This document shows positions 1 to 64,000 of a stretch of 64,000 nt of DNA, piece after piece. The stretch's first letter is position 1. Every line of letters starts with the position of its first letter. The DNA comes from Pelagibacteraceae bacterium AG-404-N13 (lineage in GTDB: Bacteria > Pseudomonadota > Alphaproteobacteria > Pelagibacterales > Pelagibacteraceae), in assembly GCA_003216255.1 (NCBI GenBank), contig QCJD01000006.1, forward strand, positions 1-64,000, given 5' to 3'. The position numbers were made by a program, and so were the translations under genes. The notes beneath the pieces were generated by a model, which saw only the letters and a list, made by a program, of their open reading frames with translations, made no database searches and was not told the DNA's origin.

Positions 1-233
1 GTTATTTAGTTGATAATGGACCTGGAACAGAGTCCGCTACTCCGACATCTGGTTTAAAACCTGAATTAGATAATTTTGAATTTACCATGGAACAAAGTGA
101 AGAAGGTTACAAAAACTTTACTGTAATTCAGTGTAAAATTAAAAGCATCGAATGGCTTTATTTAGCAGCAAAAGGACATCGAAGAGCCAGATTTGATCTT
201 GAAAAAAACAAAGAAAATTGGTTGGTTCCATAA
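1..233 (+). CDS. C-terminal fragment of a PNPOx-like flavin-binding protein (partial)
   Basis: An open frame runs in from the left edge (first full codon at base 3) and stops with TAA at 231-233, leaving about 76 residues. The tail, with WLYLAAKGHRRARFD followed by WLVP, resembles the C-terminus of pyridoxamine-5'-phosphate-oxidase-fold proteins, where a conserved R-x-R-F segment precedes a W-x-x-P ending. The start and FMN-binding region lie outside the window, so the substrate cannot be judged. It ends 3 bases before the next gene on the same strand. The family call comes from the tail only and is moderate. Confidence 0.5.
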   Translation, partial: YLVDNGPGTESATPTSGLKPELDNFEFTMEQSEEGYKNFTVIQCKIKSIEWLYLAAKGHRRARFDLEKNKENWLVP

Positions 234-236
234 ATT

Positions 237-641
237 ATGTCAAAAAGATATGAAGCAATGGTTTTATCGTGCATGGATCCAAGATTCCAAAAACCAGTGC
301 ATAAATATTTAAAAGAAAAAAAACTTACAGGTAAATACAGCGCATTTACTATTGCTGGAGGTTCAATTGGTGTAACAAATGAAAAATTTAAAAAGTGGCA
401 CTCTACTTTTTGGGAAAATTTAGAAACTTCAATAAAATTACATAAAATAAACAAATTAATTGTGCTTAATCACAAGGATTGTGGTGCCGCAAAGATAGTA
501 AATGGTAATAAAAAATTCAATTCTTTAATAGAAAATAAAATTCATAAAAATTCATTTATTAAATTAAAGAAAAATTTAAAAAAAAGATTTCCTAAAATAA
601 AAGTCTCGTTTAAAGTTATGCCTCTAAAAAATGCTATTTAA
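237..641 (+). CDS. Minimal beta-carbonic-anhydrase-like protein
   Basis: This 134-residue protein keeps the zinc signature of beta-carbonic anhydrases. Cys12 lies in SCMDPRF, giving the C-x-D-x-R motif with Asp14 and Arg16, and His79 and Cys82 lie in NHKDCGA. Family members that interconvert CO2 and bicarbonate are usually 190-230 residues, so this one is short and lacks most of the C-terminal half and its dimer contacts. The 3' end overlaps the next frame by 11 bases, which suggests translational coupling. It could be a small hydratase or a related zinc protein with another role. Metal binding is a fair inference; activity is not shown. Confidence 0.6.
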   Translation: MSKRYEAMVLSCMDPRFQKPVHKYLKEKKLTGKYSAFTIAGGSIGVTNEKFKKWHSTFWENLETSIKLHKINKLIVLNHKDCGAAKIVNGNKKFNSLIENKIHKNSFIKLKKNLKKRFPKIKVSFKVMPLKNAI

Positions 642-834
642 TTTTATCTTTTATTCATCTCTAATAATTTTGGGGATTTTTGTTATGAGATTTGGCATAA
701 TTCAAATAAGACAATACAAACAAGGTAAAACAAAAATAAAGAAAAAATTACCTGAACAGATTGCTTTTGGAGTATTTTTCATAATAATTTTAGGATTAAT
801 AATTTATTCTATTAACGATTTGTTATTTAATTAA
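631..834 (+). CDS. Small two-helix membrane protein, unknown function
   Basis: This 67-residue protein has two hydrophobic stretches, about residues 3-20 and 45-64, separated by a basic loop rich in Lys and Gln. That pattern suggests a small inner-membrane hairpin. The ATG at 631 overlaps the end of the carbonic-anhydrase-like gene by 11 bases; a later ATG near 685 is possible but would cut into the first helix. No family is recognised. Same-strand coupling is the main evidence that it is real. Confidence 0.5.
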   Translation: MLFNFIFYSSLIILGIFVMRFGIIQIRQYKQGKTKIKKKLPEQIAFGVFFIIILGLIIYSINDLLFN

Positions 835-842
835 AAATATTT

Positions 843-1472
843 TTATAATTTAAGGTATGAATTTTTCAATGCTTTTTTCCATTTTTCACTATTTTCTATT
901 TCAAAAACTATTTCCTCATTAATTTCTGAAAGCACCCAGCTATCTCTTTCAAATTCTCCTTCAAGCTGTTCTGGTCCCCAGGATGATAGTCCAATAACAA
1001 TTAAATTTTTTTTTGGACCTTTATTTTCAGCAATTTTCAATAATGTTTCATAATCACTACTTATTGATAAATCTCTGATTTTAATTGTACTTTTATCTGA
1101 ATATTCGTTTGTATGGAGTATAAAGACCTTATTTTTATTTACAGGACCTCCCCAATAAACAGGAATTTTCTTTTTTAGAAGATTTTTTTGTTTTTCAGAA
1201 AAATTCTTTGGAACTTTGACAATCTCATTAATTGGAGTAACTCCTAAAGGTTTATTAACAACTAGCCCTAATGCACCACCTTTATCATGAGCAAACATGA
1301 CAATTACCGTTTTAGCAAATCTACCTTCATTTAATTTTTCTGAGGCAACTAAAAAATTGTCTCTAAAACTTTCTAAAAACTTACCCTTGTGATAGTTTGT
1401 AATAAATTGTTCAGCTTGACTGATTTCGTTTAAATTAATAAAAAAAACTATTAAGATAAATATTTTTTTCAA
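843..1472 (-). CDS. YqgE/AlgH (DUF179, UPF0301) family protein with an N-terminal signal peptide
   Basis: The 209-residue product matches the YqgE/AlgH family: FLVASEKL near the start of the domain, then GALGLVVNKPLG, then PVYWGGPV, then the C-terminal GLSSWGPEQLEGE. The start is TTG at 1470-1472, supported by an AAAGGAAA ribosome-binding site about 6 bases upstream and by the MKK that follows. Unlike the usual cytoplasmic member, this protein begins with a hydrophobic segment of about 20 residues ending in SQAE, which looks like a cleavable signal peptide. The molecular function of the family is unsettled, so only the family and a likely periplasmic location are claimed. Confidence 0.85.
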   Translation of the reverse strand: MKKIFILIVFFINLNEISQAEQFITNYHKGKFLESFRDNFLVASEKLNEGRFAKTVIVMFAHDKGGALGLVVNKPLGVTPINEIVKVPKNFSEKQKNLLKKKIPVYWGGPVNKNKVFILHTNEYSDKSTIKIRDLSISSDYETLLKIAENKGPKKNLIVIGLSSWGPEQLEGEFERDSWVLSEINEEIVFEIENSEKWKKALKNSYLKL

Positions 1473-1521
1473 TTATTTCCTTTGAAATGAAATAAATGTT
1501 ATTAATAACTTTTTCATTATA

Positions 1522-2034
1522 TTATCTTATAGACTTGGAGTATTTTTTCCAGTTATCTTGATAACGAATTGCATTCTTCTCTACTGCTTGAATCTCTTCA
1601 TCTGTAAGCTTTCTAATAACTTTGCCTGGCGATCCTACAACTAGTGAGTTATCTGGAATAATTTTATTTTCAGTTATTAAAGCCTTTGCGCCAATGATAC
1701 AGTTCTTACCAATTTTTGCATTATTAAGAATAACAGCTCCGATTCCAATTAAGCTATTGTCTCCAATGATGCATCCATGAAGCATAACCAAATGTCCAAT
1801 GGTTACATTTTTTCCGACTTTCAAAGGATAGCCTGGATCAGTATGTAAAACGCTACTGTCTTGAACATTTGAACCTTCTCCTATGTGAATATTTTCAATA
1901 TCCCCTCTTAATGTGGCATTAAACCAAATACTTGAATTTTTTTCTAAGGTTACATCGCCAATCACCACAGCATTAGGTGCAACCCAATTTTCGCCAGAGT
2001 TTTTTGGTTTTTTATCTTCCAAATCGTAAAACAT
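1522..2034 (-). CDS. Gamma-carbonic anhydrase family hexapeptide-repeat protein
   Basis: The 170-residue product is a left-handed beta-helix of the gamma-carbonic-anhydrase/YrdA/PaaY group. Hexapeptide repeats with Ile or Val every six residues run through the middle (for example VIGDVTL, VGKNVTIG, IGDNSLIGIGA). Three histidines, His64, His81 and His86, sit at the zinc-ligand positions of the trimer. Length is normal for the family. Members include carbonic anhydrases, thioesterases and inactive scaffold proteins, so the reaction is not certain. It lies on the opposite strand from the thioredoxin-like gene, with start codons about 20 bases apart. Confidence 0.88.
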   Translation of the reverse strand: MFYDLEDKKPKNSGENWVAPNAVVIGDVTLEKNSSIWFNATLRGDIENIHIGEGSNVQDSSVLHTDPGYPLKVGKNVTIGHLVMLHGCIIGDNSLIGIGAVILNNAKIGKNCIIGAKALITENKIIPDNSLVVGSPGKVIRKLTDEEIQAVEKNAIRYQDNWKKYSKSIR

Positions 2035-2054
2035 AAATTATATATTCTTTTATC

Positions 2055-2612
2055 ATGGCACTAACAAAAACTCCAATATGTGATTTTGGCAAAAAAGCAG
2101 ATCACTTTGAATTAAAATCTATTGAAGATAAAATTGTTTCATTAAATGATATCAAAGGAGAAAAAGGAACGTTGATTATGTTTATTTGTAATCACTGTCC
2201 ATATGTAAAAGCTGTAATTAAAGAAATAGTTTCTGACTGTAAAGAATTAGAAAAAGAAGGAGTTAGGTCTGTAGCAATTATGTCTAATGATACAATGAAT
2301 TACCCTGATGATTCTTTTGATAAAATGATAGATTTTTCAAATGATAACAATTTTAACTTTCCTTATCTGATAGATGAAACTCAATCAATTGCTAAAAAAT
2401 ATGACGCTGTATGTACCCCAGACTTTTTTGGTTATAATAATAATTTAGAACTTCAATACCGTGGAAGAATTAGAGAATTAAAAAATTTAGAACCTGTTCA
2501 AGGTGGTGAAAGCGACTTGTTAAAAGCAATGAAAATGATTGCTAAATCTGGACAAGGGCCTAAAGATCAATTGCCAAGCATGGGCTGCAACATAAAATGG
2601 TTTAAAAATTAA
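2055..2612 (+). CDS. Thioredoxin-fold redoxin (AhpC/TSA-like) with a CNHC active site
   Basis: The 185-residue protein shows the thioredoxin-like redoxin layout: a beta segment, FICNHCPYVKA with the C-x-x-C pair Cys45 and Cys48, a later SIAKKYDAVCTPDFFGY segment carrying the cis-Pro region, and YRGRI downstream. Proteins with this CNHCPYVK motif are annotated as thioredoxin-family or peroxiredoxin-like. No signal peptide is seen, so it is probably cytoplasmic. Its stop TAA shares one base with the start of the glycosyltransferase gene. The physiological substrate is unknown. Confidence 0.85.
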   Translation: MALTKTPICDFGKKADHFELKSIEDKIVSLNDIKGEKGTLIMFICNHCPYVKAVIKEIVSDCKELEKEGVRSVAIMSNDTMNYPDDSFDKMIDFSNDNNFNFPYLIDETQSIAKKYDAVCTPDFFGYNNNLELQYRGRIRELKNLEPVQGGESDLLKAMKMIAKSGQGPKDQLPSMGCNIKWFKN

Positions 2613-3694
2613 TGTTTATAATTGTTACGAGAACATTCCCTCCTGAAGTTGGTGGAATGCAAAATTTAATGTGGGGTTTGGCAAAATCCCTTGCTAAAAT
2701 AGATTTAATAAAAGTATTTGCTGACTATAGTGAAAATCATGAGCAGTTTGATAAAAACGTATCATTTTCAATTGAGAGAGTAAAAGGGATTAAATTATTA
2801 AGAAAATACAGAAAACCTCATTTGGTCAATGAATATTTGAACCAAAATCCAAAAGTTAAATGTATTATTTCAGATCATTGGAAAAGTTTAGAATTAATTA
2901 GATCAAATAAAAAGAAAATCTGCCTTATCCATTCAAAAGAAATAAATTATAAAAAAGGATCGAGGACCAACAAAAAAATTTTAGAAGTATTAAATAATGT
3001 AGATCATGTAATTGCGAATTCTAAATTTACTAGAAATTTAGCTATTGAACTTGGAATAGAAGAAAACAGAATAAAAGTAATTAATCCAGGTGTAGACCCA
3101 ATTTCAGAAATTCCAAAAAGTGATTTAAAAAAAGCAGATGAAATTTTAAAAGGTAAAAACAATAGGCTCATTACTGTTTCAAGATTTGATAAAAGAAAAA
3201 ATCACGAAAAAGTAATAATGGCCATTAGAAATCTTAAAGAGATTTATCCTGATATTATTTATACATGTATTGGGTATGGTGACGAAGAAGAAAATTTAAA
3301 AAAATTAGTTATAGAACTTAATTTAGAAAATCATGTAATCTTTTTAAAAGATATTCCAAATGATTTGAAAAATGCTTTAGTTGCTAAATCGAATATTTTC
3401 ATAATGCCTTCAATTATTCATAAAAATTCAGTTGAAGGTTTTGGTATTGCTTTTGTTGAAGCAGCACAATATGGAATTCCGTCTATAGGTGGAAAAGATG
3501 GAGGCGCATCAGATGCTATTATACATGAAAAGACTGGCCTTATTTGTGACGGAAACAATTTAGAAGATATTTATTCAAATATAGATTTTATTTTAAAAGA
3601 AAATAAACATTTAGAATATGGAAAAGCTGCAAAACTAAATTCGCAAAAATTTCATTGGGATAAGATTATTGAAAGCTACAAAAGAATCTTATAA
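2612..3694 (+). CDS. Glycosyltransferase family 4-like protein
   Basis: The 360-residue product has the GT-B fold of GT4 enzymes. The N-terminus carries TRTFPPEVGGMQNLMWGL (acceptor-side loop), the middle has VINPGVD, and the C-terminal donor-binding half has the TVSRFDKRKNHE strand and the E-x7-E signature in EGFGIAFVEAAQYG. Such enzymes move a sugar from a nucleotide donor to lipid, polysaccharide or small-molecule acceptors. No polysaccharide locus surrounds it, so the acceptor cannot be named. The ATG overlaps the upstream stop by one base. Confidence 0.88.
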   Translation: MFIIVTRTFPPEVGGMQNLMWGLAKSLAKIDLIKVFADYSENHEQFDKNVSFSIERVKGIKLLRKYRKPHLVNEYLNQNPKVKCIISDHWKSLELIRSNKKKICLIHSKEINYKKGSRTNKKILEVLNNVDHVIANSKFTRNLAIELGIEENRIKVINPGVDPISEIPKSDLKKADEILKGKNNRLITVSRFDKRKNHEKVIMAIRNLKEIYPDIIYTCIGYGDEEENLKKLVIELNLENHVIFLKDIPNDLKNALVAKSNIFIMPSIIHKNSVEGFGIAFVEAAQYGIPSIGGKDGGASDAIIHEKTGLICDGNNLEDIYSNIDFILKENKHLEYGKAAKLNSQKFHWDKIIESYKRIL

Positions 3695-3703
3695 GATTAG
3701 TTG

Positions 3704-4123
3704 ATGATCGAAAAATTTAATGGAATATTTTATTTTATAGTTTTCCTTGCTCATTTTATTGGTATAGCTGTTTATTGCTTCCAAACAATTGTCGGAACCA
3801 AAAAATTTATGGATAAATTTGACATAGATCATAGTGCAGCAATCATAGTTAGATTTGTTGGAGCACTAATGATTGGTTGGGTTATAATGGCACTTTATAT
3901 AATGTTTGTAAGACCTAATGGTGTTGAGGGAACTTGGGCGTTCTTTAATCTACTGGTAATTATACATGCATGTGTATTTTTAACAAATTTTTACTCAATT
4001 AAAATCGATAAGACTGGAACAAATGAAAAAACTACAAATGAAGGGATAATTGCTCCGATAGTTTTCTTAGTATTAAGTTCAGTTCTTGTATATGGATTGT
4101 CTGATAAAATATATTTATCTTAA
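3704..4123 (+). CDS. Four-helix integral membrane protein, unknown function
   Basis: The 139-residue protein has four hydrophobic stretches at about residues 7-28, 48-68, 79-97 and 114-132, with short polar loops. The ATG at 3704 is chosen over an in-frame TTG directly before it. It follows the glycosyltransferase gene by 9 bases and may be co-transcribed. No family is recognised and no catalytic residues stand out. Confidence 0.65.
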   Translation: MIEKFNGIFYFIVFLAHFIGIAVYCFQTIVGTKKFMDKFDIDHSAAIIVRFVGALMIGWVIMALYIMFVRPNGVEGTWAFFNLLVIIHACVFLTNFYSIKIDKTGTNEKTTNEGIIAPIVFLVLSSVLVYGLSDKIYLS

Positions 4124-4127
4124 ATTT

Positions 4128-4397
4128 TTATTTATCTTTAAATTCTAAACTTCCTCTTGAATTTACATTTTTTTTTACTTTTTGGTAATAGCTAGTGCTA
4201 TTAATTAATTTAATTAAATCAATTCCTTTATTTTCATACCTTCTTTTAATAGTCATTCTTGGGATCATTACAAAGTTCATATTATCAATAAAATTAGTAG
4301 TCCATTCTTTTTCTATTTTATCTTCAATTAATTTTTTTAAAAAAACTCTAAATTCAGTGCAGCTCATTAGCTTTAAATTTTCATTAAATAATGACAT
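4128..4397 (-). CDS. Small basic protein, unknown function
   Basis: An 89-residue protein rich in Lys, Asn and Glu with no signal peptide or hydrophobic helix. Its start codon directly abuts the stop codon of the upstream PhyH-like gene on the same strand, the tight spacing seen in real operons here. The start and stop define a clean frame across the whole gap between neighbours. No motif is recognised. Confidence 0.55.
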   Translation of the reverse strand: MSLFNENLKLMSCTEFRVFLKKLIEDKIEKEWTTNFIDNMNFVMIPRMTIKRRYENKGIDLIKLINSTSYYQKVKKNVNSRGSLEFKDK

Positions 4398-5225
4398 TTA
4401 ATATTTTCCTATTTGCTTTGAACCACTATAAAATATTTTAGACAATTCTTCATTCGCTTTTTTTCTAGTAATTATATCATTTTCGTTCATTAATTCTGTG
4501 GGTCTCTTAACGTGTTCATGAAACTTAAAAGTATCATTTCCTCTTGCTTGTTGAACATATATTTTGCCTAAAACTTGATCTACATTGGTTCCAATATAAC
4601 TTTGAATAGCAAAACCTATTCTTCTTTCTTTACTCTTATTCAGACCAGATCCATGAATAATTGTGGGATGGTGAAGAGATAATTGACCAGCCTTTAATAT
4701 GACAGGTGTTGTTTCATTGATTGGAACATTTTCAATTGTTTGACCTCTAGTTAAAAGATTATTTTCATCAAACTTTTGATCATGAAATTTTAAATCTTTT
4801 TTATGAGAACCTTTTAGCATTCTCATGCATCCATTTTCTTCATTTGCATCAGTTACAGCCAACCAACCTGTAACCCAATTATGTGGTTCTAGACCAATAT
4901 ATTTTGCATCTTGATGAAAACTAACAAAACCTTTTTTATCTGGATTTTTAATAAATAAGGTAGTTCCACAAACAAGTATATCTTTACCAATTATACTTTC
5001 GACAGCATCTAGAATCTTTGAATTATGAGAAACCTTGTCTAAGACTGGAGAAATAAGATGAACATAATTTCTTCCCAACCCTTCAATTTCGTTTGGCCAT
5101 TTTTTCTCAATATATTCTATCTCTTTCTTAACTTCTTCAGCTTCATCTTTTGTTAAAACATCTATAGGAGCAATATACCCATCTTCTTTATATTGATTAA
5201 TTTGCTCATTTGATAAATTGGGCAT
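4398..5225 (-). CDS. Phytanoyl-CoA dioxygenase (PhyH) family Fe(II)/2-oxoglutarate oxygenase
   Basis: The 275-residue product has the PhyH jelly-roll signature. His104 and Asp106 in SFHQDAKY form the H-x-D half of the iron facial triad, and a distal His near 191 in HGSG followed by an Arg pair completes the triad and 2-oxoglutarate site. The WLAVTDANEENGCMRMLKGS segment is typical of the family. Members hydroxylate diverse small molecules, such as lipids, ectoine and alkylphosphonates; the substrate here is unknown. The ATG at 5225 is preferred over a TTG immediately upstream. It sits between two small minus-strand genes, probably one operon. Confidence 0.88.
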   Translation of the reverse strand: MPNLSNEQINQYKEDGYIAPIDVLTKDEAEEVKKEIEYIEKKWPNEIEGLGRNYVHLISPVLDKVSHNSKILDAVESIIGKDILVCGTTLFIKNPDKKGFVSFHQDAKYIGLEPHNWVTGWLAVTDANEENGCMRMLKGSHKKDLKFHDQKFDENNLLTRGQTIENVPINETTPVILKAGQLSLHHPTIIHGSGLNKSKERRIGFAIQSYIGTNVDQVLGKIYVQQARGNDTFKFHEHVKRPTELMNENDIITRKKANEELSKIFYSGSKQIGKY

Positions 5226-5231
5226 CAATAG

Positions 5232-5435
5232 TTAATTATCAAATTTTTTATTAATCTCTTGTTTGCAATATTCTTCTGCTTCTGCCCTAGTCATGTCTTT
5301 TGATTTATTTTTTTGAGCTATTATACATGCCGAAATAGATTTATTTTTTCCATAATCTCCATAGTTAACTCTCGTAAGATATAGTGCAATTATAGCTAGA
5401 ATTATAAATAATATAAATTTAATATTTTTTTTCAT
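5232..5435 (-). CDS. Small membrane-anchored protein, unknown function
   Basis: A 67-residue protein with an N-terminal hydrophobic segment at about residues 5-21, then a charged tail holding two cysteines (in ACIIAQ and YCKQE). It probably anchors in the inner membrane with the tail in the periplasm. It precedes the PhyH gene by about 6 bases. No family is recognised. Confidence 0.55.
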   Translation of the reverse strand: MKKNIKFILFIILAIIALYLTRVNYGDYGKNKSISACIIAQKNKSKDMTRAEAEEYCKQEINKKFDN

Positions 5436-5571
5436 TAAATTAAAATAAAGTTTTTTAATTGCTAGTTAGTAGATATGTAATGGTAATAAATTTCAATATA
5501 AAAAATAGTTTTAATTTTTTATAATTTCTTAATAGAATATATTTATAAATTTATAAGAAGGAAAAAACTTA

Positions 5572-6903
5572 ATGACAAAAGTAGCTATCATTGGAACAGG
5601 GCCTTGTGGGCTTTCGATATTAAGAGCTTTTGAACATGCTGAAAAGAAAGGTGAAAAAGTACCTGAGATAGTATGTTTTGAAAAACAAGAAGACTGGGGA
5701 GGTCTTTGGAATTACAGTTGGCGTACTGGTTCTGATCAATATGGCGATCCAGTTCATAACAGCATGTATAGATATCTATGGTCAAATGGACCAAAAGAAT
5801 GCTTGGAATTTGCTGATTACTCTTTTGATGAACATTTTGGCAAACCAATTCCTTCATTTCCTCCACGTGAAGTTTTATATGATTACATCATTGGTAGAGT
5901 TAAAAAAGGTAACATTAAAGATAAAGTAAAATTTAATACTAGAGTAACTCAAGTTACTTATAATTCTGATAAATTTGAAGTTTCTTATCAAGATAAAGAT
6001 AAAGACAATATTTCAAAAGATACTTTTGATTATGTGGTGGTCGCCACTGGTCATTTTTCAGTTCCATTCATTCCAGAATATGAGGGAATGAAATCATTTC
6101 CTGGAAGAATAATGCATTCCCATGATTTTAGAGATGCAGAAGAGTTTAGAGGTAAAAATGTTATAGTTTTAGGTAGCAGTTACTCAGCTGAGGATGTGGC
6201 GCTACAATGTAACAAGTATGGAGCTAAAAGTGTAACTATAGGATACAGACATAATCCAATGGGTTTCAAATGGCCAAAAGGAATGAAAGAAGTTTATTAT
6301 TTAGATAGATTAGAGGGAAAAAAAGCTATTTTTAAAGATGGAACAGAACAAGATGCTGATGTTATAATTTTGTGTACAGGATATCTGCATTATTTTCCAT
6401 TCTTAGAAGAAAATTTAAGTTTAAAAACTAGAAATAGATTGTATCCACCAAAATTATACAAAGGTGTAGTTTGGCAAAATAATCACAAACTCATGTATCT
6501 AGGTATGCAAGATCAATTTCACACTTTTAATATGTTTGATTGTCAAGCTTGGTATGCAAGAGATGTAATAATGAATAAAATAAAAATTCCTAGTGATGAT
6601 GAAGTGGAAAAAGATATAAAAAAATGGGTTTCTATGGAAGAAAAATTAGAAAACCCAGATCAAATGATTGATTTTCAAACTGAGTATACAAAAGAACTAC
6701 ATGAATTATCAGATTATCCAAAAATTGATTTTGAACTTATTAGAAAACATTTTAAAGAGTGGGAGCATCACAAAGTAGAAGATATTTTGACATATAGAAA
6801 TAAGTCATTTTCATCTCCTGTCACAGGCTCTGTTGCACCAATTCATCACACTCCTTGGGCATCAGCGATGGACGACTCTATGAAAGATTTTTTGAAACAA
6901 TAA
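5572..6903 (+). CDS. tmm: Flavin-containing monooxygenase, probable trimethylamine monooxygenase Tmm
   Basis: This 443-residue enzyme is a bacterial FMO. The FAD motif GTGPCG is at residues 8-13, the FMO signature F-x-G-x3-H-x3-F is FPGRIMHSHDF at 176-186, and the NADPH motif GSSYSAED starts near 201. Length and the N-terminal GGLWNYSWRTG region agree with Tmm of marine bacteria, which oxidises trimethylamine to the N-oxide with NADPH and O2. The surroundings, rich in methylated-amine enzymes, agree. An AAGGAA ribosome-binding site lies about 10 bases before the ATG, after an AT-rich 136-base spacer that probably holds its promoter. Another FMO substrate such as dimethyl sulfide is possible. 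Confidence 0.88.
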   Translation: MTKVAIIGTGPCGLSILRAFEHAEKKGEKVPEIVCFEKQEDWGGLWNYSWRTGSDQYGDPVHNSMYRYLWSNGPKECLEFADYSFDEHFGKPIPSFPPREVLYDYIIGRVKKGNIKDKVKFNTRVTQVTYNSDKFEVSYQDKDKDNISKDTFDYVVVATGHFSVPFIPEYEGMKSFPGRIMHSHDFRDAEEFRGKNVIVLGSSYSAEDVALQCNKYGAKSVTIGYRHNPMGFKWPKGMKEVYYLDRLEGKKAIFKDGTEQDADVIILCTGYLHYFPFLEENLSLKTRNRLYPPKLYKGVVWQNNHKLMYLGMQDQFHTFNMFDCQAWYARDVIMNKIKIPSDDEVEKDIKKWVSMEEKLENPDQMIDFQTEYTKELHELSDYPKIDFELIRKHFKEWEHHKVEDILTYRNKSFSSPVTGSVAPIHHTPWASAMDDSMKDFLKQ

Positions 6904-6912
6904 ATATTAAAT

Positions 6913-7992
6913 CTACTTGTTAAACATTTTTTTTAAAGCCTCTTCTGATGCAACACAAATGCCTTTTTCTGTAATTAACCCTGTTACATATTTTGCTGGA
7001 GTTATATCAAAAGCTAAATTCTTTGCTTTGCTTTTATTTGGGTAAATTAATATTTTTTTGATATTTCCTTCATCATCTTTGCCTTCAACGTGAGATAATT
7101 CTTCCGAATTTCTTTCTTCTATAGGAATGTCTTTATAATTTTTTATATTCCAGTCTATAGTTGTGCTTGGAAGAGCAACATAAAAGGGAATATTGTTATC
7201 ATAAGCTGCTAAGGCTTTTAAATAAGTTCCAATTTTATTACAAACATCTCCTGTTGATAAAGTTCTATCAGTTCCTACTATGCACATGTCCACCTCTCCT
7301 CTTTGCATCAATAATCCCCCGGTATTATCAGTTATTATTGTGTTTGGGACTTCTTCTTCATTTAGTTCATAGGAAGTTAAATTAGCACCTTGATTTCTTG
7401 GTCTAGTTTCATCAACCCAAACATGCAGTGGGATACCTTTTTTATGTGCGTGATATATTGGAGATGTTGCTGTACCCCAATTAATTGTTGCAAGCCAGCC
7501 TGCATTACAATGTGTTAATATATTTACAGTATCTTTTTTTTTATTGTAAATTTCTTCAATTATTTTAAGTCCATTAATTCCAATATTTTCACAAAAACCT
7601 ACATCTTCATCGCAGATTTCTTTAGCTTCTTTTAAAGCAACGTCAAAAAGATCGCTACTATTAATCATTGATAATTTATTATTCATTCTATGGACGGCCC
7701 ATTGTAAATTAATTGCTGTGGGCCTGGACTGAACCAATTCTTCAGAACTTTTTTTTATAAAATCAAGATCCTTGTTTTCTAAGATTGCTAAAACTATTCC
7801 GTATGCAGCGGTTCCTCCTATAAGAGGGGCGCCTCTAACTTCCATGGTTTTAATAGCATTAATTGCATCTTTTACTGTTTTTAGATCTTTAATTATAAAT
7901 TGATGTGGCAGTTTTGTCTGATCAATAATCTTTACTGTATTATTTTTTTCATCTAACCAGATTGTACGATACTCTTTTCCTTCTATTTTCAT
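6913..7992 (-). CDS. mtnA: S-methyl-5-thioribose-1-phosphate isomerase
   Basis: The 359-residue product matches MtnA of the eIF2B-alpha-like superfamily. The ribose-phosphate loop RGAPLIGGTAAYG begins near residue 53, the catalytic Cys162 lies in THCNAGWLAT, and the catalytic Asp242 lies in VGTDRT. The enzyme isomerises methylthioribose-1-phosphate to methylthioribulose-1-phosphate. It follows mtnP with a PhyH-type gene between them, all on one strand with essentially no gaps. The later salvage genes mtnB, mtnC and mtnD are not in the window. Confidence 0.95.
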   Translation of the reverse strand: MKIEGKEYRTIWLDEKNNTVKIIDQTKLPHQFIIKDLKTVKDAINAIKTMEVRGAPLIGGTAAYGIVLAILENKDLDFIKKSSEELVQSRPTAINLQWAVHRMNNKLSMINSSDLFDVALKEAKEICDEDVGFCENIGINGLKIIEEIYNKKKDTVNILTHCNAGWLATINWGTATSPIYHAHKKGIPLHVWVDETRPRNQGANLTSYELNEEEVPNTIITDNTGGLLMQRGEVDMCIVGTDRTLSTGDVCNKIGTYLKALAAYDNNIPFYVALPSTTIDWNIKNYKDIPIEERNSEELSHVEGKDDEGNIKKILIYPNKSKAKNLAFDITPAKYVTGLITEKGICVASEEALKKMFNK

Positions 7993-8787
7993 TTAATTTC
8001 TCCAAACAACTGGGAACCAATCTTCTCTCATCTTGGATCCATTATTTAAATCTATGCCTTTAAATGGAGGTGATGTCTCTCCACCTCTATCAATATATTT
8101 TACATCATCTCCTATAAAACGCATTGAAAAAGCTCTTCTAGGAATTTTTTCTGTATTACCAGATGATGAGTGAAGAACTTTAAAATTAAAAAGAATTGCA
8201 TCCCCTAAATTCATTTCTGGGTTTAAAATATTTTTTTCCATATTTGAGATATCGGGTATATCCATAAAATTGCTATCATTGCTATACCAAGGTTGATTAT
8301 TTGACCATTTTGTAGGTCTTATTAACTTTGGAAGTTTGTGAGACCCTAATAGGATTTTTAAAGAATTATTTTTTGTGATTGGGTCAAGTGGTATCCAAAA
8401 ACTACCGGTATCATTTCCATCAACACAATAATAAGGCATATCTTGATGCCATGGGGTTTCTTTAGTAGTCCCAGGATCTTTAACAAAAATATGCTCATGA
8501 AATAGTTGTATAGTTTTTGATCCAGTTGCTTCAGCAACTATCTGTGCTGCAGGAGAATCTTCAGCAAACTTTTTAAATTCAGATATTCTTTCCCAATTAC
8601 AATAGTCTTCAAAAAATCTTCCTTCTTCATTTTTTACATTTTCTCTTGCATGAGGACCTGGTTCTAATAATACTTTCTCGAAACCTGCTCTAAGTAAATC
8701 AATCCAAGGATTAAAGATATTTTTAATTAAAATTGCTCCTTGATTTTGATAGGAGTCAATTTCTAAATCTGAAAGGTGCTTTTTCAC
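7993..8787 (-). CDS. PhyH-family Fe(II)/2-oxoglutarate oxygenase inside the MTA salvage operon
   Basis: The 264-residue protein carries His114 and Asp116 in PWHQDMPYY and a distal His206 in VLHSSSGN, followed by an Arg pair: the iron triad and 2-oxoglutarate anchor of PhyH-type oxygenases. It overlaps mtnP by 4 bases and ends one base before mtnA, so it is very likely co-translated with both. The context hints at a sulfur- or sugar-phosphate-related substrate, but nothing in the sequence names one. It is clearly different from the other PhyH protein at 4.4-5.2 kb. Confidence 0.87.
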   Translation of the reverse strand: MKKHLSDLEIDSYQNQGAILIKNIFNPWIDLLRAGFEKVLLEPGPHARENVKNEEGRFFEDYCNWERISEFKKFAEDSPAAQIVAEATGSKTIQLFHEHIFVKDPGTTKETPWHQDMPYYCVDGNDTGSFWIPLDPITKNNSLKILLGSHKLPKLIRPTKWSNNQPWYSNDSNFMDIPDISNMEKNILNPEMNLGDAILFNFKVLHSSSGNTEKIPRRAFSMRFIGDDVKYIDRGGETSPPFKGIDLNNGSKMREDWFPVVWRN

Positions 8788-9656
8788 TTATTTAAAACTC
8801 GACCTGCAACAGTATTTAGCTTTTCTATTGTTTTTTTTGATCTTTTTTCAGGCGCAGTTATTATTGCTACATCTAAACAATTATTAGTGGGGTCATTAGG
8901 ATCAATATGGTTTTCAAAATTATTAATTAAATTTTTAATCATATTTTTTGCTTTTGCAGCATTATCTAAAAGAACTTTAATAACTTGTTGTACATCAACA
9001 TTTTCATGATCTGGATGCCAACAATCATAATCTGTAACCATAGACACAGAAGCATATCTAATTTCTGCTTCTCTAGCTAATTTAGCTTCTGGCATATTGG
9101 TCATTCCAATAACATCTGCTTTCCATGATCTATATAAATTTGATTCTGCTAAAGTTGAAAATTGAGGTCCTTCCATAACAACATAAGTACCTCCTCTTTG
9201 ATAAGGAATTTTTTCATTATTTATTGCCTCTTCACATGCATTCATTAAAGCTTTTGATGTTGGATGCGCCATAGATACATGGGCGACTATATCTTCGTCA
9301 AAAAATGTTTTTTTTCTAGCAAAAGTTCTATCAATAAATTGATCAACTAAAACAAACTTTCCTGGAGGTAAATTTTCTTTTAATGAACCAACTGCAGAAA
9401 CTGAAACAATATCTGTTACGCCTAGTTGTTTTAAAGCATCTATATTTGCTCTAAAATTTATATTAGATGGGGAAATAAAATGCCCCTTACCATGTCTTGG
9501 TAAAAAATAAACTTCTTTACCATTATATTTAGTTTTTAATATCTGGTCAGAAGGAGACCCCCAAGGCGTACTAATTTTTAATAGTTCTCTATCTTTGAAT
9601 TCCTCAACATCATATAAGCCACTTCCACCAATTATCGCCAATTTATCATTTGCCAT
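8784..9656 (-). CDS. mtnP: S-methyl-5'-thioadenosine phosphorylase
   Basis: The 290-residue protein is a class II nucleoside phosphorylase. The N-terminal GGSGLYDVEEF motif and RHGKGHFISPSNINFRAN region bind phosphate and ribose, VVMEGPQFST is the family signature, and GMTNMPEAKLAREAEI and the VTDYDCWH segment form the purine side. It cleaves methylthioadenosine to adenine and methylthioribose-1-phosphate. The divergently transcribed apt gene starts about 40 bases away and would recover the adenine, while mtnA downstream takes the sugar phosphate. Confidence 0.95.
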   Translation of the reverse strand: MANDKLAIIGGSGLYDVEEFKDRELLKISTPWGSPSDQILKTKYNGKEVYFLPRHGKGHFISPSNINFRANIDALKQLGVTDIVSVSAVGSLKENLPPGKFVLVDQFIDRTFARKKTFFDEDIVAHVSMAHPTSKALMNACEEAINNEKIPYQRGGTYVVMEGPQFSTLAESNLYRSWKADVIGMTNMPEAKLAREAEIRYASVSMVTDYDCWHPDHENVDVQQVIKVLLDNAAKAKNMIKNLINNFENHIDPNDPTNNCLDVAIITAPEKRSKKTIEKLNTVAGRVLNK

Positions 9657-9698
9657 AAATGAAAAATAATTTATTTATTACTATAATTCAAAAGAATT

Positions 9699-10226
9699 AT
9701 GGATTTAAAAGAACACATAAGATCAATACCTGATTATCCTAAAAAAGGTATACTTTTTAGGGATATAACTACATTGATTAAAAATGAAAAAGCTTTTTCT
9801 GAATGTATTGATCAAATAGTAGAAAGATCAAAAAAATTTAAATTCAATAAATTGGCTGCAATAGAATCTAGAGGTTTTGTATTCGCATCAGCAGTTTCTT
9901 ATATTTTAAAAAAACCTTTTATACTTTTAAGAAAAAAAAATAAATTACCTGCAGAAGTTCATTCTATCGATTTTGAATTGGAATATGGAAAAGCCACAAT
10001 GGAAGTTCATAAAGATGCTTTTGATCAAGATGACTCGGTACTATTAATTGATGATTTAATTGCTACTGGCGGCACAGCTGAAGCAGCTGCAAAATTGATA
10101 GAAATTTCTAAAGGTAAAGTTGCAGGATATATTTTTGTAATAAATCTTTTTGATTTAGGCGGATGTGATAATTTAATTAAAAATGGCTATAAAGTTGAAA
10201 ATTTAATTGAATTCCCAGGACACTAA
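9699..10226 (+). CDS. apt: Adenine phosphoribosyltransferase
   Basis: The 175-residue product is a short-form Apt. The PRPP-binding motif VLLIDDLIATGGTA covers residues 114-127, the N-terminal IPDYPKKGILFRDIT motif is characteristic, and IESRGFVFA precedes the purine-binding part. It makes AMP from adenine and PRPP. Placement next to mtnP, which releases adenine, is a coherent pairing. It converges with the phosphoribosyltransferase gene at 10228 with only one base between them. Confidence 0.95.
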   Translation: MDLKEHIRSIPDYPKKGILFRDITTLIKNEKAFSECIDQIVERSKKFKFNKLAAIESRGFVFASAVSYILKKPFILLRKKNKLPAEVHSIDFELEYGKATMEVHKDAFDQDDSVLLIDDLIATGGTAEAAAKLIEISKGKVAGYIFVINLFDLGGCDNLIKNGYKVENLIEFPGH

Positions 10227-10227
10227 A

Positions 10228-10743
10228 TTATTCAAATTTAAAATCTTTAATATTAGTAGTTTCATATTTTTCGAAAGGCATATGTATCCAAGGAGAGTCT
10301 TCTAAATAATCTACGGCATAATCTGGTTTAAATTTTGAAGTCGATTTATGCCATATCACTGCAGTTTTAATTTTTTCTTCAAGATAAAATCCATAAAAAT
10401 GTTCAAGCCATTTAATACTTTTTATTAACGTTTTTCCTGAGTCAGCTAGATCATCTACTAACAAAATATGAGATCCAAGATTTGGAGTAGTCTTTGCTAA
10501 ATCTCTAGAAAATGTAAATTGACCTTGTTGGTTTTTAATATCATCGCTACTTCCATGGTATGACTCTACCGATAGGATAGCTAGAGGAACATTAAACAAA
10601 CGACTAAAAACGTCTCCAACTCTTAAACCACCTTTTGCTATACAAATGACTTGATTAAATTTCCAATTATCCTCATAAACTTTCTTTGCTAATTGTTCGA
10701 TCTTCTTATGATAATCTTCCCAAGTTATATAAATATCTTTCAT
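10228..10743 (-). CDS. Purine phosphoribosyltransferase-like protein (Gpt/Hpt-type)
   Basis: The 171-residue protein has a type I PRTase fold with the PRPP loop ILLVDDLADSGKT near residues 93-105 and an early AKGGLRVGD loop. The C-terminal hood ends with WIHMPFE, resembling xanthine/guanine phosphoribosyltransferases. It probably salvages xanthine, guanine or hypoxanthine, which matches apt and mtnP next door and guaC at 13.5 kb. The exact base preference cannot be read from the sequence. Confidence 0.8.
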   Translation of the reverse strand: MKDIYITWEDYHKKIEQLAKKVYEDNWKFNQVICIAKGGLRVGDVFSRLFNVPLAILSVESYHGSSDDIKNQQGQFTFSRDLAKTTPNLGSHILLVDDLADSGKTLIKSIKWLEHFYGFYLEEKIKTAVIWHKSTSKFKPDYAVDYLEDSPWIHMPFEKYETTNIKDFKFE

Positions 10744-10751
10744 AAATTTTT

Positions 10752-10828
10752 TGGTAGCGGGAAGTGGGATCGAACCACTGACCTCGGGCTTATGAGTCCC
10801 GCGCTCTAACCAACTGAGCTACCCCGCC
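10752..10828 (-). tRNA. tRNA-Met (anticodon CAT)
   Basis: The reverse strand folds as a 77-base cloverleaf with encoded 3' CCA (complement of 10752-10754). The D-arm contains AGCTCAGTTGGTTAGAGC, the anticodon loop is CTCATAA, and the T-arm is AGTGG-TTCGATC-CCACT. The acceptor pairs 1-72 rather than having the C-A mismatch of initiator tRNA, and the D-loop matches elongator tRNA-Met, so the elongator is favoured over initiator or the CAU-reading tRNA-Ile. The anticodon stem shows an A31-G39 mismatch where an A-U pair is usual. Confidence 0.93.
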
Positions 10829-10893
10829 ATTAAATTCGTATTGATATATACTACTTTTATTTTTTAGTTCAAACAAGTTTTGCTTTAAATCCG

Positions 10894-11487
10894 TTAATTT
10901 GTAATTTTTCGGATCTTCAAACTAGTCATTGCTTTATTTTTACAAAATTTGTAATCATTATCTGCTAATTTATTTCCACTTGTATCAAACAATTTCCAAT
11001 TATATTTAACGCAGTCTGTTGGTTTTTTTCCTAGTTTTAATATTTTTAATTCTACAGTTCTTGAACCACGATCTGTAACTGAGAAAGTTCTAGTCTCTCC
11101 TTTTTTCCAAAAACCTAAAGGAAACTTGCATCCATTTTTAATATATTTGGTTCCGGATTTTCTTTGATCATACACTCTACCGATACATTGGCCATCATTT
11201 GTAACGGTAAATAATTGTGTTTTTTTTATTTTTCCTTGTTTGTTTTTCTGCGTTCTTTTATAAACTTTTATTATTTCATCAGTACCTGGGTATTTCCATT
11301 CTATAGGGCCCACTATTTTTTTTCTACGTTTTTCACCAAAAATTTTATCTGCTGGAGTAAATCTAATTTCTATGTCATCCCTAATTTCTCCACCAGTGAA
11401 GAGCTCTAAAGGAATAAATCTTTCATCAGCTGATACTGGAATAATCCATAACAAATACAGAACCACGATCCCTAAAAGTTTTTTCAT
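10894..11487 (-). CDS. Secreted or periplasmic protein, unknown function
   Basis: The 197-residue product starts with a clear signal peptide (MKK, hydrophobic core, SADE cleavage region near residue 21). The mature part is basic, mostly predicted beta, and has four cysteines that could form two disulfides. No domain is recognised. It is followed 4 bases upstream on the same strand by the AEC transporter gene, so they may be co-transcribed. Confidence 0.7.
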   Translation of the reverse strand: MKKLLGIVVLYLLWIIPVSADERFIPLELFTGGEIRDDIEIRFTPADKIFGEKRRKKIVGPIEWKYPGTDEIIKVYKRTQKNKQGKIKKTQLFTVTNDGQCIGRVYDQRKSGTKYIKNGCKFPLGFWKKGETRTFSVTDRGSRTVELKILKLGKKPTDCVKYNWKLFDTSGNKLADNDYKFCKNKAMTSLKIRKITN

Positions 11488-11491
11488 TTTT

Positions 11492-12418
11492 TTAAATTGT
11501 TAAATATTCTATTGCAAAAAATATAGTACCTATTGATGCAAATGTAGAGATAAAAATTGCTTTTATTATATTTTGAGGATTTACATTATAAGCTGAGCAT
11601 AACACTATGGAAGTGGCTCCGCATGGCGCTACACTTACAAAGAAAGCTCCAGGGATTTCTTTAGGAAGACCAGCGTCAAAAAATATATATCCTATTAACA
11701 ATAAAACTAATGGAGAAATTATTAATTTTAAAATTGAAATAGATGTAGTTAGTTTATTAACAACATTATCTGTGTGAAAAGATAGTATAATACCTATTGC
11801 AAAAAGTCCTACAGGAGAAACGCATTTTGCAAGAGTTGATAAAGTGTATTCAACAGGAGTATTGTCAATTTTAAAATTGAACACAAATAAAAAAACACCA
11901 ATTAGAATAGATAATATCATTGGATTAAGAATGATATTTTTAACAAATACGAAAAATTGAACATTTCTTTTAGTTGCAAGTTCTAAAAAAAAGGCGATTA
12001 AGGATAATAAAATTACTCCATCCATTAATATAATACTTGCAACTTGAGTGACAACTTCTTCACTAAAATAAATCTGAGTTATTGGCAAAAGTAAAGTTAC
12101 ATGGTTTGATAAAGCAACAGTTAAAGCCCATATAATTGACTCCGTAATAGGTCTATTGAAAAATTTAGATGCAATTATAAAAGTAAAAATTCCACATATT
12201 GATTGCATTAGAAAGTAAGAAATTATTTGCTTTGTATCAATTTGACCAATTTCACTTTGAGCAACAAATTTAATAATTAAAGCTGGAACTGCTACATAAT
12301 ATAAAAATAAATTCAAAATTTTAGCGTGACTTAAATCAAAAACTTTGAATCTTCCAAATAAAAAACCTAGTAAGGTTATAAATATAAAAGGAGTTAATCC
12401 TAAAAAAATTGTAATCAT
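11492..12418 (-). CDS. AEC (auxin efflux carrier) family transporter
   Basis: The 308-residue protein has ten hydrophobic segments arranged as two repeated halves, as in the AEC/bile-acid-sodium-symporter-like fold. The AEC-type N-terminal LLGFLFGRFKVFD segment and the C-terminal PCGATSIVLCSAYN unwound-helix region support the call. Bacterial AEC proteins are linked to malonate, malate or other organic acids; the substrate here is unknown. Confidence 0.85.
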   Translation of the reverse strand: MITIFLGLTPFIFITLLGFLFGRFKVFDLSHAKILNLFLYYVAVPALIIKFVAQSEIGQIDTKQIISYFLMQSICGIFTFIIASKFFNRPITESIIWALTVALSNHVTLLLPITQIYFSEEVVTQVASIILMDGVILLSLIAFFLELATKRNVQFFVFVKNIILNPMILSILIGVFLFVFNFKIDNTPVEYTLSTLAKCVSPVGLFAIGIILSFHTDNVVNKLTTSISILKLIISPLVLLLIGYIFFDAGLPKEIPGAFFVSVAPCGATSIVLCSAYNVNPQNIIKAIFISTFASIGTIFFAIEYLTI

Positions 12419-12492
12419 AAGAAATTAGTTTCAATGCTATACATTATTCCATTCACTTTAAATGAGGTGGCTTGATGCAGCTAAGAATAATT

Positions 12493-13368
12493 TCAAACAT
12501 ATTTGTTAAAGAAATTTTTTAAATGCTTGATAGTTTCCTTTGGATTTTGTTCTGGTATAAAATGACCTGACTTAATGCCTGCTCCATATACTTTGTTTTT
12601 TGTATATTTTTTCCAAATTTTTAAAGAATTAAATTGTTTAGCTACTACTCCTTCTTTGCCCCATAAAACTTGTATTGGAATATTAATTAATTTTTTTCTA
12701 TCTTTTTTATCATGTTCTAAATCTATACTTGCTGAAGCTCTATAATCTTCACAAGTTGCGTGTATTCTTTTTTTTTGTTTAAAAGCTTTAAGATAAATTT
12801 GTTCTGTTCTTCCAAATTTATTATTTCCAGACCATTTATCTAAACAATTTTTCATCCATTTTCTTGGATCGCTCTCAATCATTTTTTCAGGAAGCCATTT
12901 GGGTTGAATTAAAAAAAACCAATGAAAATAAGCTTTAGCAAAATTCTTTTCGGTCATTTCGTACATATCTAGGGTAGGACAAATATCTAGCACACTCATT
13001 GCAATAACTTTATTTCTGTAATCTCTAGCTAGTCTGTGAGCTACTCTTCCACCTCGATCGTGACCAGCAATAAAAAATTTTTTAAATCCTAATTTATACA
13101 TCATCTGGACCATATCTTTGGCCATTTCTCTTTTTGAATAGTTAATGTGTTTGTTATCACTTTTTAAAACAAAGCTAGATCCATAACCTCTAAGGTCTGC
13201 TGCTATTATAGTAAATGTTTTAGAAAGTTCGTTTGCTGTTTTGTGCCACATTATATGTGTTTGAGGATAACCGTGGAGTAATAACAGAGGAGGTCCTTTG
13301 CCACCTATTCTACAAAATATTTTTCCTTTTTTTACTTTTACAAATTTTTTTTTAAAACCTTTAAACAT
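12493..13368 (-). CDS. Alpha/beta hydrolase resembling fluoroacetate (haloacetate) dehalogenase
   Basis: The 291-residue hydrolase keeps the residues that define fluoroacetate dehalogenase (FAcD), with constant spacing. The nucleophile Asp104 is followed by Arg105 and Arg108 (HDRGGR), the acid Asp128 lies in LDICPT, the halide-pocket pair is His149 and Trp150, Tyr209 lies in EDYRA, and the base His269 lies in SGHF. In the family this enzyme cleaves carbon-fluorine or carbon-chlorine bonds of haloacetates by an Asp-ester mechanism. Epoxide hydrolases share the fold but have HDWG rather than HDRG at the nucleophile. The assignment rests on motifs and remains a prediction. Confidence 0.78.
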   Translation of the reverse strand: MFKGFKKKFVKVKKGKIFCRIGGKGPPLLLLHGYPQTHIMWHKTANELSKTFTIIAADLRGYGSSFVLKSDNKHINYSKREMAKDMVQMMYKLGFKKFFIAGHDRGGRVAHRLARDYRNKVIAMSVLDICPTLDMYEMTEKNFAKAYFHWFFLIQPKWLPEKMIESDPRKWMKNCLDKWSGNNKFGRTEQIYLKAFKQKKRIHATCEDYRASASIDLEHDKKDRKKLINIPIQVLWGKEGVVAKQFNSLKIWKKYTKNKVYGAGIKSGHFIPEQNPKETIKHLKNFFNKYV

Positions 13369-13478
13369 TCTAAATTTTATTCTCAGTATATTATTAGTTG
13401 CAAATCCTTGATTATCCTAGTGTATATCATAAAGATTTAATTTGAATTTAATAAGAAGCGCTGTATAAATTCGAATTT

Positions 13479-14513
13479 GTGAGAATTGAAGAAGAGCTAA
13501 AGCTGGATTATTCAGACGTACTTTTCAGACCAAAAAGAAGTACTCTATCAAGTCGTAAAGACGTAAATCTTAAAAGAACTTACAAATTTAAATATAGTAA
13601 TAATGAGTGGTCAGGAATACCTATCATGGCTGCAAATATGGATGGTGTAGGCGAATTAGGAGTTGCCGAAAAATTATCTGAATATGGGATGATTACATGC
13701 TTAACTAAACAGCATGATGTAAAAAAGATAAAACAATTTAAAAAAATTAAATCAATATATCAAAATATTGCATTGAGTATTGGGATTAAAAAAGAAGATT
13801 TTGAAAATTTAGATAAAGTTTTAAAAGAATTTAGTTTTATTAAATTTCTTTGTATAGATGTTGCAAATGGTTACTCTGAACGTTTTAGCGCATTCTTAAA
13901 ATCTGTAAGAGATAAGTATCCAACTAAAACTATTATTGCAGGTAATGTTGTTACTGCTGATATGACGCAAGAGTTAATACTTAGTGGTGCAGATATTGTA
14001 AAAGTAGGTATTGGTCCTGGAAGTGTATGTACAACTAGAATTCAAACAGGTGTTGGCTATCCTCAACTTAGTGCAGTTATTGAATGTGCTGATGCAGCAC
14101 ACGGTTTAGGAGCTCATATGATTGCGGATGGCGGATGCACATGTCCTGGTGATGTAGCAAAAGGTTTTGGTGGTGGAGCTGATTTTGTTATGCTTGGTGG
14201 AATGTTTGCAGGTCATGATGAAGGTAAAGGTAAAATTGTTAAATCAAATGGTTCAAAATATATTGAGTTTTATGGTTCAAGCTCTGATACAGCAAACAAT
14301 AAACATTATGGTGGTTTATCCTCTTACAGAAGTAGTGAGGGAAGAACCGTAAGAGTAAAATATAGAGGAAAAATCAAAGATACAATTCAAAATATACTTG
14401 GTGGAATTAGAAGTAGCTGCACTTATGTTGGTGCGCCTTCTTTAAAGCAACTAAGCAAATGCACTACTTTTGTAAGAGTTGCAAAACAATTTAACGATAC
14501 TTTCGTTAAATAA
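13479..14513 (+). CDS. guaC: GMP reductase
   Basis: The 344-residue TIM-barrel protein belongs to the IMPDH/GMPR family. The catalytic Cys184 lies in GIGPGSVCTTRIQTGVGYPQ, the phosphate loop is in MLGGMFAGHDEG, and there is no CBS insert, which distinguishes GMP reductase from IMP dehydrogenase. It converts GMP to IMP with NADPH. The start is GTG at 13479, giving the usual N-terminus with LDYSDVLFRPKRS. It adds to the purine-salvage genes nearby. Confidence 0.93.
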   Translation: MRIEEELKLDYSDVLFRPKRSTLSSRKDVNLKRTYKFKYSNNEWSGIPIMAANMDGVGELGVAEKLSEYGMITCLTKQHDVKKIKQFKKIKSIYQNIALSIGIKKEDFENLDKVLKEFSFIKFLCIDVANGYSERFSAFLKSVRDKYPTKTIIAGNVVTADMTQELILSGADIVKVGIGPGSVCTTRIQTGVGYPQLSAVIECADAAHGLGAHMIADGGCTCPGDVAKGFGGGADFVMLGGMFAGHDEGKGKIVKSNGSKYIEFYGSSSDTANNKHYGGLSSYRSSEGRTVRVKYRGKIKDTIQNILGGIRSSCTYVGAPSLKQLSKCTTFVRVAKQFNDTFVK

Positions 14514-14515
14514 AC

Positions 14516-16957
14516 TTATTTCTTATAATTTTTTTGATTTAATGGTTTTTCTAAAAGATCAACTGGATATTTTTGCTTTTCAACTTCAATAAAAATATTT
14601 TTATCTTTAAGAGTTTCATAAGTATTTCCTGAATTAACATATCCAAAGGATAGATTTTTTTCAAAACAAAAAGAATAATTTCCTGAGGTAGTTCGTCCAA
14701 TTATTTTATCATCTAAATAAATAGGTTCATCATGTAAAAGTAAAGGTTCACCAGGTTTACTATGTTTTAAAGTAAACATCATTAATCTTTTATCTAATTT
14801 TTCATCTTTAATTTTTAAAAGAGCTTCTTTTCCTATAAAATCTACATTTTTCTTAAAACTGATCGCGAATTTTAAACCTGCTTGGTATTGATTTTCTTCT
14901 GGCGAAATATCATGACCCCAATGAATAAAGCCACTTTCCATTCTCATAATATCCATGGCATGCATACCACAATTGCTTAATTTATATTTTTTTCCTTTTT
15001 CAATAATTAAATTATAAATATCTCTTGCTTTATTGGTTTCTATGTAAAGTTCAAAACCAAGTTCACCTACATAAGATAACCTTTGTGCCCATATTTTATT
15101 TTGATTAATTGTGACATACTTAGCTGTTCCAAATTTGAAATTTTCACTTGAATAATCATCGTTGCTTAAATCTTTCATTAAATCTATACTTTTTGGACCA
15201 AATACACCGAGTACACACAAATCATCCGTAACATCTTTTAATTTAACGTTTTCTGATAAATATTTTTCTATGTGAAATTTATCATGCTCTTTGTTAGCTG
15301 CTGCAGTTATAATCCTAAAAGAATTTTCTCCAATATTAACAACTGTTAAATCTGTTTCTATACCACCATCTTTATTTAACATTTGAGTATAAGTACATTT
15401 TCCAATTTCATTTTTAATATTTGCTGTGCATATTTTTTGAAGTTCGTCATGAACTGCCTCTCCATATAGTTCATATTTTGAGAAAGGGGTTAATTCAAAT
15501 AAACCAACATTTTTTCTTGCATTTTTTGTTTCAAATTCTGCTGCAGGATACCAATTTTGATAATTATAAGAATATTCATACTCAGCTTTTTCACCATTTT
15601 TTGAAAACCACATTGGTCTTTCATAACCACTTGAAACACCAAAACATGCTCCAGCTTTTTTAAGCTCCTCATGATAAGGAACTAATTTTTGATTTCTTGA
15701 GGTTTTGTGTTGTTTAAATGGCCAGTGCATTCCATAAAGGTCTCCTAATGTTTCTGTAATTCTTTCTTTAAGAAAATTTGCATCAGAATGAAAATTTTGA
15801 AATCTTTTAATATCATAGATAAATAAATCTTCATTTATATGACCATTCATTAACCATTCTGCTGTAACTTTTCCAACTCCCCCTCCGCTTCCAATTCCAA
15901 TACTATTTAAACCACAGCAAGCAAATAAATTTTTAACTCCTGGAACTTCTCCTAAAAGAGAGTTTGTATCTGGTGTAAAAGATTCTGGTCCAACAAAAAA
16001 TTTTCTAATTCCAGCTTTTTCTAAAATTGGAACTCTCTTTAACGCAGCCTCTAAATATGGTTCAAAATGTTCAAAATTTTCTGGGAATTCACCGAATGAA
16101 AAATCTTCTGGAACTCTATTAGTTTTTTTAAAGGCTGGGATTGATTTTCTTTCAAATATTCCAATCAACATTTTCCCAGCATCTTCTTTTAAATATAAAC
16201 AATCATCAAAATCTCTTAAAACTGGTATATTTTTTGGCAATTCACTTAAACCCTCTGTGATTACATAGAAATGTTCTGCGGGATATAACGGAACACTAAA
16301 ACCAGTATCCTCACCAATTTGTCTAGACCACATTCCTGCTGCTAAAATAATATATTCACACTCTATAGTTTGACCATTAACAATTACTCCTGAAACTCTG
16401 CCATTTTTTTTTATGATTTTTTTTACTGGTGATTTTTCAAAAATCTTAACTCCCTCTTTTCTTGCTGCCTTTGCTAATAAATTTGTTACGCCGATTGGGT
16501 CAGCTTGACCATCACCTGGCATAAAAATCCCACCCAAAATATCTTTATCATTAATAATTGGATAAATTTTTTTAATTTCATCAATATTTAAAACTTCAAC
16601 ATTTACATCATACAGTTGAGCTGTAGTTGCTTGCCTTTTAAGTTCTTGCCATCTTCCTTTTGTAGTTGCAATTGAAAGTGCTCCATTTAATTTTAATCCA
16701 CTAGAAAAATCTACTTCTTTTTCTAGTTTTTTATAAAGCTCTAAAGAATATTTTCTTATTTTAGTTATCCCTGCAGATGGGCCTAACTGACTAACAAGAC
16801 CAGCAGCATGCCATGTGGTGCCAGATGTAAGTTGATCTCTTTCAAGTAATATTACATCCTTCCAACCAAATTTTGCTAAATGGTATGCGCATGAAGTTCC
16901 AATTACGCCTCCACCAATAACAACAACTTTTGCACTTTTAGGTAATTCTTTAATCAT
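14516..16957 (-). CDS. Dimethylglycine/sarcosine dehydrogenase-like flavoprotein with GcvT domain (paralogue 1)
   Basis: The 813-residue protein has an N-terminal DAO-type FAD domain (GGGVIG at 15-20; TTWHAAG with His50, the residue that binds FAD covalently in this family) and a C-terminal GcvT-like folate domain (YVGELGFELYIE, MHAMDIMRMESGFIHWGHD). Family members demethylate dimethylglycine or sarcosine, passing the one-carbon unit to tetrahydrofolate and electrons to ETF. It lies 32 bases after fbpC, so it may be transcribed with the iron transporter. Substrate specificity among the three paralogues in the window is not resolved. Confidence 0.87.
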   Translation of the reverse strand: MIKELPKSAKVVVIGGGVIGTSCAYHLAKFGWKDVILLERDQLTSGTTWHAAGLVSQLGPSAGITKIRKYSLELYKKLEKEVDFSSGLKLNGALSIATTKGRWQELKRQATTAQLYDVNVEVLNIDEIKKIYPIINDKDILGGIFMPGDGQADPIGVTNLLAKAARKEGVKIFEKSPVKKIIKKNGRVSGVIVNGQTIECEYIILAAGMWSRQIGEDTGFSVPLYPAEHFYVITEGLSELPKNIPVLRDFDDCLYLKEDAGKMLIGIFERKSIPAFKKTNRVPEDFSFGEFPENFEHFEPYLEAALKRVPILEKAGIRKFFVGPESFTPDTNSLLGEVPGVKNLFACCGLNSIGIGSGGGVGKVTAEWLMNGHINEDLFIYDIKRFQNFHSDANFLKERITETLGDLYGMHWPFKQHKTSRNQKLVPYHEELKKAGACFGVSSGYERPMWFSKNGEKAEYEYSYNYQNWYPAAEFETKNARKNVGLFELTPFSKYELYGEAVHDELQKICTANIKNEIGKCTYTQMLNKDGGIETDLTVVNIGENSFRIITAAANKEHDKFHIEKYLSENVKLKDVTDDLCVLGVFGPKSIDLMKDLSNDDYSSENFKFGTAKYVTINQNKIWAQRLSYVGELGFELYIETNKARDIYNLIIEKGKKYKLSNCGMHAMDIMRMESGFIHWGHDISPEENQYQAGLKFAISFKKNVDFIGKEALLKIKDEKLDKRLMMFTLKHSKPGEPLLLHDEPIYLDDKIIGRTTSGNYSFCFEKNLSFGYVNSGNTYETLKDKNIFIEVEKQKYPVDLLEKPLNQKNYKK

Positions 16958-16989
16958 TTATATAAATATAATATTTAATATATCTATAT

Positions 16990-18048
16990 TCAAAAACAAA
17001 CAATGTGGTCAATATTGATTGGTCTTTTAATACCAAATTTTTCATCTACCTCATGCTGATGTATGTGATGAGAGTGTACAAATACTGGAATTAATGTTTT
17101 GCTATCAGTTCTAAGAGTATAAATAAAATTAGTACCTCTAAACTTTCTATCAACTACTTCTAATTTTAAATTACTTTTATCATCATGTTCTAAATCTTCT
17201 GGCTGAAGTAAAAGTTTAACATTAGATCCTTTTGGATAATGTTTTATAAAATTTCCTTTTATAGTACCTAAATCTTTATTTTCTAAACTATCTTCACCTG
17301 TAACCTTTGCAGGTATTAAAATTCCTCTATTTAAAAAGTTTACAACCTCGATAGAATTAGGAAAATGATAAACATTATAAGGATCATCATATTGTCTAAG
17401 TTGTCCATTTAAAATTATTCCACATTTGCTGCCTAAATAAAAAGCCTCATAAGAGTCGTGAGTTACTATGATTGTGGTAATTTTTGAATTGGTTAATATT
17501 TGTTTAAGCTCTACTTGTATTTCTTCTTTAAAACTTTGATCAACATTCGATAATGGCTCATCCAATAATAATAAATCTGGGTGTGAAATTAGTGATCTTG
17601 CTAAAGAAGCTCTTTGGGCCTCCCCTGCACTAATCTCATGTGGATATTTATTTAAAATTTTTTTTAAGTTTAAAAACTTAATTGTATCCTTAATAGTAAT
17701 TTTTCTTTTTTTTCCTAATTTTCTCTCAGCACCTAAATTAATATTTTTTTCAACAGTATAATGTGGGAATAAACTGTTTTCCTGAAATGACAAAGCTATA
17801 CTTCTATCTTCTGGATCTACGTGATTATCCTTTGATGAGAGAACTTTGTTTTTTAAAGTTATTTTACCGTTTTTTAATTTTTCTAAACCAGCTATTGTTC
17901 TAAGTATAGTAGTTTTGCCTATACCAGATGGTCCAAGTAAGCAAACAATATCACCTTCATTTTTAATAGATAAATTAACATTATTTACTTTATTTTTGCC
18001 GCCAGCAGCAAAAGAAGCATTTTCAATTTCTAAAAAATTTTTACTCAT
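16990..18048 (-). CDS. fbpC: Iron(III) ABC transporter ATP-binding protein
   Basis: The 352-residue ATPase has Walker A GPSGIGKTT near residue 38, a signature motif in the variant form ISAGEAQRA, Walker B LLLLDEPLSN and the switch His in IIVTHDSYEA. A C-terminal extension of about 100 residues matches the regulatory domain of FbpC/MalK-type ATPases. It overlaps the permease gene by 8 bases. It energises uptake of ferric iron delivered by the FbpA-type binding protein upstream. Confidence 0.9.
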   Translation of the reverse strand: MSKNFLEIENASFAAGGKNKVNNVNLSIKNEGDIVCLLGPSGIGKTTILRTIAGLEKLKNGKITLKNKVLSSKDNHVDPEDRSIALSFQENSLFPHYTVEKNINLGAERKLGKKRKITIKDTIKFLNLKKILNKYPHEISAGEAQRASLARSLISHPDLLLLDEPLSNVDQSFKEEIQVELKQILTNSKITTIIVTHDSYEAFYLGSKCGIILNGQLRQYDDPYNVYHFPNSIEVVNFLNRGILIPAKVTGEDSLENKDLGTIKGNFIKHYPKGSNVKLLLQPEDLEHDDKSNLKLEVVDRKFRGTNFIYTLRTDSKTLIPVFVHSHHIHQHEVDEKFGIKRPINIDHIVCF

Positions 18049-19666
18049 TGGTATCTTTTAAAATATATTTAGATGTAAATAAAATAAAGAAACTTGCAAT
18101 AATTATCAAACATAAAGATGGAACAGCTGCAGCTTCCAACAAGTCTTCTGAAGCAGAAATATAAGCAGTAGTAGCAAAAGTCTCAAAATTAAATGGTCTC
18201 AAAATAAGTGTAATTGGCAATTCCCTTATTATCTCTAATGAAATTAATATAATGACAAATAAAAGTGAATTTCTTAGATAAGGAATGTGAATATTTAAAA
18301 AAGTTTTACTTTTGGAATATCCAAGAAGATAAGCGCTTTCATCTACAGCAATATTTATTTTTTCATATCCTGATTTTATTCCATTAAAAGCTAAAGAGTA
18401 AAATCTTATAAAATAAACTAATACTAAACCCAAAACTGAACCAATAAAGATTTTTTTAATTGATAAAAATCCTAATGTCTTAATCACACTTTCATCAAAC
18501 CATGCAACAAAAGTTATAAAGGCTATAGCAAGAATTACTCCTGGTATTGCGTAACCAGAAATAGACAAAAAAGATAAAATATTTAAAAATTTTTTATTTG
18601 AAACTCTATTTCCATAATTAGAAATTAAAGAAAAAAATAATAGAACTAAACTTGATAAAGAAACTAGATACAAAGTATTTAACAAGAGATCTGTTATTTG
18701 TAGATCATTTAAATTTTCAGGAAATTTAATTGTCCAGTATAACATTTGGCTTAATGGAAATAAAAAACTTAAAAAAAATAGAGTGAAACAAAAAATAAAT
18801 GCTAAAAAAGATTTGCTGCCAGTTAGTTTAATCTTTTCTTTTTTTTTAAAACCACCTTTCGTGTCCAAATGATATTTTGCTTTTTTTCTAGATAAATTTT
18901 CAGTTAAAAATAATATAAAAATAAATAACAAAAGAAAAAAAGATATTCTGTTTGCAAATGCCAAATCATCAAATGTTATCCAAGCATTATAAATACCTGT
19001 TGTTAAAGTATTTACAGAAAAAAAATCAACTGCTCCAAATTCAGCCAATGTTTCCATTGCCACTAATGACAAACCAGCAACTATTGCAGGTCTAGCAGCG
19101 GGTAATATTATTGAATAAAAGGATTTAAACTTCGAAAAACCAAGATTTTTTCCTAATTCTATTAAATTTTGTGATTGATATAAAAATGAGGATCTAGCCA
19201 ATATGTAAACATAGGCATAAAGAGAAAACGAAATTGACAATATTAACCCAAACATTCCACTGAATTTTGGAATATGCTTGTTATATTCCCCTTCCCCAAA
19301 TAAATATTTTAAAATAGTAAAAGCTGTCCCATAATTTTCAAAAAAAGCGAATAAAGAATAAGCATAAATATAAGGTGGTACTGCAAATGACAGTATTAGA
19401 GCCCATTTAAAAAAATTTGCCCCAGGGAACTGATAGAAAGAAACTATATAAGCTGAACCAACTCCAAATATAAAGGTTAAAAATAAAACACCAATCAAAA
19501 GAATTAATGAATTAATAATGTATTCAATAAAAAAAGTTTTTTTAAGTAACTCAAAATATTGAGATGTATCTTCAAAAAAACTTGTAAATACTGTTGCTAT
19601 TGGAATTACTACAATAATAGAAATTAAGAACGAACTTAAATACCAAATATTAAATCTCTTTAGCAT
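18041..19666 (-). CDS. fbpB: Iron(III) ABC transporter permease (fused two-domain)
   Basis: The 541-residue membrane protein consists of two fused permease modules, each with about six helices and an EAA-type cytoplasmic loop: GKNLGFSKFKSFYSIILPAA in the first half and YLLGYSKSKTFLNIHIPY in the second. This fused layout is typical of FbpB/AfuB ferric-iron permeases. The overlap with fbpC and the upstream binding-protein gene define the transporter. Confidence 0.9.
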   Translation of the reverse strand: MLKRFNIWYLSSFLISIIVVIPIATVFTSFFEDTSQYFELLKKTFFIEYIINSLILLIGVLFLTFIFGVGSAYIVSFYQFPGANFFKWALILSFAVPPYIYAYSLFAFFENYGTAFTILKYLFGEGEYNKHIPKFSGMFGLILSISFSLYAYVYILARSSFLYQSQNLIELGKNLGFSKFKSFYSIILPAARPAIVAGLSLVAMETLAEFGAVDFFSVNTLTTGIYNAWITFDDLAFANRISFFLLLFIFILFLTENLSRKKAKYHLDTKGGFKKKEKIKLTGSKSFLAFIFCFTLFFLSFLFPLSQMLYWTIKFPENLNDLQITDLLLNTLYLVSLSSLVLLFFSLISNYGNRVSNKKFLNILSFLSISGYAIPGVILAIAFITFVAWFDESVIKTLGFLSIKKIFIGSVLGLVLVYFIRFYSLAFNGIKSGYEKINIAVDESAYLLGYSKSKTFLNIHIPYLRNSLLFVIILISLEIIRELPITLILRPFNFETFATTAYISASEDLLEAAAVPSLCLIIIASFFILFTSKYILKDTNE

Positions 19667-19729
19667 TGTTTAATTTGAAAGTTAAAATATTCCGCTTTTT
19701 TTTTATAAATTTATTATTCTACAATAATT

Positions 19730-19792
19730 ATTTGGTGTCTATGGTTAAATGAGACTGTGTGTAAAGGAGATTCATCGCCACAGACACCAAAT
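19730..19792 (-). repeat. Long inverted repeat between fbpA and fbpB (candidate processing or attenuation hairpin)
   Basis: Arms of 15 bases at 19730-19744 and 19778-19792 pair with one mismatch (ATTTGGTGTCT and its complement, plus three inner pairs), with a 33-base loop. On the transcribed minus strand the hairpin lies after the small Cys-rich gene and before fbpB. It is not followed by a U-run, so simple termination is doubtful; attenuation or mRNA protection of the binding-protein message is more likely. The antisense of the loop contains a 15-codon frame (19775 to 19728) that is probably chance. Confidence 0.55.
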
Positions 19793-19802
19793 ATCAAGAA
19801 AA

Positions 19803-19952
19803 CTAAAAATTAAAAACTTTAAGGATATGCGGAAACTCCTTGTCTTCAATTTCTGAAAATTTTCTCTTATTTATTCTTCTATCAATTTTTTTACACTCCT
19901 CGGCACATTGCGGACATGACTCGGAAGATTTATTATAATCAATATCAGACAT
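19803..19952 (-). CDS. 49-residue Cys-rich protein in the iron-transport operon
   Basis: An ATG at 19952 opens a 49-codon frame ending at TAG 19803-19805. Near its start, Cys13, Cys16 and Cys20 form CPQCAEEC, a possible metal-binding knuckle, followed by a charged basic stretch (KKIDRRINKRK). It lies 27 bases after fbpA and before the hairpin and fbpB, on the same strand. No family is recognised. The frame fills the gap well, the codons look like the neighbours', and the CxxC suggests iron or zinc binding. Translation is unproven. Confidence 0.5.
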   Translation of the reverse strand: MSDIDYNKSSESCPQCAEECKKIDRRINKRKFSEIEDKEFPHILKVFNF

Positions 19953-19979
19953 AAATTTTTTCTTGTCTTCTATCACTAT

Positions 19980-21008
19980 TTATTTCCAACCAGCAGCTGT
20001 CATTACTTCTAATGCTGCAGCTTGATTTTTTCCATAAGTAGAAACTTTTGTTTTTAGATCTTGTTTAAAATCTAATCCTAAATTGTTTACTACTAATGGA
20101 CTTGGTGAAACACCGCTTATCATTGGAAACTCAAAAGTATTATTTGTAAAATGCTCTTGAGACTCAGGTGATAATAAGAAATCAACAAGTGCTATTGCGT
20201 TTGCTTTGTTAGGAGCACCTTTTACTAGAGCAGCACAACTGATATTCATGTGTGTTCCTCTACCATCTTGATTAGGGAAAAATGCTTTAACTTTTTTTGC
20301 AGCTTCTTGTTGTTCAGCTCCTTTTTTTCCAGATAACATTAGAGCTAAGTAATATGTATTAGCAACAGCAATATCAGCTTCGCCAGCGGCTACTGCCATA
20401 ATTTGTGCTCTGTCATTTCCTTCAGAGTCTCTAGCCATGTTTGCAACAACTCCTTTTGCCCATTCTGCTGTAGCTTTTTTTCCATTATTTGCGATCAATG
20501 ATGCTACAAGAGACTTATTATAAATATTGCTAGATTTTCTTATTACTAATCTACCTTTCCATTTAGGATCAGCTAAACCTTCATAAGTCATTCCAGATAA
20601 TTCAGCACCAGTAACTCTTTCAGGTGAGTAATAAATAATTCTTGCTCTTTTTGCTACTCCAACCCAGTGTGATGTTCTAAAGTTCTTTGGGACAGAAGAT
20701 TTAATTGTTGGTGAAGTTAATCCACCTTGTGTCATACCTTTTGCTTGAAAAGCTCCACATCTTCCAGCATCAGCTGTAATGTAAAGGTCTGCTGAAGAAT
20801 CAGCACCTTCTTCAATCATTCTTTTTTCTAAGGCTCCTGATTTACCATTAATTAAATTTACTTTAATTCCAGTTGCTGCTGTAAACTTTCCATAAAGTTC
20901 AGCATCAGCTTTATAATGTCTTGCGTTAAAAATATTTACTTCGTTAGCAATTGCAAAAGTAGATATAATTAGAGACACTATTAAAGATAAAATTGATGTT
21001 TTTCTCAT
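19980..21008 (-). CDS. fbpA: Iron(III) ABC transporter periplasmic binding protein
   Basis: The 342-residue protein has a signal peptide (MRKTS, hydrophobic core, IANE cleavage region) and the FbpA/FutA fold. VNIFNARHYKADAELY begins the mature domain, and NTYYLALM carries the Tyr pair that ligates ferric iron in the family. Further signatures are NISCAALVKGAPNKANA and the FLLSPESQEHF segment. It binds Fe(III) in the periplasm and hands it to the FbpB permease. A Fur-box-like palindrome lies about 64 bases before its start. Confidence 0.93.
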   Translation of the reverse strand: MRKTSILSLIVSLIISTFAIANEVNIFNARHYKADAELYGKFTAATGIKVNLINGKSGALEKRMIEEGADSSADLYITADAGRCGAFQAKGMTQGGLTSPTIKSSVPKNFRTSHWVGVAKRARIIYYSPERVTGAELSGMTYEGLADPKWKGRLVIRKSSNIYNKSLVASLIANNGKKATAEWAKGVVANMARDSEGNDRAQIMAVAAGEADIAVANTYYLALMLSGKKGAEQQEAAKKVKAFFPNQDGRGTHMNISCAALVKGAPNKANAIALVDFLLSPESQEHFTNNTFEFPMISGVSPSPLVVNNLGLDFKQDLKTKVSTYGKNQAAALEVMTAAGWK

Positions 21009-21071
21009 ATTTTTTCCTGTGTTTGTTTATTTATATGAGGGTTTTTTATTGCAAATGAGAACTATTATCAA

Positions 21072-21086
21072 TGATAATGATTATCA
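21072..21086. promoter_or_regulatory. Fur-box-like operator upstream of fbpA
   Basis: TGATAAT-G-ATTATCA is a perfect 7-1-7 inverted repeat and closely matches the classic Fur core. A further half-site ATTATCA lies just upstream at 21064-21070, giving an overlapping extended site. Its position in the fbpA promoter region and the function of that gene make iron-dependent Fur repression the simplest reading. Confidence 0.82.
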
Positions 21087-21135
21087 ATATCAATTTGTCG
21101 CAACCTAAGGTTTATTATTAATAATATTGGATAAT

Positions 21136-22026
21136 CTAGAATTTCCACTCAGAAATTTTACTAAATAAGAAGTTTCTAAAAGCTTGAACTCTAGCCGTAT
21201 TTTTAAGCGATTGCGGATAAACAAAGTGAGCTTCTGTAATAGGTCCTTCAACTTTAGGTAATACTTTTATTAGATTTGTTGATTGAAAGACTAAATAATC
21301 TGGTAAAGCAGCAAGACCTACCCCACTTTCAACTGCTAAAAGTAATCCCATAACGCTATTTACTTTCATAATTGACTTTCTTTTACCGTTATCTTTCATG
21401 CCTATTTTTAAAGCCCAGTCAGGGTTATAAACTGGCGAAGGAGCTCCTTTACCAAATGCTATGAATTTGTGTTTATTTAAATCATTAATTGTCTTAGGAA
21501 TTCCATATTTTTCCAAATATCTATTAGAACCGTAAATATGATAATTAATATCTATTAATTTTCTCTGTATATAATTAAGTTTTTTTGGTCTTCTCATGAA
21601 TATCCCAATATCAGCTTGTCTAGTACTTAAATCGAGTTCTTTATCATCAAATATCAATTCTACCTCTATTTCAGGGTTTAATTTCATGAATTCTTGAATT
21701 CTTGGGGTCAACCAGTGAGTTCCAAAGCTCCTAACCGTTGTAATTGTAATTTTGCCAGATGGTTTGTTCTTCTGATCTCCCAATGAGGTTTCTACTTCTT
21801 TAAGTTTACTTATTACCTCATGAGCAGTTTTATACACATATTCGCCGTTTTCGGTCAAAGTTAAGCCTCTTGCGTGCCTTTCGAATAGCTTAACCTTAAG
21901 ATCTTCCTCTAAAGATTGTATTTGTCTACTAATTGCAGATTGGCTTAGGTTTAAATTTACAGTTGCACTTGTAAAACTTCCGGCTTCCGCAACTGCATGA
22001 AATATTTTTAATTTATCCCAATCCAT
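21136..22026 (-). CDS. LysR-family transcriptional regulator
   Basis: The 296-residue protein has the N-terminal winged HTH of LysR regulators (FHAVAEAGSFTSATVNLNLS, SAISRQIQSLEEDL, LFERHARGLTLTENG; residues 8-70) and a C-terminal periplasmic-binding-like effector domain. It starts 3 bases after acuI ends, on the same strand, so the two are co-transcribed and it may control acuI. The inducer is unknown; acrylate or a related acid is a guess from context. Confidence 0.92.
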   Translation of the reverse strand: MDWDKLKIFHAVAEAGSFTSATVNLNLSQSAISRQIQSLEEDLKVKLFERHARGLTLTENGEYVYKTAHEVISKLKEVETSLGDQKNKPSGKITITTVRSFGTHWLTPRIQEFMKLNPEIEVELIFDDKELDLSTRQADIGIFMRRPKKLNYIQRKLIDINYHIYGSNRYLEKYGIPKTINDLNKHKFIAFGKGAPSPVYNPDWALKIGMKDNGKRKSIMKVNSVMGLLLAVESGVGLAALPDYLVFQSTNLIKVLPKVEGPITEAHFVYPQSLKNTARVQAFRNFLFSKISEWKF

Positions 22027-22029
22027 AGA

Positions 22030-23034
22030 TTACATATTTAAGTTTACAATATATCTTCCTGATGTTTCACCCTTAAGCATTTTTGGATAAACTTCTAAAA
22101 GACCCTCTAAATTTATTTCCTTAATTGAATGATCAAGTAAATCAAAATCAACTAATTTTGATGCTTCATCCCATAAAAATTGTCTTCTTTTAATTGAAGT
22201 ATTAACAGAGTTAATTCCCCAAAGTTTAACTCCTCTTATTATAAAAGGCATTACAGTTGTATTTAATTTTATATCTGCTGCGTTTCCACATGCAGCAACA
22301 ATTCCAGATTCTTTTGTTTGGGCTAATACATTTGCTAAAACTTGTCCACCTACTGTATCAACTGCGCCATCCCATAAACCCTTGTCTAAAGGTCTAGAAT
22401 CTTTGTTTAAATCACCTGTATTTATTATGTTTTTTGCACCAATTGACTGTAAATATTCTTTATTACTTTCCTTACCCGTAACTGCAGTTACATTGCAACC
22501 AAGTTTGTTTAAAATCATTACAGCAATACTTCCAACTCCTCCTGATGCACCTGTAACAATCACATTTTCAACTTTTTCACCAAGCAAAAGTTCTTCTCTA
22601 GTAGTTTTTGCTGTAAAAGCACATTGTAAAGCCGTAAGTCCAGCAGTTCCCATTACCATAGCTTGTTTTGAAGTTAAGTCTTTAGGTTTTTTAACTAAAA
22701 AGTCACCATTAACTTTTGCATATTGAGAAAAGCCTCCATAAAAAATTTCACCTACTCTCCAACCAGTTAAAATTATTTCATCACCCGGTTTAAATTTATC
22801 ATTACTGCTTTCTTCAACTGTTCCTGAAAAATCTATACCTGGAATATGTGGAAATTCTTTTACAAGTCTTGCACCATTTTTTAATATTAAAGAGTCTTTA
22901 AAATTTAAACTTGAGTAATCTACTTTTACTAAAACATCTCCATGTTTTAAAAAACTTTTATCAATTGATTTAACTTCTCTATTAAAATTCTCGCCCTCTT
23001 GATTGAGTATCAAGGCTTTAAAGCTATCTGGCAT
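22030..23034 (-). CDS. acuI: Acrylyl-CoA reductase / YhdH-type MDR oxidoreductase
   Basis: The 334-residue enzyme is a zinc-free medium-chain reductase of the YhdH/AcuI group. The N-terminal SSLNFKDSLILKNGARLVKE and FPHIPGIDFSGTV, GWRVGEIFYGGFSQYA, and the NADPH loop TGASGGVGSIAVMILNKLG are typical. AcuI reduces acrylyl-CoA to propionyl-CoA, which detoxifies acrylate from DMSP cleavage. A DddP-like protein at 32.9-34.1 kb could generate acrylate. Members can also act on other 2-enoyl-CoAs or quinones. Confidence 0.82.
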   Translation of the reverse strand: MPDSFKALILNQEGENFNREVKSIDKSFLKHGDVLVKVDYSSLNFKDSLILKNGARLVKEFPHIPGIDFSGTVEESSNDKFKPGDEIILTGWRVGEIFYGGFSQYAKVNGDFLVKKPKDLTSKQAMVMGTAGLTALQCAFTAKTTREELLLGEKVENVIVTGASGGVGSIAVMILNKLGCNVTAVTGKESNKEYLQSIGAKNIINTGDLNKDSRPLDKGLWDGAVDTVGGQVLANVLAQTKESGIVAACGNAADIKLNTTVMPFIIRGVKLWGINSVNTSIKRRQFLWDEASKLVDFDLLDHSIKEINLEGLLEVYPKMLKGETSGRYIVNLNM

Positions 23035-23049
23035 GATTAATTATATTAT

Positions 23050-23652
23050 TTATTTTGCAATAAATCTTAAATATCTATTTTGGTAACTTAGATCCTCTTT
23101 AAATTGACCTAGATAATAGTTAGTAACAGTAGTTGCTTGTTCTTTTTTAATTCCTCTCATGGTCATACACTGGTGAGTTGAATCAATTGTAACAGCTACG
23201 CCTTTTGCATCCAAAGATTCCATTAAAGTTGTAGCTATTTGCATTGTAAGTCTTTCTTGAGTCTGTAATCTTTTAGAAAACACTTCAACCACTCTTGCAA
23301 GTTTACTTAAACCAACAACTCTTTCCTTTGGAATATATGCTACATGAGCAATTCCTATAATGGGAGCCATGTGATGTTCGCAATGACTTTGAACAGAAAT
23401 ATTTTTTTGAACCACCATATCGTCATAACCATCTACGTCGCCAAATGTTTTATTTAATATTTCTTTTGGGTCTTCTCTGTAACCTTTAAAATATTCTTTA
23501 AAAGCTTTTACAACTCTTTTTGGAGTTTCTAACAACCCTTCTCTGCCTGGATCTTCTCCCATCCATTTTAAAATTTTTACAAAAGCCTCTTGTGCTTCTT
23601 TGTCTGAAATGTTCTCTTTATTTAATTCGTTTTCGTTTTTTACTAATTTCAT
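23050..23652 (-). CDS. folE: GTP cyclohydrolase I
   Basis: The 200-residue protein matches type I FolE. The zinc-binding Cys and His lie in QSHCEHHMAPIIG, VGLSKLARVVEVFSKRLQTQE is the signature helix, and the second zinc Cys lies in STHQCMTMRGI. It makes dihydroneopterin triphosphate, the first intermediate of folate synthesis, which suits an organism that routes so much one-carbon flux through tetrahydrofolate. It is divergent from hisI. Confidence 0.95.
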   Translation of the reverse strand: MKLVKNENELNKENISDKEAQEAFVKILKWMGEDPGREGLLETPKRVVKAFKEYFKGYREDPKEILNKTFGDVDGYDDMVVQKNISVQSHCEHHMAPIIGIAHVAYIPKERVVGLSKLARVVEVFSKRLQTQERLTMQIATTLMESLDAKGVAVTIDSTHQCMTMRGIKKEQATTVTNYYLGQFKEDLSYQNRYLRFIAK

Positions 23653-23709
23653 GGTGAGCTTTTATATATATAATTCCTTATTTTTAAAATATTTAATATA
23701 TTTAGTAAT

Positions 23710-24198
23710 ATGTTAGATAATTCCAAGTATATGTTTAAAAAAAGAGAAAATGTCGCTGATATAGAAGAAGGACCTTTATTATCACCAAAATTTGATAATG
23801 ATGGTTTAATTCCTGTTATTACAACTTGCTCAAAAACTAAAGAAATTTTGATGCATGGCTACATGAATGTAGAAGCTTTGAAACTTACAATCGAATCTAA
23901 AGAAGCTCATTATTGGAGTAGATCAAGAAAACAAATTTGGCACAAAGGTAAAACAAGTGGTTTCGTTCAAAAAGTTATTGAAATCAGAATAGACGATGAT
24001 CAAGATGCTGTTTGGTTAACCGTAGATATTGGAGACGGTGCAAGTTGCCATGTAGGTTATAGATCATGTTTTTATAGATCAATTCCATTAGGTGAAATAA
24101 AAAATGGACGTGAAATTGAAATGAAGTTTGAAGAAAAAGAAAAAAAATTCGATCCAGAAAAAGTTTACAAAGGACAACCCAATCCAACAAAAATTTAA
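23710..24198 (+). CDS. hisI: Phosphoribosyl-AMP cyclohydrolase
   Basis: The 162-residue protein carries the PR-AMP cyclohydrolase signatures: VLMHGYMN-like EILMHGYMN, HYWSRSRKQIWHKG, the zinc/magnesium segment DDDQDAVW, and the cysteines in CHVGYRSCF. It catalyses the third step of histidine synthesis. It is not fused to HisE. The stop TAA shares one base with the ATG of the DUF2237 gene. Confidence 0.94.
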   Translation: MLDNSKYMFKKRENVADIEEGPLLSPKFDNDGLIPVITTCSKTKEILMHGYMNVEALKLTIESKEAHYWSRSRKQIWHKGKTSGFVQKVIEIRIDDDQDAVWLTVDIGDGASCHVGYRSCFYRSIPLGEIKNGREIEMKFEEKEKKFDPEKVYKGQPNPTKI

Positions 24199-24572
24199 TG
24201 ACTAAGCCACAAAAAAATGTTTTAGGTGAAGACCTTGAAGAATGTTCCAATGATCCATTAACAGGTTGGTTTAGAGATGGATGTTGTAATACTGATAAAA
24301 ATGATCACGGGTTGCATACAGTTTGTGTAAAAGTAAATAAAGAATTTTTAGAATGGTGCAAAGAAGCAGGTAACGATTTAATAACACCTCATCCAGAATT
24401 TGGTTTTCCTGGTTTAAAAGATGGAGATAATTGGTGTGTTTGTGCAGGTTGGGTTGCAAGAGCTATTGAAGCTGGCAAAGGATGTTCTGTGTATTTAAAA
24501 AAAACTCACGAAAATACACTTAAAGTTGTACCTTTCGAGAAGTTAAAAAAACTTGCTATAGATCTTTCTTAA
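24198..24572 (+). CDS. DUF2237 family protein
   Basis: The 124-residue protein matches DUF2237: NVLGEDLEECSNDPLTGWFRDGCC at the start, HTVCVKV in the middle and WCVCAGWVARA near the end. It is rich in conserved cysteines. The function of the family is unknown. It overlaps hisI by one base and converges with the ETF-ubiquinone oxidoreductase gene without a gap. Confidence 0.87.
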   Translation: MTKPQKNVLGEDLEECSNDPLTGWFRDGCCNTDKNDHGLHTVCVKVNKEFLEWCKEAGNDLITPHPEFGFPGLKDGDNWCVCAGWVARAIEAGKGCSVYLKKTHENTLKVVPFEKLKKLAIDLS

Positions 24573-26192
24573 TTACATATTGCCATACTTAGGACCTCCA
24601 CCACCCTCTGGTGTCACCCAAGTAATATTTTGCGATGGTTCTTTTATATCGCAGGTTTTGCAGTGAATACAGTTTTGAGAATTAATAACAAATTTTTCCT
24701 CATCTTGTTCTTTTTGAATTTCATAAACTCCAACCGGACAATATCTTTGCGCAGGTTCATCAAATTTTTCTAGAGTATATTTAATTGGTAAATCTTTATC
24801 TTTTAATTGTAAATGAACTGGTTGATTATCTGCATGATTAGTTCCTGTTAAATACACTGAACTAGTTTTATCAAAAGTAATAACATTATCTGGTTTGGGA
24901 TAATCAATTTTTGGCATTTGGTTTGCAGGCTTCAAAGTTTCATGATCTGCGTGTTTGTGTTTTAATGTAAATGGTAATTTGCCTCTAAAAAGAATTTGAT
25001 CAATGCCAGTAAAAATTATTCCTAAAATTAAACCCCAGCTAAAACTTGGTTTTACATTTCTTGCTGCATATAGTTCTTCGTATACCCAGCTCTTCTTAAA
25101 CCTTTCTTCATAAGATGATAAGCTTTTATTTTCTTTTAAATTATCCACAATAGTTTCAGCAGCTATCATTCCACTTTTCATTGCAGTATGAGAACCTTTT
25201 ATTTTTGGCATATTTAATGTGCCTGCATCACAACCAACTAATAAAGCACCCGGCATATGCATTTGTGGTAAACTTTGTAGACCACCTTCTATAAGAGCTC
25301 TAGCTCCATAAGAAATTCTTTTTCCTCCTTCAAGAATTGGTTTGATTGAAGGATGTGTTTTAAATCTTTGAAATTCATCAAATGGCGATAAATGTGGATT
25401 TTTATAATCTAAACCAATAACATATCCTAAGAAGACCTGTTTATTTTCAGCATGGTATACAAAACTTCCTCCATAAGTATTTTTATCCATTGGCCATCCT
25501 GCAGTATGCATTACTAGCCCTTCTTCGTGTTTTTCTTCCTTAATTTCCCAAATTTCTTTAAATCCAATACCATATTGTTGAGGATCTTTTCCTTTATCTA
25601 ATTCAAATTTTTTTATTAATTGTTTTCCTAAATGTCCTCTACATCCTTCTGCAAATACTGTGATTTTAGCATGAAGTTCCATTCCAGATTCAAAACTATC
25701 TTTTTTATTACCTTCTTTATCTATACCCATATCTTGTGTAGCTATTCCTTTTACTGATCCATCTTCATTATAGAGAACTTCACTTGCTGGAAATCCTGGA
25801 AATATTTCCACACCCAATGCTTCAGCTTGCTCAGCCAACCACCTACATAGGTTTGCAAGACTAATAATAAAATTATTATGGTTATGTTGAACTTTAGGTA
25901 GCAACCATGTTGGCCAATTTAATGATTTTGATTTTCCTAAAAATAAAAATTTTTCTTTATTAACTTTTGTTTTTACAGGAGCATTTAATTCTTTCCAATT
26001 AGAAAACAATTCGTCTAAGGCCCTTGTTTCAAAAACATTGCCTGACAAAATATGAGCACCTATTTCAGATGCTTTTTCTAAAAGGCAGACATTAATATCT
26101 GGATTTAACTGCTTTAACTTAATCGCAGTTGAAAGCCCGGATGGTCCGCCACCTACGATTACTACATCGTATTCCATCACTTCTCTGGACAT
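24573..26192 (-). CDS. Electron-transfer flavoprotein-ubiquinone oxidoreductase
   Basis: The 539-residue product is ETF-QO. The FAD motif GGGPSGLSTAIKL lies near residue 13, GCDAGTLNMPKIKGSHTA is a family signature, and the C-terminal ferredoxin-like part holds the 4Fe-4S cysteines (RYCPVGVYE and CIHCKTCDIK). It takes electrons from reduced ETF to ubiquinone in the membrane. It is the last gene of the operon, 21 bases after etfA, and serves the DMGDH-type dehydrogenases upstream. Confidence 0.95.
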   Translation of the reverse strand: MSREVMEYDVVIVGGGPSGLSTAIKLKQLNPDINVCLLEKASEIGAHILSGNVFETRALDELFSNWKELNAPVKTKVNKEKFLFLGKSKSLNWPTWLLPKVQHNHNNFIISLANLCRWLAEQAEALGVEIFPGFPASEVLYNEDGSVKGIATQDMGIDKEGNKKDSFESGMELHAKITVFAEGCRGHLGKQLIKKFELDKGKDPQQYGIGFKEIWEIKEEKHEEGLVMHTAGWPMDKNTYGGSFVYHAENKQVFLGYVIGLDYKNPHLSPFDEFQRFKTHPSIKPILEGGKRISYGARALIEGGLQSLPQMHMPGALLVGCDAGTLNMPKIKGSHTAMKSGMIAAETIVDNLKENKSLSSYEERFKKSWVYEELYAARNVKPSFSWGLILGIIFTGIDQILFRGKLPFTLKHKHADHETLKPANQMPKIDYPKPDNVITFDKTSSVYLTGTNHADNQPVHLQLKDKDLPIKYTLEKFDEPAQRYCPVGVYEIQKEQDEEKFVINSQNCIHCKTCDIKEPSQNITWVTPEGGGGPKYGNM

Positions 26193-26213
26193 ATTATTTT
26201 TCTACAGTATTTG

Positions 26214-27167
26214 TTATTTTTGTATAGTGTTTAATTTGTTCAGTTCTTCTAAGAATTTAGGCAAGGCTTCAAATAAATCAGCTTCCAAACCATAATCTGC
26301 GACACTAAAAATAGGAGCCTCTCCATCTTTGTTGATAGCAACAATCACTTTACTTTCCTTCATTCCTGCAAGGTGTTGTATTGCACCAGAAATACCAACA
26401 GCAATATAAAGATCTGGAACTACTACTTTACCTGTTTGACCAACTTGATGATCGTTTGTAATATATCCTGCATCGACAGCAGCTCTTGATGCTCCAATAG
26501 CAGCATTAAGTTTATCTGCAACAGCTGTGATTAATTTGAAGTTTTCTCCACTTTGCATTCCTCTTCCACCTGATATTACTACTCTTGCTGTACCTAGCTC
26601 AGGTCTATCAGATTTAATCTCTTCTCTTTTAATAAATTTTATATTCGAATTTGCTTCTCCTGCATCAACTTTAACAATTTCAGCTGAGCCTCCAGATGTT
26701 GGAGCTGGATCAAAAGAAGTTGGTCTAATTGTAATGCATTTCTTCTTATCATTACTTTTTACAGTTGCAAATGCATTACCTGCATAAATAGGTCTTAGGA
26801 AAGTGTCTGAAGAAATTACTTTAATTATATCGCTTATTTGAGATGTATCTAATAATGCTGCTATTCTTGGCATTAAATTTTTGCCAAATGTATTTGCTGA
26901 ACAAACTATATGTGAATAATTTTCTGCATTTTTAATTACTGCTGAAGCAAAATTTTCTGCTAAATAATTTTCATAAATTTCATTATCTATTTGAATTACC
27001 TTTTTAACATTAGGTATTTGAGAGATTGATTTAGCAACTTCATCTAAATTATGACCTATGACTAATACATGTAAATCTTCATCAATTTGTGATGCTGCTG
27101 TAATCGCATTTAAAGTAAATGGTTTTAATTCTTTGTTATTATGTTCTGCTATCAATAATGCTGACAT
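26214..27167 (-). CDS. etfA: Electron-transfer flavoprotein alpha subunit
   Basis: The 317-residue protein has the EtfA layout: an N-terminal nucleotide-like domain ([10 protein letters not shown]), the signature [15 protein letters not shown], and the C-terminal FAD domain with [20 protein letters not shown] and [19 protein letters not shown]. It shares a one-base TAATG overlap with etfB. The heterodimer carries electrons from flavin dehydrogenases to ETF-QO. Confidence 0.96.
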
Positions 27168-27916
27168 TATATTACCTTTGCCTCATTTTTTAATTTTTGT
27201 ACTAATTCTTCTACATTTGCAACTTTAATACCTGCTTTTCTCTTTGGGGGTTCTTCCACTTTAATTACTTCAATTCTCGAATTTGTATCAACGCCTAGAT
27301 CTGAAGCGTTAATTTGTTCAATCGGTTTCTTTTTTGCTTTCATAATATTAGGTAATGATGCATATCTAGGTTCGTTTAATCTTAAATCACAAGTTACAAT
27401 TGCTGGTGTATTAACTTCAATGGTTTCTAATCCTTCGTCTACCTCCCTTGTTACCTCTAGTGAGTTTTCTTTAACTTCAATTTTAGAAGCAAATGTTGCT
27501 TGAGGCCAATTTAAAAGCGCTCCAAGCATTTGACCAGTTTGATTACAATCATCATCAATGGCTTGTTTACCCATAAAAACTAAATCTGGTTTTTCTTTAT
27601 CTACAATTTTTTGTAATATTTTTGAGACAGCTAGAGGTTCAATTATTCCATCAATCTTAACATGAATTCCTCTGTCAGCTCCAACTGCTAGTGCTTTTCT
27701 AACAGTCTCTTGTGCCTTTTCTTCTCCTACTGTAACTGCAACAATTTCTTTTGCCTTTCCAGACTCTTTTATTTTTACTGCTTCTTCGATCGCGTTATCA
27801 TCTGGAGGATTTGTTGACATTTTAACGTTATCAGTAACAACACCAGTTCCGTCTTCTTTTACCCTGACTTGAACGTTGTAATCTATAACCCTTTTAACAG
27901 CGACTAATATTTTCAT
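27167..27916 (-). CDS. etfB: Electron-transfer flavoprotein beta subunit
   Basis: The 249-residue protein matches EtfB, with the N-terminal [20 protein letters not shown], the AMP-binding [20 protein letters not shown] region and the [20 protein letters not shown] recognition-loop area. It starts in a one-base overlap with the stop of a DMGDH-like gene, the most direct sign that this ETF serves methylamine-type dehydrogenases. Confidence 0.96.
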
Positions 27917-30348
27917 TAAGCTCTTAATAATTTATTTTCAGAATCATAAGGACTTTCATCCAAAATTGTAGCGTCGTGCATTTTCCCTAAAATATCAATT
28001 TTTAATTTTTGGCCAGTTGTCGCAAGTGCAGGTTTGACCATTCCAAGAGCAATTGATTTACCTAATCTGAAACCAAAATCCCCTCCAGTAGCTCTACCAA
28101 CAACAGTGCCATTTTCATAAATCGGATTATTTCCTAAAACATCTGCATCAGAAGTATTATGTACTTCGAGTGTTACCAATTTGTTTGCAAAACCTTTTTC
28201 TCTCCACTTATTTAATGCTTCTAATCCTATAAAATTTCCTTTGTTTGGATGAATAAATCTATCTAAACCGCTTTCATAAGGAGAATATTCAATGGACAAT
28301 TCTGTTCCTACTAGTTTATAAGATTTTTCTACCCTTAGACTATTCATTGCTCTTATTCCATAAGGTTTAATTCCTAGATCTTGACCAGCTTCCATTAATT
28401 TATCAAAAATGTGATTTTGATATTCAATAGGATGGTGTAATTCCCAACCAAGCTCTCCAACAAAGTTTACCCTCATTGCATTTACTGGTGCAAAACCAAC
28501 ATCAACCATTTTAGAACTTAACCACTTGAAATTTTCGTTAGAAAAATCATCTTTTGATACTCTCTGCATCAAATCTCTCGCTTTAGGTCCTGATACAACT
28601 AGAACTCCATTACTGTTTGTAAGGTTTTCAAATTGAACTGATCCATCATTCGGCATCCATTTTAATATCCAATCATGATCTAATCTTTGAAAAGCACCTG
28701 CTGAAACAAGATAAAAACTATTTTCTGATTCTCTCATGATTGTAAATTCAGAGTGAACTCCTCCTTTTGTATTAAGAGCATGGCATAAATTAATTCTACC
28801 AACTTTTTTTGGTAATTTATTAGCAACTAATTTATCTAAAAATTCCTCAGCACCAGGTCCTTTAATTCTACATTTTGCAAATGCAGTCATATCTAAAAGA
28901 CCAACATTTTCTTTTACATTTTTGCATTCTTTTTCTACAGCTTTAAACCAATTAGATCTTCTAAAAGACCAATCATCCTCTTGCTTCATTCCATCGGTTG
29001 CAAAAAAATTAGGTCTTTCCCAACCAAATTTTTGTCCAAATACAGCTCCAAGATTTTTCATTCTATCATAACAAGGTGCTGTTCTTAATGGTCTAGCAGC
29101 TCCTCTCTCTTCGTCTGGGTAATGAATTATAAATACATTTCTATATGCTTCTTCATTTTTTTCTTTCAAATATGCTTTGGAACAATATTCACCGTACCTT
29201 CTAGGTTCTACACCAAGCATATCTATTGTTGGTTCTCCATCAACTATCCATTCAGCTAATTGCCATCCTGCACCTCCTGCTGCAGTAATACCAAAACTAT
29301 GTCCTTCATTAATCCAGAAATTTTTTAATCCCCATGCAGGTCCAACAATTGGATTTCCATCTGGTGTGTAACAAATTGCTCCGTTATAAACTTTTTTAAC
29401 TCCAACCTCTCCAAAAGCTGGAACTCTATGAATTGCACCTTCAATATGTGGAGCAAGTCTGTCTAGATCTTCTTGAAATAATTCATACTCAGATTCTTTT
29501 GATGGTCCATCAACGTAACACGCAGGTGCTCCATCTTCATACGGACCTAAAATTAATCCACCAGCTTCTTCTCTCATATACCATCTACTGTCACTGTCTC
29601 TTAAAACTCCCATCTCTGGTAGACCTTCTTTTTTTCTTTTTTGAATTTCAGGATGTGGTTCTGTGACAATGTATTGATGTTCTACTGGAATAACTGGAAT
29701 ATCTAATCCTACCATTTTTCCGGTTTGTCTAGCAAAATTTCCTGAGCAGGAAATGACATGTTCACACTCTATTGCTCCTTTGTCTGTTTCAACAACCCAT
29801 CCATCTTTTGTCTGTTTCATTCCAACAACAGTTGTGTTTCTATAAATTTCTGCTCCTCTATTTCTTGCACCTGTTGCCAGTGCTTGTGTTAAGTCTGCTG
29901 GTTGAATGTAACCATCTTCTGGATGTTGGATTGCACCAACTAAATCAGAAGTATTACATAATGGCCAAATTTCTTTGACTTGGTCTGGTGTTAAAAACTT
30001 TACATCAACACCAATTGTTTGTGCAACACCTGCATATTGATGATATTCATCCATTCTATCTTTTGTACTTGCTAATCTAATATTTGAGACAACGCTAAAA
30101 CCAACATTCTTTCCTGTTTCTTCTTCTAAAGTTTTATATAAATCAACAGCATATTTATGTAGCTGTCCTACAGAGTAACTCATATTGAATAATGGAAGTA
30201 ATCCTGCAGCGTGCCAAGTAGATCCTGAGGTTAATTCTTTTCTTTCAATAAGTACTACATCGGACCAGCCTTTTTTTGCTAAATGATAAAGAGCACTAAC
30301 TCCTACTACTCCTCCGCCAACTACAACAACTTTTGCTTTAGATTTCAT
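27916..30348 (-). CDS. Dimethylglycine/sarcosine dehydrogenase-like flavoprotein with GcvT domain (paralogue 2)
   Basis: The 810-residue protein has an N-terminal FAD domain (GGGVVG at 11-16; STWHAAG with the FAD-linked His46), a central FAO_M-like segment and a C-terminal GcvT domain ([26 protein letters not shown]). It is translationally coupled to etfB, which suits a dehydrogenase that reduces ETF. Dimethylglycine or sarcosine are the likely substrates, with tetrahydrofolate accepting the carbon unit. It differs from the other two paralogues around the active-site side of the FAD domain. Confidence 0.9.
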
Positions 30349-30399
30349 CTTGCGACTTCTACTAAATTTTTAATACTAACGAAACAAAATTTTTTCATA

Positions 30400-30867
30400 T
30401 TAAATTGATGATCCCATTGAAATAGGTTGGGAAACGGCTGTTGTTAGCCAACAATCATTTAGAGCACTTTCTCCTTTATATTTCTCAACCTGCCATTTAA
30501 ATTTGTAGTATTTTTTTTCCTTATCTAAAACTGTAACTTCAAAAGTGGCAACCTCCTTGGACAAATAAACCTCTTCAATCTCATGACTCGTATGGTTTAA
30601 AAGCATAGAATAAGAATCACTTTTCATCATATATTTAAATCTTTCAATAGGTCCTGTTATCTTTTGGTTATTGGGATGCGCAAATTCCCAAGTTTGTTCT
30701 ATCCCTCCATCTTTATTTGGAAAATCATTTTTCATTAGTGCTGAAAGTTGAATCTTAACTACTTGTGATGGATCAATACTTGAATTTGGTTTTATTATTT
30801 CTGCGAAAGTTGGATTTAAAAATATTAAAATAAAAAAAAATATTTTTAAAAAAATTTTAGTTTTCAT
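30400..30867 (-). CDS. DUF4864-like secreted protein
   Basis: The 155-residue protein has a signal peptide (MKTKIF, hydrophobic core, TFAE near residue 22). The mature part resembles DUF4864, an NTF2-like domain: QLSALMKNDFPNKDG, then the FAHPNNQKITGPIERFKYMM segment. The first half of the mature domain matches better than the second. The function of the family is unknown. Its start overlaps the CoA-binding gene by one base. Confidence 0.7.
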   Translation of the reverse strand: MKTKIFLKIFFFILIFLNPTFAEIIKPNSSIDPSQVVKIQLSALMKNDFPNKDGGIEQTWEFAHPNNQKITGPIERFKYMMKSDSYSMLLNHTSHEIEEVYLSKEVATFEVTVLDKEKKYYKFKWQVEKYKGESALNDCWLTTAVSQPISMGSSI

Positions 30868-31334
30868 TAATTTTTTAATAATGGAAATACTGGATTAGAT
30901 TTTAAAAATAATCTTTGATATTCCTGCTTTATGCATTTATTTGAAATGAAGTTGATATTTGCTTGATCTGCTATTTTTTCTGCCTCATCATGATGAATAC
31001 CATATTGTAACCACAACACTTTTCCTTTTTTTCTTACAGCTTCTTTTGCAATATCTGGTGCTTCTTTTGAAGGTCTAAATACATCAACGATATCAATTTC
31101 TTCTGTAATATTATCAAGGCTACTTATTACTTTTTCACCGTTTATCAATTCTCCTTCAGCAAATGGGTTGATAGGATAAACCTTATATCCAAAATCTTGC
31201 ATATATTTCATAACTACGTTAGCGGGTTTTCTTTTTAAATTTTTTCGATCTTCTCCTTTTTTTTCAGAACTTACTCCAATCATTGCAATCGTTTTTGAAT
31301 TTTCAAGAATTTTTTTTATTTGTTTATCATTCAT
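30867..31334 (-). CDS. CoA-binding domain protein (YccU-like)
   Basis: The 155-residue protein is a single Rossmann CoA-binding domain, with TIAMIGVSSEKKG at the nucleotide loop, FGYKVYPINPFAEG, DIVDVFRPSKEAPDIA and VLWLQYGIHHDEAE. This fold resembles the CoA-binding part of succinyl-CoA synthetase but lacks catalytic domains. Its ligand role is unknown. It sits 2 bases after the enoyl-CoA hydratase gene. Confidence 0.87.
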   Translation of the reverse strand: MNDKQIKKILENSKTIAMIGVSSEKKGEDRKNLKRKPANVVMKYMQDFGYKVYPINPFAEGELINGEKVISSLDNITEEIDIVDVFRPSKEAPDIAKEAVRKKGKVLWLQYGIHHDEAEKIADQANINFISNKCIKQEYQRLFLKSNPVFPLLKN

Positions 31335-31336
31335 AA

Positions 31337-32110
31337 TTATTTATTTTTCCATTTAGGTTTTCTTTTTTCAAAAAATGCTGAAATCCCTTCTTTTGCATCG
31401 TATGACATCATATTTAAAGTCATCATTTTACTTGTGAAATTATATGCTTTTCTTAAAGGCATCTCTAACTGTTTATAAAAAGCTTGTTTTCCAATTTTAA
31501 TTGTAAGATTTGATTTAGATGCAATTTTTTTTGCCATCTTTAATACTTCTTTGTTTAATTTTGCTTTAGCAAAACAATCATTAATTAATCCAATGTCTTT
31601 AGCGTAACTAGCATTTATTGGCTCTCCAGTTAAAAGCATTTTCATCATTATTTTTCTATTAATTTTTCTACTTACAGCAACCATAGGAGTGCTGCAAAAC
31701 AATCCAATATTAACACCTGGTGTAGCAAATGATGCATCTTTAGTGCTATAAGCGAGATCGCAGCTGGCAGCCAATTGACATCCCGCTGCATAAGCTGCTC
31801 CATGAATTTTTGCTATAACTGGTTTTCTTCCCTCAACAATTTGAATCATTAATTTTGAACATAAATTAAATAATTTTAAATGATTGGATCTATTTTTATA
31901 TCCTCTTACTTCTTTTAAGTTATGACCAGCGCTGAAACCTTTGCCAGCACCTTCTAATATTATAACCTTAGTATTATTGTCTTTATCAAGCTTTTGAAAT
32001 GCTTTTAGCAAATCATTCAAAGTTTTAAATGATAATGAATTATAAGTTTTAGGATCATTGATAATTATATTTTTAATTCCTTCTCCTAAATTTTTTATAA
32101 TTACATTCAT
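31337..32110 (-). CDS. Enoyl-CoA hydratase/isomerase family protein
   Basis: The 257-residue crotonase-fold protein shows the oxyanion-hole segments GKGFSAGHNLKEVRG and IHGAAYAAGCQLAASCDLAY and the downstream FATPGVNIGLFCST. The usual catalytic Glu of hydratases at the second site is not obvious (the loop reads VNIGLFCST), as in ECHDC3-like proteins, so hydratase activity is uncertain. The operon context, with a DddP-like gene and a CoA-binding protein, could suit 3-carbon acyl-CoA chemistry. Confidence 0.85.
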   Translation of the reverse strand: MNVIIKNLGEGIKNIIINDPKTYNSLSFKTLNDLLKAFQKLDKDNNTKVIILEGAGKGFSAGHNLKEVRGYKNRSNHLKLFNLCSKLMIQIVEGRKPVIAKIHGAAYAAGCQLAASCDLAYSTKDASFATPGVNIGLFCSTPMVAVSRKINRKIMMKMLLTGEPINASYAKDIGLINDCFAKAKLNKEVLKMAKKIASKSNLTIKIGKQAFYKQLEMPLRKAYNFTSKMMTLNMMSYDAKEGISAFFEKRKPKWKNK

Positions 32111-32126
32111 AATATTAGAGCTAAAT

Positions 32127-32501
32127 TTATTTTAACTTTCCCTCTTCTCTCATTTTTGCTCTTATTTTTGTTGCAGAAATTTTTTGTATTTCATCAGATA
32201 AAACTATTTCTTCAATTTTATAACCTACGCCTCTGCCATAACAAATATTTGTTATATTTGGTACCATCATAATTTTAAATCTTCCCTCAAACTCAGGATT
32301 TAATTTATCTTCTATGTTTTTTTTTACAGTCTCAAAATCAAATGGATTATCATCAACTCCCTGGACATCTCTAATTTGAATACATACCTGTCCAGTCTTT
32401 TTAATTATTTCTTTAAATAAAGTATAGTGACCATCATGAAATGGTTGCCACCTACCTAACATTTGAGCAGTCGGTTTTTTATTATCCCATTTATATGGCA
32501 T
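32127..32501 (-). CDS. Small cytidylyltransferase-like nucleotidyltransferase
   Basis: The 124-residue protein has the nucleotidyltransferase core: GRWQPFHDGH at residues 16-25, a form of the H-x-G-H motif with His22 and His25, and a C-terminal ISATKIR segment, a variant of the I-S-S-T-x-x-R motif. Such enzymes activate a phosphorylated metabolite with CTP or ATP. It is shorter than typical NMN or pantetheine-phosphate adenylyltransferases. It begins in a one-base overlap with the kinase-like gene upstream, so the pair likely acts in sequence on one substrate, not yet known. Confidence 0.78.
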   Translation of the reverse strand: MPYKWDNKKPTAQMLGRWQPFHDGHYTLFKEIIKKTGQVCIQIRDVQGVDDNPFDFETVKKNIEDKLNPEFEGRFKIMMVPNITNICYGRGVGYKIEEIVLSDEIQKISATKIRAKMREEGKLK

Positions 32502-32908
32502 TATTTAATCTCCTTTATTATTTTAGATGTCCAAAGTTTAGCATCTTGGGATGTTACTTTAAAATCATATTTTTCTGGTTTTACAAACATTTGGTTTGTA
32601 TCATCAAATCTTCCTTCCTTGATTGTATCTACCCAAATAATATAATCTGCTGGAAATAATTTTCTTGCTTCAGGTGTTGGACAAATAAAATCAGCAATAA
32701 CATAATTTCCTTCTGATTTAAGTTTTAAAGCAAAATCAGCCATTCGTTTAGCTTGTCTTGTTCTTCCCTCTTCAGAAAAATCCCAATCATTTGCTGCTTT
32801 TCTTACCTCGTCAGCATTTAATCTTTTTGCATTTAACTTAGGTGCCAACTCGTCTGCTAAAGTTGTTTTACCCGCTCCTGGCAATCCCATTACTAAAATT
32901 ATTTTCAT
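32501..32908 (-). CDS. APS-kinase-like P-loop kinase
   Basis: The 135-residue protein has Walker A GLPGAGKTT at residues 8-16, RLNADEVR, and the FICPTPEARKLF segment reminiscent of adenylylsulfate kinase. It is well short of the usual 180-200 residues. No sulfate-assimilation genes are adjacent. Coupling on both sides (one-base overlaps) to a DddP-like gene and a nucleotidyltransferase gene suggests a small-molecule kinase in a two-step activation rather than PAPS synthesis. Confidence 0.77.
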   Translation of the reverse strand: MKIILVMGLPGAGKTTLADELAPKLNAKRLNADEVRKAANDWDFSEEGRTRQAKRMADFALKLKSEGNYVIADFICPTPEARKLFPADYIIWVDTIKEGRFDDTNQMFVKPEKYDFKVTSQDAKLWTSKIIKEIK

Positions 32909-34143
32909 TAAATATCTTCTAAAGGATGATGGGACATGAGTTCAAGATTATTTTTTCCAACTAAATATTGTTGTTCTAGCTTAACTCCTTCATTACCACC
33001 AACTTTTCCAATATAACTTTCTACTGTAATCGTCATATTAGTTTCAAATGTACCGCTTCTTTCGCCACCATCCGTAGGATACCTTATAGCAGGCCACTCA
33101 TCACATAATCCTATTCCATGAACCATAACTGAATATCTATTTCCATAATATTCTTCAGGTAGAACCCATGATTTTTCTATGAATTCTTTAAAAGACATAC
33201 CTGGCTTGATAAGTCTTGCATTATGATGAATTTGTTCAACTGCCATTGAATATAATTTTTTTTGCTTGTCGCTAAATTTATTTCCTTCAACATATGTTCT
33301 AGATATATCTGCACAATATCCATATGGGCCAACCATATCTGTATCAAAAGATACTATTTCACCTCTTTGGATTATTTTGTTACTACTTTCTTGCATCCAA
33401 GGATTAGTTCTTTGTCCAGAAGACAAAATTCTACATTCAATCCACTCACCACCGTATTCGATATTGGTTTTATGTAAAATTGACCATAATTCATCTTCTG
33501 TCATACCAGCTTTTAATTCATCTCTCATTTTAGTTACACCGATTTCAGCAACTTCTAATGCTGCTTTCATACATTTTAATTCCTCAGATGATTTAATTAC
33601 TCTGGCTTGTTCTAAAATTAATTTTGCATCAACTACTTCAATGCCATTATTATTTAAAGCAGTTACAGCAGGTCCATTTATTACATCAATAGCAATTTTT
33701 TTGTTTTTAAAATATGAATTTGATAAATCAATTATTTCATTAATCCATTTTTTTAACTGATTGCTTGCTTGATCACCGTTACTAAAGTAATCCCAAGTAA
33801 TTGATGGTCTTATTTCATCAATTAGATTTAAGTGTTCTGATAGCTTTTCACAATTAAAATACTCATAAAGTATTACAGGACCATCAACTGGTACAAAGCA
33901 ATATCTTGTTAAATTATGCATGTTATAGACGCTCATATTTACTGTGTCTAAAGCATACCTAATATTTACTGGATCAAATAAAATGCAAGCTTCAAGATTA
34001 TTTTTTTGTAATTCTTTTTTTACTCTATCGAGTCTATAAGATCTTAGTTTATTAAAGTCTATTTCATCTTCTCTGAGTCTTTTTTTTGTAATAAAGTTTT
34101 GATTTGGTTTTGTGTCTGGAAATATTTTTCTTTTAAACTTCAT
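32908..34143 (-). CDS. DddP-like M24 metalloenzyme, candidate DMSP lyase
   Basis: The 411-residue protein has the creatinase-type N-terminal domain and M24 pita-bread C-terminal domain. The six metal-ligand positions are Asp267 and Asp269 (SFDTDM), Asp279 (CADISR), His342 (VHGIGLCDEWP), Glu375 and Glu390. Their spacing and the surrounding motifs GGEWIECRILSSGQRTNPW and GIGLCDEWP closely follow DddP, which cleaves dimethylsulfoniopropionate to DMS and acrylate. The acuI gene at 22-23 kb would handle acrylate. It could also be a related betaine- or peptide-cleaving M24 enzyme; activity is predicted only. Confidence 0.72.
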   Translation of the reverse strand: MKFKRKIFPDTKPNQNFITKKRLREDEIDFNKLRSYRLDRVKKELQKNNLEACILFDPVNIRYALDTVNMSVYNMHNLTRYCFVPVDGPVILYEYFNCEKLSEHLNLIDEIRPSITWDYFSNGDQASNQLKKWINEIIDLSNSYFKNKKIAIDVINGPAVTALNNNGIEVVDAKLILEQARVIKSSEELKCMKAALEVAEIGVTKMRDELKAGMTEDELWSILHKTNIEYGGEWIECRILSSGQRTNPWMQESSNKIIQRGEIVSFDTDMVGPYGYCADISRTYVEGNKFSDKQKKLYSMAVEQIHHNARLIKPGMSFKEFIEKSWVLPEEYYGNRYSVMVHGIGLCDEWPAIRYPTDGGERSGTFETNMTITVESYIGKVGGNEGVKLEQQYLVGKNNLELMSHHPLEDI

Positions 34144-34147
34144 TCAA

Positions 34148-34588
34148 TTAAAGCATCTGAATTCCGACGCCAGTTTTAGGGTATGTATAAAGATTATAAT
34201 TAGCACATAATTCTTCACCAGCTTTAATGTCCTTTATCGAAACCATAAACATATATTTTGCATCAGATTTTTCTTGCAAATTGTAATACATGTTTTCTCT
34301 GTTAGTATCATTTTCATCAAATTTTTTTGCTTTTGCGCTAGTGTCAATTGGATCTCCAAACTTTAAGGTTGGTAAAACATTTGATACCATTCTCATTACC
34401 GTTGGCTCATTTGAATGATTATAAAAACCTCCTAAAGGAGTTCTAATATATTTATTTTCAAATTGTTCATCTCTAATATGAGTTACTCCAATAAATGAAT
34501 TTGCTTTTATCTCTGTTGTTGCAAATAAACCTAATCCTTCAATTGGTGAACTCTTAATTGTTAATCCATCTGGTAAAGGTCTATACAT
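34148..34588 (-). CDS. Bacterial SET-domain protein
   Basis: The 146-residue protein is a compact SET domain. EGLGLFAT lies near residue 17, the N-H-S motif is at 57-59 in GGFYNHSNEPT, and the C-terminal IKAGEELCANYNLY carries the E-L-x-x-x-Y element with the SET tyrosine near 131. In the family these residues bind SAM and place a lysine for methylation. There is no pre- or post-SET cysteine cluster. It is embedded in the betaine operon with 4 and 14 base spacers. The substrate is unknown; a translation or enzyme lysine is plausible. Confidence 0.85.
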   Translation of the reverse strand: MYRPLPDGLTIKSSPIEGLGLFATTEIKANSFIGVTHIRDEQFENKYIRTPLGGFYNHSNEPTVMRMVSNVLPTLKFGDPIDTSAKAKKFDENDTNRENMYYNLQEKSDAKYMFMVSIKDIKAGEELCANYNLYTYPKTGVGIQML

Positions 34589-34602
34589 AATTTCCGTACT
34601 TT

Positions 34603-35778
34603 CTATACTAAATTATTTGCTACCCATTTATGAAAATGATGAGTTGGATTATCCATAATCGGAGAAAAATTTCCACCATTATATGATGGTGAGTTTCTAC
34701 CCTCTTGCATTCCTTCAATTATATTCAAATCCTCAGTTTGTATTTCTTTCCAAAGCTTATAGTTTTGTTTTCTTAATGATTTAAATTTATTTGAATTTGC
34801 GGCTTTTTCGCCCACATAATAAATTTCCATATGTTCTTTTGTATATTTGTGATCCACAGGTTCAAGCCAATAAGCATAGAAATGATCTTTGTGAATTCCC
34901 AACATTACATTTGGAAAAAGCGCAACATATTCAGCTATATGTTCTTTATTTTTTGGCCAATTAGGAAAGCAAGGAAATTTTTCTTTTCCCTTAAACTTAG
35001 GATTATAAACTTTAGTTCCTTGTCCAGCAAACCTATTTGGCAGACCTTGTATATGATAATGATCATCAATTTTTGAATAGGAATTTAAACCAGGGTGAAC
35101 CCAAGGCAAATGATAACTCTCACAATAATTTTCTATTGCAAATTTCCAATTACATTTAACATTTAAATTAAAGTATCCATAATCATTTGAATAAACCATT
35201 AGATCTCTATCTTTAATCGGCCAAAATTTTTCCCATCTATCACTCAAAGGTTTAATATAATCTTCAAATGCTATTTCATTTTCGCTAATATTTACAAAAA
35301 TCATATCTAACCAAACATAAGATCTAATTTCTTTTAAACCACTTTTTGATTTATCAAATTTTTTTGAACTATGTTTGTTCATTCCACCAAGATGCGGGGT
35401 AGCTACTAAATTTCCTGATGTGTCATAAGACCAAGAATGATATGGACATCTAATGACATTTTTAATCTTACAGCTTTCTTGTAAAATTTTATAACCTCTG
35501 TGACTACAAACATTATGAAAAACTCTAATTTTATTTTGCTTATCTCTCAAAATCATTATTGGTATACCTAAAAGATCAAAAGGTTTTGCATCACCTTTAT
35601 TAGGTAAGGCGCTTGCTATTCCAATTACAACCCATTTATCTTCAAATAGTTTTTTTCTTTCTAGCTTTGTGTATTCTTGGCTAGTATAGCATTCATTAGG
35701 AAGACCATGTGACTTATCAATTGGCTTGTTTACAATGTCTAATTTTTTCTTCTCTATTATATTGTAAATTTCAGACAT
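34603..35778 (-). CDS. Rieske non-heme iron oxygenase alpha subunit (candidate quaternary-amine demethylase)
   Basis: The 391-residue protein has a Rieske [2Fe-2S] site (Cys91, His93, Cys111, His114 in CSHRG and CPYHSW) and a catalytic iron site with His223 and His228 in ESYHLPWVH. The bridging position is Glu220, where most Rieske oxygenases have Asp; a Glu bridge is known for carnitine monooxygenase. Neighbours that process betaine make N-demethylation or C-N cleavage of a quaternary amine likely. No reductase gene is adjacent, so electrons must come from a partner encoded elsewhere. Confidence 0.82.
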   Translation of the reverse strand: MSEIYNIIEKKKLDIVNKPIDKSHGLPNECYTSQEYTKLERKKLFEDKWVVIGIASALPNKGDAKPFDLLGIPIMILRDKQNKIRVFHNVCSHRGYKILQESCKIKNVIRCPYHSWSYDTSGNLVATPHLGGMNKHSSKKFDKSKSGLKEIRSYVWLDMIFVNISENEIAFEDYIKPLSDRWEKFWPIKDRDLMVYSNDYGYFNLNVKCNWKFAIENYCESYHLPWVHPGLNSYSKIDDHYHIQGLPNRFAGQGTKVYNPKFKGKEKFPCFPNWPKNKEHIAEYVALFPNVMLGIHKDHFYAYWLEPVDHKYTKEHMEIYYVGEKAANSNKFKSLRKQNYKLWKEIQTEDLNIIEGMQEGRNSPSYNGGNFSPIMDNPTHHFHKWVANNLV

Positions 35779-36407
35779 TATTTATTTACTTCGTATAAAC
35801 CAAGCCAAGCATTAACATCTTTGCTTGCAATATAATTTGATTTGAAAAATTCTAATTCTTTCCATTTATTTTCTTTATTTAACTGTTCTATTTTTTTGTC
35901 AAATCCATACTCTTCATGAATCCCTTCATTTATTGTAAAACAAATAAGTCCTTTATTTTTAGTAATCCTAATAAATTCATCTAATGCTGGGGGTTTGACA
36001 TGTCCAAAAGTAAAGGTTCCAACACACATTAATGCATCAAATGAATTATCTTTTTCACTAATTTTATTATTTAAATCAACTTTATCTAGTTTTTGGTATA
36101 AGCCTTCTGGAACTAAATCCAATAATTTTTGGGAAAGATCTGCTCCATAAAAATTTGAAAATCCATATTTTTTTAATTCAACTCCTACCAATCCGGTTCC
36201 GCATCCTGCATCATAAATTTTAATATCTTTATTTTTTTGATATTTTACAAAAACCTCTGAAGTTTCTTTTGGACCAGTATAATTCCAGTCAACCATATCT
36301 TGATCATACTTATTATCTTCACCCCATTCGTCATAATACTTCATGACTTCGTCGGTCTTCTTTAATTTATATATTGGTACTTTATTTCCTACGTCCTTTT
36401 GTGCCAT
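35778..36407 (-). CDS. Class I SAM-dependent methyltransferase
   Basis: The 209-residue protein has motif I YDAGCGTGLVGVELKKYG, GADLSQKLLD for the acidic SAM loop, and the ALMCVGTFTFGHV post-core segment. It resembles Williams-Beuren-type methyltransferases. The start and stop both overlap neighbours by one base, so it is firmly embedded in the operon. The acceptor is unknown. Confidence 0.85.
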   Translation of the reverse strand: MAQKDVGNKVPIYKLKKTDEVMKYYDEWGEDNKYDQDMVDWNYTGPKETSEVFVKYQKNKDIKIYDAGCGTGLVGVELKKYGFSNFYGADLSQKLLDLVPEGLYQKLDKVDLNNKISEKDNSFDALMCVGTFTFGHVKPPALDEFIRITKNKGLICFTINEGIHEEYGFDKKIEQLNKENKWKELEFFKSNYIASKDVNAWLGLYEVNK

Positions 36408-38812
36408 TAGCTTCTCATCTTTTGCCCAGAAGGATCATAAAGCGGTTCTGTAATTATTGAACAGTTAAAAAAGTCGCCATTTATTTCAACTTGAATACCT
36501 TTTTCAGATTTTAATTCATTCTGATCTAAATAAGAAAAAGCAATACTTTTGTTTACAAAGTGAGCAAAACCTCCTGAAGTTATATATCCAATACTTTTGT
36601 CACCTTTTAATACCGCTTCATTATAAGTCACATCAATATCGTTTGTTTCCACTATCAATGGAACCAATTTATTTTTACTTTCATCTTTTTTGGTACTATC
36701 TTTTCCAATAAAATCTTTATTCCAGTTTATAAAAGCATCTAATCCAGTTTCTTTTGCAGTAAAATCAGGACGATAATCTAATGTCCAAGCACCCCAATTT
36801 TTTTCTAATCTCATTGACATTAAAGCTCTTCCACCAAAAGGTTTGATATTAAATTCTTTTCCTGCTTTTGTTAATTCTTCATATAGTTTTAATTGAAAAT
36901 GAGGAGCTACATAAATTTCGTATCCAAGCTCTCCTGTAAAAGATATTCTATTTACTATAGCAGGAACTCCCGCAACAAACATTTTTCTAGAGTCTCTAAA
37001 TTTAAAACTATCGTTAGAGACGTTTTCTCTAACAATTTTTTGGAGTAAATCTCTTGATTTAGGACCCGCTATACTAAGTCCATGAAATTCATCAGATCTA
37101 TTTTTGTATTTTAAATTATATTTTTCTAAATGACTTTCAAACCACCTTCTATGCATTTCCTGTGCTGCTCCAGATCCAAAAATCATGAATTCATTTTCAT
37201 CTAAACATGCAACAGTTAAATCACCGTAGAGTTTTCCTCTATATGTAAGCATTGGTGTTAAAGAAATTCTTCCAGGTTTTGGAATTTTCCCTGCCATTAT
37301 ATAATCTAAAAACTTTCTTGCGTCTGGACCTTTGAACTCATGTTTTGAAAAGTTAGCCACTTCTGTTACACCTACATTTTCTCTTACATTTATTACTTCT
37401 TTTGAAACATAATTATGAGATCTTGATCTTTTAATTGTTGGTTCTTCGTAAGCATCTTCTTTATTATTAGCGAACCACAAAACATTTTCTAAACCAAAGC
37501 TATCTCCCATCACAGCTCCTTGTTCAACAAATCGGTCATATAAAGCTGTTGTTTTTTGTTTTCGTCCTTTTGGTAAAGTCTCGTTTGGAAAAGTCATAAT
37601 AAATCGTCTTTCGTAATTTTCTGAAGATTTAATAGTCCCATATTGTGGTGACGCATAGTCTCCAAATCTTGCAACATCCATTGCCCAAACATCAATTGAT
37701 GGTTCTCCATCGATAATCCATTCAGCTATACATTTACCAACTCCACCTCCTTGACAAAATCCAGCCATAACACCTACTGCTACCCAATAATTTTTCATCC
37801 CCGGTACAGGTCCTATTAAAGGACTACCATCTGGACCAAATGTAAATGGACCATTAACAATATTTTTAATTCCTGCTTTTTCTAAAGCAGGCATTCTCTC
37901 AAATCCTATAGCTAATCTATCTTGGATGTTATCAAGTTTAGGTTCTAAAAGTTCATGTCCAAAATTCATTGGAGTCCCTTCTACTTTCCACGGAGTAGAC
38001 TTTTGCTCATATGTGCCAAGCAACATTCCTTTACCTTCTTGTCTAAAATAAATGTTACCTTCAAAATCTGTTCCAATTGGAATTCTTTGATCTCCTAATG
38101 CTTCAATTTCTGGAATAGGCTCTGTAATTAAATAATGGTGTTCCATTGGTTGAACAGGTAAATTTAATCCAGCTAAATTACCAACTTCTCTTGCCCATAG
38201 TCCTCCAGCATTAATTACAATCTCTGCATTAATATTTCCTTTATCTGTTACAACATTCCATGAACCATCTTCTTTTTGTTTAGTGTCTTTAACAACTGTA
38301 TGAGTATAATATTTTCCTCCATGAACTTTTGCTGCTTTTGCAAAAGCATAAGTAACTCCTGATGGGTCAACTTCTCCATCAATTGGGTCCCATAATGCTA
38401 ACAAATATCTAGATGGATCAATTAATGGATTTTTCTTTTTTACTTCTTCAAGAGAAATAAATTCTTGATCTAGACCCATATATCTTGCTTTTGATCTTTC
38501 TCTTTTTAAATATTCAGCCCAAACATCATTTGATGCAAGATAAAATCCACCACTCGGTTTAAATCCACAAGAATGACCTGACTCTTTTTCTATTTCTTTA
38601 TAAAGACCAATTGTATAGGCCATCATTCTTGAAATATTAGGATCAGATGATATTACATGTACATTTCCAGCAGCATGCCAAGATGATCCTGAGGTTAATT
38701 CATTTCTTTCTAGTAAAATACAATCTTTAAATCCAAATTTGGATAAATGATATAGAATTGAACATCCTACTACACCACCACCTATGATAACTACTTTTGC
38801 ATGACTTTGCAT
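36407..38812 (-). CDS. Dimethylglycine dehydrogenase-like flavoprotein with GcvT domain (paralogue 3)
   Basis: The 801-residue protein has GGGVVG at 11-16, SSWHAAG with the FAD-linked His46, and a C-terminal GcvT domain (FTGELGYEIYVAP, RALMSMRLEKNWGAW). It follows bhmT by 2 bases. Because BhmT makes dimethylglycine from betaine, this paralogue is the best candidate for true dimethylglycine dehydrogenase, passing one carbon to tetrahydrofolate and electrons to the ETF encoded downstream. Specificity is inferred from position. Confidence 0.9.
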   Translation of the reverse strand: MQSHAKVVIIGGGVVGCSILYHLSKFGFKDCILLERNELTSGSSWHAAGNVHVISSDPNISRMMAYTIGLYKEIEKESGHSCGFKPSGGFYLASNDVWAEYLKRERSKARYMGLDQEFISLEEVKKKNPLIDPSRYLLALWDPIDGEVDPSGVTYAFAKAAKVHGGKYYTHTVVKDTKQKEDGSWNVVTDKGNINAEIVINAGGLWAREVGNLAGLNLPVQPMEHHYLITEPIPEIEALGDQRIPIGTDFEGNIYFRQEGKGMLLGTYEQKSTPWKVEGTPMNFGHELLEPKLDNIQDRLAIGFERMPALEKAGIKNIVNGPFTFGPDGSPLIGPVPGMKNYWVAVGVMAGFCQGGGVGKCIAEWIIDGEPSIDVWAMDVARFGDYASPQYGTIKSSENYERRFIMTFPNETLPKGRKQKTTALYDRFVEQGAVMGDSFGLENVLWFANNKEDAYEEPTIKRSRSHNYVSKEVINVRENVGVTEVANFSKHEFKGPDARKFLDYIMAGKIPKPGRISLTPMLTYRGKLYGDLTVACLDENEFMIFGSGAAQEMHRRWFESHLEKYNLKYKNRSDEFHGLSIAGPKSRDLLQKIVRENVSNDSFKFRDSRKMFVAGVPAIVNRISFTGELGYEIYVAPHFQLKLYEELTKAGKEFNIKPFGGRALMSMRLEKNWGAWTLDYRPDFTAKETGLDAFINWNKDFIGKDSTKKDESKNKLVPLIVETNDIDVTYNEAVLKGDKSIGYITSGGFAHFVNKSIAFSYLDQNELKSEKGIQVEINGDFFNCSIITEPLYDPSGQKMRS

Positions 38813-38814
38813 AT

Positions 38815-39855
38815 TTAGTATTTTATTTCTTTATTTACATCCTTCAATGATTTGTCTGTCCCATGATGAAAATGTTTACTCATATCAGGCATATACTTCA
38901 TAGAAATTGGTTGTTTACCTACTGCAACTGCCATTTCTCTTACATGGTGAGCTTCTGCACCACAACAAATTCCAATAAAATTTATATTTTGATTTAAACA
39001 ATCTTTTGCAAATTCCGCCATTTCAAATCTATTGCAAAATAAATTATCTAGAGCTACAGGGAAAGCGTTTCCCCCAGGTATACAGTCACAATCATGGTCT
39101 GTTTGATTTAAAAAACCCGGTTCTTCCTCAGTTGTTCTGTATGGAACAGGTAAACCTGCTACATGGCAAGAAACTTTTTTTCTAACTTCTTTAAGTAATT
39201 TCATTGTCATTTTTGGACCCCTATAACAATTTAAACCAACAACATCTGCGCCAAGATCTTCGATTATTTTACATGCATCAGCTGCTGTGTATCCATCTCT
39301 TGTTAAATCGCCTCTTGGTATTGCATAATTTGCAACTGCTATTAAACCTTCATCCTTAATAGCTTTTAAAGCAATTTTCATTTCATCAACCCAATTAATT
39401 GTTTCTGCTACGATAAAATCAACCCCAGCTTCTTTTGCCCATATAACTTGTTCTTCATACATTTTTTGACATTCTTTAAATGTTGATTTGTCATTAGGAT
39501 CAAAAATATTTGTATTAGCAACATCGCCACATACCATTAAATCTAAATCCTTAAATTCAGCTGCAGCATCTTTTGCAATTTTAAGAGCATTTTTCTGCAT
39601 TGGCTCAAGTAAATCTTCTTTTCCTATAATTCTCAATTTTTCCCTATGACCATAATAAGTAAATGCTTGAACCACATCAGATCCAGCTCTTATAAATTCT
39701 CTATGTAATTGAGTAACAACATCTGGATTTTCTAAAACAACTGTTGGAACAAATCCTCCAGCTGATAAGTATCCTCTTCTTTCCATTGCAAAGAGATAGC
39801 CTTCTGCACAAATAACAGGTCCTTCATTAAGTCTTGTAATTAAATCTTTTTTCAT
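38815..39855 (-). CDS. bhmT: Betaine-homocysteine S-methyltransferase
   Basis: The 346-residue TIM-barrel protein carries the three zinc cysteines of homocysteine methyltransferases: Cys210 in VGLNCYRG and Cys297-Cys298 in GICCGA. GFVPTVVLENPDVVTQLHRE and AFTYYGHREKL are close to BHMT. It moves a methyl from glycine betaine to homocysteine, giving methionine and dimethylglycine. It heads the minus-strand operon and is divergent from the betaine-type binding protein gene proX, a strong functional pairing. Confidence 0.92.
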   Translation of the reverse strand: MKKDLITRLNEGPVICAEGYLFAMERRGYLSAGGFVPTVVLENPDVVTQLHREFIRAGSDVVQAFTYYGHREKLRIIGKEDLLEPMQKNALKIAKDAAAEFKDLDLMVCGDVANTNIFDPNDKSTFKECQKMYEEQVIWAKEAGVDFIVAETINWVDEMKIALKAIKDEGLIAVANYAIPRGDLTRDGYTAADACKIIEDLGADVVGLNCYRGPKMTMKLLKEVRKKVSCHVAGLPVPYRTTEEEPGFLNQTDHDCDCIPGGNAFPVALDNLFCNRFEMAEFAKDCLNQNINFIGICCGAEAHHVREMAVAVGKQPISMKYMPDMSKHFHHGTDKSLKDVNKEIKY

Positions 39856-40155
39856 AAATACCTTTCAAATTTTTATTTTATTTTTGAAATTTTTTAAAAA
39901 TTTAAATTTTCTGAAAAGAATTAGAGTGAAAATGATAATAAAATCTATTTAGATATATATGATCAAAACGTGAATAGCCCATAACTAAAAAATATTTTAT
40001 AAAACTAAAAACTCCTTTAGACATTATAAAATCCTATAATTTTTTAAAATGTATATAAAGACAATTTTACTACAACTATGAGTTGTAACAAATTTGATTT
40101 TCTTCCCCCAATATGTTCAGATAACAAATTAAATTAATTTAAAACGGAGAGTTAA
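39856..40155. promoter_or_regulatory. Divergent promoter region between bhmT and proX
   Basis: This 300-base, very AT-rich spacer separates the start codons of bhmT (minus) and proX (plus). It must carry promoters for both units. A GGAGA ribosome-binding site lies about 5 bases before proX. A perfect palindrome at 40071-40087 is listed separately. I looked for a SAM-type riboswitch before bhmT and found no convincing match, and no open frame worth reporting is present. Confidence 0.6.
40071..40087. promoter_or_regulatory. Perfect palindrome upstream of proX (candidate operator)
   Basis: TACAACT-ATG-AGTTGTA is a 7-3-7 inverted repeat 69 bases before the proX ATG. It stands out from the AT-rich surroundings by its mixed composition. 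Position and symmetry fit a binding site for a dimeric repressor or activator controlling osmolyte uptake; no regulator gene is adjacent, so the partner is unknown. Confidence 0.5.
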
Positions 40156-41175
40156 ATGAAAATTAAAAATATAATACTTTCTGCGATTATTGCTTTAGGT
40201 TTAACTTCATTTAGTGGAGTAGCTAATGCAAAATGTGGAAAGCTTGTTATAGCTGAACAAAACTGGGCATCAGCAGAGCTTATGGCTAACGTCGATAAAA
40301 TGATCCTAGAATTAGGTTATGGCTGTGATGTAGAGCTTGTGCCAGGTGCAACAATGCCTACTTTTACATCAATGAACGACAAAGGTACTCCTGACATGAA
40401 CCCAGAACAATGGGCAAATGCTGTTTACACTCTTATGTTAAAAGCAGTTGATGAAGGTAGAATGATACAAGGTAATAAAGCACCAATTACTGGACTTGGA
40501 GAAGGTTGGTGGATTACACCAGGTACTGTCGAAAAACATCCAGAAATTAAAGGTATGACAGCTCTAGAGATATTAGAACATCCAGAGTGGTTCCCAAGTA
40601 AAGAAGATCCTTCAAAAGGAGCTTTTGTTGGTTGCCCTGCAGGATGGGGATGTCAATTAGCAAATGCTAATCTTTTTAAAGCTTTTGATATGGAGAAAAA
40701 AGGTTGGGTTTTAATTGATCCAGGTTCTGCTGCAGGTTTAGATGGAACTATTTCAAAAGCATCTGACTCGGGAGATCCATGGTTAGGGTATTATTGGAAC
40801 CCTACTTCAATGGTTGGTAAATACGGATTGATTCCAGTTGACTTTGGAGTGCCTTTTGCGGGAAGAGATAATTGGGATAACTGTATAATGAAACCTGCTG
40901 GAGAATGTGCAGATCCTAAGCAAACTGCTTGGACTAAATCAGAAGTTAATTCTTTGATTACAAGTAGTTTTGCAAAAAAAGGTGGAAACGATGCAGTTAC
41001 GTATGTTGAAAAACGTACTTATCCTGGTGATGTAATGAACGGAATGCTAGTGTATATGGCTGATAACCAAGCTAAAGGTTCAGATGCAGCTATTGAGTTT
41101 TTAAAACAACATGAAGATCTTTGGTCTACATGGGTAACACCAGCAGCAGCTAAAAAAATTAAAGCTGGTCTTTAA
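40156..41175 (+). CDS. proX: Glycine betaine/proline-type ABC transporter substrate-binding protein
   Basis: The 339-residue protein has a signal peptide ending in GVANAKC and an OpuAC domain. Aromatic residues expected to form a quaternary-amine cage are present (NWASAEL, GEGWWITPG, YYWNPTSM). Four or more cysteines in the mature part may form disulfides. In SAR11 this type binds glycine betaine, DMSP or TMAO-like osmolytes; exact ligand choice cannot be read here. It is divergent from bhmT and followed by a hairpin then the permease gene. Confidence 0.9.
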   Translation: MKIKNIILSAIIALGLTSFSGVANAKCGKLVIAEQNWASAELMANVDKMILELGYGCDVELVPGATMPTFTSMNDKGTPDMNPEQWANAVYTLMLKAVDEGRMIQGNKAPITGLGEGWWITPGTVEKHPEIKGMTALEILEHPEWFPSKEDPSKGAFVGCPAGWGCQLANANLFKAFDMEKKGWVLIDPGSAAGLDGTISKASDSGDPWLGYYWNPTSMVGKYGLIPVDFGVPFAGRDNWDNCIMKPAGECADPKQTAWTKSEVNSLITSSFAKKGGNDAVTYVEKRTYPGDVMNGMLVYMADNQAKGSDAAIEFLKQHEDLWSTWVTPAAAKKIKAGL

Positions 41176-41189
41176 AATATAGTATATAT

Positions 41190-41217
41190 AACGAGCCTAT
41201 TATAATATAGGCTCGTT
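41190..41217 (+). terminator. Intercistronic hairpin between proX and proW
   Basis: A perfect 11-base-pair stem, AACGAGCCTAT (41190-41200) with ATAGGCTCGTT (41207-41217), encloses a 6-base loop. It follows the proX stop by 14 bases and precedes the permease gene by 17. No clear U-run follows, so it is probably a partial terminator or an mRNA-stabilising structure that keeps binding protein in excess over permease. Confidence 0.75.
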
Positions 41218-41234
41218 AACATGTAAGATTATAG

Positions 41235-42119
41235 ATGGAATTTTTTACTAAATTTCCAGTAATGGAAAGATCAGCTCTTGCTGAATTAAGAAAAGGTATT
41301 GATTTAGCTTTTAGAAAGTTTTCAAAAGCTTATGGCGACAATATCGAAGCTTTTTTTGATCCACTATTCTTTTTTTTAGTAAAATTAGAAAAATTATTAA
41401 TCAATTCACCTTGGCCTATAATAATTATTATAATTTGCGGCTTAGCATGGATTGGTTCGAGAAATTGGAAACTGGTTGTTGGAACAGCTGTTGCATTTTT
41501 CTTCATTGGTTATTTTGGTATGTGGAAAGATTGTATGGCAACATTAGCGATTATAACTGTTTGTGTAATAATATGCATGGTGGTCGGTATACCTGTGGGA
41601 GTATTAATGGCTCGTTCAGATAGAGCTGAAAAAGCAATTTTGCCTATTTTAGATATGATGCAAACAATTCCAAGCTTTGTTTATTTAATACCAATCCTAA
41701 TGTTGCTTGGAATTGGTAAAGTTCCAGGATTAATTGCTATTTGTATATACGCAGTACCACCAATAATAAGATTGACAAATTTAGGTATTAGAGAAGTAGA
41801 CAAAGAAACAATAGAAGCTTGTGAAGCTTTTGGGGCTACAAAATTACAAAAATTAAAGACTGTTCAAATTCCATTAGCATTACCAACAGTTTTTGCAGGT
41901 GTTAACCAAACTATTATGATGGCTTTAGCAATGGTCGTTATCGCGTCAATGATAGGTGTTAAAGGTTTAGGAGTGCCTATTTTAAGAGCTGTTATGAATC
42001 AATATTTAGCTTTAGGTTTGTTTAATGGATTAGCTATCGTTGCTATTGCAATTATATTTGACAGAGTTGCCCAAGAGTATGGTCGTAGAATACAGAGACA
42101 CAGGGGAATAAAAAAATAG
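41235..42119 (+). CDS. proW: Glycine betaine/proline-type ABC transporter permease
   Basis: The 294-residue inner-membrane protein has an N-terminal extension, then about six helices and the EAA loop EACEAFGATKLQKLKTVQIP (about residue 196). The QTIPSFVYLIPILMLLGIGKVPG segment is typical of ProW/OpuAB. No proV/opuAA ATPase gene follows; the next genes are MetF-like and DmdA-like. The ATPase must be encoded elsewhere. Confidence 0.92.
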   Translation: MEFFTKFPVMERSALAELRKGIDLAFRKFSKAYGDNIEAFFDPLFFFLVKLEKLLINSPWPIIIIIICGLAWIGSRNWKLVVGTAVAFFFIGYFGMWKDCMATLAIITVCVIICMVVGIPVGVLMARSDRAEKAILPILDMMQTIPSFVYLIPILMLLGIGKVPGLIAICIYAVPPIIRLTNLGIREVDKETIEACEAFGATKLQKLKTVQIPLALPTVFAGVNQTIMMALAMVVIASMIGVKGLGVPILRAVMNQYLALGLFNGLAIVAIAIIFDRVAQEYGRRIQRHRGIKK

Positions 42120-42184
42120 CCTGTTTCAATTTGGTCGCCGATTTTTATAGACAGAATTTTTAAAATAAATAAATATCCCTCAAA

Positions 42185-42913
42185 ATGAACTTTTCTTTAG
42201 AAATTGGACCTAAAACTGATCTTGATACTTTACCTGCATTAAAAGATGTTTATGTAACTATGCTACCTGGAGGCGATTACAAGGAAACCGCCGCACAATC
42301 TGCAAATTTAGTTAAAAAGGGCTTTAATCCAATACCTCATTTTCCTGCAAGATCCATCGAAAATGATGAGCAGCTAAAAGATTTTGTTAATAGATGTAAA
42401 AACGAAGGAGTAAAACAAGCTCTTGTAATAGGCGGTAGCAGGGATCCTATCGGAAAGTTTGACAGCTCTATTCAACTTTTAGAGACAGGTTATTTTGAAA
42501 ATATGAAGATAGGAATCGCTGGACATCCAGAGGGGAGTCCTGATATATCCGATTCAAAATTAGAAGAAGCTATGAAAGATAAAAAGCCTTATGCGGATTA
42601 CATTGTGACTCAATGGTTATTAGATCCGCAGTTAATTGTAGACTTTATTTCTAAACAAACAGTACCAGTTCATGTTGGAATTACTGGACCACTAAAAATA
42701 ACAAGCTTAATTAAATTTGCTAATATTGTTGGTGCTAAAAATTCCATAAATTTTCTTAAATCTAATTTTAGTAAGGCGTTAGATTTACTGAAACCTAAAG
42801 ACCCAAATGACTTAATTGGGAAAGTTAAATCGCATACTGATTTCTTCCACATTTATACATTCGGCGGCTTGAAGGAAACTAACAAGTGGTTGATGGAGAA
42901 CAAATATGTCTAA
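42185..42913 (+). CDS. Short methylenetetrahydrofolate reductase-like protein
   Basis: The 242-residue protein resembles MetF: SLEIGPKT at the N-terminus, YVTMLPGG, IPHFPARS, LVIGGSRDP and the GIAGHPEGSP loop. It is about 50 residues shorter than usual MetF and so may be a subfamily paired with folate-dependent demethylases. It would interconvert 5-methyl- and 5,10-methylene-tetrahydrofolate. It overlaps the DmdA-like gene by 8 bases, implying coupling with an enzyme that produces methyl-tetrahydrofolate. Confidence 0.83.
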   Translation: MNFSLEIGPKTDLDTLPALKDVYVTMLPGGDYKETAAQSANLVKKGFNPIPHFPARSIENDEQLKDFVNRCKNEGVKQALVIGGSRDPIGKFDSSIQLLETGYFENMKIGIAGHPEGSPDISDSKLEEAMKDKKPYADYIVTQWLLDPQLIVDFISKQTVPVHVGITGPLKITSLIKFANIVGAKNSINFLKSNFSKALDLLKPKDPNDLIGKVKSHTDFFHIYTFGGLKETNKWLMENKYV

Positions 42914-44264
42914 TGAATTTGACTATACTAAACTAAAACATGTAACTTCAGTAGATCAATCAGATCGTGAAGTTCCATATAACTTAAGACAAAGTGGACC
43001 AACAAAAGTTGAAATGTTAATTTCAACAAGAGTAAGAAAATCTCCTTATTGGCATTTATCAATGCAAGCAGGTTGTTGGAGAGCAACAGTTTACAATCGT
43101 ATTTACCATCCAAGAGGATATGTAAAACCAGAAGATGGTGGTGCAATGGTAGAATATGATGCAATTGTAAATCATGTAACGATGTGGAATGTTGCAGTAG
43201 AAAGACAAATAAGAGTTAAAGGTCCTGATGCAGAAAAATTTACAGATTATGTAATTACAAGAGATGCAACTAAAATTTCACCTATGAGAGCGAGATATGT
43301 AATTTTATGTAACGCATATGGTGGTGTTTTAAATGACCCAATTCTATTAAGAATTTCAAAAGATGAATTTTGGTTTTCTTTATCGGACTCTGATATTGGA
43401 ATGTATTTACAAGGAGTAAATGCTGATGGAAGATTTGATTGTACAATTGAAGAAATAGACGCTTGTCCTGTACAAATTCAAGGACCTAAGTCAAAAGCTT
43501 TAATGAAAGATCTTTGTGGAGACCAAGTTGATTTTGATAACATGCCCTTTTATGGTCTTGCTGAAGTAAAAGTTGGTGGAAGAAGTTGTGTTATTTCTCA
43601 ATCAGGTTTTTCAGGAGAAGCAGGTTATGAAATATATTTAAGAAATGCTACCTTATACGCAGAAGACATGTGGAATGCAGTTCTTGAAGCTGGAAAGAAA
43701 CATAATTTAATGGTCATAGCTCCTGCTCACCATAGAAGAATTCAAGCTGGAATTTTATCTTGGGGACAAGATATGGATCAACAACATAATCCTTTTCAAT
43801 GTAATCTTGGTTATCAAGTATCATTATCTGGTAAAGGAGAGTGGAATAAAAAAGCTGATTACGTAGGTAAAGCTGCATTAGAAAAAATGAAAGCTGAGCT
43901 TAAAGATGGGAAAAAACCTTATAAACTTCAATTAGTAGGTTTTGAGTTAGGTGGAAAACCTATTGAAGAATATGCTCCTGATTTTTGGTTAGTTTCACCT
44001 GAAAATGGTGGAGATCCAGTAGGTTTTATAACGTCTCCTTGGTATCATCCTGAGAAAAAACAAAATATTGCAATGGGATATGTACCTTTTGATGGAACAT
44101 TAAATCCAAATGGGTTTCCAAAAGGTAAAGTTGGAACAAAATACAAAGTACATCTTCCAGAAAAATACTCAGATACACCTGGTACACCAGTTGATGCTGT
44201 AGTAGTAGAGATTCCATTCAAAGAATCTTTCAATGCAAATACTAGGGAAGTTGTTAAAGGATAA
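42906..44264 (+). CDS. DmdA-like GcvT-family tetrahydrofolate-dependent demethylase
   Basis: The 452-residue protein follows the DmdA pattern more closely than glycine-cleavage T protein: MWNVAVERQIRVKG, VITRDATK, LNDPILLRIS, SLSDSD, VQIQGPKSKALM, SGFSGEAGYEIYLR and SWGQDMDQQHNPFQCNL. It is about 80 residues longer than typical DmdA, with the extra length near the C-terminus. DmdA moves a methyl from DMSP to tetrahydrofolate. Here the substrate may be DMSP, betaine or another methylated osmolyte brought in by ProX. The MetF-like neighbour would recycle the methyl-folate. Confidence 0.78.
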   Translation: MSNEFDYTKLKHVTSVDQSDREVPYNLRQSGPTKVEMLISTRVRKSPYWHLSMQAGCWRATVYNRIYHPRGYVKPEDGGAMVEYDAIVNHVTMWNVAVERQIRVKGPDAEKFTDYVITRDATKISPMRARYVILCNAYGGVLNDPILLRISKDEFWFSLSDSDIGMYLQGVNADGRFDCTIEEIDACPVQIQGPKSKALMKDLCGDQVDFDNMPFYGLAEVKVGGRSCVISQSGFSGEAGYEIYLRNATLYAEDMWNAVLEAGKKHNLMVIAPAHHRRIQAGILSWGQDMDQQHNPFQCNLGYQVSLSGKGEWNKKADYVGKAALEKMKAELKDGKKPYKLQLVGFELGGKPIEEYAPDFWLVSPENGGDPVGFITSPWYHPEKKQNIAMGYVPFDGTLNPNGFPKGKVGTKYKVHLPEKYSDTPGTPVDAVVVEIPFKESFNANTREVVKG

Positions 44265-44272
44265 AAATTAAT

Positions 44273-44296
44273 AGGGGGAATTTAAACATTCCCCCT
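44273..44296 (+). terminator. Probable terminator after the DmdA-like gene
   Basis: AGGGGGAAT (44273-44281) pairs with ATTCCCCCT (44288-44296) around a 6-base loop, followed by TTAA and AT-rich sequence. It starts 9 bases after the stop codon and is a GC-rich stem in an AT-rich background, which fits an end for the proX operon. Confidence 0.8.
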
Positions 44297-44393
44297 TTAA
44301 ACTAAGTAATTTTTAGATTTTAATTTAATTAATCTAATATTTGATTTAAAAAATTTTACATTTATTGTTCATTTAGAATTAAATATATAAATA

Positions 44394-44939
44394 ATGTTTG
44401 CTCAGTTTTTAGATATAATTTTTAAGTCTATTAAATTAGATAAAGATTTATATAAAAATCCAAAATACTTTAGTGAAGCAGCAATTTATTTTGCTGGGTT
44501 AATAATGATTTTAGATGGTGTAGCTGGTGCAATTGCAGCAAATACTATGGTTAAAGCTTCAATTGGTGTGTCGGGATTAACTGCTATCTTAACATGGTTT
44601 GTTTGGGCAGTTTTTATTTATGTTATTGGAGTAAAAATATTTCCCGATAAAGAAAATAAAATACCATTTAAAAAAGTTTTAATTGCAGTTGGTTATGCCC
44701 ACTCTCCTGGACTTTTAAGATTTTTTGCTGTAACTCCTGATTTGGTTCTCTTAATTGTATTTCTTACTCAATTTTGGATTTTTGCATCATTAATAATCTC
44801 TGTTAAACACACATTGAATATTCAATCTAGTTTTAAAGCCTCTGGTATTGTATTTTTATCTTTTCTAATTATTGCTTTTTTGTCTATTGCTTTCATAATG
44901 TCGAGAATGAGCGGACTACCAGTAAGCAATATTAGTTAA
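44394..44939 (+). CDS. Yip1-domain-like integral membrane protein
   Basis: The 181-residue protein has about five hydrophobic helices. The layout, with an amphipathic N-terminus (IFKSIKLDKDLYKN), a helix pair, then ILTWFVWAVFIYVIG and GYAHSPGLLRFFAVTP, matches bacterial Yip1-domain proteins, in which the AhSPGll-type segment is conserved. The function is unknown. Its 3' end overlaps the convergent small CxxC gene by 4 bases. Confidence 0.75.
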   Translation: MFAQFLDIIFKSIKLDKDLYKNPKYFSEAAIYFAGLIMILDGVAGAIAANTMVKASIGVSGLTAILTWFVWAVFIYVIGVKIFPDKENKIPFKKVLIAVGYAHSPGLLRFFAVTPDLVLLIVFLTQFWIFASLIISVKHTLNIQSSFKASGIVFLSFLIIAFLSIAFIMSRMSGLPVSNIS

Positions 44940-45103
44940 ATTGGAAATATAGTCTTTGAAACTCTGCAAGATTTACAAATTTTAAATCCTGTGAGTATCA
45001 AGTTTTGTTGAACACTTTCGTGTTCTTTTTTACACTCTTCACAAATATTGTTAAACTCGTCTAAATCTTCTATTTTTAAATCTTTAGCTTCATTATCAAT
45101 CAT
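44936..45103 (-). CDS. 55-residue double-CxxC zinc-ribbon-like protein
   Basis: ATG at 45101-45103 opens a 55-codon frame ending at TAA 44936-44938. Two C-x-x-C pairs, Cys21/Cys24 in ICEECKK and Cys43/Cys46 in ICKSCRV, are spaced like a small zinc ribbon. The start overlaps the last 8 bases of the DUF3726 gene (ATGATTGA), so translation is probably coupled. The preserved cysteine pairs and tight overlap support a real gene. It could be an accessory of the upstream unknown system. Confidence 0.65.
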   Translation of the reverse strand: MIDNEAKDLKIEDLDEFNNICEECKKEHESVQQNLILTGFKICKSCRVSKTIFPI

Positions 45104-45704
45104 TATCAGTTAATCCAGCACCTGCTGCTTTTTGCTTTGACTCCTCAGTTTCTTCAACAAATGTGTTTTCGGAAATTTTATACAATTCTGACCATTCATT
45201 TTCTGAAAATGAATTTTTATTTTCTAAAAATTGTAAATTTATTTTTTCAGATTTTTCAACAATATCTCCACTTAGATAATTTGAATAAATTGATTGATTA
45301 AAATTAAATAAAAACTCTTTGTTGTCTATTTTTAAAAAAATTCTTTTTCCTATTATTTCTGATGTTCTGCTTACAAATGGTATAAATAATAAAGGGAAAG
45401 CAAGATTGTTTATTTCTATTTGTTTAAATTCTGAAATTGTTGATGATTGATCAAAAAAATTAACTCCTGAAATTATTGGACAGAAAAATTTTTTTGAAAA
45501 ATTTGCTTTTGCATAAACATTAATGTTTTCAAAGTTTTCATTATTATATATTTTAAAATATTGATTAATGTTTTTGATACCAGGTAAACCAAACATTTCT
45601 AATAGTCTAATATTTTTTCCAACTTCTTCTGCTATTCCCCAAGAAAAACCCACTGATCTCGTGGCTCTTTTGACTGTAGTTTCTATCTCGCTAAAACTAA
45701 TCAT
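45096..45704 (-). CDS. DUF3726 family protein
   Basis: The 202-residue protein begins with SEIETTVKRATRSVGFSWGI and ends with AAGAGLTDND, both hallmarks of DUF3726. The middle is less conserved and mixed alpha/beta. There is no signal peptide or membrane segment, so it is probably cytoplasmic. The function is unknown. Its start is in a one-base overlap with the 553-residue gene, and its end overlaps the CxxC gene, so all are one operon. Confidence 0.82.
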   Translation of the reverse strand: MISFSEIETTVKRATRSVGFSWGIAEEVGKNIRLLEMFGLPGIKNINQYFKIYNNENFENINVYAKANFSKKFFCPIISGVNFFDQSSTISEFKQIEINNLAFPLLFIPFVSRTSEIIGKRIFLKIDNKEFLFNFNQSIYSNYLSGDIVEKSEKINLQFLENKNSFSENEWSELYKISENTFVEETEESKQKAAGAGLTDND

Positions 45705-47365
45705 TAATTTAAAGAATTGTATATCCAGTGATTATCAAACGATTTTAAATCTATTGGAAGTGGTGCGCCCTGAAACATACAAATTCTTAACCATTTATCA
45801 GACCGAGGGTCAAATTTAATTGCCCCAAAAAATGATAGTTTTAATCTCAACATATCAATAGGCATTAATTTAGAACCAATTGTATTGTCCTGAATTTCTG
45901 CATATGGAAATTTTTCTGTAATAAAAGCTCTTCTTACTACATGTCTTAAATGATTATTATCTTTTAAAAATTTTCCTACTTTCAAACTATTTTTCAGCGT
46001 AAAAATTGTTTCATAAAGTTTTTTTATATCTCTGGCTATTGCTAGTGGTTGCTCTAGATTTGATCCTTCTATTTCATATCTATTTGCCATTCTGGGTTCT
46101 TCTTTATTTTTTGAAATGAACCAAAAATTTTGATTGTTTTCTTTTTTTTTAAAATCGATTTTTAAAACTTCAGAGTATTTGTTTTCTAAGATGTTTCTTA
46201 ATTCCTCAATTGTTCTATTTATTGGAATATTAAAATACTGATCTTCATCTGAGCTCATTTTATTAATTAAAGGTTTTGTTATTTCGTCATAGGGCTCCAT
46301 CAACATTGAAACAATATATTCTATGCACTCATCATTTAGATTTTCTTCAGCCCAAATATAAATATTATTAAATGGAAATGCTTTTTTGAAACTAAACTCT
46401 TCATTTAAAAATTTAATAAATTTTTCTAAGTCCTCATTTAATTGTTTTATTTTTTTATTTTGGAAATCGCTGTCAGTATTCCAGCTTGTCACATTCTTTA
46501 AAGATTTCACTAAGCAATTTTTAAAAATACTTATTTCTTCTTTTGATGCTTCCTTAATTTCTCTTATTTTTTTTAATGCTGTCTCTCTTGCTAATATCCA
46601 ATTATTTAAAAGCATTGGATGATTAACAATAAATGGGGCCATGCCTAAACCTGTAGAATTTCCTATACCAAGATTTCTACAAATATTTTGATCTAATTCG
46701 ACTGCAGTGTTTGGGTTCTTATATCTCGCTATATGATTTACTTGATCAAATGTAAATTGCCTAACCAAGTATACAAGCATCATTTCCAATCTAAATGGTC
46801 CAAAAATTTCTTCTCTATTTTTTATTCTAAAACGATCAGCTAATCCAAATTTACCAGATCCATAAACTGCTGTTGTCCTATACAAATATCCAACTTTTGA
46901 TAAAAGTTCAGTATCAGGTTGATTTCCTTTAGATAAACTTTCTACTACGTGATTAAACATTCTGATCGATTTATTTGCTCTAGAAAGAGTCAATTCTTTA
47001 TATGATAATCTTCCTACTTCTTGTTTTGGAACATTATGAGCTAATCTTTCTAAGTCTTCTTTAGTGGGAACTCCATCATGTAATGCGAATGCAGCATCCC
47101 ATTTAGTTGCTATAACTCTGTCTGATCTTTCTTCATCACTTATTTCATTTGCAAAACAAACTAAAGAATAAGTTCGTTTATTTTTTGAAAATGAATAAAC
47201 TGCTCTACCGTATCCTTTTTCATTCAATTCAAAAAGATCTCTTTTATATTCCCAGTCTTTAAATTCATTTAAGAAAGATCTTAAAAAAGATAATTTCGAT
47301 TGATGAAATGATCCAAGTTTTGACAATTTCATTAAATATTTTGGGTCTCTTAGTTCTATTTTCAC
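45704..47365 (-). CDS. Large soluble protein of unknown function in the DUF3726 operon
   Basis: The 553-residue protein has no signal peptide or membrane helix and is mostly predicted helical. Segments that look conserved by composition include ATKWDAAFALHDGVPTKED, LYRTTAVYGSGKFGLADRF, and GLGMAPFIVNHPMLLNNW. No known domain is recognised. The start is GTG at 47363-47365, sharing one base with the stop of the peptidase-like gene (TAGTG), and the stop overlaps the DUF3726 start. Tight coupling to both suggests a joint role, possibly as a complex. Identity remains open. Confidence 0.65.
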   Translation of the reverse strand: MKIELRDPKYLMKLSKLGSFHQSKLSFLRSFLNEFKDWEYKRDLFELNEKGYGRAVYSFSKNKRTYSLVCFANEISDEERSDRVIATKWDAAFALHDGVPTKEDLERLAHNVPKQEVGRLSYKELTLSRANKSIRMFNHVVESLSKGNQPDTELLSKVGYLYRTTAVYGSGKFGLADRFRIKNREEIFGPFRLEMMLVYLVRQFTFDQVNHIARYKNPNTAVELDQNICRNLGIGNSTGLGMAPFIVNHPMLLNNWILARETALKKIREIKEASKEEISIFKNCLVKSLKNVTSWNTDSDFQNKKIKQLNEDLEKFIKFLNEEFSFKKAFPFNNIYIWAEENLNDECIEYIVSMLMEPYDEITKPLINKMSSDEDQYFNIPINRTIEELRNILENKYSEVLKIDFKKKENNQNFWFISKNKEEPRMANRYEIEGSNLEQPLAIARDIKKLYETIFTLKNSLKVGKFLKDNNHLRHVVRRAFITEKFPYAEIQDNTIGSKLMPIDMLRLKLSFFGAIKFDPRSDKWLRICMFQGAPLPIDLKSFDNHWIYNSLN

Positions 47366-48333
47366 TAATTAATTCCTTTATAAAAATTAAACCAATTATT
47401 ACCAAGAATATCATTTACTTCTTCAAGGTTAAATCCAATTTTTTTTAATCCGGTCTCTAATGAATTAAATCCTCTTGCATCAATGAACCAATCAGGCTGT
47501 TTTGGAAAGCCTGGTTTGTCTTTGCTTCCCTCGCCATAATTTTTCGCTCTAGTCCAAGTTCCATTTCTCATCCACTCCACAACACTATCTGGTTGATTTA
47601 GACATAAATCAGACCCAATTCCAATATTTTTTACACCAATTAAATCAGCTGTCTTTGCTACCATTTCACAAAAACTTTCTAGTTTACAATTTGAACTATC
47701 CTTTAAATGATGGGCATACAAAGAAAGGCCAAGCATTCCTCCGCTTTCAGATAAATTTTTTAAAAGTGTGTCTGATTTATTTCTTTTAGCTTTATACCAA
47801 AATGATGGATTTGCATGAGTAATAGCTATTGGTTTTTGACTCAACTCTATTGCTTCTAATGTGCTTTTTTCTGCAGAATGTGACATATCGATTACAATGC
47901 CTACTCTATTCATTTCTTTAATTACTTCTTTACCAAAATTAGTAACACCACTATCAACATTCTCATAACATCCGGTGGCTAATAATGATTGATTATTATA
48001 TGTGAGTTGCATAAAACGACATCCTAACTCATGCACTTTTTCTACAAGATTAATATCATCTTCAATCGGAGAACAGTTTTGAAAGCCAAAAAAAATTGCC
48101 GTTTTATTTTCTAACTTTGCTTTTTCAATATCTCTAATATCTTTTCCTAAAAAAATTAAATCTGAATTGTTTTTAAATAATTCATTCCATTCTGAAATTC
48201 TTGTTAAAAATTCGTCATAATCTTCATGATAAACAACAGTTACATGAACTGCATCTAATCCAGCTTCTCGGTTAATTTCGAAAATTTCTCTAGACCAATT
48301 GCAGTATTGAAGATTGTCTATTCGGTAATTCAT
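47365..48333 (-). CDS. Divergent membrane-dipeptidase (M19) family protein
   Basis: The 322-residue protein has the M19 amidohydrolase barrel: MQLTYNNQSLLATGCYE, VIDMSHSAE and AITHANPS with the two later zinc histidines, and NIGIGSDL. The N-terminal H-x-D metal pair of renal-type dipeptidases is missing; the region reads DNLQYCNWSRE. The GFQNCSP loop also lacks the usual bridging Glu. It may bind metal differently or have changed chemistry. It heads the unknown operon and is divergent from purE across a 159-base spacer. Confidence 0.78.
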   Translation of the reverse strand: MNYRIDNLQYCNWSREIFEINREAGLDAVHVTVVYHEDYDEFLTRISEWNELFKNNSDLIFLGKDIRDIEKAKLENKTAIFFGFQNCSPIEDDINLVEKVHELGCRFMQLTYNNQSLLATGCYENVDSGVTNFGKEVIKEMNRVGIVIDMSHSAEKSTLEAIELSQKPIAITHANPSFWYKAKRNKSDTLLKNLSESGGMLGLSLYAHHLKDSSNCKLESFCEMVAKTADLIGVKNIGIGSDLCLNQPDSVVEWMRNGTWTRAKNYGEGSKDKPGFPKQPDWFIDARGFNSLETGLKKIGFNLEEVNDILGNNWFNFYKGIN

Positions 48334-48492
48334 AAAATTATTAAAATATAATTATTACAATATTTGTCGATAACTTAATATGTCTCTAAATTAAATGTTT
48401 ATATATAAAATTGGGTATTATCATTAATTATATTGAAATTTAGTACCATTTTGTAATAAATATTAAAATATTAACTCTTCAAAAATAGTTAA

Positions 48493-48987
48493 ATGAGAAA
48501 TAATAAAAATATAAGCAAAGTATCAATTATTATGGGTAGTCAATCTGACTACTCGACAATGAAATTTTGTGAAAAAGTACTAAAAATTTTAAAAATCAGT
48601 TTTGAAAAAAAAATTATATCTGCCCATAGAACTCCTAAAAGAATGTTTGAATATGCTAGAAATGCTGAGAAAAATAATATCTCTGTCATAATAGCTGGAG
48701 CTGGTGGATCAGCACATCTGCCTGGAATGGTTGCGGCAATTACCAGAATACCGGTAATTGGTGTTCCAATAGAAAGTAAAAGATTAAAGGGACTTGATAG
48801 TTTATTATCAATTGCACAAATGCCAAAAGGTATCCCAGTTGGAACAGTTGCCATTGGTAAGGACGGTGCGATAAATGCAGGGCTATTTGCAGCATCAATA
48901 ATTTCCACCTTTGATAAAAAAATTAAAAAAAATTTAGAAAACTGGAGATCTAAACAAACAAAATCTGTAAAAAAAAAACCAAAATAA
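48493..48987 (+). CDS. purE: N5-carboxyaminoimidazole ribonucleotide mutase
   Basis: The 164-residue protein matches class I Pur[17 protein letters not shown] at the phosphate loop, [13 protein letters not shown] with the catalytic His, and [15 protein letters not shown]. With PurK it converts AIR to CAIR in purine synthesis. purK follows directly with no gap. Confidence 0.96.
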
Positions 48988-50037
48988 ATGTCTAACCCAA
49001 AACTTGGTATAATTGGCGGAGGTCAATTAGGAAGCTTACTAACAGAAGCAGCAAAATACTTGAATGTTGAAACTGTAATACTTACTGATGATATAAATGC
49101 TCCAGCAAAAAATTTTACTGAAAATTTTATTTGTGGAAACTATGAAGATGAAAATTTAATAAATGAGTTCATCAGCAAGGTTGATTTAGTTACATTTGAA
49201 TTTGAAAATATTCCTTACAAAATATTAAAAAATATTAATACTTATAAGCCTGTATTACCAAACCCAGAAATAAATAAATTAATTCAAAATAGATATTCAG
49301 AAAAAGATTTTTTAAATCAAATAGATATTAGAACTACAAAATACAAATTAATAAAAAATAAAGATGAAATTAAGTTAAATGAAAATTTAATTCCAGGAAT
49401 ATTGAAAACGTGTACTCTCGGTTATGATGGCAAAGGTCAATTTAAAATTAATTCAATAAAAGAATTAGACGAGAATATTGATTTTAATAATGAATATATT
49501 TTAGAAAAACTAATCAATTTAAAAAAAGAAATATCAATAATTATTTCTAGATTTGGCCATCAAAAATATGAGCTTTATGAACCAATAGAAAATGTTCATG
49601 AAGATCAAATATTAAAACATTCAAAAATTCCTGCAGATATTTCTGAAACTCTAAAAGAAAAATCTATAGATTGGGCAAAAAAAATTGTGGAAGACTTAGA
49701 TTATATTGGAACTTTGTGTGTAGAATATTTTATAGATAAAAATGATAACTTGTATGTTAATGAAATTGCTCCAAGAGTTCATAATTCAGGACACTTAACA
49801 ATAAACACACATAACATTAGTCAATTTGAAAATCATGTTAGAGCTGTTTGTGGACTTGAAAAAATTGAAACAAAAAAAATATCTAATGGAAAAATGATCA
49901 ACCTAATTGGAAGTGATATATCTGAATATAGAGGTAAAACTTTTGCAGATAATGAGTTTTTTTATGATTATTTAAAAACTGAAATTCGCGATAAAAGAAA
50001 AATGGGACATCTAACAATTATAGAAAATAAATCATAA
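48988..50037 (+). CDS. purK: N5-carboxyaminoimidazole ribonucleotide synthase
   Basis: The 349-residue ATP-grasp protein begins with LGIIGGGQLGSLLTEAA. LKTCTLGYDGKGQFKI is the ATP loop, and EIAPRVHNSGHLTINTHNISQFE is the PurK signature near the C-terminus. It makes N5-CAIR from AIR, ATP and bicarbonate. It overlaps the end of the SRAP gene on the other strand by 6 bases. Confidence 0.96.
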   Translation: MSNPKLGIIGGGQLGSLLTEAAKYLNVETVILTDDINAPAKNFTENFICGNYEDENLINEFISKVDLVTFEFENIPYKILKNINTYKPVLPNPEINKLIQNRYSEKDFLNQIDIRTTKYKLIKNKDEIKLNENLIPGILKTCTLGYDGKGQFKINSIKELDENIDFNNEYILEKLINLKKEISIIISRFGHQKYELYEPIENVHEDQILKHSKIPADISETLKEKSIDWAKKIVEDLDYIGTLCVEYFIDKNDNLYVNEIAPRVHNSGHLTINTHNISQFENHVRAVCGLEKIETKKISNGKMINLIGSDISEYRGKTFADNEFFYDYLKTEIRDKRKMGHLTIIENKS

Positions 50038-50652
50038 TTGCTGAATTAATGAAATACTATTATTAGTTGGCTTGTTTACTTCTTTAGATATTTCATAGAA
50101 ACAAAGTTTTGTTTTATTACATTCATTTAAAAAGTTAGATCCAGATAGTTCCAAATTTAAATATCTATTTACATCCACTTCATTCAAAATTACTGGTTGC
50201 CTATGATGTATGGCGCTTATATTTTCACTTGCGTTTTCTGTGATTAAACAAAATTCATCATTTTCATATATTCCTGCCATATACATATTTTTTTTATCCT
50301 CTCTTAAAAAATAATATGGGGTTTTAACTTTTTCCTCCCTTTTCCATTCATAAAAGCCATCGGCAACTGCTACACATCGATGAAGTTTGATTAATTTTTT
50401 AAATGATATTTTTTCATCTATTGTTTCCAATCTCGCATTTATAAGAGGTTTAAAATCCTTCTTTTTGGACCAACTTGGTACTATCCCCCACTTTAAATTT
50501 TCAAGTGTATTTCCATTTTTATATTTCTTAATAACTGGAAGTTTTTGATATGGGTGAGCATTATAATTTTCTATATCCTCAACTTGTATAGCAGATTTAA
50601 CTATTTTATTAGTCTTGGAAACAGGGTTGGTAACTACGTATCTTCCACACAT
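50032..50652 (-). CDS. SRAP-domain (YedK/HMCES) abasic-site protein
   Basis: The 206-residue protein begins MCGRYVVTN. The family uses Cys2 to form a thiazolidine crosslink with abasic sites in single-stranded DNA. GFYEWKREEK and the catalytic His in AIHHRQPVIL are present, as are VPSWSKK and NARLET. It protects abasic lesions at stalled forks. Length is normal. Confidence 0.93.
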   Translation of the reverse strand: MCGRYVVTNPVSKTNKIVKSAIQVEDIENYNAHPYQKLPVIKKYKNGNTLENLKWGIVPSWSKKKDFKPLINARLETIDEKISFKKLIKLHRCVAVADGFYEWKREEKVKTPYYFLREDKKNMYMAGIYENDEFCLITENASENISAIHHRQPVILNEVDVNRYLNLELSGSNFLNECNKTKLCFYEISKEVNKPTNNSISLIQQL

Positions 50653-50706
50653 ATATTAATTACTTGTTGGCTAAATTTAATTTTAGATTATATGTTTTTA
50701 ATATTT

Positions 50707-51162
50707 ATGAAATCAATAGAAAATAACTTTGATGAACCGCAAGTTAATGAACTTTTAACTAAGCACTTTATAGAGTTAAGATCAGTATCGCCTGAAGGTA
50801 GTACTCATGTTTTAGATATTCCTGGTTTAAAAGATCCGACTATAAGATTTTGGAGTTTATGGGATGGAAAAGAACTGGTCGGTTGTGGGGCTTTGAAATT
50901 ATTAGAAAAAAATCATGGAGAATTTAAATCAATTAGAGTCGCTGATAAATTTAGAAAAAATGGTATGGGTGAGAAAATAATATCTCATCTAGTTGATCAA
51001 GCTAAGCAAATAGGTATAAAAAAACTTAGTACTGAAACTGGTGCAGGAGAATTTTTTGCTCCTGCTAGAAAATTATTTAAAAAATTTGGATTTAAAAAAT
51101 GCAAACCTTTTGCACATTATAAAGAAGACCCAAATTCTTGTTATTATAATTTAAACATTTAG
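50707..51162 (+). CDS. GNAT-family N-acetyltransferase
   Basis: The 151-residue product is a GNAT: HFIELRSVSPEGSTHVLD at the N-terminus, LVGCGALKLL for beta4, IRVADKFRKNGMGEKIISHL with the acetyl-CoA R-x-x-G-x-G-like loop, and the AGEFFAPARKLFKKFGF C-terminal helix. The ATG at 50707 is preferred since homologues begin close to this point; another ATG at 50692 is in frame. The substrate is unknown; the YedL-like subgroup is uncharacterised. Confidence 0.88.
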   Translation: MKSIENNFDEPQVNELLTKHFIELRSVSPEGSTHVLDIPGLKDPTIRFWSLWDGKELVGCGALKLLEKNHGEFKSIRVADKFRKNGMGEKIISHLVDQAKQIGIKKLSTETGAGEFFAPARKLFKKFGFKKCKPFAHYKEDPNSCYYNLNI

Positions 51163-51170
51163 ATAAATTT

Positions 51171-51611
51171 GTGAAGAAAGATAAAACAAGACCATTTGTG
51201 CTTTATGTAGCTGAAGAAATTTATCTAAAAGTATCTGAAATAAAAAAAAAAAATCCAGAAATTACAAATATCGAAGCTATAGAGAGGTTTATTGGTACAG
51301 ATTTATTTAAAGAAATTAGTAGTGGTAAATTTCATGATAAATGGTTTGAAGAATTAAAAAAAAATAATTTTATCGATAAAAATTCTGGAAAAAAAATTCC
51401 ATCAGAAACCATTAGACTTTTATTAGTTCAAAAAGATACGATGATGCGTCAATTGATAGGTTACCCTAGCTTGTATTATACAAAAAGTTTTTATCCTCTT
51501 GAGCTTTCTCAAAGAGCTTTTAATCACTTGTGGAGAATTTGTGAAAATTATGAGCTATGGTGTAAAGAAATTGGAAATAAAAATAAAATTTCTCTTAATT
51601 TGATTAATTAA
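51171..51611 (+). CDS. Basic soluble protein, unknown function
   Basis: The 146-residue protein is rich in Lys and predicted helical. The GTG at 51171 begins MKKDKTRPFVLYV and lies 8 bases after the acetyltransferase gene. A conserved-looking stretch, MMRQLIGYPSLYYTKSFYP, occurs in the second half. No domain is recognised. It converges with soxG, overlapping by 4 bases. Confidence 0.6.
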   Translation: MKKDKTRPFVLYVAEEIYLKVSEIKKKNPEITNIEAIERFIGTDLFKEISSGKFHDKWFEELKKNNFIDKNSGKKIPSETIRLLLVQKDTMMRQLIGYPSLYYTKSFYPLELSQRAFNHLWRICENYELWCKEIGNKNKISLNLIN

Positions 51612-52195
51612 AATGCTTTAAAACCAAATTCTAAAGATGCATCTGTTATTGAATGATATAAAGATTCTCCAAAACTTCTAAGAGCAAATAATCTTATTTT
51701 ATTTGGGTTATCATCAAGCATATCTGCGGTAAATGCTATACCATTATATGTTGAGTTTACTGAATTATTTTTTTGTAAAATATTAAAATTAAATGGACAT
51801 CCTTTTTTTAAAACTTCTTTAGCTTCAGTGCCTTCTAGTTCAATTATAGCTCGCGAGTGTGATAAATCGGTTACTGCAAAATCTGTTTCTTTAAAAACTT
51901 CAGAAATATTTTTAAGTAAATCTTTTTTTGTTGATACTAAAAGCCAATTTTTTGGACCATTCCACAATATTCTTGTATTAGAGTTATGGGCAACACTTAA
52001 AGGTTCATTCGTTAATTTTAAACTATCAATATCAATATTTTCAAATTGAATGGTTGAATTTTTATACTGAACTATTTGTACAATAAGTAAATTTTTAATT
52101 TCTGTAACTTTTAATAAATTCTCTTCATTTTTATTTTCATAATTTCCAAAAAGACCAGTTTTATGAACATAATTTAAAGCTGAAATTGATGTCAT
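51608..52195 (-). CDS. soxG: Sarcosine oxidase gamma subunit
   Basis: The 195-residue protein resembles SoxG: ILWNGPKNWLLVS, FAVTDLSHSRAIIELEGTEAKEVL, and CPFNFN, a GcvT-like small fold. It overlaps soxA by 4 bases and ends the soxBDAG operon. The subunit stabilises the heterotetramer. Confidence 0.88.
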   Translation of the reverse strand: MTSISALNYVHKTGLFGNYENKNEENLLKVTEIKNLLIVQIVQYKNSTIQFENIDIDSLKLTNEPLSVAHNSNTRILWNGPKNWLLVSTKKDLLKNISEVFKETDFAVTDLSHSRAIIELEGTEAKEVLKKGCPFNFNILQKNNSVNSTYNGIAFTADMLDDNPNKIRLFALRSFGESLYHSITDASLEFGFKAF

Positions 52196-55188
52196 GATCT
52201 TACTCTTTCTCCTTTAGGGTCAACATAATGTGATGATACTATTTCAACAGGAATTGTTTTATTTTTTAAAGGCGACATTGCAAAAAGTTTTTGACCAATC
52301 ATATTTTTTCCATCTTTAATTATAGCAAGCGAAAATGGGTTGTCATACTCAACACTCCAACATGAAGCTGATACATGACCTAATTTTGGATTTGGAAGTT
52401 TTGCTTTTGCATCTTTAACTATATATGATCCTTCTGGGATGCTTGTTTTTTTATCTAATGGAACAACTCCAACTACTTTTTGTCTGTCGGGTTCTACATA
52501 TGCTTTTTTGCTTAAAGATCTTTTTCCAATAAAATCTTTTTTCTTACTAACTAGACCTTCTAGTGAGTTGTCATAAGGGATTGTTCGTCCATCTAACTCT
52601 GATCCTGCAACATGACCCATTTCTATTCTTAATGTTGATAATGCTTCTGTTCCATAAGGTTGGATATTAAACTCTTTTCCAATTTCTATAATTTTTTCCC
52701 ACATATAGTTACCATTATCAGATTCAACATTTACTTCGTATGCAAGTTCACCAGAAAATGAAATTCTGAAAATTTTCGCATTAACACCAAATAAATTTCC
52801 CTCCATATATCCCATGAAAGGTAAGCCTTCATTTGAAACATCTAAATCTGGAAATAATTTTTGCAATACATCTCTAGATTTTGGTCCAGCTATAGCTGCA
52901 CCTGCCCACTGTTCTGTGCTTGAAACCACATTTACATTCAACTCAGGCCATACCAATTGCAAATAATATTCTAAATGAGATAAAACGTTAGGAGCTTGAG
53001 CAGTAGTCGTAGTCATATGATAATGGTTTTCTGAAATTCTTGTTGTTGTCCCATCATCCATTACAATTCCATCTTCTCTTAGCATTACACCATATCTTGC
53101 TTTGCCAACTGGTAGTTTAAGCCAAGCATTTGTATAAACTCTATTTAAAAATTCAGCTGAGTCTGGTCCTTTAATATCAATTTTACCTAGAGTAGTTACA
53201 TCGCATACTCCAACATTTTGTCTTACATTTTTTGCTTCTCTTTTAGAAGCTTCAAATAAATTTTCATTACCCTGCTTATAGTATCTTGGACGTAACCAAA
53301 CTCCTGCATCAACAAATACTGCATTATTTTTTTCGTGCCAATAATGCATTGGAGATTTTCTTGTTGGTTTAGAATGTTTTCCAACTTCTCTGCCAACGAT
53401 TGCTCCTATAGTAACTGGTGTATAAGGTGGTCTAAAAGTTGTATGACCTACTTGAGGGACCACTTTATTTTCAACTTCTGACACCAATTGCAATCCATTT
53501 AGATTACTTGTTTTGCCTTGGTCTGTAGCCATACCTAACGTAGTATATCTTTTAACATGTTCTATTGATCTATAACCTTCTCTTAGAGCAAGTTGGATGT
53601 CAGAAACAGCAACATCATTTTGGAAATCTAAAAATCTTTTATAATTTTTACCTTCAGGTAATGGCACACACCAAAATTTATCATGTTTAGATGATTTTTT
53701 TTCTACAACAGTTGGAATTGAAATTTGATTTTCTTTATTAGTTATTTGTTTTGATAATTCAGTTCCTTTTTCAAAAGAAGTTTTCAAAGTTTCTTCTAAG
53801 GTAAAAATTCCATTTGCAGAACCTAAAGTTGTTTCTTTTTGTTTAGAATGGCTTGGAACAAAAGCATCTATTTCCTCTTTAAATTTAGTTTTATTTCCTG
53901 ATTGTGAAGCAAGATGAATTGTTGGTGTCCAAAATCCTGATACGCAGATACAATCACATTTTATATTTTCATTATTGCTAAGAACCTTTTTATCATCAGA
54001 AATTTTCGCAATATCAGCAGATTTGACTTTTTTATATCCTTTGGCTGCCACTACAACATAAGAAAATTTAATATTTATATTTAATTCTTTTGCTTCTTTT
54101 ATAATCTCTGAATTAGGATCTTTTCTTGTGTCTAATACAATTGGATCTACTCCAATTTTTTTAAATTCTATAGCTGTTTCATATCCGCTATCATTATTTG
54201 TAAATATAATTGGTTTTTTACCAACCAAAACTCCATAAATTTTTAAATATTCTTTTGCAGCAGAAGAAAGCATAACTCCAGGTGCATCATTATTTCCAAA
54301 TACCAAAGGTCTTTCAATTGATCCTGAGGAAATAACAACTTCTTCTGCACGAATATACCAAAGTCTTTGTTTAGGAGTGTATTTATCTGTTTTTGGTAAG
54401 TGGTCACTCACTCTTTCTGACATAACAAGCATGTTATGATCATAATAACCAAAAACTTGAGATCTATTTTTTACAATTACATTTGGCATTGACTTTAGTT
54501 CGGAAATTATTTGTTCTGCCCATTCTTGTCCGCTCTGGTTTCCTATAGTTACTTCGCTAGTTAAAAGACTTCCTCCGTATCTTGATTTATCCTCTGCTAG
54601 AATTACTTTTGCTCCATTTTTTGCAGCTGCATAAGCACTTGCTAAACCAGAAGGTCCAGTTCCTGCAATTAAAAGATCACAATATTCGTATTTGTGCTCG
54701 TATCTCTCTTTATCGTGTTTTATCGATGCTGATCCAAAACCTGCGGCTTTTCTTATTATTGGCTCATAAATTTTATACCAAAAGCTTTTTGGCCACATGA
54801 ATGTTTTATAATAAAAGCCTGCAGGAAAAAACTTGTTTAAAAAATTATTGATTGCACCAATATCAAAATTAACATTTGGCCAACAATTTACACTTTTTGC
54901 ATCTAGTCCCTCAAATAACTCTTGTTCTGTAGCTCTTACATTAGGGTCGACTTCATTATTTCTATTCATTTGAACTATAGCATATGGCTCATCAACTCCT
55001 GCTCCAAAAAAACCTCTTGGTCTGTGATATTTAAAACTTCTACCAACTAAATGAACACCATTTGCAAGTAATGCCGAAGCCAAAGTATCACCTTCGTAAC
55101 CAAAATATTTTTTTCCATTAAATGTAAATGAAATTTTTTTATTTCTATTTATTAATCCACCTTGATCTAACCTAAAATTCTCTGGCAT
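52192..55188 (-). CDS. soxA: Sarcosine oxidase alpha subunit
   Basis: The 998-residue protein shows SoxA architecture: an N-terminal ferredoxin-like domain (FTFNGKKYFGYEGDTLASAL, SFKYHRPRGFFG), an NAD-binding domain (LLIAGTGPSGLASAYAAAKNG), and a C-terminal GcvT-like folate domain (FSGELAYEVNVE, ALSTLRIEMGHVAGSELDGR). In the family it binds NAD and folate, accepting the methylene from sarcosine. It lies 2 bases after soxD. Confidence 0.95.
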   Translation of the reverse strand: MPENFRLDQGGLINRNKKISFTFNGKKYFGYEGDTLASALLANGVHLVGRSFKYHRPRGFFGAGVDEPYAIVQMNRNNEVDPNVRATEQELFEGLDAKSVNCWPNVNFDIGAINNFLNKFFPAGFYYKTFMWPKSFWYKIYEPIIRKAAGFGSASIKHDKERYEHKYEYCDLLIAGTGPSGLASAYAAAKNGAKVILAEDKSRYGGSLLTSEVTIGNQSGQEWAEQIISELKSMPNVIVKNRSQVFGYYDHNMLVMSERVSDHLPKTDKYTPKQRLWYIRAEEVVISSGSIERPLVFGNNDAPGVMLSSAAKEYLKIYGVLVGKKPIIFTNNDSGYETAIEFKKIGVDPIVLDTRKDPNSEIIKEAKELNINIKFSYVVVAAKGYKKVKSADIAKISDDKKVLSNNENIKCDCICVSGFWTPTIHLASQSGNKTKFKEEIDAFVPSHSKQKETTLGSANGIFTLEETLKTSFEKGTELSKQITNKENQISIPTVVEKKSSKHDKFWCVPLPEGKNYKRFLDFQNDVAVSDIQLALREGYRSIEHVKRYTTLGMATDQGKTSNLNGLQLVSEVENKVVPQVGHTTFRPPYTPVTIGAIVGREVGKHSKPTRKSPMHYWHEKNNAVFVDAGVWLRPRYYKQGNENLFEASKREAKNVRQNVGVCDVTTLGKIDIKGPDSAEFLNRVYTNAWLKLPVGKARYGVMLREDGIVMDDGTTTRISENHYHMTTTTAQAPNVLSHLEYYLQLVWPELNVNVVSSTEQWAGAAIAGPKSRDVLQKLFPDLDVSNEGLPFMGYMEGNLFGVNAKIFRISFSGELAYEVNVESDNGNYMWEKIIEIGKEFNIQPYGTEALSTLRIEMGHVAGSELDGRTIPYDNSLEGLVSKKKDFIGKRSLSKKAYVEPDRQKVVGVVPLDKKTSIPEGSYIVKDAKAKLPNPKLGHVSASCWSVEYDNPFSLAIIKDGKNMIGQKLFAMSPLKNKTIPVEIVSSHYVDPKGERVRS

Positions 55189-55190
55189 TT

Positions 55191-55457
55191 TTATGTATTT
55201 TCACTTGCTTTATATGTTGTAAATATTTCATGAGTTAAAGTATCTCTTTCAACTTTAATCCATTGTCTACATCCAGAAATATGCTGCCATAATTCTAAAT
55301 GTTTTCCTCTTGGGCTTTTTCTCAAATAAACAAAGTTATCCCAATCTTGATCAGAAATTTCCTTATTTAACTCTGGTCTTTTAACTGTTGCGTCTCCACC
55401 ATATGAAAATTCGGTTTGCGGTCTTAATCCACAATGGGGACATAGTATATACAACAT
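55191..55457 (-). CDS. soxD: Sarcosine oxidase delta subunit
   Basis: The 88-residue protein has all zinc ligands of SoxD: Cys6 and Cys9 in LCPHCG, His59 and Cys63 in WQHISGC. RTEFSYGGDA-like TEFSYGGDA and LRKSPRGKHLELW are characteristic. It fits directly between soxB and soxA with no gaps. Confidence 0.95.
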   Translation of the reverse strand: MLYILCPHCGLRPQTEFSYGGDATVKRPELNKEISDQDWDNFVYLRKSPRGKHLELWQHISGCRQWIKVERDTLTHEIFTTYKASENT

Positions 55458-56720
55458 TTAAGAAATCCAAGTTTTTGTTCCAAGACCTTTTTCATCAATT
55501 AAATGTCCAGTACTAAATCTATTTAAACTATAACCTTCATTTAATTTATGAGGTTTATCTTGAGCTATTGTGTGTGCAAAAGTCCAGCCAGATGCAGGGG
55601 TTGCTTTAAATCCTCCATAACACCATCCACAATTTAAATATAAACCTTCAATATGAGTCTTATCTATAATAGGTGATCCATCCATGGACATATCCATAAT
55701 TCCTCCCCATGTTCTAAGCATTTTTAATTTACTTAGAAATGGAAACATTGCGATACCTTCAGTCAAAACATGTTGCAACGTTGGTAAATTTCCTCTTTGA
55801 GCATAGCTGTTATATCCATCAAGATCTCCACCCATAACCATTTCTCCTTTATCAGATTGGCTACAATAAAAATGTCCCGCACCAAATGTAACTACATTAT
55901 CTAATATTGGTTTAATTGGTTCTGATACGCATGCTTGTAAAAGGTGAGTTTCAATTGGTAATGTCATATTTAACTTTTCGGCTAAAACATTTGTGCTTCC
56001 AGCAACACATAAACCAATTTTTTTCGCTTTGATTTCTCCCTTGGAAGTTCTTATTCCTAAAATTTTTCCATTAGAAACATCAAATCCTGTAACTTCACAA
56101 TTTTGTATAATATCAACACCCATGGAATCTGCTTGACGTGCATAACCCCAAGCAACAGCATCATGCCTAGCCGTACCAGCACTAGGTTGCATCAATCCAC
56201 CAAATATTGGAAATCTCACATTCTCAGAAAAATCTGCCATAGGAATAATTTTTTTAACTTCTTCTCTATTTAATAGAACTGCATCTATTCCATTTAAACG
56301 CATAGAATTTCCTCTTCTTGAATATGCATTCATTTGCGCATCAGAATGTGCAAGATTAATAATTCCTCTTGGAGAAAACATTACATTGAAGTTTAAATCC
56401 AAACTCATATTTCTCCATAAATCCATTCCAAACTCACTGAATAGACCATTTTCATCATGCATATAATTTGATCTAATAATTGTAGTATTTCTTCCGACAT
56501 TACCTCCACCTATCCATCCTTTTTCTATGATGGCAACTTTTGTAATGTTGTGTTCCTTCGCTAAATAATATGCGGTGGCTAAACCATGGCCTCCACCACC
56601 AATAATTATAACATCATACTCTGCTTTAGGAGTTGGGTCTTTCCAGGCAACTTCCCAATCTTTATGGCCTTTGAAGGCATTTTTTATTAGACTAAATACT
56701 GAATATTTTTGCATAGCCAT
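55458..56720 (-). CDS. soxB: Sarcosine oxidase beta subunit
   Basis: The 420-residue DAO-fold flavoprotein has GGGGHGLATAYYLAKEH at the dinucleotide loop near residue 41. SAGTARHDAVAWGYARQAD contains His186, which aligns with the His that binds FMN covalently in heterotetrameric sarcosine oxidase. LYLNCGWCYGGFKATPASG is the C-terminal signature. It oxidises sarcosine to glycine with H2O2 and methylene-tetrahydrofolate. It heads the operon and is divergent from fhs. Confidence 0.95.
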   Translation of the reverse strand: MAMQKYSVFSLIKNAFKGHKDWEVAWKDPTPKAEYDVIIIGGGGHGLATAYYLAKEHNITKVAIIEKGWIGGGNVGRNTTIIRSNYMHDENGLFSEFGMDLWRNMSLDLNFNVMFSPRGIINLAHSDAQMNAYSRRGNSMRLNGIDAVLLNREEVKKIIPMADFSENVRFPIFGGLMQPSAGTARHDAVAWGYARQADSMGVDIIQNCEVTGFDVSNGKILGIRTSKGEIKAKKIGLCVAGSTNVLAEKLNMTLPIETHLLQACVSEPIKPILDNVVTFGAGHFYCSQSDKGEMVMGGDLDGYNSYAQRGNLPTLQHVLTEGIAMFPFLSKLKMLRTWGGIMDMSMDGSPIIDKTHIEGLYLNCGWCYGGFKATPASGWTFAHTIAQDKPHKLNEGYSLNRFSTGHLIDEKGLGTKTWIS

Positions 56721-56842
56721 TATTTTTTACAGCATTAAAGATTATTTTTTATTGTTTTTTTTATATATATTTTTTAGATGTTTAAAAACTAAGCAAAAAA
56801 GTATAGATATTTCCCTCAATAACTAAACTTATTTAAAAACTT

Positions 56843-58522
56843 ATGGCTAAAACAGATATTGAAATAGCAAGAGAAGCAAAAATGAAACCTATCAAAGAAA
56901 TTTTGGATAGCATCAATGTTCCAGATAAAGCCGAGGTTTACAGCCCGATAGGAAGGCATATAGCAAAAATTAAAACAGAGTATTTAGAAACTCTAAAAGA
57001 TAAAAAAGATGGAAAATTAATTTTGGTCACTGCCATAACGCCAACTCCAGCTGGAGAAGGAAAAACAACAACATCAGTGGGTCTTTCTGATGGTTTAAAT
57101 AAAATTGGGAAGAAATCTATTGTTTGTTTAAGAGAACCAAGTTTAGGACCATCATTTGGAATGAAGGGTGGTGCAGCTGGCGGTGGTTATGCTCAGGTAG
57201 TTCCAATGGAACAAATAAATTTACATTTTACAGGAGATTTCCATGCAATAACTTCTGCACACAATTTACTTTCTTCATTAATTGATAATCATATTTATTG
57301 GGGTAATAAATTAAATATAGATGTTAGAAGGATTGTTTGGAAGAGAGTTATGGATATGAACGATAGATCTTTAAGATCTATTGTGGTTGATTTAGGTGGA
57401 ATTGCAAATGGATATCCTAGGCAGGATGGATTTGATATTACGGTAGCTTCAGAAATAATGGCTATCTTTTGCTTAGCAAAAGATTTGAAAGATTTAGAAA
57501 ATAGAATTGGAAATATTACAATTGGATATACAAGAGATAAAAATCCAATTTTCGCAAAAGATTTAAATGCTCAAGGACCAATGACAGTTCTTTTGAAAGA
57601 TGCAATTAGACCAAATGTAACTCAAACATTAGAAAATAATCCTGCAATAATACATGGTGGCCCTTTTGCTAATATTGCTCATGGATGCAATTCGGTTATT
57701 GCAACCAAAACAGCTTTAAAACTTTCTGAATATGTAATAACTGAAGCAGGTTTTGGTGCAGACCTAGGAGCAGAAAAATTTATAAATATAAAATGCAGAA
57801 AATCAAATTTGAAACCTGATTGTGTAGTAATTGTTGCAACAATAAGAGCTTTAAAAATGCATGGTGGTGTTGGTAAAGATGAACTTACTAATGAAAATGT
57901 AGAAGCATTAAAAAAAGGTGTTGTAAACTTAGAAAGACACATAAATAATGTTAGAAAATTTGGCTTACCTGTAGCTGTAGCAGTAAATCACTTTGTTACT
58001 GACACAGAAAAAGAAGTAAATTTTTTGATGAATTTCTGTAAAAATCTTGGTGTAGACATTTCATTATGTACACATTGGTCTAACGGTGGAGAAGGAACAA
58101 AAGATTTAGCAAACACTATTGTAAATATATGTGAAAAAAGTGAGAGCACGTTTAAATTCTTGTATGAAGATAAAATTTCATTATTTAAAAAAATTGAAAC
58201 AATTGCTCAAGAGATCTACCATGCTAGCGAAGTAGTTGCAGATACAAAAATAAGAACCCAATTAAAAGATTTTGAAAGTAAGGGATATGCTGATCTTCCT
58301 ATTTGTGTTGCAAAAACTCAGTATAGTTTTTCTACTGATCCTAGTTTAAAAGGAGCGCCAACTGGACATGTCTTGCCAGTAAGAGAAGTAAAACTCTCAT
58401 CTGGAGCTGAGTTCATTGTAGTTATTTGTGGAGAAATAATGACTATGCCTGGTCTACCCAGAGTACCAGCTGCAGACTCGATAAAAATAAATAAAAAAGG
58501 TGAAACAGAAGGTTTATTTTAA
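56843..58522 (+). CDS. fhs: Formate-tetrahydrofolate ligase
   Basis: The 559-residue protein matches FTHFS: the P-loop [19 protein letters not shown] near residue 67, [35 protein letters not shown] and [10 protein letters not shown]. It interconverts formate and 10-formyl-tetrahydrofolate with ATP. Next to soxBDAG it can drain one-carbon units from sarcosine to formate with ATP gain, or supply formyl groups. It overlaps gshB by 9 bases at the 3' end. Confidence 0.97.
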
Positions 58523-59446
58523 TTTTTTAACTTCATCCCAATAATTTTTTGCCAAGTTAATCCCAGTTAAATTTTTATATTGAGGTAATCCAGTTGGAGA
58601 TGTTACGTTTATATCTCCGATTAAATAATTTGAAATTAGATCTATACCTGCAAAAAAAATATTATTTTTTTTCAATTTTTTTGCAATAACTTTAGAAATA
58701 TACAATTCTTTTTTGTTTAATTTTGTTTTTAATGCCGATCCTCCTTGAGAAATATTAGACAAAATAGAACCTTTAGATGGAACTCTTCTAATGGCCCCTT
58801 TAACTTTACCATTTAAAATAAAAACTCTCTTATCTCCATGCTTAACTAAGGGAAGAAATTTTTGAACCATAACATGACCTATTTTTTTGATGTATCTTTT
58901 AATGATATTTTTATTAAAGTTCCTATCTATAAATAATATATCTTTACCAGCGTAACCATGAATAGGCTTAATAACTATTTTACTATTTTCTTTGTAAAAT
59001 TTTTTAATTAACTCTAAGTCTTTGGTAAATATTGTTGGAGGCATAAATTTTAAAAAATTAATTGAATAAAATTTTTCTGAAATATTTCTTACTGAAATAG
59101 GACTATTCAGTATTTTAACTTTTTTAGGTATATTTTCTAAATATAATGTAGAGGTTATATAATCCATATTAAACGGTGGATTTTGTCTAATTAAAATATA
59201 ATTTGCTTTAGAAAGGTCCAAATTTACATGTTTTAAAATATTAAAATATTTTTTTCTGTTCTCAAAAAAAATAACTTTTTTTGCTTTGGCATATACTTTA
59301 CCCTTTAATAAACTTAAATCTTTTGTTTCATACCAATAAATTTGATAAGATCTTTTTTGTGCTTCAAGAGCGAGCTGCAAAGTTGTATCAGTTTCAATAT
59401 TTATTAACTCTACAGAATTTGCTTGTATTGCAATAATTTTTTGCAT
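58514..59446 (-). CDS. gshB: Glutathione synthetase
   Basis: The 310-residue ATP-grasp protein matches Gsh[60 protein letters not shown] and the closing [17 protein letters not shown]. It joins glycine to gamma-glutamylcysteine. It starts one base after the gshA-like gene. Confidence 0.94.
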
Positions 59447-60712
59447 TTAATTTTTCATTTTTTCTATTGTTAATTCTGCTTTAGTTTTGTTTTCTTTTAA
59501 AATTTTTTCTACACTGCTTAGAAAAATAGTTTCATTCATTTTTTTTTTATTTATTATATTTCTTTTGATTAAACCTTTTTTAGATAATTTTAAAAAAACA
59601 TTACCCCAATAATTAATTGATTTATTATTTATTTGAGTTTTTAAACCCTTTTTTGGAGCTTCTATATAGGCATTTAAAATATCATTAGTTTTCCATTTTT
59701 TAATTATATCGAGAGACTCCTCTAAACTTGAATAAATTAAACCAGTAAAAAATGCTGGTCCCGCACAATGACAATCCCATTCACAAGCATCTAATGATCT
59801 AATTTCTATATATTTTTTTAATCTTAATTCTGTAAATATTGTACTCAAATGAACTTCTAGATCTTTTTTTTTTGGTTTTTGGTTTCTAATTTCTCTTATG
59901 TTTCCCTTCATATAATCTTGAAATGTTTTTCCTTTACCAGCTATTACCTTTTTTCCATTGTTAATAAAAAGAAGAGGTTTGTTTAATATAAAGTCCGCAT
60001 ATTTTTCAAAATCTAAATTTTCTAAAAAAATTTTAGGCAACCCTCCTCTAGAAGTACTTTGCCAAACTTTTGATCTATATGATAAATATCTTGATAATTT
60101 TTTTTCTTTAACAGGAGAATTGGCAAAAATTCCTATTGAAAGAGGTGTCAAACTGGCAGCTAACTTAAATTTCTTTATAAAATCATTTTCTGATAAGTAA
60201 TCTAAATTTATTTGTGTGCCTGCTGTTTGATACATCATATTCAAACTTAACTTACCACCTTTTGGCATTTCTTTAGTCATAATTTTATATCTTGCTTTTG
60301 GATTATTTGGTGCCTTGTTTAGTTTGGTGTAGGGATCGTAACCTATGGCAATTGACTCAAGTCCAACTTTTTCACATACATCGTTAAGCTGATTTTGAAA
60401 CAGATTTCCTTCAAAGCATACTTCATGTATGCTTTTTAACTTATCTCCAGCTAATTCAATTTGATTCCCAGGTTCTAAACTTATCGATTTTCCTCTGTAG
60501 CTAAGTCCAATTAAATTATTTTTTTCTTTTATAGGTTTCCAGTTAAACTTTGATTTTAATAAACTTAATACTTTTTTAACTTCAGTATAACTAGCTCTTT
60601 TATTAGATTTCTTTGAAAATAAAAATTTTTCATTTTCAACGCCTATGAGTAATTTTTTTTTTATACCTGAATTGAAATAGTTTATAATTTTTTCTTTGGT
60701 ATTAATGAACAT
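59447..60712 (-). CDS. gshA: Glutamate-cysteine ligase (GCS2/alphaproteobacterial-plant type)
   Basis: The 421-residue protein fits the plant/alphaproteobacterial GCL group: IGVENEKFLF at the ATP-glutamate strand, SLEPGNQIELAG, MYQTAGTQINLDY, and YLSYRSKVWQSTSRGG. It makes gamma-glutamylcysteine. Together with gshB it gives the whole glutathione route. Its start overlaps the amidotransferase gene by 11 bases. Confidence 0.92.
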   Translation of the reverse strand: MFINTKEKIINYFNSGIKKKLLIGVENEKFLFSKKSNKRASYTEVKKVLSLLKSKFNWKPIKEKNNLIGLSYRGKSISLEPGNQIELAGDKLKSIHEVCFEGNLFQNQLNDVCEKVGLESIAIGYDPYTKLNKAPNNPKARYKIMTKEMPKGGKLSLNMMYQTAGTQINLDYLSENDFIKKFKLAASLTPLSIGIFANSPVKEKKLSRYLSYRSKVWQSTSRGGLPKIFLENLDFEKYADFILNKPLLFINNGKKVIAGKGKTFQDYMKGNIREIRNQKPKKKDLEVHLSTIFTELRLKKYIEIRSLDACEWDCHCAGPAFFTGLIYSSLEESLDIIKKWKTNDILNAYIEAPKKGLKTQINNKSINYWGNVFLKLSKKGLIKRNIINKKKMNETIFLSSVEKILKENKTKAELTIEKMKN

Positions 60713-61490
60713 CTATATAATTTAGCCAGTTCTCTAGTTCCCTCATTCTTGCATCTTTTTTTGTTATTTTGTCTTCATTTTCAATAATTTTTACATGCTC
60801 ATTTATATCTGTCTCATCCTTAAAAGCCTTATTATTTAAAAGTCGATCTTTCCTAAAATGAATCAAGCTGACCATTTTTTTGTAAGTAATTTCAGGATGA
60901 TATTGAATACCCCAAATTTCACAATCTCCTACCTTAAAATTTATAGCCATAACTTTATTAATTGAATTTGAAGACAGTAAAGTTGAGTTTTGTGGCAAAG
61001 TTACAACTTCATCAAAATTAAATGCTGGAGTATTAAATATTTTGTCTTTATTTTTATATAAAGGATGTTTGAGCCCTTCGTTATTTATTTTTATATTATG
61101 CGCAATACCTCTGTGAGATCCTGTTTTACATCTTTTGACTTCTCCACCTGCAACTGTTACAGCTACCTGCATTCCCCAGCAAATCGCTAACATTTTTTTA
61201 ATTTTCTTTTGACATTCTCTCATAAATTCAAGCTGTCTTCTAATCTCAATAGTATCGTTATAAATATTAAGACTGCTACCACCCCAAATAAGAGCATCAT
61301 ATTTGTTTAAATCCTTAACAGTTTCAAAAATATTTTCATCTGATGATGGATTGGCTACATCAATATCTAAATTTTCTGTAAAGTGGCTTATGCTATCCTT
61401 TAGACTCTCCGTGTGAGTTTTAATTCCTCCATCAATAAAACCTTGATTTTCTTCCCTTAAATTTCCTTCAACAACTAGAATTCTTTTCAT
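60702..61490 (-). CDS. Class I glutamine amidotransferase-like protein
   Basis: The 262-residue protein has the GATase triad: Cys104 in LAICWGMQ, His198 and Glu200 in IQYHPE. WGGSSLNIYNDT forms the oxyanion side. It resembles free-standing GMP-synthase-type amidotransferases, which can be gamma-glutamyl hydrolases. Coupling with gshA and overlap with the alcohol dehydrogenase gene suggest gamma-glutamyl or glutathione chemistry, but the substrate is unknown. Confidence 0.82.
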   Translation of the reverse strand: MKRILVVEGNLREENQGFIDGGIKTHTESLKDSISHFTENLDIDVANPSSDENIFETVKDLNKYDALIWGGSSLNIYNDTIEIRRQLEFMRECQKKIKKMLAICWGMQVAVTVAGGEVKRCKTGSHRGIAHNIKINNEGLKHPLYKNKDKIFNTPAFNFDEVVTLPQNSTLLSSNSINKVMAINFKVGDCEIWGIQYHPEITYKKMVSLIHFRKDRLLNNKAFKDETDINEHVKIIENEDKITKKDARMRELENWLNYIDVH

Positions 61491-62647
61491 TAAAATAATT
61501 CTCCTGAAATACTATGTTCATATAATAACTTCATATCTTCCAGAAATAATTTTTTTGGATTGGTTCCTGTTGATGGATCATCCAAAGCCATTTGTGATAA
61601 CTTATTTAAATCAATTTTATTATTTTCAACGACATCTGCAAGTTTATGTGGGATCTCTAAATCTTTTCTTAATTCTAAAATCCAATCTAAAAAACTTTTA
61701 AAGCTTTTGTCTAAATTTAGATAGTCGCATATAGAAATAATTCTTTCTTCAATTGCATCTTTATTAAATGTTAAAACATATGGCATAAAAATTGCATTTG
61801 ACAATCCGTGATGAATATTGAATTGAGCATTAACGGGGTGGCTTAATGAGTGAATTGCACCTAAACCTTTTTGAAAAGCAGTTGAACCCATGCTAGCTGC
61901 GGCTAATAAATCTGCCCTAGCACTTAAATCTTTCCCATTGTTCACAGCATTTAAAAGTGAATTTCTTATTAATTTCATTCCTTCAATAGCAATACCATCT
62001 GCCATTGGATGAAAGCCAGGGGCACAGAACGCCTCTAGATTATGTGCAAGAGCATCCATTCCAGTTGCGGCAGTAAGTCTTGGAGATAAATCAATTGTTA
62101 AGGTTGGGTCTAAAATAACTATAGAAGGTAAAAATTTTGGGTGAAATATAATTTTCTTTACTCCTGTTTGTTTGTTAATTATTGCTGATGCCCTTCCTGT
62201 TTCTGAACCTGTGCCAGCTGTAGTTGGTACAGCTATTATTGGAGCAATATTTTTTTCATCTGCTCTTTTCCAATAATCTCCAATATCTTCAAAATCCCAT
62301 ATAGGTCTTGTTTGACCAGCCATAAAGGCAATTGCTTTACCTACATCTAATCCACTTCCTCCACCAAAAGCTATAACTCCATCGCATTTATTATTTTTAT
62401 AAATTTTAACTCCTTCATCAACATTTTCACCTATCGGGTTTCCTGAAAAATCAGAAAAGGTTTTTATCTCTTTAAAATGTTTATTTAAATCTGAGATAAC
62501 TTCTTTGACAAACGGTAAGCCTATAAGATCTTTATCAGTTATAAATAAAGGATTTTTAATATTTAAAATATTACATGCTAAGTGCAAATCTTTTACTCTA
62601 TTCTCTCCTACCCACATGGTTGTAGGATAATTCCAATTATACGTCAT
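61490..62647 (-). CDS. Iron-containing alcohol dehydrogenase
   Basis: The 385-residue protein is a type III ADH: GGGSGLDVGKAIAF for NAD binding, PTTAGTGSETGRASAI, the metal ligands in GMDALAHNLEAF and SLSHPVNAQFNIHHGLSNA. Substrates vary from methanol to lactaldehyde or sugars. The adjacent glutathione genes and the one-carbon theme of the window raise short-chain alcohols or aldehydes as candidates. It shares one base with the amidotransferase start. Confidence 0.92.
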   Translation of the reverse strand: MTYNWNYPTTMWVGENRVKDLHLACNILNIKNPLFITDKDLIGLPFVKEVISDLNKHFKEIKTFSDFSGNPIGENVDEGVKIYKNNKCDGVIAFGGGSGLDVGKAIAFMAGQTRPIWDFEDIGDYWKRADEKNIAPIIAVPTTAGTGSETGRASAIINKQTGVKKIIFHPKFLPSIVILDPTLTIDLSPRLTAATGMDALAHNLEAFCAPGFHPMADGIAIEGMKLIRNSLLNAVNNGKDLSARADLLAAASMGSTAFQKGLGAIHSLSHPVNAQFNIHHGLSNAIFMPYVLTFNKDAIEERIISICDYLNLDKSFKSFLDWILELRKDLEIPHKLADVVENNKIDLNKLSQMALDDPSTGTNPKKLFLEDMKLLYEHSISGELF

Positions 62648-62649
62648 AA

Positions 62650-63912
62650 TTAATTACTTTCATAAATCAAATCCAAATAAAGAGCTGAACTCCATGAAAA
62701 ATTGTTGGCGCCCAGTGTTTCTGCGTTTTTGCAGCTATAATATTCAAAAAAATTTTTTTCTTCAATAAGTTTAATTGTCTTATCTTTAATTTTTTTTGCA
62801 TATACTTTATCTTTGTTTTTCAGACTTTGATAAATGATCCAATTTGTATTTATCCAAACTGGTCCTCGCCAATATCTTTTTTCCTCAAAAGATTTGTGAT
62901 CTGGCTTTATTGAAGAAAAAATATATTTTTCTTTTTGGTTGTATTTTTTTAGACTTTCAATAATTTTTTTATTTACTTTTTTATCATTCAAATCAGCAAA
63001 TAAAATAAAATAGTTTGAAATAGAAGGTATATTGATAAAAAATTTATTTTTTAAATCATATGAATAAAAAATATTTTTTTTTTTATTGTACATTTTTAAT
63101 AAACTACTTTCAGTTTTAAATATTTTTTTATTCAAATCTTTCAAATTTAAATTATATAATTTTGCAATTTCTAATAAATCTTTTGAAGCTTTTAAAAAAA
63201 TTGAATTGAAACCAATATCAACAACATTGAACATTGAATTAGAATATAGTTTATTAGGGTTATAATTTAATTTTTTAAATTGATTTAAAAGAGTTATGTA
63301 ACAGTCATAATCACTATTTAAAGGTCTGGCTTTTGAATTTGAAACTTCTAAATCTCTTCTTTTATAAGATAATTTTTTATCGATTTTTATTTTTTTTAAA
63401 GATGAATCCCAAAGTGGTGAGTTATCTAAACCACTTTCCCATGGATGAATTATAGAAACTAAACCCGTATTTTTCGGATCACGATATTTATAAAACCAAT
63501 CGTGATATTTTTTTAATTTTTTGATCAATAAAATAACTCTTTTTTTTTGATTTTTATTTAACTTATTTCTAGTAATAATTAATTTTAATGCCGTAGCTAC
63601 TATTGGTGGTTGAGTTATCCCTGAAGAAGAAACAGAATTACCACATTTCCATGTTTTATGATTAGGAAAATAGCTATCGTCCTTTTCATGAAATAAGATA
63701 TGTGGAATCATTCCATTTTTCCACTGTCCTTTTATCAATGTTTCTAATTCTTTAATTGCATATTCTAAATTAAAATAAGAGTAACCTATTGAAATAAATG
63801 CTGAATCCCAGTTCCATTGTGCTGGATATAGCTTATTATTTGTTGGAAGCGTGTATCCTTTTCTTCTATTGGTTTTAAGAATTTTTTTTGCTGTTTTGCT
63901 TAAATTCTTCAT
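62650..63912 (-). CDS. GH63-like glycoside hydrolase (mannosyl/glucosylglycerate-hydrolase type)
   Basis: The 420-residue protein has the (alpha/alpha)6 barrel signatures of GH63-type hydrolases: YPAQWNWDSAFISIGY, IIHPWESGLDNSPLWD with the candidate acid Asp, KRYWRGPVWINTNWI and ANNFSWSSALYLDL. Short members hydrolyse glucosyl- or mannosylglycerate, which are osmolytes. It shares one base with the stop of an ABC sugar permease gene upstream, so the pair probably imports and splits a compatible-solute glycoside. Another alpha-glycoside is possible. Confidence 0.85.
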   Translation of the reverse strand: MKNLSKTAKKILKTNRRKGYTLPTNNKLYPAQWNWDSAFISIGYSYFNLEYAIKELETLIKGQWKNGMIPHILFHEKDDSYFPNHKTWKCGNSVSSSGITQPPIVATALKLIITRNKLNKNQKKRVILLIKKLKKYHDWFYKYRDPKNTGLVSIIHPWESGLDNSPLWDSSLKKIKIDKKLSYKRRDLEVSNSKARPLNSDYDCYITLLNQFKKLNYNPNKLYSNSMFNVVDIGFNSIFLKASKDLLEIAKLYNLNLKDLNKKIFKTESSLLKMYNKKKNIFYSYDLKNKFFINIPSISNYFILFADLNDKKVNKKIIESLKKYNQKEKYIFSSIKPDHKSFEEKRYWRGPVWINTNWIIYQSLKNKDKVYAKKIKDKTIKLIEEKNFFEYYSCKNAETLGANNFSWSSALYLDLIYESN

Positions 63913-64000
63913 TAACCTTTTACACTTCCGGCTGTAAGCCCACTTACCAAATATTTTTCAAAATAAACAAATATTAACAATACTGGTAATGTAACTATAA
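63912..64000 (-). CDS. C-terminal end of a carbohydrate ABC transporter permease (partial)
   Basis: The frame enters from the right edge and ends at TAA (63912-63914) after FEKYLVSGLTAGSVKG. This is the highly conserved C-terminus of MalG-type sugar permeases, where Q-x-x-F/Y-V-x-G-L-T-x-G-A/S-V-K-G closes the protein. A hydrophobic helix precedes it. It is directly coupled to the GH63-like gene, which suggests uptake of that enzyme's substrate. Confidence 0.85.
   Translation of the reverse strand, partial: IVTLPVLLIFVYFEKYLVSGLTAGSVKG

Follow-up and report, generated by a model that had tools for sequence, protein, structure and literature searches.

A conserved SAR11 operon linked to N-methylglutamate dehydrogenase as the likely centre of a degradation pathway for an N-methylated carboxylate

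The 64,000-nucleotide stretch of DNA analysed here (the window) belongs to a 1.17 Mb genome of the Pelagibacteraceae (SAR11) and carries four confirmed open reading frames at positions 44936–48333 of the minus strand. The first gene (47365–48333) encodes an M19-like amidohydrolase of 322 residues (PF01244, E = 1e-70), and the second (45704–47365), which begins with a GTG overlapping the M19 stop codon, encodes a 553-residue protein without a family match, here called X. The third (45096–45704) encodes a DUF3726 protein of 202 residues (PF12525, E = 7e-22) with a predicted shortened Ldh_2-type dehydrogenase fold, and the fourth (44936–45103) a zinc-ribbon-like protein of 55 residues with two CxxC motifs. 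The successive junctions are TAGTG, TAATG and an overlap of 8 bases. With purE beginning on the opposite strand at a distance of 160 bp, the operon has a start region of its own. The overlapping genes form one unit, as a preliminary description of this DNA had claimed, and the trio of M19, X and DUF3726 is shared by SAR11, Rhizobiales, Rhodobacterales and Vibrio.

X was found in 35 of 118 SAR11 genomes, in 57 of 387 sampled Alphaproteobacteria genomes and in 168 plasmid records, including those of Rhodobacterales, Rhizobiales, Vibrio, Caballeronia and one haloarchaeon. Among 80 independently fetched SAR11 loci, M19 adjoins X in all 80 and DUF3726 does so in 79, and in nearly all SAR11 members the gene coordinates place the DUF3726 start inside or just past the X stop codon. 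Around X in 67 other loci, which come from Alphaproteobacteria and Vibrio and include a few from SAR11, we found M19 (60 loci), DUF3726 (59), an aldehyde dehydrogenase (ALDH; 31) and an Ldh-type dehydrogenase (Ldh; 28); at the Natrinema locus, M19 was not detected. In Mesorhizobium sp. 131-2-1, X and DUF3726 are fused into a single protein. The three families thus stay together in related genomes instead of being scattered independently, and this conservation across groups, along with the fusion, bears out the earlier suggestion of a dedicated pathway.

The fourth gene had been counted as a member of the same set, and this part of the proposal did not hold. It is present in 74 of the 80 SAR11 loci, all from SAR11 of the window's kind, whereas loci from other SAR11 genera do not have it. 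Both pairs of the CxxC..CxxC pattern are kept in all 70 intact copies of the 55-residue gene, which is more than chance would give, and the protein matches no Pfam family. The gene is a real, SAR11-only addition that lies outside the conserved core.

The match of the M19-like protein to PF01244 (239 bits against a cut-off of 26) shows that the overall domain is present. Alignment confirmed the earlier observation that the H-x-D metal pair and the bridging glutamate are gone: the protein has DNLQY where the family has DGHxD, and a glutamine (GFQN) at the bridging-Glu position, which is GxEG in family members. It keeps the equivalents of His198, His219, Arg230 and Asp288 of human DPEP1, and its DMSH, THAN and GSD motifs align with DPEP1 (1itq), preserving the second-site His pair and the catalytic Asp. 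These motifs occur in 134–137 of 137 M19 relatives taken from X loci, of which none has HxD and 136 have GxQN, so that the loss goes beyond chance. The protein is therefore predicted to have lost one of its two metal sites. Its nearest match in the PDB is the P. aeruginosa amidohydrolase 2i5g (E = 2.6e-56, next structure 1e-18), which aligns over almost the full length and shares both the missing HxD and the GFQN at the GxEG position; the two belong to the same subfamily. We take 2i5g to be PA5396 of the P. aeruginosa dimethylglycine cluster, and we know of no linkage of it to X or DUF3726; a literature search found nothing that joins PA5396 to dimethylglycine. As for the earlier question about DUF3726, the HxD-less group is not invariably accompanied by it and is also found elsewhere without X, which makes the loss of the first metal site a trait of the subfamily and not a mark of the operon.

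X had been described as lacking any recognised domain, and it matched no Pfam or NCBIfam family in profile searches and gave only chance matches to PDB sequences. More than 570 homologues of X exist. Its AlphaFold2 (AF2) model is of moderate quality (pLDDT 70.8, pTM 0.76), and the most conserved stretches are poorly modelled. In comparisons of this model with the PDB, Foldseek returned nothing at E ≤ 0.001 and the VIA Z values did not go beyond 4.3, results that leave room for a known fold in a protein of 553 residues with conserved loops at pLDDT below 50. Across 14 highly diverse members, down to 25% identity, 47 alignment columns are invariant, many of them Arg, Asp, Glu or Trp, as expected of an enzyme. 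A Sinorhizobium branch (26% identity) is accompanied by other transporters, has no mgd genes nearby and may act on a different compound.

The DUF3726 protein was modelled with higher confidence (pLDDT 90.4), and its predicted fold is that of a shortened member of the Ldh_2 family, the type-2 malate/lactate dehydrogenases that include YiaK, DpkA and sulfolactate dehydrogenase. The 15 Ldh_2 entries, all of those listed, scored Z = 8.6–10.9 against 4.1 for the next fold, and about 160 of the 202 residues share the fold; Foldseek gave probabilities of up to 1.00 at an E value of only 3e-3. An archaeal DUF3726 homologue matches PF02615 just under the cut-off (E = 4.8e-9), and a direct hhalign profile comparison of DUF3726 with Ldh was weak (probability 5%), so the assignment draws on the modelled structure together with the archaeal match. 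Compared with Ldh_2 enzymes of about 335 residues, DUF3726 lacks some 130 residues, and the SHG active-site motif, invariant in the operon Ldh, was not seen in it. Being shortened and without SHG, it is probably an inactive pseudo-enzyme subunit, which may pair with X, as in the fusion, or with the operon Ldh.

Full operons outside SAR11 have a divergent LysR gene followed by ALDH-M19-X-DUF3726-Ldh, with a betaine transporter of the BCCT or ProXWV type inside or after the operon. The operon ALDH scores best against the models of 2,5-dioxovalerate dehydrogenase and alpha-ketoglutaric semialdehyde dehydrogenase, at scores under their cut-offs, and no close orthologue of it was found in SAR11 (best 36%). 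The best PDB match of the operon Ldh is the delta1-piperideine-2-carboxylate reductase DpkA (1wtj, E = 2.8e-58; next 6.8e-39), and SAR11 has an unlinked dpkA copy that matches the same structure at E = 1.2e-82 (next 1.9e-41). DpkA enzymes produce N-methyl amino acids, with methylamine and 2-oxo acids as substrates. A RidA protein, whose family hydrolyses enamines and imines, is frequent in loci without Ldh, in numbers too small for a test. In the window itself, plus-strand genes encode an OpuAC/ProX-like binding protein (40156–41175; PF04069, E = 1.4e-43) and a ProW-like permease (41235–42119) of a betaine-type ABC transporter. In several loci of another SAR11 genus, M19-X-DUF3726 is immediately preceded by a ProW-like gene, and we regard the window transporter (40156–42119) as a candidate uptake system that may serve the operon. 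Separately, a GcvT-like/MTHFR-like gene pair is linked to X in 70 of the 80 SAR11 loci; we do not read a functional link into this, as many SAR11 genomes without X have the GcvT-like gene too.

A second cluster lies 3.6 kb from the operon, also on the minus strand, with genes that match sarcosine oxidase models. It includes an mgdD-like gamma subunit (51608–52195), generically annotated as sarcosine oxidase gamma, an mgdC-like alpha subunit (52192–55188) and an mgdA-like beta subunit (55458–56720), the last with 63% identity to Aminobacter MgdA against 53–55% for a second SAR11 paralogue. In trees of both the alpha and the beta subunit, each with clade support of 100/100, the window genes join the N-methylglutamate dehydrogenases (Mgd) encoded beside gmaS/mgsABC in Aminobacter, Rhizobium and the SAR11 genome G001, where this type of Mgd adjoins gmaS and mgsC; the second SAR11 paralogue is separate in both. 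The trees thus reject the reading of these genes as sarcosine oxidase, and the cluster at 51608–56720 is, by phylogeny, mgdABCD, with a predicted activity on N-methylglutamate.

The two clusters are also associated in other bacteria. In P. inhibens DSM 17395 they are contiguous, in the order mgdABCD-AraC-LysR-ALDH-M19-BCCT-X-DUF3726 with Ldh in an unannotated gap (X operon genes PGA1_RS18825–RS18850), and the beta subunit of this strain, which has two copies of the operon, falls in the Mgd clade; in Shinella, the X operon and mgd are neighbours. Among SAR11 genomes at least 90% complete, mgd is present in 14 of 15 with X against 3 of 30 without (p = 6e-8), and the unlinked dpkA in 14 of 15 against 1 of 30 (p = 1e-9), an association that holds mostly between genera, the window's own genus having just three near-complete genomes without X. 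X is present in the SAR11 genome G093, in which mgd and dpkA were not found. Across the sampled Alphaproteobacteria, MgdA at 60% identity or more, a cut-off picked from the tree, was found in 45 of 57 genomes with X and about 49 of 330 without, in counts read by hand that ignore phylogeny; in the other 12 with X, no MgdA at this identity was found.

Every near-complete SAR11 genome with mgd has either X or the N-methylglutamate synthase MgsC. The three with mgd and no X (G001, G042 and G088) all have MgsC, and in G017, which has X and mgd, MgsC was not found. The X module is therefore a plausible second source of N-methylglutamate. MgdABCD would then be common to this module and to the gmaS-mgsABC-mgdABCD methylamine pathway, with the X module as the alternative supplier of its substrate, as in G017.

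Betaine transporters, the lack of a demethylase in the operon, a dehydrogenase for a five-carbon semialdehyde, a reductase for N-methyl imines and Mgd together point to a route that degrades an N-methylated ring carboxylate with its methyl group still in place and that ends at N-methylglutamate. We consider it reasonably likely that the operon encodes the central part of a module for breaking down a zwitterionic carboxylate that bears an N-methyl group, with homarine as the most likely substrate, and we infer the following order of steps. The betaine transporter would import the substrate, and a complex of X with DUF3726, the Ldh_2-like pseudo-enzyme, would activate and then open the N-methyl heterocycle. 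The M19-like protein, using its one remaining metal site, would hydrolyse a C–N bond of the opened intermediate; the aldehyde dehydrogenase would oxidise a five-carbon 2-oxo (or 2-imino) semialdehyde, and the DpkA-like reductase would reduce an N-methyl imine to give an N-methyl amino acid. Finally, MgdABCD would oxidise N-methylglutamate, either the product itself or methylamine re-fixed in this form, to glutamate and methylene-THF.

Homarine (N-methylpicolinate) fits this scheme, as the loss of one ring carbon would give a five-carbon N-methyl amino acid and as Mgd has been reported to participate in homarine catabolism (Ferrer-Gonzalez et al. 2026, Nat Microbiol 11:1531, as cited in PMC13390433). 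The pathway of that study is reportedly conserved, involves Mgd and is widespread in environmental bacteria. R. pomeroyi removes homarine, and X was not found on its megaplasmid, the replicon searched. The homarine operon of the 2026 study is reportedly homABCDER, with five enzymes and a regulator. By this count, the X operon would have the same number of genes, and it shares the wide environmental occurrence and the link to Mgd, a likeness in number and context. The SAR11 version differs in that its operon is without the ALDH and the reductase and has an extra CxxC gene.

A rival reading is a similar pathway for another substrate, either a cyclic amino acid betaine (stachydrine, hydroxyproline betaine or pipecolate betaine) or trigonelline, with the ALDH and the imine reductase acting on pyrroline or piperideine carboxylate intermediates. 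The ALDH, which resembles alpha-ketoglutaric semialdehyde dehydrogenase, and the DpkA-like reductase fit proline- or hydroxyproline-type routes as well, Rieske oxygenases and DMGDH-like demethylases occur near some loci, and a Sulfitobacter locus has a FAD/2Fe-2S amino acid dehydrogenase set downstream. However, the conserved operon is without a demethylase and its recurrent partner is Mgd, which is specific for N-methyl glutamate, and we therefore judge this reading rather unlikely. Less probable again is the salvage of methylamine or N-methyl peptides, in which the M19-like protein would hydrolyse gamma-glutamylmethylamide or an N-methyl dipeptide with the assistance of X and DUF3726. The homology to M19 and the presence of gmaS/mgs/mgd in SAR11 genomes would suit it, but none of the 137 relatives has the dinuclear metal site of M19 dipeptidases intact, the operons have dedicated betaine transporters, and G017 combines X and mgd without detected MgsC. 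That X and DUF3726 are maturation or assembly factors for Mgd or for the Ldh and ALDH enzymes, and not catalysts, is the least probable reading. In its favour, X has no recognised catalytic domain, DUF3726 resembles a dead Ldh_2 subunit, and both lie beside mgd; the 47 invariant columns of X, the roughly 49 X-negative Alphaproteobacteria with Mgd and the roughly 12 X-positive ones without it speak against it.

With homarine catabolism through Mgd as the preferred reading, the earlier statement that the operon has no described role becomes doubtful, as its context is the catabolism of N-methyl compounds and betaines tied to mgdABCD and, in view of the 2026 report, the pathway as a whole is probably not new. 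Our literature search found nothing on DUF3726, on homABCDER or on a description of this operon. The SAR11 form is a variant, split so that M19-X-DUF3726 alone remain together with the added CxxC gene, while the reductase lies elsewhere and no close ALDH was found. What may be new is this arrangement, the relationship of DUF3726 to the Ldh_2 family, and the absence of any known fold matching X. We propose, tentatively and as a possibility more doubtful than the pathway itself, that X is a new enzyme fold that, with the pseudo-dehydrogenase DUF3726, opens a cationic N-methyl ring without prior demethylation, and that SAR11 uses a streamlined version of this route.

Homarine and related N-methylated osmolytes are plentiful in marine phytoplankton and are rapidly consumed by bacteria. 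X and DUF3726 stand without annotation in hundreds of genomes, and the 'sarcosine oxidase' labels of SAR11 include N-methylglutamate dehydrogenase, so that current annotations misstate nitrogen and one-carbon metabolism. If the proposal is true, a streamlined ring-opening pathway would operate in the most abundant bacterial group of the ocean, and X, as a genetic marker of N-methylated osmolyte use in SAR11, would make this flux readable from metagenomes.

A single plasmid, pPGA1_262 of P. inhibens DSM 17395, carries two paralogous copies of the X operon (locus L032, 10982–14321, and locus L240, 8986–14027), one adjoined by the DMSP genes dmdA/dmdD and the other by the N-methylglutamate dehydrogenase genes mgdABCD; the substrates of the two copies perhaps differ. 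A different substrate is likely for a distant branch in Sinorhizobium, Neorhizobium and Bosea (loci L039, 9944–13390, L038 and L041), in which X shows 26–28% identity. Here IclR and X are accompanied by M19, a DUF-like protein and an ABC transporter of the polyamine type.

In an archaeal locus on a Natrinema plasmid (L037, 9965–12621), X is followed by a longer DUF3726 homologue still matching Ldh_2, together with ALDH and BCCT genes, and M19 was not detected there. This homologue appears to be an intermediate in the decay from Ldh_2 to DUF3726. M19-like proteins occur at loci lacking X (L238, 5962–6963; L239, 5968–6936; L241, 5965–6954), where they have GxQN, lack the HxD site and lie next to flavin oxidoreductases and transporters.

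Within the window, a plus-strand pair encoding MTHFR-like (242 aa) and GcvT/DmdA-like (452 aa) proteins (42185–44264) resembles a demethylase that brings along a C1 reductase of its own; the pair adjoins the operon in ~70 of 80 SAR11 loci, and is also common in X-negative SAR11. The standard-model call of sarcosine oxidase for 51608–56720 was dropped, these genes being those of N-methylglutamate dehydrogenase; a second, distinct paralogue is also present in SAR11 (e.g. genome G000, contig C16, locus L232). The window has the look of a metabolic island for methylated amines: at 5572–6903, 14516–16957, 27916–30348 and 34603–38812 it encodes an FMO-like monooxygenase, a number of FAD proteins resembling dimethylglycine dehydrogenase, a Rieske oxygenase and a methyltransferase.
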